From Terfezia claveryi (taxonomy: Eukaryota; Ascomycota; Pezizomycetes; Pezizales; Pezizaceae): a stretch of 64,000 nucleotides of DNA. The notes under the pieces were generated by a model, which did no database searches, was not told the origin of the DNA, and saw only the letters and a list, made by a program, of their open reading frames with translations. A program made the position numbers and the translations under genes. The stretch lies in assembly GCA_015179025.1 (NCBI GenBank), contig WHUX01000048.1, positions 279,740 to 343,739 on the forward strand, given 5' to 3'. How positions within the stretch are numbered: position 1 is the stretch's first letter; each line of letters starts with the position of its first letter. Below, piece by piece: positions 1 to 64,000 of this stretch.

Positions 1-2136
1 CTCATATCCTAAACTGATGAAAACCCCAACCATACTATGAAAACCCGTTATAAAGTGGTCGTAAATTTCTGATAATAGCAACATGTGACTGAATTACCGG
101 AGGTCTTTGAGGCTTGAGGTTGGTAGAGCTTGAAGGTACGGGTGAAATAAGCAAGACTCTGCTTTGCCTGGCTTCTTAAGATAACTGATTGATATAATAG
201 ACTCGTATAGGCTCAGCGAATAGAGCTGCTACGAGTATTTCCTGTTCAGTGACTTATTTTTTGCGAAAGTGTGAAAAGAGTAATATATTGCTAAATCTTC
301 ATTGCTTAAGAGAGCGTGCCAGAAGATTTCCCAAAGACTGTATCCTTATTCTTCGCGTAAAAATGGATTCCATAAAAACTGCTGTTCCTTTGTAAGAGAA
401 ATTAAGAGAAAGTAACAATAATGATAACATTTTACAGTGAACAAAGGCACTCGCATTTTCTTTTACTAGTAGGATTACCTTCTTAATTCCGACGCTCCCA
501 CATGATAAACAAACAAAGCAAGCGTCCAAGCCCCTATTTTTCTGATACTGTAATGATGTTAGAAGAGTGTGATAGGAGGTATCGGCACGGTTTAGGTTGA
601 GCTTGAGTGAATTCTAGTGTATTTCGGCTGTGAGGACTATGGAGCGATTACAGCAAAAGTATATGTTGTAGAAGTAATGGATCGGGTGGGCGTAAATTAT
701 GGTTGGAGCAAACGTTGGATGTTTTGGAAAGGGTGGAATTGTACAGATAGCCTATGCACAGGAGCTAACTCGTCATGACGCCCCTTTCTGCATCCCAAAG
801 CAGCAAGACACCCAAGCTGCTTCCTTTCCTCTATAGGATGGTGAGACTTTTAGCGTGATCAGCTTGAAGCGCTTCCCTTTATCACACGGATGCCCTGCGT
901 TGACTCTTGATTCGTGCATCTCGCGTATCTACACTTCATATTCGCATTCCGCATTACCTACTGTACCTACAACGTTAATGTTACAGCAGTGGCTACCTAC
1001 ATCACATGCACAAACTAGCTTGTCTTGGATTTTTATCGGTATCCTCCGGCAGTGTAAACCCAATCATTATTTAGCATATTTGTAGCCTTGTGGCCATAGC
1101 TAAGAGGCACAACGTGATTAGAGTTGAAGAGAATAGCTGCAATTACCGTAATGGCAGTCCTACGTCACCGCATTATCTACTATACTAATGTATGAAAGCA
1201 CTAACATTTATATTTGGATATGAGACGTACGTAATACGGTATCAGCTCCGTGAGTGTCTATTCTCGTGAAGGTTTCTACTAATACAGTACATACTACATA
1301 GTACCTCACTGAACATATTCTGTATCGCGACCCCCATGAGACAAATATAAGAAACTGAGTTAAAAGATTTTAAAGGGGTATAGGATTACGCACACGGTGC
1401 CCGGTCCATTTTTTTACAATTTGGTATGAAAAACTATGGAGCTTGTGATATCTCAGCAGGATTCAGTTCATCTCAATGTGCACTTATGGCGTGAGATGTT
1501 TTAACCAGCCAGTAGAGTGGCCTCAGTTGCTCTAAGTATGCTGTAAGCCACGTCTCAGATACTTGACTGGCCGTGTTAGTCTGTTGCTCGTCACGAGCGC
1601 CAATCAAGCAAAGGATATCTCCCATGGAAAAGATCGGCATTTTTATTCAAAATGATTGGCCTAAATGAGTGGTGCACAGACCTCATGTAAATATTGTGCA
1701 TAAGCCTCTAGAAGGGTAGATGTACAATAATTGGTTGTTAATACTATGTGCGTTTGCTATGGTGATCTCTCCGAGGATTATTGATATGGTACTGAGACAC
1801 TAATTGCAACGTGCTCTCTTCGGTCCTTGCACCACTCCTGTAGACAATCGTCCTGGGTATGCGTACAGTATACACACTAAAATGTACATTTGTACTACCA
1901 TAAACTCAAAGTGAAAACCCCATACCACTCCGTTGCTATGGTGGAAAGACGGCCTTTATTCAGAGATTCATGTGGTACCCTTATATTTACTAAGTGGCTA
2001 TGGTTTCCTTCAACAGCCTGATTTGCGGCTCTTGTATATGCCAGGTGATTTTGCCACCCAATTCACATAATCATCACATCCCAGGTGACCACGACCTGCC
2101 CAGTGCACCCATGCATAAAGATTGTGTGCACGGGCC
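1..2136. other. No gene recognised
   Basis: I see no convincing coding region here. The open frames are short and look random. Around 38-60 there is a GAAAACCCGTTATAA-like string that resembles pogo/Tigger-type terminal sequences seen more clearly near 47.8 kb, but it is too short to call an element. Confidence 0.5.
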
Positions 2137-2149
2137 ACAAATAGATGTA

Positions 2150-2499
2150 TTTTTTTTTTTAAAAAAAATACTAGTTACTCCTATGCGGTCCCATCAGGGG
2201 GGGTGGATTCAAGGTTAAGGCAAGTTAATCTGCCAGAACCATGCAAGATAAATACAAATATGAAGGAATATGAGATCCCATGCTGTCATTAACGGACAAG
2301 CCGATGACCCGCGGGCCTGACTGAGCCTCCCCTTCTGTAAAAATAACTGTGAAACTAGCAAAGAAGAAAAGAACTGAATGACTTCCGAATGTCTGGCTGG
2401 ACTAAATGAAAAACTGGTGGCGATAAATATACGGGGCCCCTCTAACTGACCCAGTAACCGTCTAAACATGGACTAAGGAAATAGTGGAAATAATGAACT
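2150..2499 (-). mobile_element. 5'-truncated LINE 3' end with 13-bp TSD
   Basis: The left end is a T/A run that corresponds to the poly(A) tail of an element on the minus strand. It is followed by the conserved LINE tail (TACTCCTATGCGG, then GGTGGATTCAAGG, then the 3'UTR shared with the better copy at 40.6-40.96 kb). The second stem-loop is partly deleted. An exact direct repeat, ACAAATAGATGTA, flanks it at 2137-2149 and 2500-2512, so both ends are defined: a 350-bp insertion made by target-primed reverse transcription and truncated at the 5' end. Confidence 0.9.
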
Positions 2500-2768
2500 A
2501 CAAATAGATGTAGTACATACATCCATGTAGAATATGTCTGAGCAGCATGCGATAGTAGATCCGGCCATAAAATTCAGCTCATTTTTCATTTTGCGTTGAT
2601 GTCCTTCTCCTCCGCTGACTGTTAGTGGTGGGCGCGGTGTTGGATATACTCGGTGACACCATGTGGTAACACAAGCCCATACACGCGTACATGTAGCAAC
2701 ATTTGCTATTCAACACATTCATGTGCACTCATGTGAAGAAAGAGGATATCATGTATATATACCTTCTG

Positions 2769-2864
2769 TTTTTTTTTTTTTTTTTTTTCTTTCTTTCTAA
2801 TACTTGTTACTCCTATGCGGCCCCGTCAGGGGGGCCATGAGGAGCCACCCAGAAACCCGGGTGG
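2769..2864 (-). mobile_element. Very short LINE 3' end (96 bp), near-perfect TSD
   Basis: A long T run, then the two-stem-loop LINE tail on the minus strand, ending at CCCGGGTGG. The flanks ATACCTTCTG (2759-2768) and ATACCTCCTG (2865-2874) match at 9 of 10 bases and are read as the target duplication. It contains no coding sequence. Confidence 0.85.
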
Positions 2865-2874
2865 ATACCTCCTG

Positions 2875-5652
2875 TGGTAGCTAGTATAGAAATAACAAGC
2901 AAGCAATACAAGCAGTCCTATTATTCACATCTTATTATCTTTACCTCTTTTACCTGCGCACAACGCGCGAACACATATTTGCATACCTATGTCCTCCTCG
3001 TGTTATCACACCAACTTGGCCCACTGAGTCCTACAGTAATATCGCCCTAGGCTTTTATGCGGATAAAGTTTTTTTTGATCAGTTATCAGACGCTACAAGT
3101 AGATGGGTACCTGGGTAGAGCGGATGACAAATCCAGGCCTCACGTGAAGCACAGAGAGCGGAATGAAATTGTCTCGGAAGGCTGAGGCTTCTCATGATTC
3201 GTTCGATAGAAATGTTTTGACATTTTCACCTCTTGTGGGAAAAATTGTGTTGTTGACATAATCGCGGGAGTCGGCCCAGCGGCTTCGCAGTAAATGAAAA
3301 GCATTTGATCTCCTTTGGTGAAATCGAATTAATTTGTTTGAAATATGCTAGAAATTACAATCAGAAAGTTACCCTCAACCATGACGAGTTCTTCCTTCTA
3401 CGGAAAAAGTATAACCAAAAACCATAGCTACTATAGCAATTAAAGTTATAAAAAATAGTTCACTTTGCTTAATCATAGAAATCTACATTTATGTCAGCAT
3501 GAGTATTTGAGACTTCACTCTCGTTGTATTTTAAAACAATTTTTCTGTCCTTTTTGTTCCCCCAGCTCCTCGTGTCTACTTGCATAACCTCATCCAGGAT
3601 CCCTTATATTTACTCATCGTAGCCACAGCTTTTTTTCTGCGATCCAACTCACATTATATGTGCACGCCAAGATCGATCCGGATAGCTGTGGAGATAGCAC
3701 TTCCCTGCCCATTCGAAGACAACCAAGTCTACATTACCCTGAAGATCGGTTATTTTTTCTGGTCTTTTCTATATTTAGATTTGCTAATGTGGCACCATGT
3801 TGTGTTTTGTGCTGGAGAATTTGACCGAATTGACTTTTTACGTTTTCCTCTAATCAAAGCTCACTTCGATCGCCCTCCTTCCGTTGAACGAATCACCACC
3901 TACTCGACTGCTAGTTGAGTACTTAGTCATAGTAACGGTGGTCGGTCATGTCCTGATTCTTCTCCAGTCTGCTTAACTATTCATAACCCTCCTGGTTTAC
4001 ATGTACCCCAGATTATGCCCTCGGTACGCTCATCGCATGTTTTATACACCTACATATACTTCTGATTTCGGACATCAGATAAACATCACCGAGCAATAGG
4101 AATATATATAAGGACTTTCAACAACCAGACCAACATAACATCGCTTGCGCCGGGGTTCATCTTCGGTAGAGTCGAGTAGGAGGAAATGGCAGCGACGGAA
4201 CTTTGCGCACAGCGATGTCTTTCTGACATTGCCATCTGTATAAATCTTTTCGTTTACGTAGATTGATTTTTTTATAGCCCTACTAACCTCACCTCTTCAA
4301 TATTCTAATCGAAGCTTTTCTTCAACTCCTCCAACCCTTAATGGACTCTCATTGTCAACTTACGGTAACAGCTTCTAAAATCCCTTGCTTTATATTGTTT
4401 GGTGGTGATGATGGGAAGGAGTACCAACTACGCTAACATCTAGACAAGGATTGCTCGAGTTACTTTTGAAGGTTGCTACCCAGACAGGCGACCTAGTCTC
4501 TCATGATTGGACAATTGCAGTATCTTGATGCATGTTAAAAAGGGATATGAGCACAAAGCGCGCTTTCTAGGCCTCACCAACCTTCAACCACTCAAGATGA
4601 TGCTTGACTAGTGGGAGAAGGGATAATGTGGAAACTCATCTGTCCGTTTGTTTCACTTCAACAAATTGTTACGTGTATGGAATCTATCTAGATTGTGACG
4701 AGAGAGGATTTGTGCTTGCTGATGTGAGAGTTTCATAGTTGGGAAATTTTTCCTCATTAAGGTCATTCGTTTCTCAGCTGATAAGATGTACAGTAACTCG
4801 GTTATATAGCGGATGAGGATGCATTAAACGGAAATAAATTACTCTAGATCTGCACTCTCGCTCCCTTCCCCCAATACCTACAGTCTGCCTCTTGATCCTT
4901 CTGGCATTCAAAATCTCAAACTACGTCAGAATATCATTCCTGATATACCGTCGAGCATACAGAGGAAGCAGCGCGCAGTGGTTCATTTCTCGCACTACCA
5001 TCACTCAATGGGTTTCCTTGACACCGTCAACCAATAATTATTACCAGTATACTAATATACGCAATCCTATTCATTTCTCCCTTAGCGTTGAACCTACCTA
5101 CCCCTCTTCCGCTCCCCGAACCTTGACCCTTCGAAATTCATAATCACCTCAATTTAAGGATCACCAATTGCTTAAACCTCCCTCTTCCACAGTAAAGAAA
5201 TCTCTCACGCCTTCCACAATCCCCTATACCGTATCACGGACCATCGCCCACAGAGAGCAATATCTGGAAATATATATTTCGAAAGTCTAGGGATATAAGG
5301 GACACATTTTGATTTATTATGTCCGGTGATGTAGCTGGCCTTGGGCTTTGGTATGTAGATACTCCCTATCGAGGGAAAGATGAGTATTTATTTTAAATCA
5401 AAACAGGGTGCAGGCTAAGGCAACGCAAAGAAGATGGAGTTTTAACCAATCGCTTTGCGTGAGGAGGGTATGTAAGAAACAAGCTTTGTGCCAGATAGGA
5501 AGCCCCAAAATAGCCAAATAGCTAACGCTCCTACTCACCTAATCCCATCACAACTCGTTCCTAGAGGGGAAAGCGCCTCAGGCTATGAGCTTCGGTAAGA
5601 CCTCACCAAATGCAGCTTCACTCTCCATAGCCCTCGTTACACCTTAAGAACC
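2875..5652. other. No gene recognised
   Basis: Unique-looking sequence of about 2.8 kb. The longest open frame (about 3580-3918, plus) has no good start codon and no recognisable domain, so I do not call it. It may hold regulatory or decayed sequence downstream of the DUF2470 gene. Confidence 0.4.
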
Positions 5653-6480
5653 CTAGTGTTTCTTCTTACCCTTTTCCTCTTCCCCCTTGCACACTCTACT
5701 CGCCCTCTGAAAACTCCCAAAACCTTCCATAAACGCCCACCCCACCCACCCCATCCAAACCCCACTCAACCTCTTCACCCCCCACTCCGCCGTCAACCGC
5801 CTATCCATATACACCGCCTCTGCAAAGTGAATCCCCACCACCAACGCCCAAAACTCCCTTCTCCACGCACTTATGAACCGGACAAGCCATGGTTGGTTGA
5901 ACATCATATATCTCGTGTAAAGCGTATCTGGCAGATCTGCTGGGTAGGCAGGGTTTGGGTTTGGTCCGAGGATGGAGTGGTGTGGGTCACTGTGGGACAG
6001 AGTGTAGAGATCAACGATACCGGGGCAGAAGCAAACTATGGTTTGCAGGACGAGGAGGGATATTGTGAATCCCACGACACCCGGAGCGGTTACCCGGGTT
6101 AATGCCGCCTTCTCCGAGTTTGATGTTAATCCCAGTGCCTGCTCAGATTCCTCTGTCATTGCGACGAGGCGGGCACGGCTCTGGCTCAAGGATTCAATGG
6201 GAGGAGTGAAAGGGATGAATGTAATTGCTGGCGTTGTAGCTTTCGGCGAGAGGTGGTGGGAGATGGTGATCCCAGCGAGGGAGATGTCAATGAGTTCGGG
6301 ATCGGGGGTGCCGGGGGATAGAGGGGGAATATTGCTGAAGTGCCGGAGGTACAGGAGGATTGAGTCTTTGTGGTCGGCGTTCATGTGATTGAGGATACGA
6401 GTCCGGGGGCCGTCATCGGCAGGGGAGGTGGGGGTGGAGTGGATGTATGAGGCAGATCCAGAGGAGCTGGAGGATGCCAT
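5653..6480 (-). CDS. DUF2470-domain integral membrane protein
   Basis: A single open frame of 275 codons, starting at ATG 6478-6480 (MASSSSSG) and ending in TAG. Residues about 25-105 fit DUF2470: an RILNHMNADHKDSILLYLRHF start, typical of the family related to haem-utilisation proteins, then a second strand-rich part ending in SRARLVAM. The C-terminal half has hydrophobic segments (about residues 128-150 and 205-225, and a weaker one near 240-260), suggesting anchoring in an internal membrane. In fungi this architecture is a common single-copy protein of unknown function. A haem or flavin link is only inferred from the domain. No intron is needed. The C-terminus is lysine-rich (EEEKGKKKH), which could be an ER-retrieval-like tail. 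The stop TAG is followed two codons later by TAA. Confidence 0.87.
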   Translation of the reverse strand: MASSSSSGSASYIHSTPTSPADDGPRTRILNHMNADHKDSILLYLRHFSNIPPLSPGTPDPELIDISLAGITISHHLSPKATTPAITFIPFTPPIESLSQSRARLVAMTEESEQALGLTSNSEKAALTRVTAPGVVGFTISLLVLQTIVCFCPGIVDLYTLSHSDPHHSILGPNPNPAYPADLPDTLYTRYMMFNQPWLVRFISAWRREFWALVVGIHFAEAVYMDRRLTAEWGVKRLSGVWMGWVGWAFMEGFGSFQRASRVCKGEEEKGKKKH

Positions 6481-6915
6481 TGCTCTATGTGTTTGTACCA
6501 CAATTAGGGTAGGGAATAGCAATGGGAATGAATACCGGAGGACGCGTACGGTGATGGGGAGGGGGATTTGAATTGGAGTTCAGTTAAGGTTACATTAGCG
6601 CACTTGGCAAAGCGCTTCCGCCAAGATCATTGAGATAAGCGAGTTCTGCTAGGATAAGTTTATTCAGACGTCACCCCACAAAGGATGCTCCATAATAGAA
6701 AAGCACTGCTTTTGGAGGGGACTCGTTATGACGAATTATTATTCTCTCACTATATCATTTGTGCATACTATATCACCATATAAACGCGTATTCCAGCCGT
6801 ACTCTCGTCCAAGGTCCATCTAGTTAAAAATGCTACATGCGTTCTCACAACCAAAGCACAAGGAAGTCGATCTTGGGATTTGATCGGAAACCCTCAGCAG
6901 TTTCAAGCTCAGCAC

Positions 6916-6954
6916 ACTCCCTACAGACGTGCAGGCTTAAAAGAAAAAAGAAAA
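6916..6954 (+). mobile_element. 39-bp poly(A)-tailed micro-insertion
   Basis: A short sequence ending in an A-rich run (AAAAGAAAAAAGAAAA) sits between AAGCTCAGCAC (6905-6915) and AAGCTCAACAC (6955-6965), a direct repeat matching at 10 of 11 bases. This is the signature of a LINE-type insertion truncated almost to nothing. The inserted bases do not clearly match the main LINE tail, so the donor transcript is unknown. Confidence 0.65.
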
Positions 6955-7026
6955 AAGCTCAACACCTGTAGCCCTAACTAGCGCTGAATAAACTTTTCCC
7001 GATGCAACCTAAACGAGTCCGGTAAA

Positions 7027-7860
7027 TTATCCGTCACCAGGGCCGGCCCCTCCCCTTGTCAACCCTAGAGCTTTAGACTGTTCTGTCCTGCTCGGGAAGC
7101 CACACGATTCTTGCGAGGGATGTTCTACGTACGAATATTGTCCTGCACGGTAATTCAAAAATGAAATTCCTTCGGAGGTCAGATCTCCGCGGGAATGCGA
7201 TAACCAAATGTAGTAATTTAGTGAGGGTACATGGAAGATGAAATACATCAGTGCTAGCGCAGATGAATGTTAATTCGTAATGAAATATCACCATGCCCTG
7301 GCGGGGGATTGTGCCAACCAGACTAACCATGCTCCTCAAGGTCTGCTTCCAAGTGTTGCTTAGATTCTCCAGTTCCGCTTCCAAGTCTGCCAAGTCCGCT
7401 TCCAGGTCCACTCCAAGTCCAATTGCGACTGTGCGTCTTGTTCGATAGGAGTATTCAAGCAGCCATGTGATGGATGGAAGCGGCTGCTACAATGCAAATC
7501 GGATTTAATACAGCTGCATGCGGGTTTGGTACCCCCTTGCACTTGCAGAAATTCTGCCATAAATGCAAATCTAGGTGGGAAATTAATACAGGATGCGGAG
7601 GACATACTTCAGGGTATAAAGTACGTGCAGTACGGCGAGCAGCTTCACAAAGTGTGATATATTGCAGCGCAATACCAGGCCATGCACACTCAGAAGTAGA
7701 AATATTAAATCCCTTTAGAATTCGAATATTAGGTGCATCTAATGAGTGTGAAATGCATAGGAGCTCACGAGTTGGATAGTGTCGATCCAATAAGCCACAT
7801 GTGGTTAATAATGCATGGCGGTTAGGATGAAGTTTTCGCATAACAAGACAATAGAGCCGT
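7027..7860 (-). mobile_element. 3' part of an integrase-type (KRBA2-like) transposon, decayed copy 1
   Basis: About 830 bp homologous to the plus-strand copy at 44370-45215. Read on the minus strand, frames encode PNRHALLTTCGLLDRHYPTR, then a stretch ending near WPGIAL..REAAR, then a cysteine-rich tail (CSC..LHCSS..HPSHGCLNT). That order, a short linker, a REAAR-like motif and then a Cys-rich CHP finger, resembles the C-terminus of KRAB-A-domain-2-like integrases found in fungal and animal transposons. This is family recognition by eye and therefore tentative. Frameshifts and stops break it. A TAGTCTGG micro-insertion at 7298-7325 lies at the same site in both copies, so it predates their duplication. 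Confidence 0.5.
7298..7325 (-). mobile_element. TAGTCTGG micro-insertion (28 bp)
   Basis: Read on the minus strand it begins TAGTCTGGTTGGCACAAT and is flanked by ACCATGCC and ACCATGCT on the plus strand (7 of 8 identical). It is the duplicate of the insertion at 44903-44930, where the 8-bp direct repeat is exact. Confidence 0.75.
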
Positions 7861-8506
7861 CGGTACTATGTCTATCTTGTCACTTGAACAGTAGTAATGA
7901 GTATCTTAAAAAAATATAAAAAAAAGATCAAAAATGTCTATTTGTCAAGGGATATGTTCACCAACAATATCTCCGGTAGCAAAAACCTCAATTTTATGTT
8001 TTTATTACCGCTTCACCATATTTAGGCGAGCTTTAGTAGTATTTTTTTTTTTTTTTTTTTGGAACACGTCGAAGTAGGTCTTTATAGTTCTGTCAGTCTT
8101 CGCAGTTCGGTGGTCTTCGCAGTTCGGTCGGTCATTGGGAGGATATCAGTCCAGGTGTTAGTACTGTACTTGTGTGGCACAGGGGTCTTATACTTCGGTT
8201 TGATGCTTAGGCTAGGGACAACCAACTGTTTGGCTGTGTTCTTTCCATTTCTCCTGCGGTTCCGATGCTTCGGCTTTCTCAGAAAATTGTTGGCCTAAAA
8301 TCCGTAGTTCTGCTCGGATTGTAACGAAAATTAGATATTCGTGATTCCGCTCTATCGAATCCTGTTTGATGTCGAAAACCCCCTTGTTGTCGAGACTGAC
8401 CAAGTACTTGTATTGTCGGTGTCAGGGCCTTCCTACCATCCCGACGCATCTGGTCCTTTACCCAGACTGACCTCGGGGAGTCGGGGGTCTGCAGGTTAGG
8501 TCAGCC

Positions 8507-8547
8507 CAATAGCCTAAGGCTCGACTTTGAAAAAAAAAAAAGAAAAA
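8507..8547 (+). mobile_element. 41-bp LINE-tail micro-insertion with 9-bp TSD
   Basis: AATAGCCTAAGGCTCGACTT followed by an A run, flanked by exact AGGTCAGCC repeats (8498-8506 and 8548-8556). The inserted bases match the last bases of the full-length LINE at 30137-39969, whose tail reads TAGCCTTAGGCTCCA before its poly(A). It is therefore an extremely truncated copy of that LINE family. Confidence 0.85.
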
Positions 8548-9215
8548 AGGTCAGCCACTGCCACTATAGCCCACTGTGTAGGGCCACGGTGTTAGCCCCG
8601 CTTTCCCTGCAAAAGCTCTAGCATCTCCGCATCCGTCACTGTGGCATGTGCCACCGGATTTACCACGCCGGAGCCACGCTTCGTCCCTCACGGCCTAATA
8701 CAACCTGAGGCTCTTTCGAGCAAGGCCGCCATCTTTGGTATGGTTTGATGAGAATCCTTGGGGACAGGATTATAAAGGAGCTCAAGGCTCGGTCAAGTTT
8801 GCAAATTCAAGAAGCCCTTTCATAACTCAGGTGGCAGTACTGACAATCGTGGGCAGGACCCAGCTTCGGCATCCTACTTGCTCTTTGTTCCACCAATCAG
8901 GGCCTAGACGGCGAAGCCATTCAGGATACTATCAGCGCGGGTATCGACACCTCATCTCCCGTGAAATCACTATTACCATCATCTCCTCCTACCTACACCT
9001 CATCCTCCTCAACTTCAACCTACCAATTCCCCCGCCTACAGCTCCATGCTCGCAATGTAGCACGGACCGTGTACATACTCCATACTGCAAACACACATAC
9101 CATACTACATTCCCTAGTACCCATATGGACGGTTGGCTGGAAATTAGTATGTCAGGCAGCTAGATGGGCGGGAATCTAGTTAAAAAAAAAAACGTGGTCA
9201 AATCGTCCAAATATT

Positions 9216-9295
9216 ACCCGGGCTTCCGGGTGGCTCCTCATGGCCCCCCTAATGGGGCCGCATAGGTAGTAACTAGTTTTAAAAAAAAAAAAAAA
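9216..9295 (+). mobile_element. 80-bp LINE-tail insertion with 14-bp TSD
   Basis: It consists only of the two stem-loops (CCCGGGCTTCCGGG, then GGCCCCCCTAATGGGGCC), a GGTAGTAACTAG linker and poly(A). Exact repeats ATCGTCCAAATATT lie at 9202-9215 and 9296-9309. No coding sequence is present. The stem-loops alone were therefore enough to be copied and inserted. Confidence 0.93.
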
Positions 9296-9985
9296 ATCGT
9301 CCAAATATTGGACGAATTGATTAAGTATATGAAGTGTTGAGGCCCAAGCTGGAATCCTGCACCCAACTAGCCTGTGCGGGTGCTTCCATTCATTATATCA
9401 AAATGTAGAGATTCCTTCCATATTTAGGCTCTGGGTAGGCTTCTGTGCTGCGCCGTTGATAGGCTCTCTAATACTACTGTTTCTTGATAGGGTGTGGTGG
9501 GATTTTTATACATCCGATTTCGGATGGGGAGCTATTGTATACAAACCATCTATGCCAGTAACCACGGGAATCTAGGATGCCATACTCATAGGAGCAACTT
9601 ACGCGCACTTTGCCCAAGGAAATACAATACGTGTGTTTTATTTTATACTGTGCTCCCGACATTGAAACATACTCGGCCCAGAAACGGTGGCTAAAACCAA
9701 TTTGTTCGCTCAGAGGGGCTCTGTCTTAATCGGAAACCCAGCGGCGCCGTCCGTTAATCAAAGCTACGTCATGGTGTTTTAGATGAGGACTACCAGCCGT
9801 GGTAGAGGAAGAAAAAGCATGAATATAGCATATCACGGCGTACTTGATACATAATCCTAGATAAATAAGGTTGTTTAGATATATCTTCAGCGAAATACAT
9901 GACTAAATACATGGTGAAGTTCTTCTTAGACCCATTATAGGGAGCCTGCGCACCAACGTCAAGGTGATGAACTTCATAGCGCAGG

Positions 9986-10121
9986 TTCCTTTCTCTTTCT
10001 TCCTCCGTTCCCATACGACACCCCTTTCCATTAAGATTCAGTTGCTTATGCAATTCCTTTCTCTTTCTTCCTCCATTCCCATACGACACCCCTTTCCCTT
10101 AAGATTCAGTTCCTTATGCAA
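9986..10121. repeat. Tandem duplication, 68-bp unit, two copies
   Basis: The unit beginning TTCCTTTCTCTTTCTTCC at 9986 is repeated at 10054 with a few substitutions. It is pyrimidine-rich and no gene is apparent around it. Confidence 0.9.
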
Positions 10122-10764
10122 ACCAGAGTTTCCACTTCTATATATCCACCTGTTTTGGTGTTTATATAACAAGACACTCTATATTGAGTTCCACGCTTTC
10201 TGGTTAATCACACAAACTATTTTGTTCTCCAAACCTTGCTCAACTTCAGCCTCGAGTTATTAGCAGACCCATTGACAACGGGGTGGCTTTTTCGGGTACT
10301 GAGTCGGTAGCCAGCCGGTAACTTAATACCGCGGAGCTCGAGGCGTTAGCAGACCTGTCGACTGCGAGGTGGCTGGGGACTAGAGAGAGAAGAAGAAGAG
10401 AACGAAGAATCGGGGGGAAAGGGGGTTTTTATACGTGTTTGGGGTCTCTGCCAAGGATGGGGCAGTGTGTGGGGGAGCGGCCTTGGCTCAGCGGGCTTGG
10501 CTCTACAGGCTAGGCTCAGCGGGCTTGGCTTTCTTACTGTCATGGGGGTTAGGGCAGCGACGGGCTAATGTGTAGCCAATTCCCGGGCACGCCAGCCTGT
10601 CCGTGAATTCTGGAGTGGCCAATGCCAATGAAGGTATGTATGCTTGCCACTCAAGACAGGGCTGCTGGTTTCCATTCAAGGTACGTATGCTGTCCCTCTA
10701 AGCGGGCCTGCCACTGTAATTCACACCTTTTGCTGATGTATGTATTATCAGGTATATATAGTAT

Positions 10765-11180
10765 TTTTTTTTTTTTTTTAAATACTTGGTACTCCTATGC
10801 AGCCCCATTAGGGGGGCCATGAGGAGCCACCCAGAAACCCGGGTGGATTCAGGGTAAAGACAAGTTAATCTGTCAGAACCGCGCAAAATAGATACAAATA
10901 CCAAGACGAGGCCCCATGCTGTCATTAACGGATAAACCGATGACCCGTGGGCCTGACTGAGCCTCAGACCCTCCACTGGTGAACTGTAAGAAATGAACTA
11001 GTGGACTAAAACATGTGCGGATTGAGACTCATGGACTAAGACAAAAGGAACTCGTGAAAATTGAGACTCATGGACTAAGACAAAAGGAACTCGTAAAAAT
11101 TGACAACATCCCCTCTAAGTGAGCTCTCAAAATAATAACCCGAAGAAGGCCTCCGTGGCCTCGTATGTTTCCTCCTCCTC
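10765..11180 (-). mobile_element. LINE 3' end (416 bp) with 15-bp TSD
   Basis: It starts with a T run (poly(A) of a minus-strand element) and the two-stem-loop tail, and continues through the 3'UTR into the last codons of the reverse-transcriptase ORF (a GAGGCCACGGAGG-like stretch near 11145-11160). Exact repeats AGGTATATATAGTAT flank it at 10750-10764 and 11181-11195. A 39-bp unit (ATTGAGACTCATGG...) is duplicated inside the 3'UTR at 11021-11098. Confidence 0.93.
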
Positions 11181-11599
11181 AGGTATATATAGTATATGCA
11201 GCGACTATAGTTCAATCTTCGGCATCCAGCCTTATCATTATAAAACACACTAGTAGGCGAATCATAGGCATCATTGTCTTGTTCTCCAGAACCACACCCT
11301 GACAGCCAGATATTGCTTTACAATATATCACACTTTGAGCAGCTGCTCGTCACACTGCGCTGAGTTTACATCTGGAGGTTTGTTTAGCCACCGCTTTATA
11401 TTTTTTCAGTTCTATATCCTAACAGAATAATATCGTTAGAATTCCTGCAACTGCAGAGGTAAATGCCTGAGCCGACGGTGCAGTCGTATCATATCCGAAC
11501 TGCTTTGTAGCAGCCGTTGTCACCCATCACATTGCTGTCTTAATCCTATGAAGAATTCGGAAGCGGACGAGGATGAGCCTGAGAAAGAGAATGCACAGG

Positions 11600-12010
11600 A
11601 TCTTTTTTCTTTTCTTTTCTCTTTGCTTAAATACTCATTACTCTATTCGATCCCAGTAAGGGGACCATGAGGAGCCACCCTGAAACCCGGTGGATTCAGA
11701 GCAAGGTAAGTTAATCTCAGGCGCAGCTCCTATTTACATACCGCAATATAATAAAGGCAAAAAATACGTAGGACAGCGACAAACTGTAAAACAAAATAAC
11801 TGACTGCGAGAAGCGATAAGATCTCTGAAAATAAAGAATTCAAGAGACGTGAGCCCCCATACAGTCACTAACCGGCTAGATGCCAGATGACTCCGAGAGG
11901 CCCGCGCCCAACGAAAAACTGAAAAACTAGCTATCTAGAATCTTTCCATGAAGCTGAAGGACCGCCCCTCCCGACCCTTCGTCTGTAAAGGAAACTGAAA
12001 TAGATACACG
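11600..12010 (-). mobile_element. Divergent LINE 3' end
   Basis: A T-rich run, then AATACTCATTACTCTATTCG, a damaged second stem-loop and a GGTGGATTCAGAGCAAGG box: the ATTCGGTCCC variant of the shared tail rather than the ATGCGGCCCC variant. The 3'UTR that follows differs from the 40.6-kb family and resembles 20.1-20.4 kb only at the tail. The right end is uncertain because no TSD was found. Confidence 0.65.
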
Positions 12011-12125
12011 GGAGGTGGCTGCAGATATTTCAATGTTTAATACCAACTACGTTTGTCGATGTTGATGGATACGTACTGTCTTGCTTTTTTTTATATGTTT
12101 TTCGCATACCATCTACTTGAGCTGC

Positions 12126-12253
12126 CGGACCTGGCAGACTAACTTGCCTTGTCCTGAATCCACCCGGTTTTCCTGGCGGCTCCTGATGGTCCTCTTACTG
12201 GGACCGAATAGGAGGTAATGAGTATTTTTGTTTTTTTTTAAAAAAAAAAAAAA
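12126..12253 (+). mobile_element. 128-bp LINE tail with 13-bp TSD
   Basis: Begins CGGACCTGGCAGACTAACTT, then the two stem-loops of the GGTCC..GGACC type, GGAGGTAATGAG and a T/A homopolymer tail. Exact repeats CTACTTGAGCTGC flank it (12113-12125 and 12254-12266). Confidence 0.93.
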
Positions 12254-12499
12254 CTACTTGAGCTGCAATTGTCACTTTTAAAATCCATATCTGGTAAAGA
12301 CATACCCGGGGAGGCCAGCTTCCCCAAGTATATCTATTATGTATTCTCGAGGAGGCCAATCCCTCACTAGGCCAGGCCACCCGAATAAGCATATGTGTTC
12401 TCGGGCAGGCCAGAATAGGTATAAATTCAAAACCCGCTGAGCTGCTATGACAGATGAAACATGGGGACGCTGGAGTCGGAGACATACATGTAGGGACAG

Positions 12500-13308
12500 C
12501 TAAAAACTACCTTATTGCCATTGCACCCTTTCGAGTGTAGACTCATAATATGAAAAATATGTTTGCAAGATACCGTACCTACAAAACTCAAGTTTTCTTA
12601 CTTCTAGTAACATACCAGACATAAATATAGGCCCTTCTACTCTGGCGATATATATCAACTATCTACGTAGTACGTACAAAACACGCAACTGGATCTCTGG
12701 GCATGGAAGGATGCTGGCATGGCGTGTCGTCGGACTTGCCAGCGTATGCCTGAAGAGATTTTGTGCTCAGAATATCAAATATTGGAAATCTAGAGGATTC
12801 TATGTGACGCTGGTGGTTTCTAGTTCACTTGATTGTTGATGCTAGCTTTCCTGGACATACGAGACTTCAGGCTACGGTAAACCTAAGAAACTTCTTGAAA
12901 TTCAATAGGGCGGGATAATTCAAGTACGGAGATATTTCCCCTCCCTGCCATGCCCGGCGTACGGCCCTTATGCTCAGTAAGTTGCAGTATTACCTCCCTA
13001 GTATGCCACGGTTTGATTGTGTATCCAGATGCAAGTATTGAGCAGTAGGTGTGAAAGGTATATCTGATGTAGCATTGGGATTGATAGATAACAACCAATC
13101 GCGAAACCACCCACGTGCCCTTTACTATGAGTATGCACAAGGTCATTCTCGTAGGGACATTCGGAACTAGAGCGCTGCAGTATAGCGAGTGTCCATTAGG
13201 GTGAAGTTTACACAGAATGCTAACACGGTGTAAGGAAATTAATGTCATTTGATATAATTGCGTGACCGAAGGTTTGCGTTCACACAGTAACAAAATAACC
13301 AAACAAGT
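12500..13308. other. No gene recognised
   Basis: About 0.8 kb between two LINE tails. A 161-codon open frame on the minus strand (12883-13368) runs into the LINE tail at its 5' end and shows no domain. I do not call it a gene. Confidence 0.4.
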
Positions 13309-13321
13309 TAAGATATGGTTC

Positions 13322-13408
13322 TCCACCGGGCTTCCGCGTGGCTCCTCATAGCCCCCTACGGGCTGCATAGGAGTACTGAGTATTTAAAAAAAAAAAAAAA
13401 AAAAAAAA
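13322..13408 (+). mobile_element. 87-bp LINE tail with 13-bp TSD
   Basis: CCACCGGGCTTCCGCGTGG and GCCCCCTACGGGC stem-loops, GGAGTACTGAG and a long A run. Exact repeats TAAGATATGGTTC flank it (13309-13321 and 13409-13421). Confidence 0.93.
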
Positions 13409-13513
13409 TAAGATATGGTTCATAGCCAAAATATCCTCAATTTCAACGCAAGAATGTGTTGTAGAGTCTGCCAAGCAACGTGAACGTGGAGGGACACCTC
13501 GGATTTGGTGTCC

Positions 13514-14077
13514 CTAGTTCATCTTGTTCCTCCAGAATTCCACCTTCCACCACTTCTTCTCCCTCTTTCTCCTCCTCTCCTCCTTCTCTGCCAGATACTG
13601 GGCAACTGCCCATTCCCTCTCTGCCAGTTGCCTCAATCTCTCTGCCATCTCCTCCTCCATTTCTCCCAGGTGTCTGAGGGCGATTTCAAGTTGGCCCTCT
13701 TTGTCTCTGACCGCCCTTGCCCTCCTGAAAATGGAAGCACGCTCAAGATCAATTCGATCCTGCATGCCTACCATTTCCTCGTTCATCCGCGTGACGCGTT
13801 CGAGGAGCTGTTTGTAGCGGTGCATTGGTACCACCCAGTTCTTCGCAATGGCATACTCGAGGAACGCACTGAGACTCGCAGTGTCTGGGGTGAAGTGCGG
13901 GTCCGAAAAGAGGGGGATTGCGGCTTCGATGTCCGCTTCTGGGATGGTAGGGAGGCTGGCGGGAGGGTGATACCCTGAACTGGCTTGGTTGTGGGAATCA
14001 ATATTAGCAGAGTTATATGCAATGGGGGGATGATGGATGGAATGGCGAAGACGAACCAAATGAGCGAGGGGGATCAA
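13514..14077 (-). CDS. Hypothetical coiled-coil protein, probably an exon without its start
   Basis: The frame is open for about 190 codons on the minus strand and ends in a stop at 13514. The N-terminal half is Pro/Ser/His-rich. The C-terminal half is a strongly charged heptad-like coiled coil (LERVTRMNEEMVGMQDRI, then EMEEEMAERLRQLAEREW) ending in a basic tail (EERRRKREKKWW). Such even composition is unlikely by chance, so I think it codes. There is no ATG at the 5' end: the frame continues to a TAA just upstream of about 14103. It is therefore either a downstream exon or a gene that has lost its start. No domain family was recognised. Confidence 0.4.
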   Translation of the reverse strand: MIPLAHLVRLRHSIHHPPIAYNSANIDSHNQASSGYHPPASLPTIPEADIEAAIPLFSDPHFTPDTASLSAFLEYAIAKNWVVPMHRYKQLLERVTRMNEEMVGMQDRIDLERASIFRRARAVRDKEGQLEIALRHLGEMEEEMAERLRQLAEREWAVAQYLAEKEERRRKREKKWWKVEFWRNKMN

Positions 14078-16731
14078 CTCTGTTGGAGAGGGCTGGACAT
14101 GAGTTTGTTGTTTTGTTGGAACGCGCCATTAGGACTTTTGTTTGCTTTCTTTCGGGACTACCTAGATGTGACTGCTATTCATATGATTAGTCGTAAATTG
14201 CTATGCAGATGGATTGACGATGAATTACCGATGCCTAAGATTGAGAAAAGCTTCTTTGTGCCTTGAATGTCTGATGTTTGCTAGATAAAAACCTTGTCAG
14301 TCACACCTGCGTAGCAAATGAGCTGAGGATAACTTACTGATCCTAATTTATGCTGGGATTACAATCCTAACTGAATATGTTTTTTTTCAGAGCACGTTCT
14401 GAAGGTTCGCTGGGTTGATTGTGGTGATATTTGTGTTGGAGCACGCACGGTTTGGGTGGTAGATAAGGCTTCAGGTGATACCCCTCATCTTGCTTACTGA
14501 TGTTCTGCTTACTGATGTTCTGGAGAGGCAAGTTCAACTACCACAGTTGGCATAGCGACTAGTCAGATGACTACATGCGATATAGTATTAAATACCTCGC
14601 AAGTAAGACACATTAAGACATGTTCACATGTATATCGAAGGAAGGCAATGCTCCAGGAGAGTACATCTATCTGGATAAGAGCGTATTTCCAACCTGCTGC
14701 AAGAAAAGTCGACGGAATGTAGTACTGACGTATGGCAGAACCAGGGCGGGGCGACTAGCAACCTCCCTGAGGTGGGCATATATTGCGGGCGTCAAGTGGA
14801 TGCCATAGTCTCATGCCAAGACTCTAGTCAATCGCATAGCTTCGCATTTGCTGAGACTACGGATGCCAAACGACTCACGTGCCAACCAGACTAACGACTC
14901 ACGCTCAGGAGTATTGCCCATTCCTATGGACTTGCAGTTCAACCATGCACCATTCAGAAATTACCAGGAAGACGAGCACGGATCCCGGGCACCCTTGGGA
15001 ATCACACCGACACTCGACCCGGCAGGAGGTGATTGGGAAGCGAATCGAGGTACATAAGCAGAGGGTCGTGGAGAGGGTCTCGGTTAAGGAATGAGAAGGA
15101 GAGGATCCTAGGCAAGGCCGTGAAAAGAGTAGTAACACCGTGGTTATGAAGATAAGACTGTCCACAGTCGGCCATTTCTGTGGACAGGCACCCAATTCCC
15201 CTGATATATCTGACATGAAGCTGATCATCGGCTGTCCTAGAGCAACCACACGCGCACCCACCAGGTGCAAGCTGGGGAAATGCCCAGCTGTGCCGAGGAT
15301 AGCAGCAGAAATCAGGTAGCATAAATAGGGACATGTTCTGCTGAGTGGGAGTTTCACTTCAAATAAATATCATGGAAGAACTGCTCCTTACTGTCAGGGT
15401 ACACACGGCAGATTGGTCCTGGGATGCTGCTCAACTACGTCGTCAGAGATGCCGCCCCGCCCCGCCCCGCCCCTGCCCCTTTTCGGCTTCTATAGGGGAC
15501 AATAATAAGGGTATCTGGTTGTGCTTTTCATTCTTTGGGATGAGAAACCCTCCTGCCCTGAGCGTTTGAGATATCAACCTTCCCCCCTGCTGCCTTCTTA
15601 AAAAACTTTCTTTTAAATATAAATTAGGTTTAGGGTTATAGGCTGCTATTCAAAGCAGCAAACTTAAAAACTGCTTTAATTCCAAAAAGCTGTATTTCAA
15701 AACCAGACTACCTAGTGAGTTGCCCAAAAAAGAAACTACCATAATGACGAACTCGACTTGTGGTCCTAATAGTTATGCCTTGCTAGATGTGTCTACTATA
15801 GAACTCTAATAGTAAGATACCTAGTACTCTGACTATCACGATTTCTGTTTCTTAGGCCCGAGCTCTGCTCGTGCTACGGTGGAGTTGGGATACCATCCTA
15901 CAGAGATTCTACAAACAGGGAGTGGATATACATATGGCAAAGAAGCTACTGTGCGCCTAAAAAGCTATTGATTTGCTATGCCACAAGTTATACACCCTGT
16001 CATTGCCTTTTTTGTCTAGCCCATTCATCGCACTTGATTTTCTCACTCAAAAATGACCGGTTCTCATTAAACATGCAATACCCGTGTATCGACATTTTAA
16101 CCAGATCAGTTTCAAGGGCGATTGCGAAAACTACATCCCTCTGGGACCCTGTCGTTTAAAATATGAATTGGTAAGTAATATATGGCATTTGTAATCACAA
16201 GCAACCGGCAATCAGCCTACGACTATGACCATTTTTTTTCAATAAACAGATAATTTTCCGCATTACACAGAATTTTAAAACATCTTTGTTACCCAATCGG
16301 GCCACTACGGCAGGCGTCCTCATAGTACTATTCTTTCACTAATGCCGAATAGATGACTTGCACTGACTCATAACCTAACCTCCACAAAGCAACGAACAGT
16401 TGAAGCATAGAATCTGCTCGTTCATTCCTCGAGTTGTTCTGGAAAACTGTATGTGTCCTAATCCTAGACAAGATAAAAAGGAAGGAATCGGGATTCATCC
16501 GGAAAAATGATATCTAGTCGTCAGAGGGTATGTTTAGGGGTATCCGGTGGTTAGAGGGAATGTTGGTGATGTTTAGGGGTCTCCGGATGTATATACGGGG
16601 TATCCGAATGCATATATGTTCATTTTACTACACATGTTGCTACAGGCATATATTCTCTATAAGCATGGGGGTCGACTGCCCGATGACATGCTTGTAGCGG
16701 ACTCCTACTGTACAAAGATCTGGCGGCAGGC
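14078..16731. other. No gene recognised, apart from a micro-insertion at 14.88 kb
   Basis: Short overlapping open frames around 14.85-15.36 kb lie on both strands and have no domain. 15440-15480 contains a short CCCCG repeat. I see no RNA gene. Confidence 0.4.
14879..14893 (-). mobile_element. TAGTCTGG micro-insertion (15 bp)
   Basis: On the minus strand it reads exactly TAGTCTGGTTGGCAC. Direct repeats ACGACTCAC flank it at 14870-14878 and 14894-14902, and the match can be extended to 10 bp with a one-base shift of the boundary. Nothing else is inserted. Confidence 0.85.
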
Positions 16732-16740
16732 AGGTCAGAA

Positions 16741-16811
16741 AGGTTGTATTTTGGAGAAGAAAAAAAAAAAGGTCAGAATCAGTTTTTATTTTATTTTATT
16801 TTTGATTACTC
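16741..16811. mobile_element. Two micro-insertions at one target
   Basis: The 9-mer AGGTCAGAA occurs three times, at 16732-16740, 16770-16778 and 16812-16820. The first interval (29 bp) ends in a poly(A) run. The second (33 bp) is T-rich and, read on the minus strand, is GAGTAATCA plus an A-rich tail, like the end of the shared LINE tail (GGAGTAATGA). This fits two independent, opposite-strand, nearly fully truncated LINE insertions that used the same site. Confidence 0.7.
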
Positions 16812-16820
16812 AGGTCAGAA

Positions 16821-19800
16821 CGGTAATAATCCTACCAACGGGAGCACAAACAAGTACCCTCCGACAGCAGCCCGGACACCAACTCGGCCACATGTCGTGC
16901 TTGTATAAGCGGAGGGCCTGATGAGCCGATGGCTGTGGTGGCAGCTCAATTCGTTTCTGTATATTCGTTCACGGATAGGTTATATGTCTTTCTGTATAGT
17001 TCTATCCATTCAAGCATTAGTATCGAGGCCACAAGATACCGAGTATTGATGGATTAGAAATTTTCTCAATCCTACCTGTCCTGCTCACCAGCGTCCCAAT
17101 TTTCCTCTGACAAAAACACCTCCACCCCCGTATCTTTCCTATACCACCTGCGCTCTAAAGTTCTCCGAATTTGATGTTTCAAGGTTCTATCTAGGCCTAC
17201 TCAACGTCCTGATTCCATTTCTGTAATCCCTTTTATGATCGGACTAAAACTCATGGAGATATAAGACTTTTAATAAGGTCAAAAAGGTCTATGAGGAAGT
17301 TTACCTATTATTAGTAATAACTCTGTGAATAATTTGGGTATCGAGATGAACTAAGATTCTATAATCTTCTATGCATTGATACCTTTCCAATGGTAATCTA
17401 CTTGTGACCTACGGTTCTCTATTCATAGAGTTATGTGCAGTTGAAAATTATTTTCAATGGACACTAGACGCTATTAAGTGAATACTGCTGGAAACTCAAT
17501 TAGATGACTCTATGATATTGTCAGATAGTAATTCAATAGTATCGGAGATTGGTAATGCATCGGAAGTTGAATTTATCCCAACATTCTCTTCGACCACCCC
17601 TACGCACTCCCGCAATGTCCTTTGCCTTCGCCGACCACTTTCTGCTGCTGTTTGTGCACCCTCAACTCGGCGTCATTCTCTGTAGAAAAATTACTGTTGG
17701 GTTGAATTTATGGGCATATTGCCTGGCTGTTGTAAATTGGTCGTAGAATAGATTGTAGAAAAAGTTGTAGAAAGAGTTGTAGAAAAAGTTGTACAATGGA
17801 TTGTAGCAGAGGTTGAACGGAATCTTATGAGCCACTCCCATAATTGATGTCAGACCCAAGAGAACTTCAGATTGCATCATCAGTTGCTAATAACCCCTGG
17901 TACTAACTAAGTAAACCCGGCTAGTACTTAAATTCCTCTGCTAGTGTCCATTTTTCTTAATAAGAATATTACGGAAATCTAATAATATGCTTATAGAGTT
18001 TTTATTCTTATTTGGATGAGGGCGGCCTTATAGTGAATTTATTCTTGTAACGGAAATGGTTGTTTAGAACATTCTACTTTCCCCTATTCAATCCGAAACA
18101 AAAACGCCGAGTTCTACATGCTCATCGCTGCCTTCCAACCACTCCCTAATATCCAGTAGCAAACCATAAATCTCTGACTGAACCCAGCGTCAAACACAAG
18201 ATGTGGGAACATCGGTACCTGCAAAATCATTAGCTGGTTATATATAGTGGGTGAAGGCATATCACCGCAATATCCGCTTAGTTCGTATACGAAAAAAACC
18301 TTCTTGGTTCGTTTGCACCCACTCGAACCCCTCCTCCTCTTCCCCTAGGGTGGGCTCACCATCAAGTTTCTACCACGGGGCAGGGGAGGAGATATTTCCG
18401 CTGTTGTAAGTTCAACGCAGTGCCTTCCGGAGGGGCGATGAAATTTGACAGGAGGTTAGTCAAGGAGCTGAGGGACTTACGAGGAGGATCCTGAGTATAG
18501 ATATCAGGGTGGCGGCAGTGACGGCAGCGGTGGTATGTAATCCAATTGGTTCGCCGAAGCGCAAGGTATGATGAAAGTGTTTCAAACACGTTGTATCTAT
18601 ACATCAGGTCCTATACCTCAATACTAATTCATGAGCATGCTTAATGGATTCATATGTAAGTGGTGATCAGGGGATGTTGTTGTAGAGACTCATGATGTCT
18701 TACTGGATGATATCCGGGGCGGGAGAGGAGGATGGGGGGAAGAAGGGGGGATAGGGCGCGGGTATCTAGAGCAGGATGATGTGTTGGAGATTCTGGGGAG
18801 CGTAGCGCAAAATCCTAACTGATCGAGATATGTAGATCAAGCAGGTTGGCAAAATTATGCTTGATTTACAAAGAGGAAAATAAGAATATTCTATGAAACT
18901 TCCGAGTGAATCCGAGAATTGTAGGCGAAAATACAGTGCCTATACATCAACATCGACGAACATGAATGATACTATTTGATATAGAACTTCAGCTTTCTCT
19001 GTTGCTCGAGGCATGCTTATAGGTGGTGATGATACCTATGTCATGTCACTTGCAGGAAATTTAATCAAGCCGGTCAATATGTTTCAGTTATTTTGGATGC
19101 GTCGCTGGCGCTGAAAACCCCGTACATGATACAGGGTTTTACAGAAACTTATTGACCACCACTTGTAAAATTATCGGTACCCAAGTACTCAGAACTGAGA
19201 GAGTTTGATAAAGGAAAGTTGTCGCATGGTGCGTCAAAAAGAGATTGCTCAGAAGGGAGTTTTCGCAACTACAATCTCAAGCTAAGACTCTGGTGTATGC
19301 TTCGACAAAGGCCTAGGCTAAACCACTCACGTCTTTAAGAATGAGAGAGAAGGAATTATCCAATCGTATGAACAGAATAAGAAGTTTAAGGTCGAAAGAT
19401 GGGTCGAGTGCTAGTAGTATGGAATAACTCTTTTATACTATCAAAAAAGGCTATGGCGGACTAGTCTGGAGTGAATCGACTGAAGAAAAAAGAGACAGAA
19501 GAATGGGAAAGGGTCGCTCTTAAATACAATCCTCCCAGGAGGGTCGGGTAAACAGAATCCCGAAGAACCCTAACCCCGAGCCCTAGACCCTAAGAGTACC
19601 CCAATTTACAGGGGAGAGAGGTAAGACAAAGCGCGCAGGGATCCCTCAAAAATGAAAAAGAAAAACAATGACTAAGAAAACCTCAAGGAAAGGGAAAACC
19701 CGATCCGCCAAAAGGAGAAAAAGGAAAGGAAAAGAAACCTTTTACAAAGCCCCCACCCCCCCTCCCTTCTTTTCTTTTTGTTGGTGAGGGGAGTGGAGAG

Positions 19801-20138
19801 CGGCACGTTGTCTTTTTCTTTCCTTCCATGATGGTCGCGGCGACGGTGCTTGCCACCTGCCCTTTCTTTCCTAAAAGGCCGGAGGAAAGAGGGAGAACCT
19901 TGTCAGCCGTGAGACCGCCGGATCCTACCCCCACCAAGAGTACCAGGATGAGGAGGGCGAAGATGACCAACGGGGTGTGCAACAACAACGGTGGGAGAAG
20001 ACATCGTGATTCGGGTAGAGGGCCGATTACACAAACCAGTCTTTATGGGAGCCGTAGGTTACTGGGGACGTGACACCGGAGAGGTATTAGAGTCGATTCA
20101 ATGGGCGTCGAGGGAGGAGTTTGCACCCTTGCAATTTT
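16821..20138. other. No gene recognised
   Basis: About 3.3 kb without a supportable gene. A 12-bp tandem tract is listed separately. 18.7-18.8 kb is purine-rich. 19.7-20.1 kb holds open frames on both strands, including a hydrophobic one on the minus strand, but none has an ATG in a sensible place. Confidence 0.4.
17742..17814. repeat. 12-bp tandem repeat, about six units
   Basis: The unit GTTGTAGAAAAA and variants repeat in tandem. In one minus-strand frame it would encode a four-residue Phe/Tyr/Asn repeat, but there is no sign of a real gene around it. Confidence 0.85.
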
Positions 20139-20665
20139 TTTTAAAAAAGAAAAATACTCCTTACTCCTATTCGGTCCCAGTACATAAGGGGACCATGAGG
20201 AGCCACCCGGAAACCCGGGTGGATTCAGGACCAGGCAAGTTAATCTGCCATGTCCGGCGTCTATGTACCGCAAAATAAGAGTGACAAACAAACAACATCG
20301 TCGCGACGTGATAAATAACAAACGAAGTGTCATAAAACCCGCTCGTTCTTCCAACCATGTGTCTGTATAACCCTTGCCAATATAGAAACCTAACCGCTTC
20401 CAACCATGTGTGTATATAGGAAGCCAAAGAAGGCTTCTACGGCATTCCAGTCATCCCCATCCTCCTCCTTGACCCATATAGGGCGATTAAGGTCTTCCCA
20501 ATCCTTGATATTGCCTAGAGCGGCCCTCTGCTCGCTGGTGTCTGGACAGTGAAAGACTAGATGTTCCCCATCCTGCGTATGGTGACTGCATGGGTATGCG
20601 CTGGAGTTTGATTTCCCAATCTTATGGAGCCAGTGTTTCTGGGGCCGCTGTGGCTGCGGAAACAA
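20139..20665 (-). mobile_element. LINE 3' end, second family, with C-terminal zinc finger
   Basis: Minus-strand element with poly(A) at its left and the shared tail in its ATTCGGTCCC..GGGGACC form. Upstream it enters the reverse-transcriptase ORF, whose last about 90 codons are open to 20390. These carry a Cys/His knuckle (YPCSHHTQDGEHLVFHCP) and the end motif DWNAVEAFFGFLY. The protein is clearly divergent from the copy at 40.3-40.6 kb (CACGHPSETGEHIVFTCP ... YEATAAFFRLLY), yet the 3' tail is nearly the same. That shows two LINE families using one tail. No TSD was found. Confidence 0.85.
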
Positions 20666-20770
20666 CAGGGTCTAAATGAAACATAAAACAACACAATACG
20701 GATATGCACAAGAATGGCTGAGTAGTTGAGCCAGACGTAGAAAATAAACCCACCGGGTAAGCCCGTGGGT

Positions 20771-21388
20771 TCACTCTCTAACGCATAACTTACTGCCAGT
20801 CTGTAGGCTGGCCCCTACTAGCCCTTTGTTGTAGGTTGATATGCTATTGGACATCGCTGTATCCTTTGGTTTCTGGCATGGGATTGTTGTTAGAGGTAAT
20901 GGTGACAGAGCTGGATGTAGACCTTCTGTAGGAACTGCTGGGAGTGATGGTAACTGAGCTGCCGGTTTAGTTGTTGGGGTCTTTAGTAGGGCCGGTTCAA
21001 CCATCGCTGGGCTCCTAACTGGTAGTGGTGATACTACCCGTGCCACTGCGCCCGCCCCTCCAGTCAGTTCCCCCATGAGTTTCGAGTTTCCACTGTATTG
21101 AAAGGATTGTTTGCAACTCGGACCATGCTCGATGTCTTTCCCCCGCCTGCCAACTGCTGCCAACCCTGTGCTTACCGGTAGGCTTCTTGATTCCTCGTGG
21201 AACTGCTTCCTCGCCGTTTTATCTCTTTCATGCCTTCTTCCTTGATTCATTCCACCCCTTTTTTCACCCCTTCGGCCGCGGCAATAAAAAAATACGACAC
21301 TTCGATCCCATGGGTGTGATCCCTTATTGGAATATATGTTAACGAAAAGGCCGAAATTCGCCCCACCATCATTTAGGCCAGGTCGCAC
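20771..21388 (-). CDS. Uncertain open frame, no recognisable product
   Basis: About 205 codons are open, but the frame begins at a non-ATG codon. The translation is low in complexity and Pro/Thr/Leu-rich towards the C-terminus (TTKPAAQLPSLPAVPTEG), with a basic middle part. I recognise no domain, signal peptide or neighbours that would give it a role. It could be an exon or chance. Confidence 0.2.
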   Translation of the reverse strand: MRPGLNDGGANFGLFVNIYSNKGSHPWDRSVVFFYCRGRRGEKRGGMNQGRRHERDKTARKQFHEESRSLPVSTGLAAVGRRGKDIEHGPSCKQSFQYSGNSKLMGELTGGAGAVARVVSPLPVRSPAMVEPALLKTPTTKPAAQLPSLPAVPTEGLHPALSPLPLTTIPCQKPKDTAMSNSISTYNKGLVGASLQTGSKLCVRE

Positions 21389-22080
21389 TAAGCGGATCCA
21401 CGGTCACCGGAGGAGGCATCAGACAAGCCACTAAAGCCCGCAGGAGCCAAGGAGCCTCAGGTTGTCGATACGATCTCGCACATATCACACTCACGATTAT
21501 AGAGATAGACGAGCGGAGAGATCCAAGTGTCCAACGAAGGAAGGTACGAATAAAGCGAGATGATCACAGCAGAGAGATAAATATGAAGAAGACGTTCTAA
21601 TATGCAGTGAGTGCATGTATTGTATTGTAGTGAAGACTTGTGTTCAACTTAGTTATCTCGAACAAGTAGGAATATGAACGAGATATATATACATGTATGA
21701 ACGTACATCAAAAGCATGAAGCCACGATATGAGTGCAGGCAAGGTATGAAGCACGCCATATGATGTGCAAGCCGTTGCAAGTGGTACAGGTCAACCTATG
21801 ACTTTGCATCCTATGTAAGCGCATATCCTCTGATAATGCATAGCAAGCTCCTGACGAGTTTTTTGTTAGTAAAAATGACACGCTAAGGGGCTAAAAACTG
21901 CATAACTGTACATTGCATGCATGCTTGTTGGCGCCTTCCCAAAATTCAGATTAGTGTGTACAGGCACTCCGAGATAGCATAGCAGGGTATGAGTTCAGCC
22001 TAAAAGTCAGATATTCTCCCCTGGTCAACAGCAACTAACACGGGTATTCGGATTCAGTGTTATAGCTTAAAGAGCAGAAG
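21389..22080. other. No gene recognised
   Basis: AT-rich from 21.6 kb on. The stretch 21.40-21.68 kb has the feel of a solo LTR (a GTATTGTATTGTAG..ACTTGTGTTCAAC run), but I found neither matching ends nor a target duplication, so I do not call one. Confidence 0.35.
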
Positions 22081-22466
22081 TCCCACATCTTGATACCCGC
22101 ACGGAGGTTAACCATGCACTTGGAGTTCTTCAATTGTATGTTATTCAGACCGCACCCAGTACTGCAGCACTACCAGAAACATCAGCCTTGATTGAGTCTA
22201 TTACTACTCTAACCAACCGCATGGCAGACCTCAATATGAAACGCAAGCAGCAATCACGCCTCGAGAAGTGGCTTAGATCTGATTAAAGTGGGTGGGAACG
22301 GGTCGGGGTATCATGGATTTAGTCGGGATATCATGTATTTAGTCGGTGTGTCATGTATTTAGTTTAATATCAGCTCTTTTTCTCATTTTCGCCGGTACCA
22401 CATAAACCTGTCTTACTGCATCAAAAGTGCTCTGACGGATATTATGCAGTAAGAGAGGTTCGACTG
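22081..22466 (+). pseudogene. 3' end of a pogo/Fot1-type transposase gene with terminal repeat
   Basis: A plus-strand frame gives HALGVLQLYVIQTA ... IESITTLTNRMADLNMKRKQ ... RLEKWLRSD and then a stop. This is the usual C-terminal end of jerky/pogo-type DDE transposases: a short helical pair followed by a basic tail. About 200 bp downstream, TTACTGCATCAAAAGTGCTC ... ATGCAGTAAGAGAGGTTCGA looks like the terminal and sub-terminal repeat, ending near 22466 at a TA. The 5' part of the gene is missing. Confidence 0.65.
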
Positions 22467-22469
22467 TAT

Positions 22470-23600
22470 AGCAAGGTATGGGCGGAATGAACGGCATTCT
22501 AACAACGATTAAGTAATCCAAAGCGTTTTCAGAGCGGTCTCGGAACGATCCTACCTCACAGCGATGATCGCCGGACTTGTTGGCATATCGGATTTCCCCG
22601 GCTACGCAGAGTGACAGGCACCCTCAAAGCAACACGGCTTGCGGGCAGGGACCGGCCTCGGGGTTGGAAAGTCGACCAGGCTGGTCCCAGAGATACCGTT
22701 CCTCGTCATATTAACTTAGAATAACCTGAATACGAGTACTGATTCATAAAGAAAAACGAAGCACAGCTGCCTTAACCAACCAAGTGACTCTAGTGGGTAA
22801 CGACTTTATATACTTAATGTAGATTGGGGAATTACCGTACCACGCTATGGAACCCCCATTCACACAGGATGCCGTTCTCCATTCTAGAACCTTCTTATCG
22901 AACGTCCTCGCACCCTCTCCGTACACATGGGCAGTAACATTTCTGCTCGACATGTCCAGATCCATCTTTTGCAGCTAAATCGCCCCCAGCAGCAGATAGT
23001 TCAACCTCAAGTGTGAGAACGATGCTGGGGGAGTGGGGCCGAGAACTCCGAGTCCTAGGGAAACAGAAAAGAAGGCATGTTTGTCATGGTGCTGAGGGCT
23101 GCACTGTGGATACTTAGTTCTGGATATGTAGTCCGAGCGATGAAGGCGTCGGAACTTCGAGTGGGGTGGCAGCTGTGGAGCATGAAGTCGACGCGGGAAG
23201 GGCGAAACGGTTGTATATATTCTACTCCATCTTTGGACGTATTGTTATAAAAGGGGGTTGGGATAGGCATGAATGGTAACGGGTGAAGTGATGGAAGGGT
23301 CTCAGTAGGTATCGTAGATACCGTATAGAAATTTGATGCTGAGATTGTACATTGTGGATAACGCTTTGTCTTTTGCAGATCATAGTGTATATCGAGGCCG
23401 TAATTTTTTTTTAATAAAAACAAAAAAAAAGATCCCGCACAGACCAGTATGTGCCTGTTCACAAACCTCTGGCAGGTAAACATAATAAAAATAATAATCA
23501 CCGGTAGCTGGCTGTTAACATTCCATAGCCAGGTTCCTACAGTGGGCCCAGTTAGAGAGGGAAGGTATATACTGCTGGATCCGACCCCACTTCCCGTTTC
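22470..23600. other. No gene recognised
   Basis: A 148-codon minus-strand frame (23055-23501) has an exon-like middle part, but no ATG context or domain that I can support. The remainder appears empty. Confidence 0.35.
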
Positions 23601-23608
23601 TTGAACCC

Positions 23609-23692
23609 ATCCACCCAGGCTTCTGGGTGGCTCCCCATGGCCCCCCTAACAGGGCCGCATAGGAGTATCAAGTATTTTAAAAAAAAAAAAAA
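23609..23692 (+). mobile_element. 84-bp LINE tail with short TSD
   Basis: ATCCACCCAGGCTTCTGGGT, then GGCCCCCCTAACAGGGCC, GGAGTATCAAGTATTTT and poly(A). The flanking direct repeat is TGAACCC (23602-23608 and 23693-23699). Confidence 0.88.
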
Positions 23693-23990
23693 TGAACCCG
23701 CGGGTGAATGATTCTGCAGTTAGTGAGTGGCTCCTATGCTACGGTGTCCCTATTTGGGGTCGGTTTATGCCCATGGAGAACAATTGTTGTCGAAATAGTG
23801 GTTACTCTCTCAAGCAAACGGGTTTTACCAATTCTTGTCTTCCATCAAATGTGGTACTTACCCAGGATTTTACCTGATCCTGCCCAGAGGACTGAATACG
23901 AAGTAACTACTTACTGAAAGACTAAAAAAAGAATGACTGCCTAAAGAGCGGTTTCGTTTCATTCTTGTCTACCAGAGAAAAGGAGTAGAC

Positions 23991-23996
23991 AAAAAA
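23991..23996 (-). terminator. RNA polymerase III terminator of the tRNA gene
   Basis: A run of six A on the plus strand (TTTTTT on the coding strand) lies four bases downstream of the tRNA 3' end, as expected for a Pol III stop. Confidence 0.8.
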
Positions 23997-24000
23997 GGAA

Positions 24001-24084
24001 GCCCACTGCGAGGGTCGAACTCGCGACCTTGAGGTCTCTACATTCGTAAAAGCCACACGCTCTAAACCACTGAGCTAAGCGGGC
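24001..24084 (-). tRNA. tRNA-Lys (anticodon UUU) with a small intron
   Basis: Read on the minus strand the acceptor stem is GCCCGCT paired with AGTGGGC (one G-T pair). The D arm is GCTC...GAGC and the T arm is GCGAG-TTCGACC-CTCGC. The anticodon loop reads CTTTTA, giving UUU. The bases between it and the 3' strand of the anticodon stem form an intron of about 11 nt right after position 37, the standard place. With that intron removed one T-T mismatch remains in the anticodon stem. The internal A and B boxes (TAGCTCAGTGG and GGTTCGA-like) are intact and a T6 terminator follows. Confidence 0.9.
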
Positions 24085-24998
24085 CTGATTGGTTTATTTC
24101 TGGAATTTATCTAAAATCAGCTAAATGCGGAAGTTTATGGGTAGATACCTTCGACATTTCTTTTTCTTTGAATAATTCATCACTTGTATTTCTCAAGTTA
24201 TTCTAACCTACGACTAAACAAACACAGAAAAATTTGGAAGTATTTCGCCCATGGCCTAATCCTGCTTGACACTCAACGTTTGGTGGTGCGGGTCAATAAC
24301 CACCTCTATACCCATTTTCCATGTACTATTGAAGACACAAACGCAAATTCCGCTCCCACAAAAGCCGCCACCCGGCTGACCGAATATTCAGTGCCGAACC
24401 CGTAATCCCACATAAACATTCTCCTGCCATCGCATTGACAAGAATTGGCAAAGTACACCCGTTCGTTTCGGTATAAGACTTCATTCGTTATTCATGCGTT
24501 GTGTATATAAATTATAAATGCAAACCGAGGACTAGTCTGGTTTGTTTCTCGGATGACAGATGCATATAGGTTATCGATGATTTTTCAACAAATTCGGGTT
24601 GTATGGGAGACAATCGGTGCATGGGGCACGGCAAACAACACGATTGGCGAGGAAGGCAAGTATCCTGTTTGTGCTATGGAATATAGGATGCAAACCTTTA
24701 GGTAATGTTCATGGTAAACAGTTACGTTAACGTGTGCTCCTCATTTATGCACAGTGACAAACTACAGAGGCTTCAACTGCAACGTTTACCTTTGGCATGA
24801 ACGGAAGCCAATCTAGTACAACCAGTCTTGTCCCTACTACAGCGCCAGAGCTGCAACTGGTCAACAAACGGAATACTCTGGATCTAGGGCATTCCACATC
24901 AAGAGCATACCCTCAATTCCTGGCTATATATTTGGGAACTTCTCCAGTTCCCGGGCTTCTCTCACCTCTTGTCAACCGCCAGAAAGCAGCAGAAAGCA
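24085..24998. other. No gene recognised
   Basis: Upstream flank of the tRNA gene and beyond. A TAGTCTGGTTTG string at 24533 resembles the micro-insertion motif but has no clear flanking repeat. Confidence 0.4.
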
Positions 24999-25008
24999 CT
25001 TATCCTCC

Positions 25009-25022
25009 TAGTCTGGTTGGCG
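25009..25022 (+). mobile_element. TAGTCTGG micro-insertion (14 bp)
   Basis: TAGTCTGGTTGGCG lies between exact repeats CTTATCCTCC (24999-25008 and 25023-25032). The repeat extends two more bases (TA) if the boundary is shifted. Confidence 0.85.
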
Positions 25023-25129
25023 CTTATCCTCCTACAGCCATCTGCACTGGAATCGAATAGGAGTCATGAGTATTTAAGATTAGAACAAAAAAACAGCCTA
25101 TCTGCATCTCCTTTTTCCAAGCCCCTATA

Positions 25130-25240
25130 TATTTTCTTTTTAAAAAAACTCATTACTCATATGCGGTCCCGTTAAGGGGACCATGATGAGCCACCCGGAA
25201 ACCCGGGTGAATTCAGGAACAAGGCAAGTTATCCAAGTTC
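25130..25240 (-). mobile_element. Short LINE tail, minus strand
   Basis: A T/A run, then CTCATTACTCATATGCGGTC, the stem-loop CCCGTTAAGGGG and the CCCGGAAACCCGGGTGAATTC box, fading after GGCAAGTTA. Possible degenerate flanks, TCCAAGCCCCTATA and TCCAAGTTCTCTATA, lie on either side. I give these little weight. Confidence 0.8.
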
Positions 25241-26825
25241 TCTATAGCTCGCTACCACCACAAGGGAGGGCCAGAAAGTAGGAATTTGATACTAACCTAA
25301 TAACCGGATTCGAACATCTGCAGGGATGACGCCATGAAAATAGTGGAAAACATGATGAAAAAGGAACTAAAGGCCATTTTATTAAAATAAAACATTACTC
25401 GTATTCAAACTATTGCAGCTTATGACGACCAATAACCTAGAGATCCTCCAACCACGAGGTCAGCTCCCGAACGGAGAACCAAATCAAGCCGCCGTGTCGC
25501 CGTCACTGCTCTGCACTGCTCGAGCTCTTCGAACACTCCAAATCTTCCCCAAGCTCCCATTCCCTGATCAGGGAATGCGCTGCGTTGTGTGCAGCTCAAG
25601 AGAATTGGAAGTATTCAAATAAAAAATTTAAAAAAGAAATGGAGGCTTTCAAGAGTGATGGGAAGAGCTCAAGACTTGGATAAGTCAGTGACCGCAAACT
25701 CCGTGTACGAATTCACAGCACAGTATTGACATATCTTGCACAGCCAACCCAAACAACATAACCTCGGTCAAACTAGTTCAGCTATGGGTACCCAGGGCCC
25801 CAATTGCGTACTAGGACTTCCCAGGCCTCTTCAAAATAACCTTGCTCCCTCTTGTTCCACGGGAAGCATGCCAGGGATACCAAAAACTCTATTAGCCTAT
25901 TCTCCGTCCAGACTCCAGCGGCTCAATGTGGACTCAGGCCAGTGCGAGTCTGGCAACGGATTCTCCCAATTCCGTCCCAACTGATGCCCGCATGATTTTT
26001 TTATTTTTATTTGTTATAAATAATTCTGCAAGGGAAACGCATCTCCGGGGAAAGCCCAATCGAATTTCCATCGGGGGGTCGGCTAGAAGGGGAGGGAAAC
26101 GCAAAGCTTCCCGCCTAGGGCCTCCCACACCTACTCACACCACTCCAGATCCGACTCTATCTCTTCCGGTCTTTTCTCCGATATCCAAGCGCACTCTATT
26201 CTATGTCCTCCACTCTCCCGATCTCATACGTCCATGTCCTCTGCCGTCCCCGATCCGTGACTATATACGTCAAGCCATCAATCGCCTGTTGCTCCATGTT
26301 ATATGTTTCGGCTTCTGATGGATGCCGAAAGCTTGACGAATTCCGGCCAGTATCACTATATCAGGCTGTGACATCCGTATTCCGATCCATGGTGCCACTC
26401 GTGTCTGCTATCTGCCCTCAAACCCAGAGTGACCCCTGACCTACGTCAGGGTCTTCCTCTTCCCCCGCTGATCCTTGATCCATTCCTCCACCAATGATCT
26501 CGGAGGCCTGTTGATCATTTCTGCTGTCGCCTCAATCGCCGCCGGCCTGTCCACCGCCACTACTCCTGTCCCGCTTTCCGGACTAGGGCAATTCCTAATA
26601 ACTCCGCCTCCCGTGGCGTACCTTCCCAAAAAGAAGTCCGCCATCCTCGTCACAGCCACCTCTTCCACTCTGCTTCGGCCTGAATACCTCCCGGGTTACC
26701 ACATCTCCACTAACGACTTTGTTCCACCTGAGTTGATCTACGTTCTTTACATCTGCTTGCGTGTTCTGCTTGCCGGTTGGCACTTGAATTGTCTGTTTAT
26801 TTGCCCTACGGTATATACTCATCGG
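25241..26825. other. Possible decayed coding sequence, not assigned
   Basis: GC-rich stretch. Around 26441-26822, minus-strand frames (MINRPPRSLVEEWIKDQRGK, then upstream IQVPTGKQNTQADVKNVD) look protein-like in composition but switch frame. They may be a decayed retroelement ORF1. I could not tie them to a family. Confidence 0.3.
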
Positions 26826-26930
26826 ACCTGGCAGATTAAATTGCCTGGTAATGAATCCACCCGGGTTTCCGGGTGGCTCATCATGTCCCCTTACTGGGAC
26901 CGCATATGAATACTGAGTATTTTTTTAAAT
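26826..26930 (+). mobile_element. LINE tail, plus strand
   Basis: GACCTGGCAGATTAAATTGCC, then CCCGGGTTTCCGGG, GTCCCCTTACTGGGAC, ATACTGAGTATTTTTTTAAA: the shared tail, complete from the GGCAGATTAACTT box to the A/T run. No TSD was identified. Confidence 0.85.
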
Positions 26931-26994
26931 GGAAAAATAACTGACGACTTTGGCTGTTTGGTTATCCACCTCAAATGTACCTCGTCCCCGATAG

Positions 26995-27536
26995 CCTCAG
27001 AACCGTCGTAGAATGCTCATGCGGGTTCCACACGGAGTGGAGACCACATTACTTTCCAGTGTCCAGGGTTCCAGCATATCAGAACAGCCCTACTAGGCGG
27101 AAGACAGAGCTGGGAGGAGCTAGATAAGACAGTTTGGAGCAAAGAGGGGGAGGAGCCATTTGCGGCATCGGAGGCCTTTTTTCAAGTTATTATATCACGA
27201 GCTCACTTAATTTCGGCCGAGTTCTATTATCAGTCGGTTTTTTGGGGAAGGTGCGGTCGGATCATTCTTTCACGAGTTCCATTATCAGTTTCATTGTCAG
27301 TTTTTATTCCAGTTCTTTTGGGGGGGGTCCAATCAGGCCCTCGGGTCATCGGCTAGTTTGTTAATGACAGCATGGGACCCCTCCTCCACTACAAGTTATA
27401 ACTTGTATTTAGCGCATACGGGTCTGGCAGATTAACTTGCCTCACCCCTGAATCCACCCAGTTCCGGGTGGCTCCTCATGGCCCCCTAACGGGGCCGCAT
27501 AGGAGTACCAAGTATTTTTTTAAAAAAAAAAAAAAA
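26995..27536 (+). mobile_element. LINE 3' end: RT-ORF C-terminus plus 3'UTR and poly(A)
   Basis: Frames near 27000-27190 give ECSCGFHT and then, after a frameshift, HITFQCPGFQHIRTALLGG ... WEELDKTVW ... EAFFQVI. This is the C-terminal Cys/His knuckle and tail of the Tad1-like ORF2. A 3'UTR follows that resembles 40.57-40.9 kb (CACGAGCTCACTTA; CATCGGCTAGTTTGTTAATG), then the two stem-loops and poly(A) at 27522-27536. No clear TSD. Confidence 0.85.
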
Positions 27537-28100
27537 TCAGTATCGTTGTTGCAGAAGATGAAGAGGGGGCATGGTCGGCATATATATGTTAAATCATTCG
27601 AATTATCTATCAGATTTCTTAATAGCTGACTTACTTGAGCGGTCATATTCAAAAAAATGCTTAACATTACATTTCCTCCATACTACTCGCCTGGTACCTT
27701 GTCGTTCCGAATTCTTCCGCAGGGCCTGGGCCGGCCAGAAAACTTGCTGGCCTGGGCCTTGCGAGTTTAAATTTCTCACAGCTACCTCTCCATGCACCGA
27801 ATACCCGCCTCGCGCACGCTACACACAGTGGTACCGGGGGCCTACGCTAGGAGCGTCAGGATTTTGATGATCACTATCTGCCGTTTCGCCCTGCATCGCA
27901 GCTTGCTGAGTCGCTGAACCTGTTCCCATGCTGTGCTTGCCTTCGCCACCCAGTACTTGCGATGTCGGCCCTGCTCGCCATGCCCTAAGTTATAACGCGA
28001 GGTTTCTTATATCGCGATATGTACACTAAAACTAGGAAATGTCTGAGCGTGGCCTAAAATTACGAGTGATTGATGTCTGCCACTGTGTCCTTCCAGCCAT
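27537..28100. other. No gene recognised
   Basis: Nothing I can support between the LINE poly(A) and the 29-bp tandem repeat. Confidence 0.4.
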
Positions 28101-28187
28101 GCCTTGTATCCCCACAATATCCCGCTTTTGCCTTGTATCCCCACAATATCCCGCTTTTGCCTTGTATCTCCACAATATCCCGCTTTT
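28101..28187. repeat. 29-bp tandem repeat, three units
   Basis: The unit starts GCCTTGTATCCCCACAATAT and ends CCCGCTTTT. It is repeated three times with one substitution in the last copy. Confidence 0.95.
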
Positions 28188-28773
28188 CTCTATATAGAAC
28201 ATCTCACCTTTCTGTAAATTAACATAAGGATTTTGAAAACGGAAGAGATGGAGAGCTTCTACACTTTGAAGTGCAATCTTATAAGAAAAATAACAGGGAC
28301 ATTGGGAGTGTCATCTGGATTGGACTCTAGCTCCTGTACAGGGGCTGGTTCATAGATATTCACGATGCATTGCTCCTCCCACTAGCCACTGGCCGGTGCC
28401 GGTGGGTTTGGCCTGCCCGGAAACATCCCGTCCGTATGTTACAGACATAGTCACAAGGCTACATACACCTGAACAACGAATGTATAAGGATAATAATGGA
28501 GATAGATAGTGTATCGGGTGACAGGCAGCGTAATTGGTATTTCAATATGAGATAGTTTTACTGCTACAGTTAATATTGGTTCTAGGTAATTCAAATACTA
28601 CAAACAACTCAGATTGGGAACGAAGAGGTCCATGTATAGCAGCGGAGGGGTAATTCAGTAATCAAATTCACAACGGTTCGAGTGCATCCTAACAGTGGGA
28701 TGGGTTACAATAAACCCAGGCCCTTGCTTTGCGATTGCCATCTTCCTCACTCTGCTCCTTGCGTGTCAACTAC

Positions 28774-29361
28774 TTACCTATTCCGTGTCTCTTGGGCCTT
28801 TTTGTTGCGGCCTCGGTGTTTTCTAGCCACGCGTTGCCACCTCGTCGAAATCACTTCGCCACTGATGAAGCCGCGAACGAGTTTAACATTGTGATCACCG
28901 ACCCAGGACACGCTAACGCTCTGTGGATCATGGTCAGGCCGGTTTCGGATATGCCTGCTCACCTCCCCACACACTGTGTTTGTGAAGCCGCATGCGTCAC
29001 AGTGATAGCAGTTCCATATGGGTCTGACATGTGGATATCGGCAACTAGAGCTCGGAAGGACTTGGGTGGATGAAGCTGGTTCTTGCAACAACACTGTGGT
29101 ATCGCTTTGGGCCTCAATGGTATTGCTTGCCGCCTCAATGGTATTGCTTGCCGCCTCAGTGGTATTGCTTGCCGCCTCAATGGTATCAAGGGTGCTTTGG
29201 TCAACGGTCATAGCCCAGTCCTCACCGCTGAGGCCAAAGAGGCCGGGATAATCCTGCAAGAGCTCGGGAAACTCATCAAAGTAGGAGACGTCAGACGCGT
29301 TGATATCTGAGGGAACCCAAGAGTCGTTGGGTTGTGAATCGCTACCCCCGTCATATGACAT
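28774..29361 (-). CDS. Putative C2H2 zinc-finger protein with a heptapeptide repeat
   Basis: Start chosen at ATG 29359-29361 (MSYDGGSDSQPNDSW), because upstream codons look like leader sequence. An acidic N-terminal region (SYFDEFPELLQDYPGLFGLSG) could be an activation-type segment. Next comes a 7-residue repeat (IEAASNT, four imperfect copies, from a 21-bp minisatellite). Then one finger, CDACGF..., has the spacing C-x2-C-x12-H-x6-H, and a basic C-terminus follows (ARKHRGRNKK). This fits a fungal DNA-binding protein, but the function is inferred. The frame meets TAA at 28774 inside AG|GTAAGT, a perfect splice donor. A branch-like TGTAAC and a TTAG acceptor at 28689 would remove 89 nt and end the protein at TGA 28655-28657, so the C-terminus given here may be an intron read-through. 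Confidence 0.6.
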   Translation of the reverse strand: MSYDGGSDSQPNDSWVPSDINASDVSYFDEFPELLQDYPGLFGLSGEDWAMTVDQSTLDTIEAASNTTEAASNTIEAASNTIEAQSDTTVLLQEPASSTQVLPSSSCRYPHVRPIWNCYHCDACGFTNTVCGEVSRHIRNRPDHDPQSVSVSWVGDHNVKLVRGFISGEVISTRWQRVARKHRGRNKKAQETRNR

Positions 29362-29557
29362 CTTAATTGCAGAAACAGCTGGAGTAAAGAATAATATAAA
29401 GTTGAAGCCTGGCTGGTAGAATGCAACTTCAGGGGTGGATGGTACTTGGGAATTAATCGAATATGTACAAGACCCTTGCACGAGTGACTGGGGCATATAT
29501 ATTATGTCCGAATCACGGCCAAATTTGACCGACCTCATAGGATTGCGGCTCGGCCAT

Positions 29558-29631
29558 TTTTATTTTACTTTTTTGAAGTCCATACGCTCTGGAGCCTAAA
29601 GCTATGAGATGGGCTCGTTCCCTCCTCTTGT
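29558..29631 (-). mobile_element. 74-bp copy of the 30-kb LINE's own tail, with TSD
   Basis: A T-rich run, then GAAGTCCATACGCTCTGGAG and CCTAAAGCTATGAGATGGGC, matching the 3' end of the full-length LINE (30155-30205). The flanks GGCTCGGCCAT (29547-29557) and GGCTAGGCCAT (29632-29642) match at 10 of 11 bases. It lies just upstream of the zinc-finger gene's ATG, in its probable promoter or leader. Confidence 0.85.
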
Positions 29632-29979
29632 GGCTAGGCCATGTTTTGCACGCTCATTTCATGTGCAAGTACAGAATCAATAAACTCAGGAGGGATTTGC
29701 AGCAATTGCTGAGTGGGGGTCTGCTTAGATGACATGATAGAATACCAAGTTCAAAGTGGATGTATGGAGAGTAATTTATCTTCGAACAATAAACACTTGT
29801 AGAGAGAATAGAACCTTGTGCACTTGGTTTGGTAGTGAATGCGTAAAGAAACTATGTGGTGGCTGTATACAACCAGTGTCGCGATATAAGAAACTGTATA
29901 TATTGCTAAGCAGGAACTTAAGAAACTTTCTTATATCGAGGGTTTCATCCACCCCCCCCAAAAAATAAAAAATCATCCA

Positions 29980-30052
29980 TCTTTTTTTTTTTTTTTATTT
30001 TTTTTTTAAATACTTGTTACGTCCCAGTAAGGGACCCTCGCACCACGAATCG
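29980..30052 (-). mobile_element. Degenerate LINE tail
   Basis: Two T runs, then AAATACTTGTTAC and GTCCCAGTAAGGGACC: the end of the shared tail with only the second stem-loop left. It abuts the poly(A) of the full-length LINE's target site. Confidence 0.6.
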
Positions 30053-30464
30053 CACGAAAATGTAATTCAAGCAGCTGGCCGTTATTTCTCACTTCCCAGC
30101 CGACGGCCCGCCATTTAGGGGGATGACTGGGCAAGTTTTTTTTTTTTTTTTTTTTGGAGTCTATACGTCTATGGAGCCTAAGGCTATGAGACGGACCCGT
30201 TCCCTCGCCTTAGAAGACTCGGTACACCCACGGGACAACGGGCTGCATAAACGCCCAGCCTCCCAAGCCAAAGAAAAGCAGAAAGCACCCCTACCCCCTC
30301 CGCCACGCCCACTAACCGGCCTCTCCCCCAATAAAAGACCTCCCCCGCCACGCCCGTCCCGGCCCTCCCCTTAAACATACAGAGCTTCCCCCACCACGCC
30401 CGTCCAGGCCCTCCAGGCCCTCCCCCCATACATGCAGCTTCCACCGCCGCGGCCTGCCTGCCAC

Positions 30465-33400
30465 TCACCCTAGATCCAGGTTGGCAAAGAAGGACTCGGC
30501 CAGGTCTAAAATGACCTCCTTCCCGCCATCTTTCACTTTCTTTACCCACCTTTTCCTCTCATCCACCTCCTCCCAGGTGCTCCACTTCCTGCCTATACCC
30601 TCACCCCGAGAGCAGGCCAAAGCAACGTGACTGCCTGTCTCCTTGTACCTTCCGCACCTCCGGCAGGTAGGGTCAACCGAATCATCTAAACGAGCCCGCC
30701 AGGACTGGAGGTTGCCCTTTCCTGTCCTGCAGTGCACGTAATTGATCCTTGCCCTTCTATTCCACCCTATCACTCTGCCTTTCCCCGATCCGGCCACCTG
30801 CCTTTCACCTTCCCTTCTCCGCTTCCATTCCTGTTTCAGCCCCCCTTCGGTAATTAAGGGATGGTCAGGGTACTTTAGTTCCGCCCCTTCTTTTGCTAAG
30901 GAGTCAGCTAGCTCATTACCCTCAATGCCCACATGGGCTTTAACCCAGCCGAGTCTAACTGCTCCCTCGCCCCCTGCCCTCAGCCTCTGCGAGATCAGCT
31001 TCCCCACCTGCTTGAGGTCAGCTGTCCTGGCTTTACCTGATCTGCCCGCCCTCTGGATAGCCATCAGAGCGGCCTGGGAATCAGACAAAATTAGGAGCTT
31101 CCAGTCCCTGTTAGCCTCCTCCAAGGCCTTTTTTATCCCAACAACTTCACCGTCCCATACCGTGGCCATCTTTCCGATGCCTACTCGCCCCTTCACCCTT
31201 CCGCCCACCGAGCACCACCCCCCTCCTACTCGGCCCTATTCACTCTTGCTGCCATCCGTATAGACAACTGCGGAATCCTCCTTTGCTGCTTCAATCTTCC
31301 TTTGCCACTCCTCTGGCTTCGACTCCCTAGTTAACCCGAAGTCTACTATAGGAATCTGGACGAGCTCGACCTTGCCTCCAATGCTCAGTACCTCATTTCC
31401 TTCCTCCTTTAGCAGACCCGCCTTGCTTCGGATGGCTGACATAACAGAGGTGAACCCATCGGATAGGGGAAAAGGTTCCCCGAAGTAGTCCCATGCCCTC
31501 CCCACCTCAATGTTCCGCCTCCTAAACCCCTCCCCCAACCACAGGTCCCCCAGGGCCTTAGGATCCCGTATCATTTTACCTAGCAGTCTTGCCTAGGCTG
31601 CATCCAGGACCATTCTGGGTGACTCCACCCCTGCAATCTGGCTTACCAGCTCTCTGCGAGAGCCGTGAGTTGCATTTATACATTTTTTGAGGGCTTGGTA
31701 CTGGAGTTTCTCAAACTCCTCTTCCCAGTCCCTCTGACCTCTCCAGCCCAGCTCCGCCCCCCAAAGCGCTAATGCCCTAACCATGCTAGTATAGGCCGCC
31801 CTCCAGCTCTTAGCACTCATCCCCCAATTAGAGTTGCCTAACCCCCCCAGTTGCTCTAATAGCCCCCTTGCCTTTGCTATGCGGCTCTTCCAATGTTCCT
31901 TGAAGGAAAGGCTCTCATCTATGATAAAGCCTACCCACTTGACCCATTTTACCTCCTTATTCTTCTTTCTCCTTTTCTTCCTCAACACTAGCTTTTCATG
32001 CTTCGAGTCTTCCAAGGGTAGGTGGCACTCCTCTGCCACTCTGTGGACTGCCTCGTCTACGCGTTGTAAAACGTCCTCTATATCCGTTTCTAGTGCTGTT
32101 GGTTCGTCCCAGATACAAACGTTTAAGTGGAGGTCATCAACGTATGATGGGAGTTCATTGTCCCAGGGGCTAGCTACTCTCCTAATCTCTATCTCCATCC
32201 TCTTGATAATTGGGGCCATCCATATCAAGAAGATCACCAGCGAAAGAGGAGAGCCCTGAGGTGCCCCTAAATTTGTCTTACCCCTACCCCGGATCTTCCC
32301 ATCCTATTCCATCTCAAATTCTCGAGCTCTGAAGAAACTTCTCATCCAGGGAATCCACCTCCTCCCCTCCTCTGACTTCTCTAGCTCCTTTATCACGTCC
32401 TCCTCCCTGACATTTTGGAAACCCCCCTTCACGTCCCAGAAGGCCCACCCTACGGCTCCTCCTGCTGCCAGGCACCTCTGAGCTCTGGTCACAGTTCGTA
32501 GTGCAGCTTCCGTTACTGAGCACCCTTTGACCGAGCCGAACTGATGTTTATGAAGCAGCCCAGACCTCTGGAGCCTGTCTGCTACAACTTTCTCCCCAGT
32601 TTCCCCATGCAGTTAATAAGATTAATTGGCCTCCACCCTTTAGTTCAGCAATGATCCTTCCCTGGCTTTGGGATCATTACTACCTTACTAAACTGCCAAT
32701 CCACAGGTGTTCTACCTTGTGCTAGATTTTTTGCCACCTCCCCGATTAGTTCTTTCCCTAGCCTTGTATGTAGAACCAGTTTAATAAACCTATAACTGAT
32801 ACCGTCTGGCCCTGGTACCGACTTGTTGCAGGTATTTTGTAGTGCTTTTCTTATCTCTTCCTCAAGCCCTTCCAAAATTTCTTTATCCTGTGGCTCTCTT
32901 ACTGCATCCAGTAGCTCCAGCCCTTCCTCCTCTTCAGGCTCCTCAACCTGCCTCCCGTCTGCTCTCCACTTAAAGTGGTCTGTCATCAGGCTAGCCACTT
33001 TTTCCCCATCACTCTTGCACTCCTTCCCTTCTTCATCTACTAGCTTCCCCATAGTCCCTTTGATATGCTATGGGTCCTTCGCCCACTTGACGATCTCCCA
33101 CGGGTCTTTCTCCCCATTTTCCTCACAGAACTTTTGCCAGCATTCCTTTTTCTTCCTCCGGACTAGAGTTCTGAGCTTCTCCTTTTCCGCCTTCCATCTG
33201 CTAGTCCGGTCATTCTGGTTTAAGTCATCCTCCAGCTTCTCTCTCCTACTCTTTCTAGTGATTTTGAGCTGCGCCGACAGCTCGCTATCCCACCACCTCT
33301 TGGACCTCTCAGTAATGCTTATGACCTTGGTATGTCGGCTGTATAGGCTCTTGAGCTTTTCATATGGTAATATATCTTTTAACCCTCTTATCCACCCCTC

Positions 33401-34167
33401 TTCAGCTTCTGCTCCTGCTTCCATTATCTTCTCTACTTCCCCTTTGAGGCTCTCCCAGTTTACTACTAATCTCTTCGCCAGTGTTTTAGCTTCCCCCCAT
33501 GAGATATTGCCTAGCAGGGCCCAATGGTTTGAGGAGAGCTTTTCTTTTTTGACCTCTCCCCACTCCTTTCCTTTGCTTAAGAAGAGGTCTATCCTGCTCC
33601 GCTCTACCCTCCTCCCCCTCATCCTTTCCCATGTCCAGCTACTCTCTCCCTCTGCAATAGACCAGCTATTTCCGATTAGCCAGTCCGCCATAATCCTCCC
33701 TCTGCTATCTTCCTCACGGGTAACATCCCAGATGTGACTATGGGCATTCCAATCCCCTACTACAGCCATATCCCCGTCTCCGTCTCCTCCTCCTAGCTTC
33801 CGACCCACTCCTATTAACCACTCTTCCCACTTTTTGCTATGCCATTTCCCACTCGCATAAACTCCCCCAGCTTTTTTTCAAATATGCTGACGATAACCAG
33901 GTTGTCCTCCTCCAAGTCAACCCTAATATTGTCTGCTAGAGACTTTCTCCAATAGGCTATGACTCTCCTTCCTTTTTTGACCGTACTTCCTAAAATAAAA
34001 GTGGGGTGCTCCTGGCTCCCTTTCCCTTCCCTGTCGATCCATACCTCCCCAACAAAAGCTACCTCTACTTCCTCCTCCTTACACCATTCCAGAAATGTAT
34101 GGGTATTTACATGGCTTCTCGCTACATTCTGGTATGCCACCCGAATAACTTTAGCAACGGCTAGCAC
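30465..34167 (-). pseudogene. LINE ORF2: endonuclease, reverse transcriptase, RNase H
   Basis: From the N-terminus: an apurinic-type endonuclease (RVAYQNVARS; VEVAFVGEVW; AVVGDWNAHSHIWD; RSRIDLFLS; SSNHWALLG, where the usual SDH has become SNH). The reverse transcriptase has VPGPDGISYRF, VVMIPKPGKD, GWRPINLINC, WAFWDVKGGFQNV, GAPQGSPLS and the catalytic YVDD. RNase H has VVYTDGSKS, a conserved Glu, LSDSQAAL and WVKAHVGIEGNELAD, and a knuckle CRRCGRYKETGSHVALAC follows. The frame is broken by in-frame TAG at 33068, 32304, 31593 and 31236, a TGA at 32645, and frameshifts in homopolymers near 33875 (A run) and 32590 (G run). The true end is TGA at 30465. There is no ATG at the ORF1/ORF2 junction. 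Confidence 0.92.
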
Positions 34168-36950
34168 CCACTAAGGGGTCATCTGCTGCCCAATCAGACC
34201 TTGGCTCCTTAGACTCCATCCTCTTTTCTCCCACTAGGATGAATCCTTCCTCGTCTACTACCCTCTGTTTCTTGCTGGCCCCTGCTGCCCCTGGCCCTAC
34301 TTTTCTACTAAACTTAGTAGTTGCAGCTATGCTAATTGAGCTGCAGTTCTTCTGTATATGCCCCACTCCTCTGCAGTTGTAGCACCTTACGGCAGACACC
34401 ATTCCTCGAAGTTGTTGCCCCATCCCTTGTAGTTGTTGCCCCATCCCCCGTGGTTGTTGCCCCATCCCCTGTAGTTGTTGCCCCATCCCCCTAAGTTGTT
34501 GTGGGTATCTCCCTCCTGGCCCATTTATAACCCTCGTCCTCGAGGCCTCTGCTAACTTTAAGGCCCCTGTCGGCTTTGAGACCATCTGGACTTGTTCGAA
34601 GTATGAAACCCTTCTTCTCTTACCCTCCCACACTAAACCCTCGTTGATAACCCTTTTTGCTTCCTAATCATCTGCAACATCCAAAGTAAAGCCCATCACT
34701 CTTGCTGTGCCCCAGAGCTTTGGATATCTTTTAGCTGTCCTCAGCCCCTTATTCTCCTGCATAATTTTATTCCCCAGTTCCTTTCTACTCCTAGGTACCA
34801 TCATTGGTGCTGACGGTACCATTAACTTCACCGAGTTCAAGTTCTCTACCCAAATATTTAACATGTCCCCTGTCCTTCCGAATACGCTTATCAAAGCCGT
34901 TCCTACTTCCCCAGCTACCTTGGCCGGCTCTACTTCTTCTCTAACCCTTCTAACCTCCCAAGTAGACTCATCACAGAACTCATTCTGCCCTGCCTTCACC
35001 GTTACCTGCCAGGGGGCTTGCTTGTCCGTCAGACCCCTTACTCGGAGAAGGTTGTTCACCTTGCTAGCTGCGCTCTCTAGTTCAGTCCTTCCCTTAGTAT
35101 CCAAAGGCTGCACATATCCCATGACCAATCGGACTACTTTAAAAACCTCCGTCCCAATTACTTGTGTAGATCTGCCAACCAGCCTTTCTACCGGGGCGGC
35201 AGCCTCATTCTCAATCCTCTTCTTCATTTCCTCTGCTTCCTTCATCTTCTGCCCCAAAGCAATCATCTCGTCTGGGCTAAGATCTGCTCTGAACTTATTT
35301 GCCAAGTCTTGGATTGTAGCCTCACAAGCCTCCCTGGCCTTCTCCTGACTCTCCTTCACTCTGCTAGCTTGCCCTGCTAGCTTAATAGCCTCCTCCTTAT
35401 TCAACTCCTCTTGCTTCCTACTTGCCTCTTCTTCCCGTCTCTTCTTCTCTACCTTCTTTAGCTCCTCCTGCTTCCTCTTCTCCTCTTCTACCCTCCCTCT
35501 CCTCGTATTTATTGTCCTCTTAGCCTCTGCTACCTGTTCAGGTGTTCCGGCTTCTAAGGATACTGCTAAGAGGGTCAGTTGCTTCTTCACCTCTACCAGC
35601 TCTCTTTTCATCCCTGCCATCTGGCTTGATTTGACCTTAGATACCACTCTCTAAGTCCTCTCCACCTCTATAATCTACTCAATGTATTGGGAGTTTCCTT
35701 TAGCTACTGCCTCCTTAGAAATAGCCTTCCAACCTCCACTGCCAGTTTCATCCCCATCTAGGTACCACCCCCCTCAATGCAGCCTCCTCCTGCCTTGATC
35801 ATGTTTCTAGCTACCTTAGCATCTCTGGCAGACTTCCAACTGCGTTCCTTTGGCCCAAGGGCATTGATTTCCTCTAGTACCTCTCCATTCATCTTAATTC
35901 CATAGATAATCGTCATAGCCTCTCTAGTGTCCCAGACTGGCTTCCAGCTCCTGTTTTTAATCCCCGTGCCCTCCCTTTCTACCTCCATTACATCTTCCTT
36001 ATCCCCACCCATCTTCTCCTTCCCCCTGTCCTGCCCTTGACCTTCTATCACTTCTTCGGCCATTCTATCCACCTCCTCCTCTGTGAGGTCTATTACTGCA
36101 TGTCTGCTATCCTTCAAACCCTGGTTCTTCTTCATCCTAGTGGCCGTTGAAGGGATGTCTTCCATGGTGGTGTCCTCCTCACTCTCACCAAAGGACCTGA
36201 CTACTTCCTCGAAGGACCTAGCTTTTGCTGGCTCCAAGCCTCCCCCATACTCTCCCAGGCAAGGCTTCTTTCCGAGCCTAGTATTCCTCTTCCTTCTCCT
36301 TTCATCCTCTGACTTAGATTCCACCTCCTCCTGAAATTCCTCCATCTCTGCCTCCACCCCAGCCAAATCTTGTACCACCGTCCCAGCCAGATCTTTTGCC
36401 TCCGTCCCTTATAATCCCTCCTTACCAGCCTTGGGGTCGACAAGGTCCACCTGTGTGTCATTCCGTCTAGAACACTGCCATCTGGTCTCATCGGTCTAAC
36501 CGTGATTGATTCTAGCACATTATCTTCTGCCTCAGCCTGCTCATATGTGAAGTCGAATCCCTCCAGACGACCATTCACTGAGCTATCCTGAATTGTCAAG
36601 CCATTCCTGAGGATTTCAATGGCCCTTTCCGCTGAGGGACAATCTCTAACCCTCAAGACCTCCTCATTCCCCCTCCCTTGCCTCTCCTGTTGGGAAATAT
36701 GGAGGTCCCAGTCCTCTCCACCCTGCCATTCGCTCTTGCACTTTTTCGTATTGGCACAGGCTTGTGACAAGGCCCTCGATCCATTCTCCCCAAACCCTGG
36801 TACCAAGTGCCACTTGGTTACCTCTTCGAGAACATATTGTCTCATTCTCCTAATTCCTCTATCATCAATGAACTCCAGCAGCACCTTGCTGCTCCCCTTA
36901 CCCCAATCTACAATTGGGCCAAATAGAACACCTCTTGGAGGTGGCGCCAT
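34151..36950 (-). pseudogene. LINE ORF1 (gag-like RNA-binding protein)
   Basis: Starts at ATG 36948-36950 (MAPPPRGVLFG). After an N-terminal part (to about 36440) the reading frame shifts near 36400, and again at a G6 run near 35770. A long charged coiled coil follows (EEEKRKQEELKKVEKKRREE), then a folded region (ERLVGRSTQVIG ... LWGTARVMGF), a 7-residue repeat (QQLQGMG and variants), and a single CCHC knuckle, CYNCRGVGHIQKNC. Stops inside the last frame are TAG at about 35682, about 35655 and 34664, while the natural end is TAA at 34151. Such ORF1 products bind the LINE RNA and form the transposition particle. Confidence 0.85.
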
Positions 36951-36986
36951 TTCCTTGGTAACCTAAAGCGGTACTGGGAAATGGTA

Positions 36987-37029
36987 CCCTTGGCGGCCTA
37001 GAAACGACCAATCACTGAGAAGCGACCAC
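36987..37029 (+). repeat. Left terminal inverted repeat of the Fot1 element
   Basis: Begins CCCTTGGCGGCCTAGAAACG and ends AAGCGACCAC. It pairs with 39590-39632, with mismatches only at positions 10 and 27. Confidence 0.97.
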
Positions 37030-37171
37030 TGTCTAAGACATGCAGCTTGACTGGCCTCGTCAGCCTCTCCGCAGCCCCAATACCCCCTCCATAACAGTAT
37101 AATGGTCTTAACTAATATCAATCAAATCGCCAGGTCTCAGGCAACGCTAACAATACCCTCCGATCACAAGC

Positions 37172-39334
37172 ATGCCAAAATATACGAAGCAACAGCTGCA
37201 GGAAGCGATCAAGCATGCAAAACGAGAGCCAGATGCACCTATGCTACGGATTGCAGATTTATATGGGGTAGACCGGCAGACATTACACCGGAGGGTGCTA
37301 GGGACACAGCAGGAGCGGTCTATAGCCCATCGGGACCAGCAACTGTTCTCTACAGGTGATGAGAAAGCAATCGCTGGCTATGCTGGAATCATGGCAGATG
37401 CGGGATTTCCGCTTGGACCGGAGCTTTTGCGGCAAATTGCACAAGGAATTGTCAATGAGAGGCAAATACCCTAGAAATACTCCTCATATGCACTCTCCGC
37501 TGGCAGCCCTTCCACCAGCAACCCTTCCGCCTCTAGCAACCCTTCCGCCTCTTCAAATACCCCTATTCATATCGTTGGTATCCACTGGGTAGATAGATTT
37601 CTTGAGCGCAATCCAGGCTTTAAAAAGGTCTATATTCGCTACCAGGAAAGGGCAAGAGCAGCAGCAACTAATGATATAGAACTACAAGCTGATTTCCTAC
37701 GAAAGTTAGCAAATCTTATACGACGGAAGAATATAGCTCAGGATGATATCTGGAATTGTGATGAGAAGGGAATTACAATGGGAAGAAATAGTAGGCGCAC
37801 GATGGCTATTGTACGAGTTGGGGGTAGAAGTACAGCAATGACTGAGGGGTCTCGAGAGTTTTGCAGTGTATTGGAGACTGTAAATGCTAGTGGAGAGGTT
37901 ATCCCACCATTTATTGTCTGGCAGGGAAAAACTCATCGAGAATCCTATTATCGGGAGGGAGGGGTGGAACACGAAGCAACATTTGCTGTATTTCCAAGTG
38001 GGTATATGGATGATGAGCTTGGGTTTGAATACATACGTCAACACTTTGAGCCTTATACTCGCTGGGGTGTTGGAGGGGGGGCTTGTGAGTATGATGGTGA
38101 TCCACTACCACGATGTCTAATTGTGGATGGTCATTCTTCTCATGTGGCATGGAGAGTGGTTAAATATGCTCTTGATCATAATATCCATATGATTTGTCTT
38201 CCATCCAAATCTACTCACCTTCTTCAACCTCTCGATGTTGGCTGCTTCTCTCTATTGCAGCGTGTCTATGAGCGCAACCTCAGTACATGGCTCCGCTGCA
38301 ATCCTTTATTAGGAATATCAAAGCTTGAGTTTCTCAATATTCTCCAGCAAACTCGGAAGGAGGTTTTTACTAATGAGATTATCCGGAGTGCATAGAGAGC
38401 ATCCCGTTGCTGGCCTATTGATCGCTCTCTCCCACCTCCTCAGCCACCAGCTGCTACTTTTTCAGTTGCAAGTGCTATTATAGCTGCAGATGCAGGGGTT
38501 CCGGCTGCAGGGACAGGGGTGTTAGCTGCAGGCCTAGATACTCCTGCTCGGCTTCGTCAGCTTTCTCGAACACTTGTAGAGCAGGCACGGCAGAAGCTCA
38601 AGAATGATGATAATCTTAAGAGCATGGTATATGAGCTTATTGACTTCACAGCAGAGAAGGTCACTAAGTATAAAGATATTGCACCTCATGCAGAAACCCT
38701 CAATAAGCTTCGAGATGGAAAGATACGTAAAACAAGAAAGAGATCAAGACATGTTGGAGAAGCTCATGTACTAACCTACAAATATGTTAATGAAGGGATT
38801 AAGAAGCTTGCAGATACAGAGGCAGCAAAGGCTGAAAGGCGGCGGATTCTAGAAGAAAAGAAGAAGGTTGCAGAGGAAAAAAGGGTGGCTAAAGAAGCAC
38901 TTGACAAGCAGTGGAGGCATGATTTACAGCAATATCAAGAGGTTGAGTTACCAGCATGGCAGGCAGAATGCGCAAAGATTGACCAGGCTTGGGCAGCCTT
39001 AAAGGCTACTACAAATGGAAGGTCAAAGCGTATTGGTAAAAAACCTTCCTATCCTCTTCGACCAAAACGACCGCTCAAACCCAAAGGGGGGTCTATTGCT
39101 AGTAGTGATCTCACGATAATAGCAGAGGATATATTAGAGAAGGGGGCAAATAGTGAGATTGAAGGAGAAGGTGAAGAAGGTGAAGATGAAGAAAATTTGG
39201 TGAATTCAATGCGAACTCTTGATATTGCTTATTTTGCGGAGGTTAGTGCTCTTATTTATTGGCTTCCCGTTTTACTATTTGGCAACTGTTACTAGCTATA
39301 TTTATCTAACATTAATATATAGATGCATGGATAG
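37172..39334 (+). pseudogene. Fot1/pogo transposase, two in-frame TAG stops
   Basis: One frame from ATG 37172 (MPKYTKQQLQEAI). The N-terminal helix-turn-helix (psq/CENP-B type; RIADLYGVDRQTLHRRV) would bind the inverted repeats. The DDE catalytic core shows IWNCDEKG (first Asp), CLIVDGHSSHVAW (second Asp) and HLLQPLDVGCF (third Asp). A lysine-rich coiled coil follows (AERRRILEEKKKVAEEKR), then an acidic tail. The frame is interrupted only by TAG at 37472 (between the DNA-binding and catalytic parts) and TAG at 38393 (just before the C-terminal part), both single-base changes away from Trp or Gln. A GTTAGT donor at 39242 and a CTAAC...TAG acceptor at 39322 suggest a short intron just before the stop codon at 39332. 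Confidence 0.93.
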
Positions 39335-39589
39335 GACTTCTAAGTAGTTGTGAGCTTATTGGCAGAATATTTCAAATACAAGCAAGGGTAGAGGGGGGTA
39401 GGGGGGGTTATGGAGGAATTTTTACTGGTGAGAGGCCTCTTGAGTACTGAGCTGGTTTTAATGGAATGTGAATGTAACCATGTTGTAGAGCGTAGTCACT
39501 TCCATAGATATGTATTTAGCTAGTTTATAGTCCTCTCTCGGTGTTGTTTGGTATATTACGTTTTGTCTGTCGCAGGGGGGCCTACAGGG

Positions 39590-39632
39590 GTGGTCGCTTC
39601 TCAGTTATTGGTCGTTTCTAGGGCGCCAAGGG
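39590..39632 (-). repeat. Right terminal inverted repeat of the Fot1 element
   Basis: Inverse copy of 36987-37029, ending GGGCGCCAAGGG before TA. Confidence 0.97.
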
Positions 39633-39969
39633 TAATAACCAGGGGTGTAGAGGTTGCCGTGGCAACGAAAGTCACGCCCTGTTGAAACTGTCTTTTATTT
39701 TTAGCCGGCGAGTAACCAGACCAAGAGACTTGGGGTGGTTGTCACGCAATGTCGCCGAGGAATTACCCCGCTACCGGTGAGAGAGTCCGAAGATTCTTCA
39801 CCCCCGGGGGAATCCGCCGTTTCGCTCTGAAAGATCCTGAAAATTAGCCGAACGTACTCCGCAGAGTCCGCCGAACTAGATTTAGTGATAACCGATGTCG
39901 GGGGCCTCCTGGTTGTCGAGTTTCTAAGCACTCAGATCCTAGAAGTTGATGTCGGTGCTCAGTGTCATG

Positions 39970-40288
39970 TGACTGGGCAAGTATCTTACTCTATTATACA
40001 CAGCACGTGGAGGAGGCCGAATCATCACTTAGGGAACTTTGCGGATTGCAGGAAAACGTCCTCTGCCAGATCAACAAACACGAGAAAGCCCTTGAGCTCA
40101 GGAGAATGGCTTCGAAGACGCAGCGCGCTAATTGTAAATCAGACCTCAGCAGTCTCCGCGCAGAACTGAAGGAACTCCAAGCCGCCATAGAGAACCGCGA
40201 GCAAGCGATTAAGATTACGAAAGCGAAGGTCAAGGCAGTGGAGGAAGCACGACTAGATGCCTTGAGCGCGCTTAGGGAGAGAGAACAG
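39970..40288 (+). pseudogene. Host coiled-coil ORF broken by two LINE insertions
   Basis: From the right TSD of the big LINE onward the frame is open and encodes an even coiled coil (VEEAESSLRELCGLQENV ... LSSLRAELKELQAAIENREQ) up to 40288, where a second LINE enters. After that LINE (from 40961) the same frame would run about 16 more codons to TAG near 41021. Upstream, the pre-insertion sequence joins 30123 or earlier, where ATTTAG|GGGG could be a splice acceptor. So this was probably the last exon of a small host gene. No domain beyond the coiled coil was recognised. Confidence 0.55.
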
Positions 40289-40960
40289 CCTACACCTGGC
40301 TGCGGACGAACAGAGGCCCTCAGAAAAGCTGGCTCCATCATATCGGCAAAGCGGAGTCAGCTAGCAGAGTGCGCATGCGGTCACCCCTCGGAGACAGGAG
40401 AACATATCGTCTTCACCTGCCCACGCTTCGACCGCCCCAGGAGAGCTCTTTTAGGAGAAAAGCGCTGTTGGGTCAACCTCGACAAGCCGGAATGGAGAAA
40501 GGAGGGAGAGGAGTCTTATGAGGCCACAGCGGCCTTTTTCAGGTTGCTATATCACGAGCTCACCTAGTTCTTGGTTTGTACCGAGAGGAGGCGGCAGAGT
40601 TATTATTTTTATTTTACGAGTCCCTTTTGTTCCAGTCCACTTTTCATCTTCACGAGTTACGAGTTCCCAGCCAGTCACTATTTTCTGCGGGAGTCATTCA
40701 GTTCATTTCTTCTTTGCGAGTTTCACAGTTCATTAGTACAGAAGGGGAGGCTCAGCCGCTCAGCCAGGCCCGCGGGTCATCGGCTCGTCCGTTAATGACA
40801 GCATGGGGTCTCATATTCCTTCATATTTGTATTTATTTTGCGTGGTTCTGGCAGATTAACTTGCCTTAACCTTGAATCCACCCGGGCTTCTGGGTGGCTC
40901 CTCATGGACCCCTAATGGGGCCGCATAGGAGTAACAAGTTTGCAGAAAAAAAAAAAAAAA
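40289..40960 (+). mobile_element. LINE 3' end (672 bp) with TSD, reference copy of the shared tail
   Basis: Starts inside ORF2 (AYTWLRTNRGPQKSWLHHIG in its own frame), contains the knuckle CACGHPSETGEHIVFTCP and the end YEATAAFFRLLYHELT, then a 3'UTR of about 380 bp, both stem-loops (CCCGGGCTTCTGGG; CCCCTAATGGGG), GGAGTAACAAG and poly(A). Direct repeats GGGAGAGAGAACAG (40275-40288) and GGGAGAGAGAAACAG (40961-40975) flank it. A small frame slip near 40355 puts the LINE knuckle in frame with the host coiled coil, so one uninterrupted ORF (39962-40567) fuses the two. Confidence 0.95.
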
Positions 40961-41021
40961 GGGAGAGAGAAACAGGGGATGGTGTGTAGCTACATTAATA
41001 GCACAACAGCCAGGGGCCGCT

Positions 41022-41654
41022 GGTAGGTGACGTTGGGGTTTTGGTTTGTAGAGAGTATGGATGGGGGGGTAGAGACCCCAGTTTGAATTTCTGTGTTGGG
41101 CCTTGTTTGGTCTGAATTTTAAACATATCTACAAAGTAACTGTTCTATCCTGCTCGGGAATCGGCTGATTCGCGAATGGGACTTGCGTGGCTGGCCCCTT
41201 CAGGAATTGGCCCAATACGAGTATGGTTGTCAGTTAAGGTAGACTCACCGGTGTATATGTCCTATTGGGTCCCACTACCTAGATGTAAGCCTTATGCCAG
41301 CAATGAGGTTGTTTAGGGTAGTTAGGGAATATTCTTACATTTTCTTCATCGCACTGTGCTGAGGTATTTGGGACTGGCAAGGAGACGCTAATGTTGGCGT
41401 CCCGATCCCTGTGAAGCAACCAGGAAGAGCTGTCAACTGTTCCTTCGCAGTAGTCTGCTTTTTACAATCGGCTCCACGGAGGTACGACCCCGGGGGGAGG
41501 GGTGTTATGTCGGGGTGGGGAAAGTGAAAGGAAGTTATGGCGAAACCTCAAACCGAAGGAAACCATCACCACCACAATTGAGAAAAAATACGTAATGGTT
41601 CGAGACAAAGGACGCCTGATTGGCCGCAGAGCAATTAAACCAAACCAAATAAGC
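41022..41654. other. No gene recognised
   Basis: Nothing I can support between the broken coiled-coil locus and the A run. Confidence 0.35.
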
Positions 41655-41734
41655 AAAAAAAAAAAAAAAAAATCCGGCTGGTATTCGAACCCAGACCACC
41701 GCCTTCGCGCTCTAGCGACAGATGTACTGGCCAT
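41655..41734 (-). other. tRNA-like Pol III promoter relic
   Basis: On the minus strand, TGGCCAGTACATC is followed by CTAGAGCGCGAAGG and then TCTGGGTTCGAATACCAG. The last is a B box / T-arm with one base pair lost. A run of 18 T follows directly (A run at 41655-41672). The acceptor stem cannot be completed, so this is a tRNA-derived pseudogene or the head of a short element rather than a working tRNA. Confidence 0.4.
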
Positions 41735-41862
41735 GGTTTATATATATAGTACGAAATACTTAATGTCGAGACAATACTCGATGGTACCCGGTTGCAAATT
41801 AATTGGGATGTGGGTCAGCATGGCATTTCGGCATTTCGGACGACATCGACCTGTGCAAGAGC

Positions 41863-41876
41863 TAGTCTGGTTACTA
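41863..41876 (+). mobile_element. TAGTCTGG micro-insertion (14 bp)
   Basis: TAGTCTGGTTACTA between exact repeats GCAAGAGC (41855-41862 and 41877-41884). Confidence 0.87.
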
Positions 41877-41980
41877 GCAAGAGCACAGACTGCACGGAAT
41901 GGAAGATATATAGTTAACTAAGCAAGAAGGGCATTTCTGGGTCTGAAAACGAGTACCAGATTAAAAGCGAGTAGTACTTT

Positions 41981-42298
41981 GTTACTTCAGCACCTAGGTC
42001 TGTACTTGCCCAATTGAATTCACGTTATCTACCCGCACACTTATAGTGACAGTGGGAATCTATACAGCCCGCCCTTTATGTTTTCGGTTGCATCCACCTA
42101 TTCATCCCCCACCTTATCCGTGGCCGACTGGTTCGGTTGCGGCCTGGGTGGGGACCCCAACACAACCTGTTGGGGGGGCTCCCAGTTCGACTCCCAGAGT
42201 CGGCTGGGAAATATTTCCGGGAACCTATTCATTCCCGGGCAGACTAACCGCGTACTCCTCTACGACTGGAGTGCGCGGTGAACTGTTTTGTCTCATGT
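41981..42298 (+). repeat. Structured repeat, copy A
   Basis: About 320 bp, from GTTACTTCAG to TTTTGTCTCATG, also present at 47224 and 50211. Within it GCCGACT (42123-42129) and AGTCGGC (42198-42204) can pair and enclose CCCCAACA...TGTTGGGG, followed by TCCCAG/CTGGGA and CCGGGAA/TTCCCGG stems. A TTCGACTCC string resembles a tRNA B box, but no T stem forms. It carries no ORF, no poly(A) and no visible TSD. It is probably a non-autonomous element or a structured-RNA-derived repeat. Confidence 0.75.
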
Positions 42299-42405
42299 CG
42301 GGCAATTCATTTGATAACTGAATTTGGTACATAACGCACTTGAATTTATGACAATATATCTAACTAGACTAGACCTCTATTAAATATACCGATACAACTA
42401 GGCTA

Positions 42406-43969
42406 TTATTGATCCCGGCGCAGGCAGTATCGGCCAGAAGCTGGCCTGGGAGCAGTGGGAGGTGTAATAGCTTCATCTAGCTCTGGGTCGATTGGGATAT
42501 CCTCCAGTTCAATGAGTTCATCCTCCGGGTCATCCTCCAGGTCATCCTCCAGTTCATCCTCTAGGTCATCCTCCGGGTCATCCTCCAGTTCATCGTCTAG
42601 GTCATCCTCCGGGTCATCCTCCAGGTCATCCTCCGGGTCATCCTCCGGGAAACTTAGTATTCTCTTCCTCATTTCAGCCATTATCCAGATCTTTACTAGA
42701 ATTATCTTTCTCTTACTCTAGTTCTATAGTTTGCCATTCATCAAATAGAAGATGTACTTGATATAGATAGAGTCAGCCAAAGACAATTCTATAAAGTGGC
42801 TTAAGTGTTGCAGAGCTTGGTTTAATTAATACCTAATACAATATATGGAAGTACTGTATTCCATACTACTATATTGGCTCACTCAGTCTTTTATTTAGCT
42901 AGTCGAGATTGCACAACTCCATTTGCCTGCTCAACAAGCCCTTGAACTTTGGTGTTCGAGGTTTTCCATACTTAATTTTGATACTCCAAGCTCGTAATAA
43001 ATACTCAACTGCTCCCTTAAATTCTCTACTATTATCAGACTGTAGAATTTCTGGTGGACTATAAAGCTGAATCCATAATGTCATAGCACATGCAATAGAC
43101 TCCACCTAATAATATTAGTATTATACTACTTATATTAATAGATTAACTTACTGTTTTATCTTCTAATAGTGTAAGATAATACTATTTACTATAGTGGTCT
43201 TTTATATAATATATCCATTTATATTGTCTATCTGGCTCATATTATATATCAATAAGATCAACTTGAACTCATTTACATAATCTATTAACAACAATTGGAT
43301 GTCATATATCAATAAGATCAACTTGAACTCATTTACATAATCTATTAACAACAATTGGATGTCATATATCAATAAAATCAACTTGAACTCATTTACATAA
43401 ATCTATTAACAAAAATTGGCTGAAGTGGTGGTATTGTTCGATTTGGACGGTTTAGTTTATAGACCTATATTTTTTAGTATTTCATATAATCAACTATACA
43501 TAGATTTTTTATACCTTGTAGTGCTTAAGTAGCCAACATACTTCAGGCCGAATTATTCTATAATATTGTTCCATAATAATATTAAAGGTCTTTTCTTGAC
43601 CTCCATGAGGAATTGCACAATGTGTAGTAGAGATCACACCAAAAAGTTGCCAGTTATGAAGAACTCGAAGCTCCTTTCCAGCATCATCTCTACAACAAAG
43701 TTTTTCATCCTCATCCAAATAAAGCCTTTGTAGAACTTGAAAGCGAGCTTTCTGTTCATTTTTGCTTAGTTTTGGACTATCATAATCATAATCTTGAGCT
43801 TGTAAAAGCCATTGCTTAAATTGATCATAGCGAGTATCATCAGATCATGAGTGATGTGGAGTATCGCGCAAGTACTGATGAAAGGCTTCTTGCTTTCCAT
43901 CGGTAAAAGGTTCCATAGGTTGGAGGTCAGGTACTCTAGCGGGTGCTCAGGAGACTTGACTTGCGGACA
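42406..43969 (-). pseudogene. Integrase-type (KRBA2/Ginger-like) transposon ORF, decayed
   Basis: AT-rich minus-strand relic. N-terminal part from ATG near 43969 (MSASQVS) through QYLRDTPHHS and SPKLSKNEQKARFQVLQ to an H2C2-type zinc-binding region (HCAIPHGGQEKTFNIIMEQYY). An rve integrase core fragment lies at 42899-43105 (PPEILQSDNSREFKGAVEYL; KIKYGKPRTPKFKG), where SDNSREF matches the second catalytic Asp motif. After a gap comes an acidic repeat (EDDPEDDLEDD) and a basic tail (GRYCLRRDQ). In-frame TGA codons and a missing middle show it is dead. The assignment to KRBA2-like integrases is by motif only. Confidence 0.65.
43243..43424. repeat. 60-bp tandem repeat, three units
   Basis: Units starting near CATATATCAATAAGATCAAC are repeated at 60-bp spacing inside the decayed integrase ORF. 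The last unit is slightly diverged. Confidence 0.95.
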
Positions 43970-44369
43970 TATTGAAAATAAATAGTAGAGTAGAAGGTAA
44001 ATAAGGTGGTGTTTGTGATATATTGATATTGTGGTGTATTGGTATTGCGGAATGAATAAATCTCACAATACTGGATCTCAGCTCGGCTTTTAAACTGTGA
44101 ATACGGTCACCAAACAGCGCATCCCAGCTTAATATCCCTATTTTCTCACATCAGATCTACCGACCATCTCACATAAGCACTATCGGGCATCTCACATCAG
44201 ATTTACCAGGCATAATTGATTACTTAGTTCACCAATCCCAGGTCAGATTAATTTACCGAATTCAGTAGTTGAATTAATTGCCCGCGGGAGGCATAGTATG
44301 CCGCCGGCGAGCGGCCCAGAACACATACTCAGGGAGGCCAACAATATCCATTGCCTGTACAGATGACGG
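43970..44369. other. Spacer between two head-to-head integrase relics
   Basis: About 400 bp of non-coding sequence containing short repeats (CATCTCACAT and CAGATTTACC variants). It separates the minus-strand integrase start from the plus-strand C-terminal relic. Confidence 0.4.
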
Positions 44370-45215
44370 ACAACACTATTGTTTTGTTGTGCGAAAACCT
44401 ATCCTAACCGCCATGCTTTATTAACTACATATGGCTTATTGGAACGACACTATCCAACCCGTGAGCTACTACGCATTCCAGACTCATTAGATGCACCTAA
44501 TATTCGAATTCTAAAAGAATCTAATATTTCTGCTTCTGAATGTGCATGGCCTGGTATTGCGCTGTAATATATTAGACTTCGTGAAGCTGCTCACCGTTAG
44601 TTTATATCCTGAAGTATGTCCTCCGCATTCTGTATTAATTTTCCACCTAGACTTACATTTATGACAGAATTCCTACAAGTGCAAGGGGAAATGCCAAACC
44701 CGACAATGCAGCTGTCTTAAATCTGATTTGTATTGTAGCAGCCACTGCCATCCATCACATAGCTGCTTGAATACTCCTATCGACCCAGATGTACAGGCGC
44801 AATTGGACTTGGAGTGGACCTGGAAGCGGACTTGGAAGCAGACTTGGAAGCGAAACTGGAGAATCTAAGCAACACTTGGAAGCAGACCTTGAGGAGCATG
44901 GTTAGTCTGGTTGGTACAATCCCCCGCCATAGCATGGTGATATATATTATTATTTAGTACAATTCATGTTCGTTAGCACTGATGTATCTCATCTTCCATA
45001 TACCCTCACTAAATCACTACTTTTGGTTATCGAGACCAACCCATGGATCTGGCCTCCGAGGGAATTTCATTTTTGCATTCCCGGGCAGGACAATATTCCT
45101 GCGTAGACCAGCCCTCCCAAGAATCATGTGGCTTCCCCGACAGTATAGCCCATTCGTGAATCAGCAAAATTCCGACAGAACCCCTGGTGGGGGGTGGTGG
45201 GGTCAATTGGGGTAG
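44370..45215 (+). mobile_element. 3' part of an integrase-type transposon, decayed copy 2
   Basis: Plus-strand homologue of 7027-7860. Encodes YPNRHALLTTYGLLERHYPT, APNIRILKESNISASECAWP and, after stops, a Cys-rich tail (KCKGKCQTRQCSCLKSDLY; CSSHCHPSHSCLNTP). The Cys-rich tail is clearer here than in copy 1. Several stops break it. It contains the micro-insertion at 44903-44930. Confidence 0.55.
44903..44930 (+). mobile_element. TAGTCTGG micro-insertion (28 bp)
   Basis: Begins TAGTCTGGTTGGTACAATCC and ends CCGCCAT. Exact repeats AGCATGGT lie at 44895-44902 and 44931-44938. Confidence 0.88.
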
Positions 45216-45869
45216 GGTATCGGGTCTAGCGAAGACTAGAGAGGCTGGAGAGGCGGACGCACTTGAGGCGGTTGATCCTGAGGAGGCTAAGGGGGTGGTA
45301 TCAGCGAAAGATTCCTTGTCTTTCCCTTTCACCTGTGACCAATATTTTTCCACCTTTTTTTTTTTCTTCTCCCAGTTATCTGTGTATATGGAGTCCTTAA
45401 TCCCGGAGGTCGATGCCTTAGATTCCACGGATCCCTCATATCCAAAAGATCCCTTAGACCCATAAGCTTCGCCAACGCTGTCCATAAGAGCCATGTCCTC
45501 AGCGCTGGTGAATGGACTTCCTCCCTTTAGTGCTCCGTCAGTCTTGGTAGCTTGGGTCATCAAGGGGTCATTTGCAAGACTAACCGTTAAACACGCTCTC
45601 CCCGTGATATCGACATCCTGACCACCAAGATACCCACTTGTCCTTGTAGCTCCCCAAGGCATAGTCGCCTTATCCTCATGCACATCCAACCAATCCACCC
45701 GGCCAAAACTCCATCGGTCTAACTCTGGTGGAGGAATGTTCAGGGGAATGTGCATCATCCAATAATCATAGCCCTTCTCCACTTCCACCCTGATTCTCTT
45801 CCTCACTTCCTTCCACTTTGCAGCTGTGAGAAGACATGGGCATGATATGGCATAGTGGCACAGATACAT
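45027..45869 (-). CDS. Hypothetical protein running into a transposon relic
   Basis: 280 codons from ATG 45867-45869, though the first about 17 residues may be intron (an AG before TGGAAGGAAGTG). The middle is protein-like and unique: KWKEVRKRIRVEVEKGYDYW, HIPLNIPPPELDRWSFGRVD, RACLTVSLANDPLMTQAT. Then come a lysine-rich stretch (NWEKKKKKVEKYW) and a Ser/Ala-rich linker. The last about 60 codons (from about 45210) lie inside the integrase-transposon repeat, so the original C-terminus was lost or replaced. No family was recognised. Confidence 0.45.
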   Translation of the reverse strand: MYLCHYAISCPCLLTAAKWKEVRKRIRVEVEKGYDYWMMHIPLNIPPPELDRWSFGRVDWLDVHEDKATMPWGATRTSGYLGGQDVDITGRACLTVSLANDPLMTQATKTDGALKGGSPFTSAEDMALMDSVGEAYGSKGSFGYEGSVESKASTSGIKDSIYTDNWEKKKKKVEKYWSQVKGKDKESFADTTPLASSGSTASSASASPASLVFARPDTLPQLTPPPPTRGSVGILLIHEWAILSGKPHDSWEGWSTQEYCPARECKNEIPSEARSMGWSR

Positions 45870-46279
45870 AATGGCATAGCGCGTGCACTAGCGTGACCTG
45901 GAAAGCCTTAAGCTTCCGAGTTACTTTGTAGAAATCATTATCATCATCATGAATATACATACATACACACATCATTTGTCACACGTTCTGACAGCAGCAC
46001 CCATTTTCGCATCCATTTTCGCTCGTAAGCTTACATTAGTCATCCAGCTCTTCACCAACGACTCTTCCTTCCGAAATATCCACTTCCTCAAATATACCAA
46101 GTCTGCCAAATCACCATACTCGATATTTGGGTGGATGGATAAGAGCATCCAGGGTGCGAAGGAGGTCTGTCGTAGAAGAGAAAGAAAATATATTACAGTC
46201 TTCATATTCGTATTGCCAGGTGTAGGAGAAGGTTACTTTTTGCGAGACGCTGCTCGACGCGGGGATGCTCTTCATGTAT
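45870..46279. other. No gene recognised
   Basis: Possibly upstream exon or leader of the 45-kb ORF. A frame at 45766-45975 overlaps it but shows nothing definite. Confidence 0.35.
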
Positions 46280-46345
46280 TTTTTTTAATTTTTTTTATTA
46301 ATACTCATTACTCCTATTCGGTCCCAATAAGGAAACAATGAGGAA
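46280..46345 (-). mobile_element. Short LINE tail
   Basis: T-rich runs, then TAATACTCATTACTCCTATT, CGGTCCCAATAAGG and ATGAGGA, after which homology stops. The first stem-loop is absent and no TSD was found. Confidence 0.7.
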
Positions 46346-46879
46346 TGGGCTAGAGGGACTCATCGGAGAATGTGTAGTTTTTGAAGTTTGCTTTGTGATG
46401 ACATCGAAGTTGGTCGACACTCAGCTGGAGATATCTAGGTAAAGAGGCGTGGTGCGGGGTCACCCATTAGAGTGCCCCCTTGTGTGGACATAATCAGTCA
46501 TAACAGGAGGCTGGTCGTTACGGTCGGTCGATAGTATATGATAGTATATCTCGGTAGTTCCCTGAGTAGATGTGGGTAAAGATGCGTGTTTGCTACACAA
46601 AACGCCGTAAGCACCCTGCAAAGTTGTTGGAGCGATCCTTACCAGGTTTTCGGGCGTTTCCTATAATAGTGAATGCTCACGAATAGGTACTATAGAGTAA
46701 CGGAGCTGAAACGTGCACAGTGTAAAGGTCAAACGGGAGAGGTATGTGTCGTGGGTATATAATGCAGGACAGCCTCAGGGAACGCTTGTGCTTGAGATGC
46801 GGTGAGGAGGTGATACGTCGTTTGTTGGTTAGAAAGAGTGACTCTAGATACGCTGTGCTGCCTGGGCTGGTCTCCCCGC

Positions 46880-47223
46880 TGATGATGGAGATGAAGATAT
46901 TGAGGAATGCATCCTCAGTACCTTCACACTATCTGAGAATGAAGATACTGAGTGTGAGCCACCCTAGTCTGGTTGGCACAGGCCCCCCTGCACGATGCAT
47001 CCCCATCAAGCCGCTATTGATTGAGAAACATCGAATGGAGGGCTATTTGATTCAAGAAAAGCCAAACAAACCCAGCGGAGGATCAACGAGTCCTTACAGT
47101 ACTCATTTCCTGTCTCATTTGTCCATTTCCTCATGTATGTAATTTCTCCCGGTATAAGCATATACGTTATAAGCATACCACCTCCGGTCCTGACCGAGTG
47201 CTTGTAACGGGAGTTTTCTGTAT
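46880..47223 (+). pseudogene. pogo/Tigger-type transposon 3' end, copy 1
   Basis: Homologous to 49795-50210. It carries decayed C-terminal transposase codons and a terminal region whose reverse complement reads AAAACTCCCGTTACAAGCAC, a pogo/Tigger-like terminal sequence. The shared block continues into the structured repeat, so the two together were duplicated. Confidence 0.55.
46965..46980 (+). mobile_element. TAGTCTGG micro-insertion at a site that is empty in the sister copy
   Basis: TAGTCTGGTTGGCACA interrupts GAGCCACCC / GGCCCCCCTGCA. The homologous stretch at 49875-49900 reads GTGAGCTACCCCCTCCCCTG with no such insert. The flanks AGCCACCC and GGCCCCCC match at 6 of 8, an imperfect duplication. 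Confidence 0.75.
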
Positions 47224-47530
47224 GTTACTTCAGTAGGTACTTGCCTAATTGTGTTCACGTTATCTGCCCGCCCACTTCTATCATGAGAATCTATAAGCCC
47301 ACACCTTTATGTTTCCGGTTGCACCAACCTATTCATTCCCCACCTTATCCGTGGCCGACTGGCTCGGTTGCGGCCTGGGTGGGGACCCCAACACAACCCG
47401 TTGGGGAGCTCCCAGTTCGACTCCCAGAGTCGCCTGGGAAATATTTCCGGGAACGAATAGTTCCCGGGCAGACTAGCCGCGTACTCTTCCACGACTGGAG
47501 TGCGCGGTGAACTGTTTTGTCTCATGTATA
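47224..47530 (+). repeat. Structured repeat, copy B
   Basis: Same unit as 41981-42298. The outer 7-bp stem carries one change (AGTCGCC), while the inner CCCCAACA/CGTTGGGG and the CCGGGAA hairpins are kept. Confidence 0.75.
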
Positions 47531-47619
47531 GGCTTTTTTTTTTAAAAAAGTACTATAGCCATACATTTCTGGTGAGTGCCACGGTAATTAAAGGCCGGCG
47601 AATGGCTGCGGCGAAGCTC

Positions 47620-48013
47620 AATATTATATTAAGGTCATTTTTAGTATTCTTATTATCATTGTTTGTTTTTGTGACCCCGACCCAAAGGGCTCCATGATTT
47701 TCGTCAGCATCACGGTGTGTAGTTTACCTACTTGAGCAGGAAGATATGCAGTTAAGTCAAAAAGCGCAATTCCGAATATGAAAATCCATAGTACCGAAAA
47801 CTCCCGTTATAAGGATACAAAAAAACCTTGGATTTAAGGCATAAATTCACCCATTCGCATGGGCATACCCTTTTTTTGATTGGCCGGCAAATGGGCGTGG
47901 CGGAGGAGGCAGGGCTGTTTTCTGCATTACTTTCTGTGGCTCGGAAGGCTGGACGTTCATGTAGTTCGTTGTTCAGAGGGTGACCGAGCCTTTTAAGATG
48001 AGGGATCGGGGCT
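47620..48013. other. No gene; pogo-like terminal sequence
   Basis: At 47794-47815, CGAAAACTCCCGTTATAAGG resembles the pogo/Tigger-type end seen (inverted) near 47.2 kb and 50.2 kb. No transposase is attached. Confidence 0.4.
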
Positions 48014-48022
48014 GTCTCATAG

Positions 48023-48036
48023 CGGTAACCAGATTA
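48023..48036 (-). mobile_element. Micro-insertion, diverged (14 bp)
   Basis: On the minus strand TAATCTGGTTACCG, one base off the usual TAGTCTGG, between exact repeats GTCTCATAG (48014-48022 and 48037-48045). Confidence 0.82.
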
Positions 48037-48159
48037 GTCTCATAGTAGGCTCCACAGACCCAAAAAAAGAAAAAAGAAAACCTTTTTGGGGGCTTAGCCA
48101 CATACATATCTTATAACGAGTGTGGCTAGCAGATATGCTTTACGATATATATATAATTT

Positions 48160-48400
48160 TTCAAATACTCATTACTCTAGTCTGGTTGGCACAACACCCT
48201 CCACAGGAGGTCATTACTCCTATTCGGTCCCAGCAAGGGGACTATCAGGAGCCACCCGGGTTTGCATACAGGGACAAGGCAAGTTAATATGCCAGGTCCG
48301 ACGCTAAGTACACAAACTCAAGTGGATCGAGGTCCGATGCTGCTATTAACATGCTTGCCACGATGACCCAGGCCTGACTGAACCTTGCCCCAAAAAGAAA
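48160..48400 (-). mobile_element. LINE tail (ATTCGGTCCC type) hit by a micro-insertion
   Basis: Minus-strand tail: AAATACTCATTACTC, CTATTCGGTCCCAGCAAGGG, GGAGCCACCCGGG, GGCAAGTTAATATGCC, then a 3'UTR-like part ending near GACTGAACCTTGCCCC. It is interrupted at 48178-48210. It lies directly downstream of the LINE ORF1 relic at 48550-49555 in the same orientation. Confidence 0.85.
48178..48210 (+). mobile_element. TAGTCTGG micro-insertion (33 bp) inside a LINE tail
   Basis: Begins TAGTCTGGTTGGCACAACAC and ends CACAGGAGG. Exact repeats TCATTACTC at 48169-48177 and 48211-48219. All other copies of this LINE tail read TCATTACTCCTATTCGG uninterrupted, so the empty site is known. Confidence 0.93.
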
Positions 48401-48549
48401 ACAAAGATATATCGCAGGTGGAAACAAAACCCTCCAAAACCTCACCGCCACCCCCCAAAAAAATAATCGCAAGTAGAACAGTGAAGCGCTGGTATCAATT
48501 TACAAAACCCTTTGTCCAAACACATTCGCCGGTGAAAAAACTCAATCCC

Positions 48550-49555
48550 TCATCTCTTCCAGTCGTATGCTGTAGTGCGGAAAAGTCTCCTGCCCATGCG
48601 GAGCCCTCGCGTGCGGTCGGCTTCCTTCGCCATGTAGATGACGAGTAACGATGCCAACTTTCCAACCCCTCTGTCTTCCTGCAGCAGCCAGCCGAGAATT
48701 CGAATCCCTCTGTTGTCTTCCTCTATCCATCGGCACATCGAGCCGGGTTTGCACTTTGTACCCTGTTTGGGGCCGCATGAAATACCACGGCTCCTGCTCA
48801 TATTGATAGTTGGTGGATTATTGGAGGGGGGGATGGCCGAGGGTGGTGTCGCCTTCGCCGGCCCTTTGCCCTTACCCTTTCCAGGTCCCTGACTTGGTCG
48901 GTTCGGGGGATTGTTCGAGGGTGGTGTTTCTGCTCCCGCCAACGCTTTCCCTTTGCCCTTGTTTTTGTGGGTTTGCAGCTCCTCCTGGGTGGTCTCGGCT
49001 GCTGCCTCCGCGTAGGTGCGTGCTAGGGGAGGAGGGGGTCGGTGTTGTGGAAACACTGTTCGACGTCTTCCAGGTCGTGCGGCAGTGGTGGTGGGGGTCT
49101 ATGTTCGTCGAGGAATGTGGCTGAACTGGTACCTTACGTTTGACCCATGCTGCGCCTCCTTCGTCTAGAAGCCTGGTAAAACATTGAGCGGCTTGTCGAA
49201 ACGAATCATCTTCAAAAACCATTTCGAGATCGTGCTCTATGAACGTCATGAGTTCCCGTAGGCACCAAACTGCCTTAATTGAAGAGCTGTTTGTCGGGTC
49301 TTGATTATTCCTAGCATTGAGACAGATCCTCTTAGCCAATTGGGGGACTATCAACGTCACGGGATCCTCGTCGTCTATTTTCGCGCTCTCGTTTGCTGTG
49401 GTGGTGTCTGCTGGTGGGACTGTACTTGCGTCAGTGTCGTAACCATCGAGGGGCGGTGACTGTGGGTGTCCGGTGACTGGCAGCCGAGTCTTTCGTGGAG
49501 GATTTCATCGATCCATCTTCCCCGGATTGTCTTTTCTCTTTCCTTTACCTGACAT
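48550..49555 (-). pseudogene. LINE ORF1 (gag-like) relic without an ORF2
   Basis: Starts at ATG 49553-49555 (MSGKGKRKDNPGKMDR) with an early TGA. It continues TRLPVTGHPQSPPL ... IVPQLAKRICLNARN, shifts frame near 49030, then TYAEAAAETTQEELQ, a Gly/Lys-rich stretch, and CRWIEEDNRGIRILGWLLQE ... YMAKEADRTRGLRMGRRLFR. The WLL..R..GK.AS...IYM...RMGR.LFRTT pattern is typical of ORF1 proteins of ascomycete LINEs. The next thing downstream is a LINE tail (48400-48160), with no reverse-transcriptase ORF between. The whole may be an internally deleted, gag-only LINE. Confidence 0.65.
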
Positions 49556-49794
49556 GTCGTCGGTGTGTACGGTTGGCTATTGAGCTCGTTGGTTTGTGGA
49601 TCCTAGTGTTGGCGAATCTGCTGAGTGGTGTGGGAGTTAACTCGGCTCAGTCGTTGTGGTTACTTAACGATAAGAAATTAGTGAGCGCGTCATCAACACC
49701 CAACGACACCAGATAGCTACAATCCACGTTGCACACCCAGCTTTTACCCTCCTCCACAGTCACTAAAACATCGCATTCATCAATCCTGCCTCTG

Positions 49795-50210
49795 AAGTTG
49801 TTGATGATGGCGATGAAGATATTGAGCACCGCATACTCAATTCCTTCACACTAGCTGAGAATGACGATCCTGAGGTGAGCTACCCCCTCCCCTGCATTGA
49901 GGATTTACCCATCAAGCCGCTATTGATGCTTTGGTAAAACTTGTTCTATATTCTCTGCAGACCAATAGAAATACAAGGCAGATGGAGAAGATATTGCAAA
50001 GGGGGAAACATCGAATAGAGGGCTATGTATTTGTATCAAGAAAAGGCAAACCCAGCGGAGGATCAAAGAGTTCTTACAGTACTTATTTCCTGTCTCATTT
50101 GTCTATTTCCTCATGTATTAAATTTTCTCCCGGTATAAGCATATATATATTCGTTATAAGCATACGACCTCCGGGCCCGCCCGTATGCTTGTAACGGGGG
50201 TTTTCTGTAT
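49795..50210 (+). pseudogene. pogo/Tigger-type transposon 3' end, copy 2
   Basis: Contains transposase C-terminal codons (EDIEHRILNSFTLAENDDPE in one frame) with stops, then a basic end (KKRQTQRRIKEFLQ), then the terminal sequence TATAAGCATACGACC...GCTTGTAACGGGGGTTTTC. It has about 80 bp that copy 1 lacks. Confidence 0.55.
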
Positions 50211-50560
50211 GTTACTTCAGTAACTAGGTGCTTGCTAGTCTGGTTGCTCTCTATGAGAGGTTGTGCAATCAGACTAGGTGCTGGCCTAATTGTGTTCACG
50301 TTATCTGCCCATCATGGGAATCTATAAGCCCACACCTTTATGTTTCCGGTTGCATCCACCTATTCATCCCCCACCTTATCCGTGGCCGACTGGTTCGGTT
50401 GCGGCCTGGGTGGGGACCCAACACAACCTGTTGGGAGCTCCCAGTTCGACTCCCAGAGTCTGCTGGGAAATATTTCCGGGAACCTATCCGTTCCCGGGCA
50501 GACTAGCCCGTACTGCTCTACGACTGGAGTGCGAGGTGAACTGTTTTGTCTCATGTATAG
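50211..50560 (+). repeat. Structured repeat, copy C
   Basis: Same unit as copies A and B, with a micro-insertion at 50236-50272 that copies A and B lack. The outer stem again carries a change (AGTCTGC). Confidence 0.75.
50236..50272 (+). mobile_element. TAGTCTGG micro-insertion with inverted ends
   Basis: Starts TAGTCTGGTTGC and its other side reads GCAATCAGACTA, an inverted copy with one mismatch, around CTCTCTATGAGAGG, itself a hairpin. Flanks ACTAGGTGCTTGC (50223-50235) and ACTAGGTGCTGGC (50273-50285) match at 12 of 13. The sister copies at 41990 and 47234 have no insert. The right inverted end overlaps the flanking repeat, so two boundary placements are possible. Confidence 0.85.
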
Positions 50561-50619
50561 GAATCTTTTAAAAGTACTATAGCCATACATTTCTTGTGAG
50601 TGCCACGGTAATCAAAGGC

Positions 50620-51899
50620 TGGCGGTATTATATTGTCCTTCTTATATTCTTCCTATTGTTATTGTTCCTATTGTTATGATTATTGATCTTGTATATATAT
50701 TAAGCTGAAAGCCTCAGGGTTGAGTGAGGTTCATGCAATTATTAGGGATATTCAAATTTTGGTTGTACGCGCGTATTTTTGCGTATATACGGGGGTCGTA
50801 TATCCGGCCGTACGTCGTACTAAGTACGAGTGTACCTACATAGAAATAAAAATACGTGCAAGATGATTCAGCCAAAAAGAGGACTTGGAAATTTGGAGGT
50901 TTGAAGTGCCCTTTACCGGCGCAGCACACTAGCGATGCCACAAATCAGCGAGAAACGGCTTATCATCGAATGGTTCCTAAAAACGCTTAATACTGGGATC
51001 GAAAAATGCAAGAAGAGAAAGCGCAAAAGAAGGATGTTTGGGTTACAGGTTCTGCGCTACCTATATGAGATCCGCTATTTGAGAGAAAGGCGAGGAGGGT
51101 CTGATCGAGACTAAGAAAGGCGAGGACTAGCAAAAAGTGGAGCATGGTATCACGATATCATCACCCAGCTTCCTCTGAACTGTTTCAGGCACCACCCATG
51201 CTCAGTAACCATGCTACATGCATTGCTAGCAGACCATGTCGGGCAAGTGATTCATAATCACCTTGACGTCTTCCAACAATTAACAAAGCTATCGATACCG
51301 ACAAACTCGAGTGATTGTTGTGGGGATGTGATTGCAAGAGCCGGATTTGACAGTTTGCGGATAGCGAGGGTGTATCTCGTATGGCTTGGCGGTGACTGGC
51401 GCTTTGCTGTAAAGGGTAGTTTTTGATTTCCCTGGCAGGGATAAGATTTGCATGGATCGCTTGCATATGCAGGGCTGCAGCATCGATTCGTGGACATGTT
51501 GCAACACCATGAGTTCAGAGGAACCGAATATAGGGAACGTTGAATAGAGGTAATCACCGCCGGCCGATGTAAGATTAGACTAAAGGGTTTATTTCAGGGG
51601 TCTTTAAGCGCGGATTGGGAAATTGGGATTTGGAATATTGGATCATGGAATGGGTAGATGTTTTCGGGCAATTGAAGGCCCATTATCCTCCCTCTTTTAA
51701 TACAATTCTTCATCGAGACATTATGAATTGTATCTTGCAATTCAAATATATACTTTTCATACCTCAATCCGAAAGTTGTGTGATTTTTCAGGGCATGTTC
51801 TAATCTCCGTGTAAAATAGAGGTAGAGCCTTGTTTCTACAAAAGGAGCAACTAATGGGCAGCATCAACACCATCACCGCCTACAGGAACGAGGCCTCGT
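50620..51899. other. No gene recognised
   Basis: Opposed short frames only. No domain and no RNA gene. Confidence 0.4.
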
Positions 51900-51907
51900 G
51901 CGTTGAG

Positions 51908-51918
51908 TAACCAGACTA
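51908..51918 (-). mobile_element. Smallest TAGTCTGG micro-insertion (10-11 bp)
   Basis: TAACCAGACTA (minus strand TAGTCTGGTTA) lies between GCGTTGAG at 51900-51907 and 51919-51926. Shifting by one base gives a 9-bp repeat, GCGTTGAGT, and an insert of only 10 bp. Confidence 0.82.
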
Positions 51919-51927
51919 GCGTTGAGT

Positions 51928-52372
51928 TCATACCACGTTTAGTATCACCCCCATGGGCGAAACAGAATAGTCCCACGATTAGAAATTTTATCATTAAGCA
52001 AATAGCTCCTCCACACACCTCCATCAACTTCGTGGGTATGGCTCTACATTCGCCAAGATTCGAAGGACTATTGAGGAGGGAGAATGCTGGACTAGGGAGA
52101 TATAGGTATGCAGCTGCATATTAAAGAGGGAATTAGAGATAGTGAGAATAGGATGCAGGATATGATGAATGTCGACGCGTGTCAAGGGAGCCAATTCAAA
52201 GCATACAGCTTTACTTTTGGGACAGTCGATGGCTGAGGTGGCTCCAAATTGAAGCATATGCGTCATCCTCGTCAAGATCAAGGAGTGGCTCAGGACAACC
52301 TCCGTCCACGAAGGCTCAGGACAACCTCCGTCCACGAAGGCTCAGACTCAGACTCGTCGACCATGGCCAAGT
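51928..52372. other. No gene recognised
   Basis: No coding support. Contains the 26-bp tandem repeat listed separately. Confidence 0.4.
52288..52340. repeat. 26-bp tandem duplication
   Basis: GGCTCAGGACAACCTCCGTC... occurs twice in direct tandem. Confidence 0.9.
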
Positions 52373-52386
52373 ATCAATGGAAGAAG

Positions 52387-52406
52387 TATTTTAAAAAAAA
52401 AAAAAA
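52387..52406 (+). mobile_element. 20-bp LINE-tail insertion with 14-bp TSD
   Basis: Only TATTTT plus 14 A is inserted, between exact repeats ATCAATGGAAGAAG (52373-52386 and 52407-52420). TATTTT is the last motif before poly(A) in the shared LINE tail (AGTATTTT). It is the shortest such insertion here. Confidence 0.93.
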
Positions 52407-52420
52407 ATCAATGGAAGAAG

Positions 52421-53890
52421 GCGAATGTTTTCGAGAACCAGGCTTTGACAGCGTAATGTGCAGAGGGGCAGTCGGCGTCTGCGGTGATATGGCGGATGAA
52501 TGTGGAAATGGGGCAGGCACAACATCAGTGCCACGTGGCACGCTGTGAGTTCTTCTTCTGGAAGTTTGCTTAACATATGCTTGGAATAGTTGGCCAACCA
52601 CACTAGAAATGTTGCCGAGCCTGGACATACTACCAGTTCTTCCCCTGCGGAGAGGGAACATAGGCATAGGTTTAAGCCCCACGATACAGGGCAAGCCGGA
52701 TGAGCTTTTGCTCGATTTATCTTCTCTGAGGACGTATTTGGAGCATACAGGAAGACCTCGTATGGGGTTTTTGTGGTGGGGAAACACACTAAGTACAGTA
52801 GTCCCGCTCTAGGTAAGACTTCTTTTGAATTTTCATGGTACCGGTACAATGGCATTGGCTTTCTTGTCTTCCTGAAGTTAATCTATTCCTATCTAGGGAT
52901 TTAGTGTGAACGTGGCAAGTTTTTTGTATTGCCACATTGATAGCCATTTCTGACTTTTTCTATGTTCAATTGATTTCTTGAATACAGGGTTGTTCATACA
53001 AATATACTAGAGTATTTTGATTGCACTGTCATGGGTTTTTTTAGGTTTCGGGGAGAGTGCTTCATTTCTTGGTTTTTTTTCGGTAGGTAAACAATATCTC
53101 CTTCAATATGCGCTCCACCACTGGTTTTAGGCATACCGATTCCTCTTGCACATCATTCCTAGTTACAGCTACAGCATTCGAATTTGCAACCCGTGCATCG
53201 CTTCTCCCAGCTGCGTTATGCACGTCAGCTCGCTAACACTCTCCTTGCTGCTGCCTATCTTATCCCTACTACCCAACCCGAACGCACCGTTCCCAACCGT
53301 ATCTGCTGCCCAATTGGGACTGGGTACAACTACTTTAGGATCTCCGGGTCCGGCTAAACACCACCTGCCGCTTTGCTCTATATGGCTCTTTACGGCAGTC
53401 TGATCCCTCCCCCCTTTTCCCCCAAGAAAAAGAAAGAAAAGACATCGGACAAAGAAGCAAGGGGGGGGTTATCAGCGGGAAGTTAATGGGGCCTGTTGAT
53501 GTTGATAGATGAGTTATGCCGGTGAAAGGGAGGATAAAAAGTTAAGCATGATCGCAAAACACTGACTTTGAAGGACATTCGTCTGAATGGCACTTACAAA
53601 ATTTTGGTAAACCGTGTTCTCAGGAACGGCTCTGAGATCTGAAGTGGCTCGTTATCTTCTTCCAGTACCTAGTACGATTTATTTTTAACGAGAAACAAGC
53701 ACACCCAGGAGCTACCTTTGAAAAGATGTTGTGGCTGTGGGGCTATAGGCCCTATTATAGCTCCACTCCCAATACCAGTTGCCATATATGTACGCTGCAG
53801 TTCCATGAGCAATATCTCCATATAGCTTAGATTAGGCTATGGTTATGTTTTAAACTTCACTCCTCATATCAACCTTAAAAAGTAATTTTG
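52421..53890. other. No gene recognised
   Basis: Opposed short frames on both strands near 52.4-52.85 kb and a pyrimidine-rich stretch at 53.2-53.4 kb. Nothing supportable. Confidence 0.4.
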
Positions 53891-53894
53891 TTTT

Positions 53895-53945
53895 TTCTTT
53901 TAAATACTTGTAACTTCTCTGCGGTCCTGTTCGTGATAAACTGTG
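53895..53945 (-). mobile_element. Degenerate LINE tail
   Basis: TTTTAAATACTTGTAACTTC then TCTGCGGTCCTGTTCG: the poly(A)-proximal part of the shared tail, decayed. Confidence 0.5.
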
Positions 53946-54686
53946 GTCCCACGCGAGAAATGCCTCAAAGTCGTGTACACCGAGTCGTGTATATAATAGT
54001 GTCCACAGATCTGGTTCCTTGGACTTGTTTATTATTTAGACCTGGGCCTACGGTTGGCTACTGGCGTTCTTAGTTCTTGTGGATTGTTTCAACATCCCTG
54101 TCACAGAAGACGATTGCGCCTGCCGTCCAACCTGCGACTTATATTTTCTCCTTCAGATGACCATGCTTCTCGGTGTAGCAGTCTAGCGTTTGAACAACCT
54201 CGTGCTTGCCCGTTCGCTTGTAACCAGTGTCGTTCTTGGAGCCCATGAAATGCCGTAACATCTACCTACTAACAATCGGCCAGGTAGAGCTGTTAGCTGA
54301 CTCCAACTTCCAATACAGAAGGGCAATAGATTGGGCAAGAGCCAATGACTTATCCATAGAATTTCAAGAGGTTTGCCGCCTGTGAGTTTGCCGGACGGGG
54401 ATCGAGCTACTGCATACCTAGTCGATTCGTCCACACGGGGGCACCTACAGTAGGTAGACCAAGGGCGTGTCATGAAGTTGGGGGATATCGTACCCAGGCC
54501 AGTTTACCTACCTTCTTGGTTAGTTGTGGCTGAATCCAAGATTTAGAACGACAGGTAGGTAAGGAATCTAGTTGGTTGGCACTGGTCTGGCTTGCACAGC
54601 TTGGCACAAGCCCCCCGCTAAAAATGGGATCAGCAGTTCGCCTAGTCTGTAATCGCCCCGCTGTACCGTATTTGGGACCACGGGCA

Positions 54687-56369
54687 TATTCTGTAGGATG
54701 GTCCTGTTTTCCATGGTAGATCTTTTGGGGCATGTACCAATATCTCCGGAGAGGCTGTGTTCTCTACGGCTCTTGTCGGTTATCCAGAATCGATGACCGA
54801 TCCCTCTTATCGTGGCCAGATCCTCGTGTTCACCCAACCATTGATTGGGAATTATGGAGTGCCCAGTGACTCCCGCGACAAACATGGACTGTTGAAATAC
54901 TTCCAATCGCCAAACATCCAAGCTTGTGGTATTGTGGTTGCCGATGTTGCATTGAAGTATTCACACTGGACCGCTGTTGAATCCTTGGTGCAGTGGTGTG
55001 CACGAGAAGGAAAAAAAAAAAAAAAAAATGCACCTGGGGGCGGATAGCCGAGCGAGGGCAGAGACAGCAACTCGTCGTAGTGAAGTACCCCCAGTCATCT
55101 CCATTACCTAGCAGTTGACTCACCACCAGGTGCGTGCGCCAGGTTAAGTCCGGTTGAATTCCGGTTGGGCTCGGACAGGTCACATCTCGTACAAACAGTC
55201 ACGGCTGGTACCCGTAGGGGGTTTCCTCCAGTACGTGTGATGTATTGGTTAGTCACTGGGGGATCTTTGGTATAGTGTCCACTGCATCGTTCTCATTGAG
55301 CAGTAGTGTTCACAGTAATATACCTATAGAGACCGGTAGCTGGTGGATGGTGGGAGTTTATATGTACTACCTTCTGCATCGCGAAGAGCTGAGAAATGCA
55401 GCGTGAGGCGAGGCGTTACGTACGGTTCAGAGCACCATTAGAGTAATGAATTCCATTACGCGTGTTCCCTGACATTGCATACAAGAGCTCGGGGTTTCGG
55501 GTTAACTGCAGCGTAACGGTCCAACAGGACGGATGCGGGTGTCAGTCTCAATGAACGCAGCAATGCGTACGCAGTTCACCTGCGGAGGCTTAAGGAGCAA
55601 AGGCAAATACTATAGCGGGGTGGTAGCCGCATAGTTCTCTACTAATTCAACTCAGTAAGTGGGTCTGGTCCACTACAAGTTATGGAAAGCGGGTAACGCC
55701 GTGAGTATGTCCCATAGCGAAACTGAGAACTGATGAGGGAGACGACAGAAAGAAGCCCCCGCGGCTGGTGGAGTAGGGCAGTTCTCACCTCCCTTCCGGG
55801 CTTGGGCAGGCAGCTTCCGGGAGAAAACAGTGTCCGTCCACCCTGTTGTCGGTAATACCTCCAGGGGGACCCCGAAAGGGGTAAGGGCAAGTTGTGCCCT
55901 AGGTCGGAAAATCAATGTTGACCTCCGGCAGCAATGCCGGAAGGATTTAACACACCATCAGGGCATGTCCTGTTGGAAGATCCCCCCCGTTTGTGGCTTG
56001 ACGAACCGGATTGGAGAAAGGAAGGGGAGGAGAGTTACGAGGCCACGGAGGCCTTTTCAAGTTGCTATACCATGAGCTCACCTAGGAAAGGTCGCCTCAA
56101 CTAGTTCCCTTTGTACCAATTCACAAGCTATTCCGTTATCTTTCCAGTTCATTTTGAGTTCTTGACTTCATTCTTCGGTCTCAGTTTCACAGGTTAGGAG
56201 GTTGAGGCTCAGTCAGGCTTCCGGGTCATCGGATAATCCGTTAATGACAGTACGGGGCCTCGTCTTGGTATTTGCATTTATCTTGCGTGGTTCTGACAGA
56301 TTAACTTGTCTTAACCTTGAATCCAATAGGAGTAACAAGTATCTATAAAAAAAAAAAAAAAAAAAAAAA
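54687..56369 (+). mobile_element. Chimeric retrocopy: CPA1 fragment + unknown segment + LINE tail
   Basis: An exact 13-bp direct repeat GGGACCACGGGCA flanks it (54674-54686 and 56370-56382), the right one directly after a poly(A) run. The insert begins with a carbamoyl-phosphate synthase fragment (54688-55010) ending in 18 A. About 960 bp of unrecognised GC-rich, hairpin-rich sequence follows. From about 55994 there is a LINE ORF2 end (LDEPDWRKEGEESYEATEAF), its 3'UTR and poly(A). The first stem-loops of the usual tail are deleted (CTTGAATCC joins AATAGGAGTAACAAG). The simplest reading is template switching during LINE reverse transcription. Confidence 0.75.
54688..55010 (+). pseudogene. CPA1: Fragment of arginine-specific carbamoyl-phosphate synthase small subunit
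   Basis: About 108 codons in one frame: [78 protein letters not shown]. This is the conserved N-terminal domain of the glutamine-dependent small subunit, which normally supplies ammonia for arginine synthesis. The catalytic amidotransferase domain is absent. One TAG lies near the start (54694-54696). There is no intron, and the fragment stops at an A-rich codon run (GAAGGAAAAA) that becomes an 18-base A tract. This suggests a cDNA copy primed inside the message. It cannot make a working enzyme; a functional gene must lie elsewhere. Confidence 0.9.
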
Positions 56370-56460
56370 GGGACCACGGGCAGCCAAACCAGGCAGCCTT
56401 GTCTCAATCAGGCAGTCGAGTCTGACCACCCTCCATACCGTAGGATCACACCCTCCACAT

Positions 56461-56475
56461 GTGCCAACCAGACTA
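56461..56475 (-). mobile_element. TAGTCTGG micro-insertion motif
   Basis: GTGCCAACCAGACTA on the plus strand, preceded by ACACCCTCCACAT, which also appears beside the motif at 48178 and 57389. No flanking duplication was found. Confidence 0.55.
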
Positions 56476-56521
56476 ATCTCCGAGGTAGGTTCCTCCGAGA
56501 ATATCTCCAAGCAGCCAGACC

Positions 56522-57369
56522 TTTTTTTTTTAAAAAAAAATACTTGTTACTCCTATGCGGCCCCGTTAGGGGGACCACGAGGATCCACCCAGAAGCCTGG
56601 GTGGATTCAAGGTTAAGACAAGTTAATCTGTCAGAACCACGCAAGATAAATACAAATACCAAGACGAGGCCCCGTACTGTCATTAACGGATTATCCGATG
56701 ACCCGGAAGCCTGACTGCTCCTAACCTGTGAAACTGAGACTGAGCTGGAAGAATAAGGTGGGGAACTGGAAATGAACTAGAAATAACGACGTAACTTATG
56801 AACTGGTACAAAGGGAACTCGTATAAAAAAACCTCCAGAAAATTGAAACTAGGTGAGCTCGTTGAATAAGAACCTGAAGTAGGCCTCCGTGGCCTCGTAG
56901 GTCTCTTCCCCTTCCTTTCTCCACTCCGGCTTGTCGAGTTCCTCCCAACTACTCTTGTCCCCCAGTAGGGCTCTTCTGGGACGGTCGAAACGTGGGCATA
57001 CAAAAGTGATGTGCTCCCCTGTCTCCGAGGGGTTACCGCATGCGCATTCCGCTGATTCTGCTTTACCGATGTGGTGCAGCCAGCCCTCTGTTCGTGCGTA
57101 GCCACGTATAGGCTGACAGATCGTGCCGGTCCCATTCCACCCTCCTGATCCCGTATCCGCTCTCGTTCATGCTTCTTTGCGTGCAGCCTTGGGGGACGCT
57201 CGGAGGCCCCCTTCTGTCACTGTGCGGGCCTTGCCTGTGAAAGCTCCTAGGTGGGACTGGAAGTTGCAGGTCCGGTCCGCCTTCGCATTCCCCTCGATGC
57301 CAAGATGGCCTCTGATCCAAGATAGCCTGAGGTCCCTATGTGCGTTGCCGGCTAGCAGTGCCTTGATCT
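56522..57369 (-). mobile_element. LINE 3' part (848 bp) with RNase H end, 13-bp TSD
   Basis: Poly(A) at left, both stem-loops, the 3'UTR, then ORF2 back to the last RNase H motif (LRLSWIRGHLGIEGNAKADR near 57290-57330), via AYTWLRTNRG and the knuckle region. Several frameshifts. Exact repeats AAGCAGCCAGACC flank it (56509-56521 and 57370-57382). Confidence 0.95.
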
Positions 57370-57388
57370 AAGCAGCCAGACCAATCTC

Positions 57389-57418
57389 TAGTCTGGTTGG
57401 CACAACACCTCCACAGGA
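57389..57418 (+). mobile_element. TAGTCTGG micro-insertion motif, longer member
   Basis: TAGTCTGGTTGGCACAACAC then CTCCACAGGA, nearly identical over about 30 bp to the insert at 48178. The right end is unclear because no direct repeat was found. Confidence 0.6.
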
Positions 57419-57447
57419 AATTTAACTTTTAAGCGTGCTGCGTTACA

Positions 57448-57470
57448 TAGTCTGGTTGGCCTCATCGAGA
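57448..57470 (+). mobile_element. TAGTCTGG micro-insertion (23 bp)
   Basis: TAGTCTGGTTGGCCTCATCG plus AGA, between exact repeats GCGTTACA (57440-57447 and 57471-57478). Confidence 0.88.
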
Positions 57471-57478
57471 GCGTTACA

Positions 57479-60300
57479 TTCCGTGGTTGTTGGAGAGTCG
57501 CCAAGCCCGTATTCCAAGAACGGGGCATGTCGACAACAGGCAAGCATGCATATGTCCTCCTATTGTTTGGAGGCTGGAGTAATACCTATACGTAGGTAAG
57601 CCCAGCGCATATTCTCTAAATTTTCATTTGCTGATGGTTTTTAACCTCATCCTGATGAGGTTCACTGGAGTAGTTGTCGAGCATCTTCCTTCTACATCCC
57701 GTCTGAAGAGAGTACTGACAGCTAGCACTTCAGACTCCGGATACTATGTAAAACTGGGATGACCTCAGTAGGGACAGGCTGCTTCTTTAACCAGCACCGC
57801 AAACGAGGTACACCTTACTCACTTTATTCACTTTATTCACTGGAACAACGACATAAGCCTGTCAATGCCCTTAGCGAGATGCCGCTGGAGGAGAAAGGCA
57901 AGCCTTTACACATACGGAGCACATCATTCGAGCCATATTATGGCTCTACAGATAGAGTGGTCCACTATATACTGTACCCAACCGCATATCCTGCATATGC
58001 ACGCTCCACAGTGGTACCTATAGACACCAGCTCCACCTTTTGAAACTACACCAATATCTTTGCCACCTATCTGTACAAGATTGCACAGGGATGGGCTGAT
58101 ATGGGGATCATTCAAAGTGCGATGGTTACATGGTTACATTAATGTACTTACAGGCATTGTGCAGTGTCCTAAACACTACGTTGATCCTCCTGAACTGGAG
58201 GGGGGGGATGGTATTGAGTGCAGAGCTGACATGACAAAAGGGGAAAACGTTATTGAATAATCAAATAGAGAAATCGAATTCTCTACTAACAACGCGGGAA
58301 GGATGAACCTTGCTACATATTATACCCCGTGACGGATTTAAATCTTTTTTTTGAATGCATGATAAGGTACCAGGCTGAGTTAGGAACAGCAGCATATGCA
58401 ATACTCAAGGAAAATGTACCAAGATAAGGAGGCCGCTAATGCGCTAGTTGAAAAATCTTATGGGTTCTTATTCATCAATAGGTACGTCGTTGGTTATGGT
58501 TTTTGTTCAATGTTGCGGGCTACAAACTAGGAAATGCGATTGGACTTCTCGCTTTTCCAACGGCGAGCTCATCTAGCAATTTGAGCATGGGGGATATCAG
58601 TTGGTCATTTCGAGGCATGCTCTCGCCAAATGAGCCTGACATATTTGGGACCAGGAAAAGGTTTTCGTGTTTATGTAGTTTTGGAAATTTCCCAAAATTT
58701 CAGGACTTCCGACGATTCGCCAGGCGTCTTAAAAGCATAGGTAAATACGTACATAGTTAGGTTGTGTACCCAGATTTTGTTCGTCCTTGCCAAAATTCAA
58801 ACTGATTGACTCATTTTAGGATATCAGCCGACATAAATAATTAGCAATACTTCCATGTTGACCAGGATCCCGTTCAGTCCACCTCAACGTGCGTGATATC
58901 GAGTATATGTATGCAAATAGGCTGCATACAAGCGCCCTACATGGAAGTACAAAACGAAGATCCCTCCGTTGGGTACTTCACCTCTTGCATTACTTACAGT
59001 TAAATCCGATAGCGACGTGGCTTTCAGACGGTACGTATGTAAACATAGGACGCGAGGCTCCAACATCCTTCACACCCCGTTTTTTCTCACGGTTTCCAGA
59101 ATGAGTACCTCTACGCTGATGGAAACTAGCCAAGACACGGAAATCCCCGCTATAGAAAGCAAAACGGCTGATCCGACCAATGATTCAATATGAGGCGACA
59201 AGTACAAAAAGTGGAAAATTTAATCTGCGAGACGGTTTTCAAACACAAAAATTGAACGTAAATCTGCTGGGACAACGGACTGGGAGGAGCCCAATCCAAA
59301 GCCTGTGCTTGTGCATGTGCGTGTGCATAAGTTTACCATTTGCACAGCATAATTTCAATTCTCTGATATTTCTGGGCGTGGGTCTTGTTCCCGGAAGTGG
59401 TATAATGCGGGTTGCTTCACAATTTTGCCTTATCTTCCCACACGAATAGTAAGATTCTGAGTTCTTGTTGAGGTTGGCGGAATACGAGGTTGGAGTCCAA
59501 TTACTGACTGATAAGCCGGTGATACTGCGTCTTTGAGATTCAGAGAGGAAATCCAAATGCAAATAATGAGGTGGTACTTGAGATATTTTTCTGATTATCG
59601 GCACTCTGGTCAATTTCTGTGGCCTGGCCTTGTTGAAGTTAGGTTTTTGAGCCCCTGATACTTAAGCGATTAAATGTGAGGGCTCGGGGATATGATGTCT
59701 TCAGGATGAACTGCTGTGCTCTGGCCAGAGATACTATCGTCTCATACTCTTGGAAAAGCAAATCCTTCAATCGTGCTTAACCAATAAGACTATTCCCTGT
59801 CCCATCGTCTAATCATCACACGCAGTAGACATACCTAAATAGGCCGAATTCTATTTTCTATCCTCAACCAGAGTCGCAATCCTCCAACCGCAGGATCGCC
59901 TTCCCCACCATTACATCTGGAATCTGGCTTCTCCAGAGCCTCACGCCGCGGTTACGTGCATGTACCCTCAGTAGCATTTCTGATCGAGATACCTATGCCA
60001 CATTTTCCATTCAATTGCAATCCTAGACCACATCCCAGTAATGTAATGTTAGGTAGCACACATACCAGCGAGGTTTTACTTTTATTTGCCAGTCTCAGAA
60101 TATAATTCCTGTATATAGCACGTAGCTGTCGGTTGTAAATGTTGAATGAAACTGATCAGCCCTGTCGTGTAATGGGCATGTAGTGTGATGTGATGTGAAA
60201 ACATATCACTACAGCTAGTTAATTAAAAAAACCCGGCACCAGACCTGCCTCCTTCCTCTTCTAGCTCACTCCTCAAGCCATCGCTAAAGAGTTCGAGTCG
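57479..60300. other. No gene recognised
   Basis: Nearly 3 kb with only short frames. A triplicated TTATTCACT-type string occurs at 57815-57840. I see no RNA gene. Confidence 0.4.
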
Positions 60301-60669
60301 ATACAGTGTTGCTGTTCCATATCACAGGTGATATTCACACAGTACATTCTATTTTCTATCACGGCACTACATTCACGTCTTCCTCCCCATGCGGATTCTC
60401 ATATTGACAGAAAGCGACTGCGCAGCACTGTGAACCTTTTTTTCAACCACAATCCTTGGGCTAAGGTTAGGGATGTTTCTTTAATTACACCTTGGAATCC
60501 TGTGTGTGTATTTTGTTTGGTTGTCTCGTTCGAGTCGAAACCTTGGCCACCAGTACGGCATTCTTGGCATTCTACTTGCTATAATCCGCTGAGCTCCCCT
60601 CACGAATCTGTTTATATTCCTCTACCATCTCTGTTTGCGAGCTCTCTTTACACTGTCAAGACAGCTATC

Positions 60670-61240
60670 TAAACGCAAGCCATTCCTACTGTCAAACAAA
60701 CTGCCTACTGCCTTCTGGCCTCTTCTTCAAGCCTCTCTAACCAGCTTCAGGCACTGCGCTGCCTACCTCTACCTACCTCAGCCCACCTTGATTCACCCTC
60801 CTCCCCTACCTGCTTGCCCTATCCCTTTCCGCAGTCACGTCGGTGTCATACGACAACCCCACAAACTGCCTGTGCCTCTTGGCATTCTACTCATTTAAAG
60901 CCACTGCCCTTTCTCCCTTCTTCACCTTCTTCACTTCCCCTAACTCTATCTCTTCTTACTGTCAACGCAGGTATTCTACCTCAACCGACAGCACTGTTAA
61001 CAAAACTGCCTACCGCCTTTCGGCCTTTCACTTCAAGATACTCTACCCACTTCCAGCCACTGTGCTGCCTATCTACTCATTCCAAGCCACCGCTTGTTGA
61101 CCTTCTTCCCCTACTCCACCCTTCTGTCGACACAGGTATTCTACCTCAACCGACATTACTGTTAATCAAACCGCCTGCTGCCTTTGGCCGCCTTCTCGCT
61201 CTAAGCAACTATATTCCGAGCCACTGCGCTCCCTAAGTTG
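60670..61240. repeat. Pyrimidine-rich imperfect tandem repeats upstream of a gene
   Basis: Blocks with CTGTTAACAAAACTGCCTAC, a CCGCCTTTCGGCC-like core and CCACTGTGCTGCC recur at about 60690, 60985 and 61150. Two of them also share GGTATTCTACCTCAACCGAC. The strand is C+T-rich throughout. It ends about 110 bp before the ATG at 61355, so it may be the promoter or leader of that gene. Confidence 0.6.
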
Positions 61241-61354
61241 TTCAAGTACCCATTCCCAATCTAAAGGTAGATATCCTGTCAATCCAACTGCATGTGTACT
61301 CACTCAACTCACTCAACTTTAACATAATTGACAGAATCCTAACAAGACAACGAT

Positions 61355-64000
61355 ATGTTTAACTACAATCGTTCCCCCAACCGATATGTTCAGGACCATG
61401 TCCACTACAACATAGATCGTTGCGCCCCCTTCGCAACTAAGACTCGTGGCACCGCCATGCAATCAAGCGGCCCATTTGGATATCTTCCTAGGGCCCCCGA
61501 ACAAGGTAAGCATTCTTTCCACCCCTAGACTGCGGGTAACGTCCAGGGACTAATATGGTAATTTACATGATATAGCAGTAGTCGTTCAAGCCGTTGATGA
61601 AGAAGACTGGCCTGGACGTTATTTCGAATCCTGGATTTTGAATCCCATTCTCAACGTGTGCAAGAGATCCTTCCGAAAATTCTTTTGGACCATTGCCACG
61701 CTGCTCTCCCTGTGTGGCATGGTCTCCAGCGCCTTCACGATTGCAACACAAGTTGCCGCGGCTAACCTTAATGGGGTTATTGCTATTTTCGTCTCGGTTT
61801 TCATGGTCTTTGTCCCGCTTTGCCTTCTGTTGCTATTCTTTGTCGCCTTCACCCACTGCAGGGATGTCGAGCCAGAAGTATTACCGTGGATGTGGTACCA
61901 GTTGACTTCTTTGTTCAAGGCAATCAAGCAGATACTTCGTCCATCCTGGGTGCGAGTTATTTCAGCCGGGCACCGAATCATTCTCGGGGTTCGTGCGGCC
62001 TCACCATCAAGCCTGTCTGAGTGGTTTGCAAACCAGTTTCTTAGCCTTGGGAATCAGTTCATAAGATTAGGCACTACGATGGCCGGTGAAATCGACGCAA
62101 TTATTCCACAAATTGCAGTTGTATCTATGGTTAATACCGAGATTCAGACCGAGCCAGAGATATCTACAAGTTTTCCCGAACCAACACCAACGGTTCCACC
62201 GAGAGCATCTGCTGTTGCGAGGTCAACACGGAAGAAGACTCCTATAGGCCGCGATTCCAGTACCACGGTCGCTAAAACTGGCCGCACGCAAACCCAAACT
62301 GGAACTACTTCAGGTACTACACCAAGCAGAAGGCCAACCACGAATATTCGCACATCTACTCAGGCTACAACAGGAACAACTTTTAAATCAAGTACGCCTA
62401 TTCAACAGAGGGAATCACCTATTACGTCCAGCAGCAGGAAGTCTACCGCTATCAATACACCAGCTAAAGCCGTTCGCACGCCAACCCAAATCCGAACTAC
62501 GTTAAGTACTGAACTAGACAAGAGACCAGCTACGAGCACTCGTATGACAGCCACCCAGACCACATTTTTGACGATGACGGTAAGAACTACCTCTCTTAAT
62601 CTGATCCTATCACTCCTTGAACTTGGAATCTTCTCCTCACCATGAGATTAACTCACGGTCCTTCATTGGATCTTGCTTTTATTGCCTGCCCTTCCAGACC
62701 TATTCTCCCTGCTTGAGTCCTGCCGCTTCCCGTATATATATGCATACTGCGTGTGTTTACCAATCCCCTATATTGGAAGAATCGGATTTGCTAACAGGCG
62801 TTTCTGAAAGACCACCTCGACCCAGACGGAGGAGCCAGTGACACCGCAACCGGCTATGGAGATTGCGGTTTATCAGGGAGTTCAGACAGAGCCAGTGTCA
62901 CCACAGCCAGCTATGGCGATAACGGTGTATAAGGGAGTTCAAGTTGAGCCAACAGAGCCAGTGGTCCAACAGCCGGCTATGGCAATAACAGTGTATCAGG
63001 GAGTTCAAGTTGCGCCAACAGAGCCCGTGATCACACAGCCGGCTATGGAAATTACAGTGTATCAGGGAGCTCAGGTATCTGAGGCAAACCATGAATACGG
63101 ACCGTTGGTTGCTCAGGGCATTCCGGCCGACTCTGGGTTTACCTTCCAATTCAACCGCCCAGTCAACACCACACTGTCTAGCGCCGCACCAGTTAACGTG
63201 CCGACTCCTACATTTGGAGGCTCATTTGTTCCAGCCTCCACAGGCTTCAACTTTGGGGTCAACCTACCAGTTGGCAACTCTCCAGTACCAGTGTGGCCGG
63301 TCAATACCACACTGCTGAGCCCCGCACCAGTTAACCTGGCCACTCATGTGTTTGGAGGACCATTTGTTCCAGCCTCCACAGACCTCAACTTCAACCTCCC
63401 AGTTGGCAACGCTCAAGTGCCAGCGTACCCCGTTATCGAAACGGCAATGGATTTAACTCCAGTGCCAGTCGACTCACCGGAGGTGGACTGTGAAATGAGT
63501 GATGAGGAGTTTCAGAGGCTGTGGGCAGAAGTCACCCAGGCTATAGAGGATGACCCAACTGTTATCGGCGAGGGGGTTCCTAATCCTATAGAAAGCTCCC
63601 CACTTGTTGACTCCCAAGTGGACAATACCGAGGCTAATGTGGAAATGGGCGACACTGACGTCGATGCCGAGGAAGCAGCCGACGAGGTCATGGTCGATGC
63701 CAGCGCCAATGCTGCTCAAGAGGCCAATGCTGCTCAAGAGGACGATGAGATGTCCGATGTAGAGGAGGAGCCTCCTGTCCCTAGCACTGGCCCCTCTACC
63801 TCCGTTGCCCCCACTGGCCCCACTGCCCCCAATGGCCCCACTGGCCCCACTGGCCCCACTGCCCCCACTGGCTCCACTGCCCCCACTGCCCCCACTCCCC
63901 CCTCTGCACCAATGGTCCCAATTGCCCCAACCCTACCGACCACCACCATCGCAACAGACGATCAGGAGATGAACGATCAAGCGATGACGGGTACAGCGGT
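61355..64000 (+). CDS. Repeat-rich membrane protein, multi-exon, runs off the window
   Basis: Start at ATG 61355 (MFNYNRSPNRYVQDH). Exon 1 is 61355-61505. Intron 1 (61506-61575) is GTAAGC...TATAG with a possible AG-CAG tandem acceptor. Exon 2 is 61576-62579. Intron 2 (62580-62810) is GTAAGA...GCTAAC...AAAG. Exon 3 is open from 62811 to the window edge. Exon 2 has two membrane segments (LLSLCGMVSSAFTIATQVAA; GVIAIFVSVFMVFVPLCLLL), a conserved-looking basic stretch (LFKAIKQILRPSWVRV) and a Thr/Ser-rich linker. Exon 3 holds four ~22-residue repeats (QPAMEITVYQGVQV type), two ~45-residue repeats with FGG and FNFG motifs (PVNTTLSSAAPVNVP), an acidic region and a Gly-Pro-Thr/Ala-Pro-Thr repeat. An FG-containing membrane-anchored protein could relate to the nuclear pore, but this is speculative. 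Confidence 0.8.

Follow-up and report, generated by a model that had tools for sequence, protein, structure and literature searches.

Target duplications are 8 bp long for hAT elements and 8–11 bp, mostly 9 bp, for MULEs; Helitrons make none. MITEs are defined by two TIRs, and LINE and SINE copies have duplications of variable length, a 3′ tail, and a constant 3′ end with a truncated 5′ end. The scars of transposons are normally a few bases long and hard to count genome-wide. P elements, according to the available part of PMC7776569, are cut 17 nt inside their 31-bp TIR and make an 8-bp target duplication. The MULE Muta1, according to the available part of PMC5225508, makes 8/9-bp duplications and excises about 90% precisely when it has them; without duplications, as much as 13 bp of TIR occasionally stays behind.

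The Terfezia claveryi genome carries thousands of tiny inserts that have a common end and are mostly about 10–15 or 21–38 bases long. An initial annotation of one 64,000-nucleotide stretch of this genome (hereafter the window, in whose coordinates positions are given) had proposed a family of micro-insertions with flanking repeats at ten sites; all ten are present, and several of their details are corrected below.

The end motif and its 9-bp flanking duplication

The end motif TAGTCTGGTT occurs 7,569 times (3,752 + 3,817) in 72.56 Mb, and its reversed control 161 times (87 + 74). Sampling of the motif copies was non-random, most blocks having been chosen around listed motif places, and loci L072–L111, L132–L151 and L152–L171 were chosen by longer motifs, so that long inserts are enriched in the larger sets used below (those of 216 motif copies, 37 cut points, 78 duplications and 256 contexts); the window plus 18 blocks is the least biased sample. 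The cut-point, base-bias and length tallies exclude L112–L131, as well as L001–L007 (which repeat other loci). In the window plus 18 blocks, a 9-bp duplication with at most one mismatch flanks 43 of 72 copies but only 151 of 5,700 random positions. The corresponding values in the larger, enriched set are 103 of 216 motif copies and 24 of 820 off-site positions, and shifting the test point 5–30 bases from the motif reduced the number of duplication matches from 33/73 to 0–2/73. The reversed-motif, off-site, shifted and random-position controls are all far lower than the values at the motif, which upholds the earlier claim that the repeats are not due to chance; the annotation had proposed to judge its reading by such a comparison, which did not refute it. 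It is hardly credible that the inserts in general are chance matches to the motif or parts of some larger repeat, and these same controls refute it for the whole set. Among the sites examined, nesting accounts for the pair at 44903 and 7298 only, which lies in a high-copy repeat with repeated units of its own.

The flanking repeats had been described as 8–10 bp long, and here it is the length that needs correction, since the mode of the duplication is 9 bp. Two repeats given as 8 bp (at 41863 and 57448) are 9 bp long with the first base at the variable end changed, and some of those given as 10 bp are 9 bp plus neighbouring bases that happen to match. The outer bases of the duplication are G/C-biased at both sides (49/78 and 54/78, in the set enriched for long inserts), and 22 of 35 single mismatches within duplications affect one of the two bases nearest the variable end. 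Of 85 one-ended inserts, 26 have one or more bases at the variable junction in common with the sequence left of the duplication, close to the ~25% expected. About half of the tested motif copies have no detected duplication. In the window, 9 of the 14 exact TAGTCTGGTT copies have a 9-bp duplication (≤1 mismatch) and five have none (24533, 46965, 57389, minus-strand 56475 and 15710), so the motif does not "always" adjoin a repeat, as had been stated; the plus-strand copies at 46965–46989 and 57389–57417 (the latter TAGTCTGGTTGGCACAACACCTCCACAGG) belong to these five.

One-ended inserts of 15 bp lie at 14879–14893 on the minus strand (TAGTCTGGTTGGCAC, duplication GTGAGTCGT) and at 25009–25023 on the plus strand (TAGTCTGGTTGGCGC, duplication TTATCCTCC), and one of 14 bp at 48023–48036 on the minus strand (TAATCTGGTTACCG, duplication CTATGAGAC) has one mismatch in its motif. 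The insert previously placed at 51908–51918 is real and occupies 51909–51918 (minus strand; 10 bp, one-ended, TAGTCTGGTT, duplication ACTCAACGC). On the plus strand, the 14-bp insert at 41863–41876 (TAGTCTGGTTACTA, duplication GCAAGAGC with its ninth base changed) consists of 10 bp of one end and ACTA as at the other end, the 22–23-bp one-ended insert at 57448–57470 has the duplication GCGTTACA with the first of its nine bases changed, and the 33-bp one-ended insert at 48178–48210 (duplication TCATTACTC) ends in the hairpin CCTCC-ACA-GGAGG and is absent from nine related repeat matches. At 50236 an insert is present as claimed, but it is 41 rather than 37 bp long and has both ends: it is an imperfect palindrome at 50236–50276, with no strand assigned, that is flanked by the duplication GGTGCTTGC/GGTGCTGGC (one mismatch) and has an empty paralog at ~47,230. 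Empty paralogous sites are known for three inserts. An insert of a second family (below), TAGTCTCGATCAGACCCTCCT, lies at 51093–51113 on the minus strand (duplication CGCCTTTCT).

The sites had been taken to be independent, but those at 44903 and 7298 lie in 90% identical copies of one repeat and make up one ambiguous event. Both are 27-bp one-ended inserts, at 44903–44929 (plus strand) and, as its paralog, at 7299–7325 (minus strand). The surrounding repeat has 46 genome-wide matches, some of which are pieces of one copy. In 20 paralogous regions that were fetched, most carry a native second GCATGGTG-like unit at the insert position and at least one (L114) carries a single such unit, so the flanking repeat at 44903 is confounded. 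Comparison of full and truncated forms at this same site gave no decision, because the repeat has its own repeated unit.

Insert lengths and hairpins

One-ended inserts predominate. The 115 distinct motif contexts of the window plus 18 blocks include 52 one-ended and 3 two-ended inserts (the latter making 6 rows), and the lengths of the 52 are 9–15 bp in 31 cases, 16–20 bp in none and 21–38 bp in 21. The full set of 256 contexts, which is enriched for long inserts, holds 105 one-ended inserts; lengths above 38 bp occur in two rows alone (46 and 58), both of which contain further element ends. Remnants of the far end, 4–6 bases long, are present at 41863, L046 and L105, and inserts that hold remnants of both ends measure 25, 30 and 34 bp.

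Insert lengths track the position of a hairpin, the variable end often lying one or 4–5 bases beyond its loop. In 37 family-assigned copies (a set enriched for long inserts, for which only copies containing the first two loop bases were eligible and whose underlying set counted one site twice), the cut point minus the loop end was −1 in one copy, 0 in 4, +1 in 11, +2 in none, +3 in one, +4 in 10, +5 in 4, +6 to +8 in 5 and +18 in one. Loop end and cut length correlate weakly in this set (0.34; one outlier lies at 46). The second family, TAGTCTCGATCAGACC, with 363 copies, has a shorter arm and a loop that ends at base 22, and its cut point moves in step with this shorter arm: 13 of 21 copies have a duplication, with lengths of 20, 22 (twice), 25, 26 and 27 (three times each) and 34 bp (the 21 include L152 and L154, sites already sampled in L016 and L018, and the length expectation had no written record before the sequences were fetched). 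When six units were folded, the expected terminal hairpin was present in the predicted fold of four, and stability was not above that of shuffles (z of −0.44 to −0.64 for five units and +1.07 for one). The count of covariation rested on four stems picked by eye for completeness and excluded L020:780 and the CGC-loop and CCAAA-loop types, which have imperfect or other stems.

Candidate origins of the inserts

Our best reading, held tentatively at a probability of roughly 0.43, is that the inserts are excision scars left by a family of cut-and-paste DNA transposons that have TIRs starting with TAGTCT and make a 9-bp target duplication. It gives specific form, as staggered excision, to the annotation's suggestion of aborted-excision remnants; the minute mobile unit also suggested there becomes the main rival. 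The transposase would cut one strand exactly at the border of TIR and duplication and the other strand ~27–34 nt inside the TIR, within the small hairpin, and each donor flank would be left with a 3′ single-stranded tail starting TAGTCT. On rejoining, one tail would be ligated to the opposite flank and then filled in, and the second would be trimmed at the single/double-strand border, that is, at the edge of the duplication; what remains would be a single TIR remnant with an intact duplication on each side. Shorter remnants may owe their ends (about 15 and about 28) to hairpins in the tail, and if both tails were trimmed the 9-bp duplications could pair, so that excision would be precise and invisible. 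The data show the fixed 9-bp duplication, the predominance of one end, the link between length and hairpin position, the family structure and the empty paralogous sites; that a parent existed, and that an enzyme excised it by a staggered cut, is inferred. A symmetric transposase is favoured because the duplication length is constant and both outer bases are G/C-biased, and excision because of the two length classes, the cut points near hairpin loops and the lengths in the second family, because far-end remnants of 4–6 bases occur and because P-element and Muta1 excision offer precedents. The reading is weakened because P elements make 8-bp rather than 9-bp duplications, because the folded units are no more stable than shuffles and because about half of the tested motif copies are without a duplication.

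If the inserts were scars of ordinary end-joining, in which each end is eroded independently and no staggered cut is made, those that hold remnants of both ends would be accounted for, and the clustering of mismatches beside the variable end (22/35) is a sign of joining. This explanation is nevertheless improbable: with 52 one-ended and 3 two-ended inserts, insert-free tandem 9-mers should outnumber one-ended scars several times over, and the hairpin-sited cut points and the upper length limit would be left unexplained. In 278,505 bases there are 15 tandem runs of at least 9 bases with period 9, which is more than for periods 8, 10 and 11 (5, 2 and 5) and within the range of the other multiples of three (6, 38, 13 and 18 for periods 6, 12, 15 and 18); precise repair could hide further cases. 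As the insert-free class, in which both tails would be lost, is thus not large, the excision reading needs precise repair as an extra assumption. The tandem-run count had also been considered as evidence against excision and was withdrawn as such, since excision of Muta1 with duplications is given as ~90% precise in the available part of PMC5225508.

Loop orientation in the GTA families is nearly one-way, with a GTA:TAC ratio of 53:2 of 56 in one genome search and 96:0 in the first 100 of 235 in another, and the ACA/TGT family is less so (72:27 in the first 100 of 135). One-way GTA loops favour the excision reading because they are expected if both TIRs read alike inwards; the ACA/TGT ratio weakens it. 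A parent in the form of a 51–53-bp palindromic mini-element (arm, 3-nt loop, arm), one-ended copies of which had lost one arm, is also poorly compatible with the GTA ratios, since random arm loss predicts equal orientations. For this parent the ACA/TGT family is less clear-cut. Palindromes do occur, for example at L135 (51 bp, duplication GCAAGCGAG), and the genome holds 27 two-ended forms in which both 17-bp arms are present. By eye, however, some of these look like composites of two inserts, and a full GTA/TAC palindrome with CTC stems is seen just once among the 27; we think it improbable that such a palindrome was the parent.

The excision reading is further weakened because searches found no parent. 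The long element bounded by TAGTCTGG...CCAGACTA and carrying a transposase that had been suggested was not found: a scan of the window and sampled loci for paired ends, separated by at most 15 kb and flanked by duplications, gave none beyond 91 bp, gapped two-ended patterns gave no long parent, and neither BLAST of 140 motif ends against the sampled sequence nor 20 regions fetched in the search for copies running past the hairpin revealed, by eye, a common body starting at the motif. Short two-ended forms are present despite the missing long element. Four copies past the hairpin were rejected as leads; L133 and L134 match solely because their duplication begins GGC, L135 is the 51-bp palindrome, and L132 has no detected duplication. 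MULE domains have 21 matches in the genome, and TAGTCT-type ends could be shown for none of the five of these that were read (three have other TIRs and duplications, and the ends of L068 and L071 could not be placed); hAT domains have at least 150 matches. Empty, full and scar forms were not seen together at any site, which also weakens the reading. Rfam searches returned one tRNA in the window at gathering thresholds and, by e-value in five loci, a tRNA and miRNA-model matches below cut-offs.

The main rival is possible, though we incline against it: a hairpin-ended nucleic acid of ~27–34 nt (RNA or a folded single DNA strand) with the end ...AGACTA-3′ would be copied from that end into a 9-bp staggered break. 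Copying would halt at hairpins, so that each copy would be dead on arrival, constant at one end and truncated at the other, and rare fold-back copying would give palindromes; those such as TAGTCTGGTTGGCACAACCAGACTA resemble fold-back copies. The single constant end, the limit of 38 bp in all but the two composite rows, the nearly one-way GTA loops, the modest insert-free tandem class and the absence of a parent body from the paired-end, BLAST and past-hairpin searches all agree with such polar insertion, which would take one event per copy where excision takes two, insertion and excision. It fits less well that the duplication, fixed at 9 bp and symmetric in its base preference, does not look like the product of target-primed reverse transcription, that the inserts listed carry no tail, that far-end remnants of 4–6 bases are unexpected and that a candidate source gene, reverse transcriptase or integrase is still unlinked to the inserts. 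We consider it rather unlikely that the inserts represent a new class of mobile unit, in which a ~30-nt hairpin-ended nucleic acid, entering symmetric 9-bp staggered breaks with one end leading and having no second end, would have produced thousands of 10–38-bp dead-on-arrival inserts.

Significance and comparison with known element classes

Their common end makes thousands of these inserts recognisable, and the way in which ends were cut and trimmed can be read from their lengths; cutting and repair are thereby documented within a single assembly. Should there be no parent, none of the classes compared here would have a described mechanism that corresponds to one-ended insertion with a symmetric 9-bp duplication. 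Tools built to seek two TIRs or long repeats would be prone to overlook inserts of this kind. Among the matches listed from open-literature titles and beginnings of abstracts, including those on Pezizomycetes and desert truffles, none describes them (subscription papers lie mostly outside this scope), and no paper in the open literature was found to contain the insert sequence strings.

The 9-bp duplications distinguish the inserts from Helitrons, and the 9-bp mode distinguishes them from hAT elements. They resemble 5′-truncated LINE and SINE copies in having one constant and one variable end, but differ in their fixed 9-bp duplication, symmetric base preference, lack of a tail and length limit near 38 bp. 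Like MITEs they are short, non-coding and of high copy number and have target duplications, whereas most are one-ended and about 10–38 bp long, and the forms with both 17-bp arms number 27 genome-wide. Their duplication length fits the MULE range and MULE domains are present in the genome, but the inserts occur in thousands, are larger and mostly one-ended (52 versus 3 two-ended) instead of having a TIR at both ends, and a TAGTCT boundary could be shown for none of the five MULE loci that were read. The likeness to P elements and THAP9, as far as the available part of the source goes, would be a long staggered cut inside the TIR, from which TIR tails on the flanks follow and which the one-ended remnants may reflect here; the duplication is 8 bp in those elements and 9 bp (mode) here, and the remnants here reach ~27–34 nt and go with hairpins.

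Flanking duplications and empty sites

The genome searched comprises 72.56 Mb in 794 contigs, with the window belonging to contig C423; one window protein has its closest named relatives in Kalaharituber pfeilii (53% identity) and Peziza echinospora (42%), which makes the host a Pezizomycete-like fungus. Genome-wide, TAGTCTGGTT is present in 3,752 + 3,817 copies versus 87 + 74 for the reversed motif as control, and TAGTCTGGTTGGCACAAC in 415 + 385 copies versus 0 for its control. Of 73 motif copies, 33 are followed within 60 bases by an exact repeat 8 bp or longer (background positions, 636 of 69,434); shifting the test point 5–30 bases off the motif leaves only 0–2 of the 73 positive. The initial annotation had proposed comparing motif copies with controls; by a fixed 9-bp duplication test (at most one mismatch), flanking repeats are far commoner at the motif, with 103 of 216 copies positive versus 24 of 820 off-site positions. 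For exact motif copies in the window and 18 blocks the 9-bp test gave 43/72 versus 151/5,700 random positions. The motif copies and their flanking repeats are not due to chance.

All ten inserts first reported in the window (7298, 14879, 25009, 41863, 44903, 48023, 48178, 50236, 51908 and 57448) are present and match their description, and their flanking repeats are real, with a duplication length of 9 bp in place of the 8–10 bp given originally: exactly 9 bp without mismatch is the commonest class (29 of 67 freely measured cases). The supposed independence of the sites fails for 44903 and 7298, which are paralogs within one repeat family (46 matches); most other copies fetched bear a native second unit at that spot, so this pair counts at most once and its duplication is ambiguous. 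The insert at 50236, taken to be 37 bp long, is in fact 41 bp and two-ended (both ends present), and the motif does not always adjoin a repeat, since 5 of the 14 exact window copies have no duplication.

Empty paralogous sites show that the inserts are real insertions. For L012:5902 (in a region from the rest of the genome) a 91%-identical paralog lacks the insert and has the duplicated bases once, the site of 48178 has nine matches to related repeat copies that are all empty, and near 47,230 lies an empty paralog of the two-ended 50236 insert. Among 78 exact duplications, G or C (expected 47%) is found at base 1 in 49 (p ~0.004) and at base 9 in 54 (p ~0.0001), and at base 4 in 26 (p ~0.02). 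In one-ended cases (a single constant end), 22 of 35 single mismatches are at the two duplication bases adjoining the variable end, which indicates that the variable-end junction is slightly imprecise.

Insert lengths, hairpins and a second family

Most inserts start with TAGTCT (the search tolerated one mismatch). The 115 distinct motif contexts in the window and 18 blocks yielded 3 two-ended inserts and 52 one-ended ones flanked by a 9-bp duplication; the one-ended lengths are 9–15 (31), 16–20 (none) and 21–38 bases (21). A larger set of 256 contexts, enriched for long copies, yielded 105 one-ended inserts of 9–15 (40), 16–20 (none) and 21–38 bases (62), plus one each of 7, 46 and 58; the commonest short lengths are 15 and 10 and the commonest long ones 27, 28 and 31.

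The inner part of the inserts is family-specific and often folds into a hairpin whose loop has 3 bases (CCTCC-ACA-GGAGG, CTCTC-GTA-GAGAG, CCCTC-GTA-GAGGG and CCTAC-GTA-GTAGG). When these four stems, picked by hand, were compared for covariation, both sides were changed in 3 of 5 pairs and 20 of 20 cells pair, versus 45–75% in slid versions. The stability of six folded units showed no excess over shuffles, and the expected terminal hairpin was absent from the folds of two of these six. Relative to the loop end, 37 family-assigned copies have their cut points at +1 (11), +2 (none), +3 (1) and +4/+5 (14), with the other eleven at −1 (1), 0 (4), +6 (1), +7 (2), +8 (2) and +18 (1), in a tally for which copies ending before the loop (e.g., L106 and L110) were ineligible. 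The 15-base class ends 1 base beyond the loop of the first small hairpin (loop at 12–14 in folds of two units).

A second family, TAGTCTCGATCAGACC, has 188 + 175 copies genome-wide (control 1 + 1) and shares its first six bases with the first, with a CTC-GTA-GAG hairpin that sits on a shorter arm, its loop ending at base 22 versus 27 or 28. Reading 21 copies (L171 counted from both ends, L152 and L154 being sites seen before) showed a 9-bp duplication at 13, with lengths of 20, 22, 22, 25, 25, 25, 26, 26, 26, 27, 27, 27 and 34; the cut point is shifted along with the hairpin, chiefly to +3 to +5. One second-family insert lies at window 51093–51113, and another is nested within a first-family two-ended element on contig C214. 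A variant with an enlarged loop (GTAGTTATCGTA; L159 and L171) has a one-ended form of 34 bp, its duplication containing 1 mismatch, and a two-ended form of 50 bp in which no duplication was detected.

MULE elements and other repeats

L070:1908 (plus) and L070:6435 (minus) mark a MULE-type element with terminal inverted repeats (TIRs) of 240 bp and the duplication CATCTGCAAC; both TIRs contain TAGTCTGGCTGGC with near-identical neighbouring flank bases, perhaps a micro-insert copied between them. Two further MULE elements (L067:1961–4596 and L069:2314–4933) have TIRs starting CGGACTGACTC / ACGGACTGACTC and 9-bp duplications, and at L068:1–7001 a MULE domain is flanked by inverted arms of hundreds of bases built of many related repeats. 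A dispersed repeat of ~80–120 bp (CGGTCCC...GGGGAC...AGGAGCCACCCGG) occupies about a dozen places in the window, near 2785, 9216, 10764, 11629, 12140, 13326, 20150, 23613, 25132, 26837, 27433, 40880, 48214 and 56522. A tRNA-Val (TAC) gene at 23997–24085 (minus) is possibly intron-bearing, given its length of 89 bp.

Polarity and origin of the inserts

Inserts with exact duplications comprise 69 one-ended cases and 9 ending in GACTA; in the larger set, GACTA endings come from 9 two-ended elements, each seen from both ends, and from L046 and L105. The genome has 27 two-ended forms whose 17-bp arms lie within 66 bp, and by eye some are composites. Loop orientations are unequal, with GTA 53 versus TAC 2 in one search (n = 56), GTA 96, TAC 0 and point variants 4 in another (first 100 of 235), and ACA 72 versus TGT 27 in a third family (first 100 of 135), so the retained end is polar: either both parental ends read alike inwards, as in a conventional TIR transposon whose body is longer, or the polarity belongs to the unit itself. 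Palindromes of 51 bp (e.g., L135) are unlikely as the usual parents, since survival of either arm would give equal loop orientations and GTA heavily exceeds TAC instead.

We favour the reading that the inserts are scars of excision by a long staggered cut. In P elements, cleavage is at the transposon end on one strand and 17 nt into the 31-bp repeat on the other (PMC7776569). Such a cut would leave both flanks with identical, non-complementary 3' tails; on rejoining, one tail may stay and the other would have to go, being removed at the duplication edge. Retention of one tail and removal of the other would account for one-endedness, the intact 9-bp duplication, the upper length limit and the hairpin-limited shorter forms. 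No parent element was found in the sampled sequence, but such sampling would miss parents if just a few dozen existed among the 7,569 copies. The rival reading, in which a hairpin-ended unit of ~30 nt is inserted in a polar manner, would, with one event per copy, account for the absent parent as well as for one-endedness and polarity, but it leaves unexplained both the symmetric fixed duplication and the 4- to 6-base far-end remnants at 41863, L046 and L105.

If, after excision, both tails were lost, the duplications would pair and excision would be precise. Where 8/9-bp duplications are present, about 90% of Muta1 excisions are precise (PMC5225508), and precise excision could conceal an insert-free class of sites; that class is not large in the sequence sampled. 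Among the titles and abstract openings that text searches of the open PMC library listed, none describes such inserts. We class them with transposon scars, with a real chance that they are a new kind of insertion.
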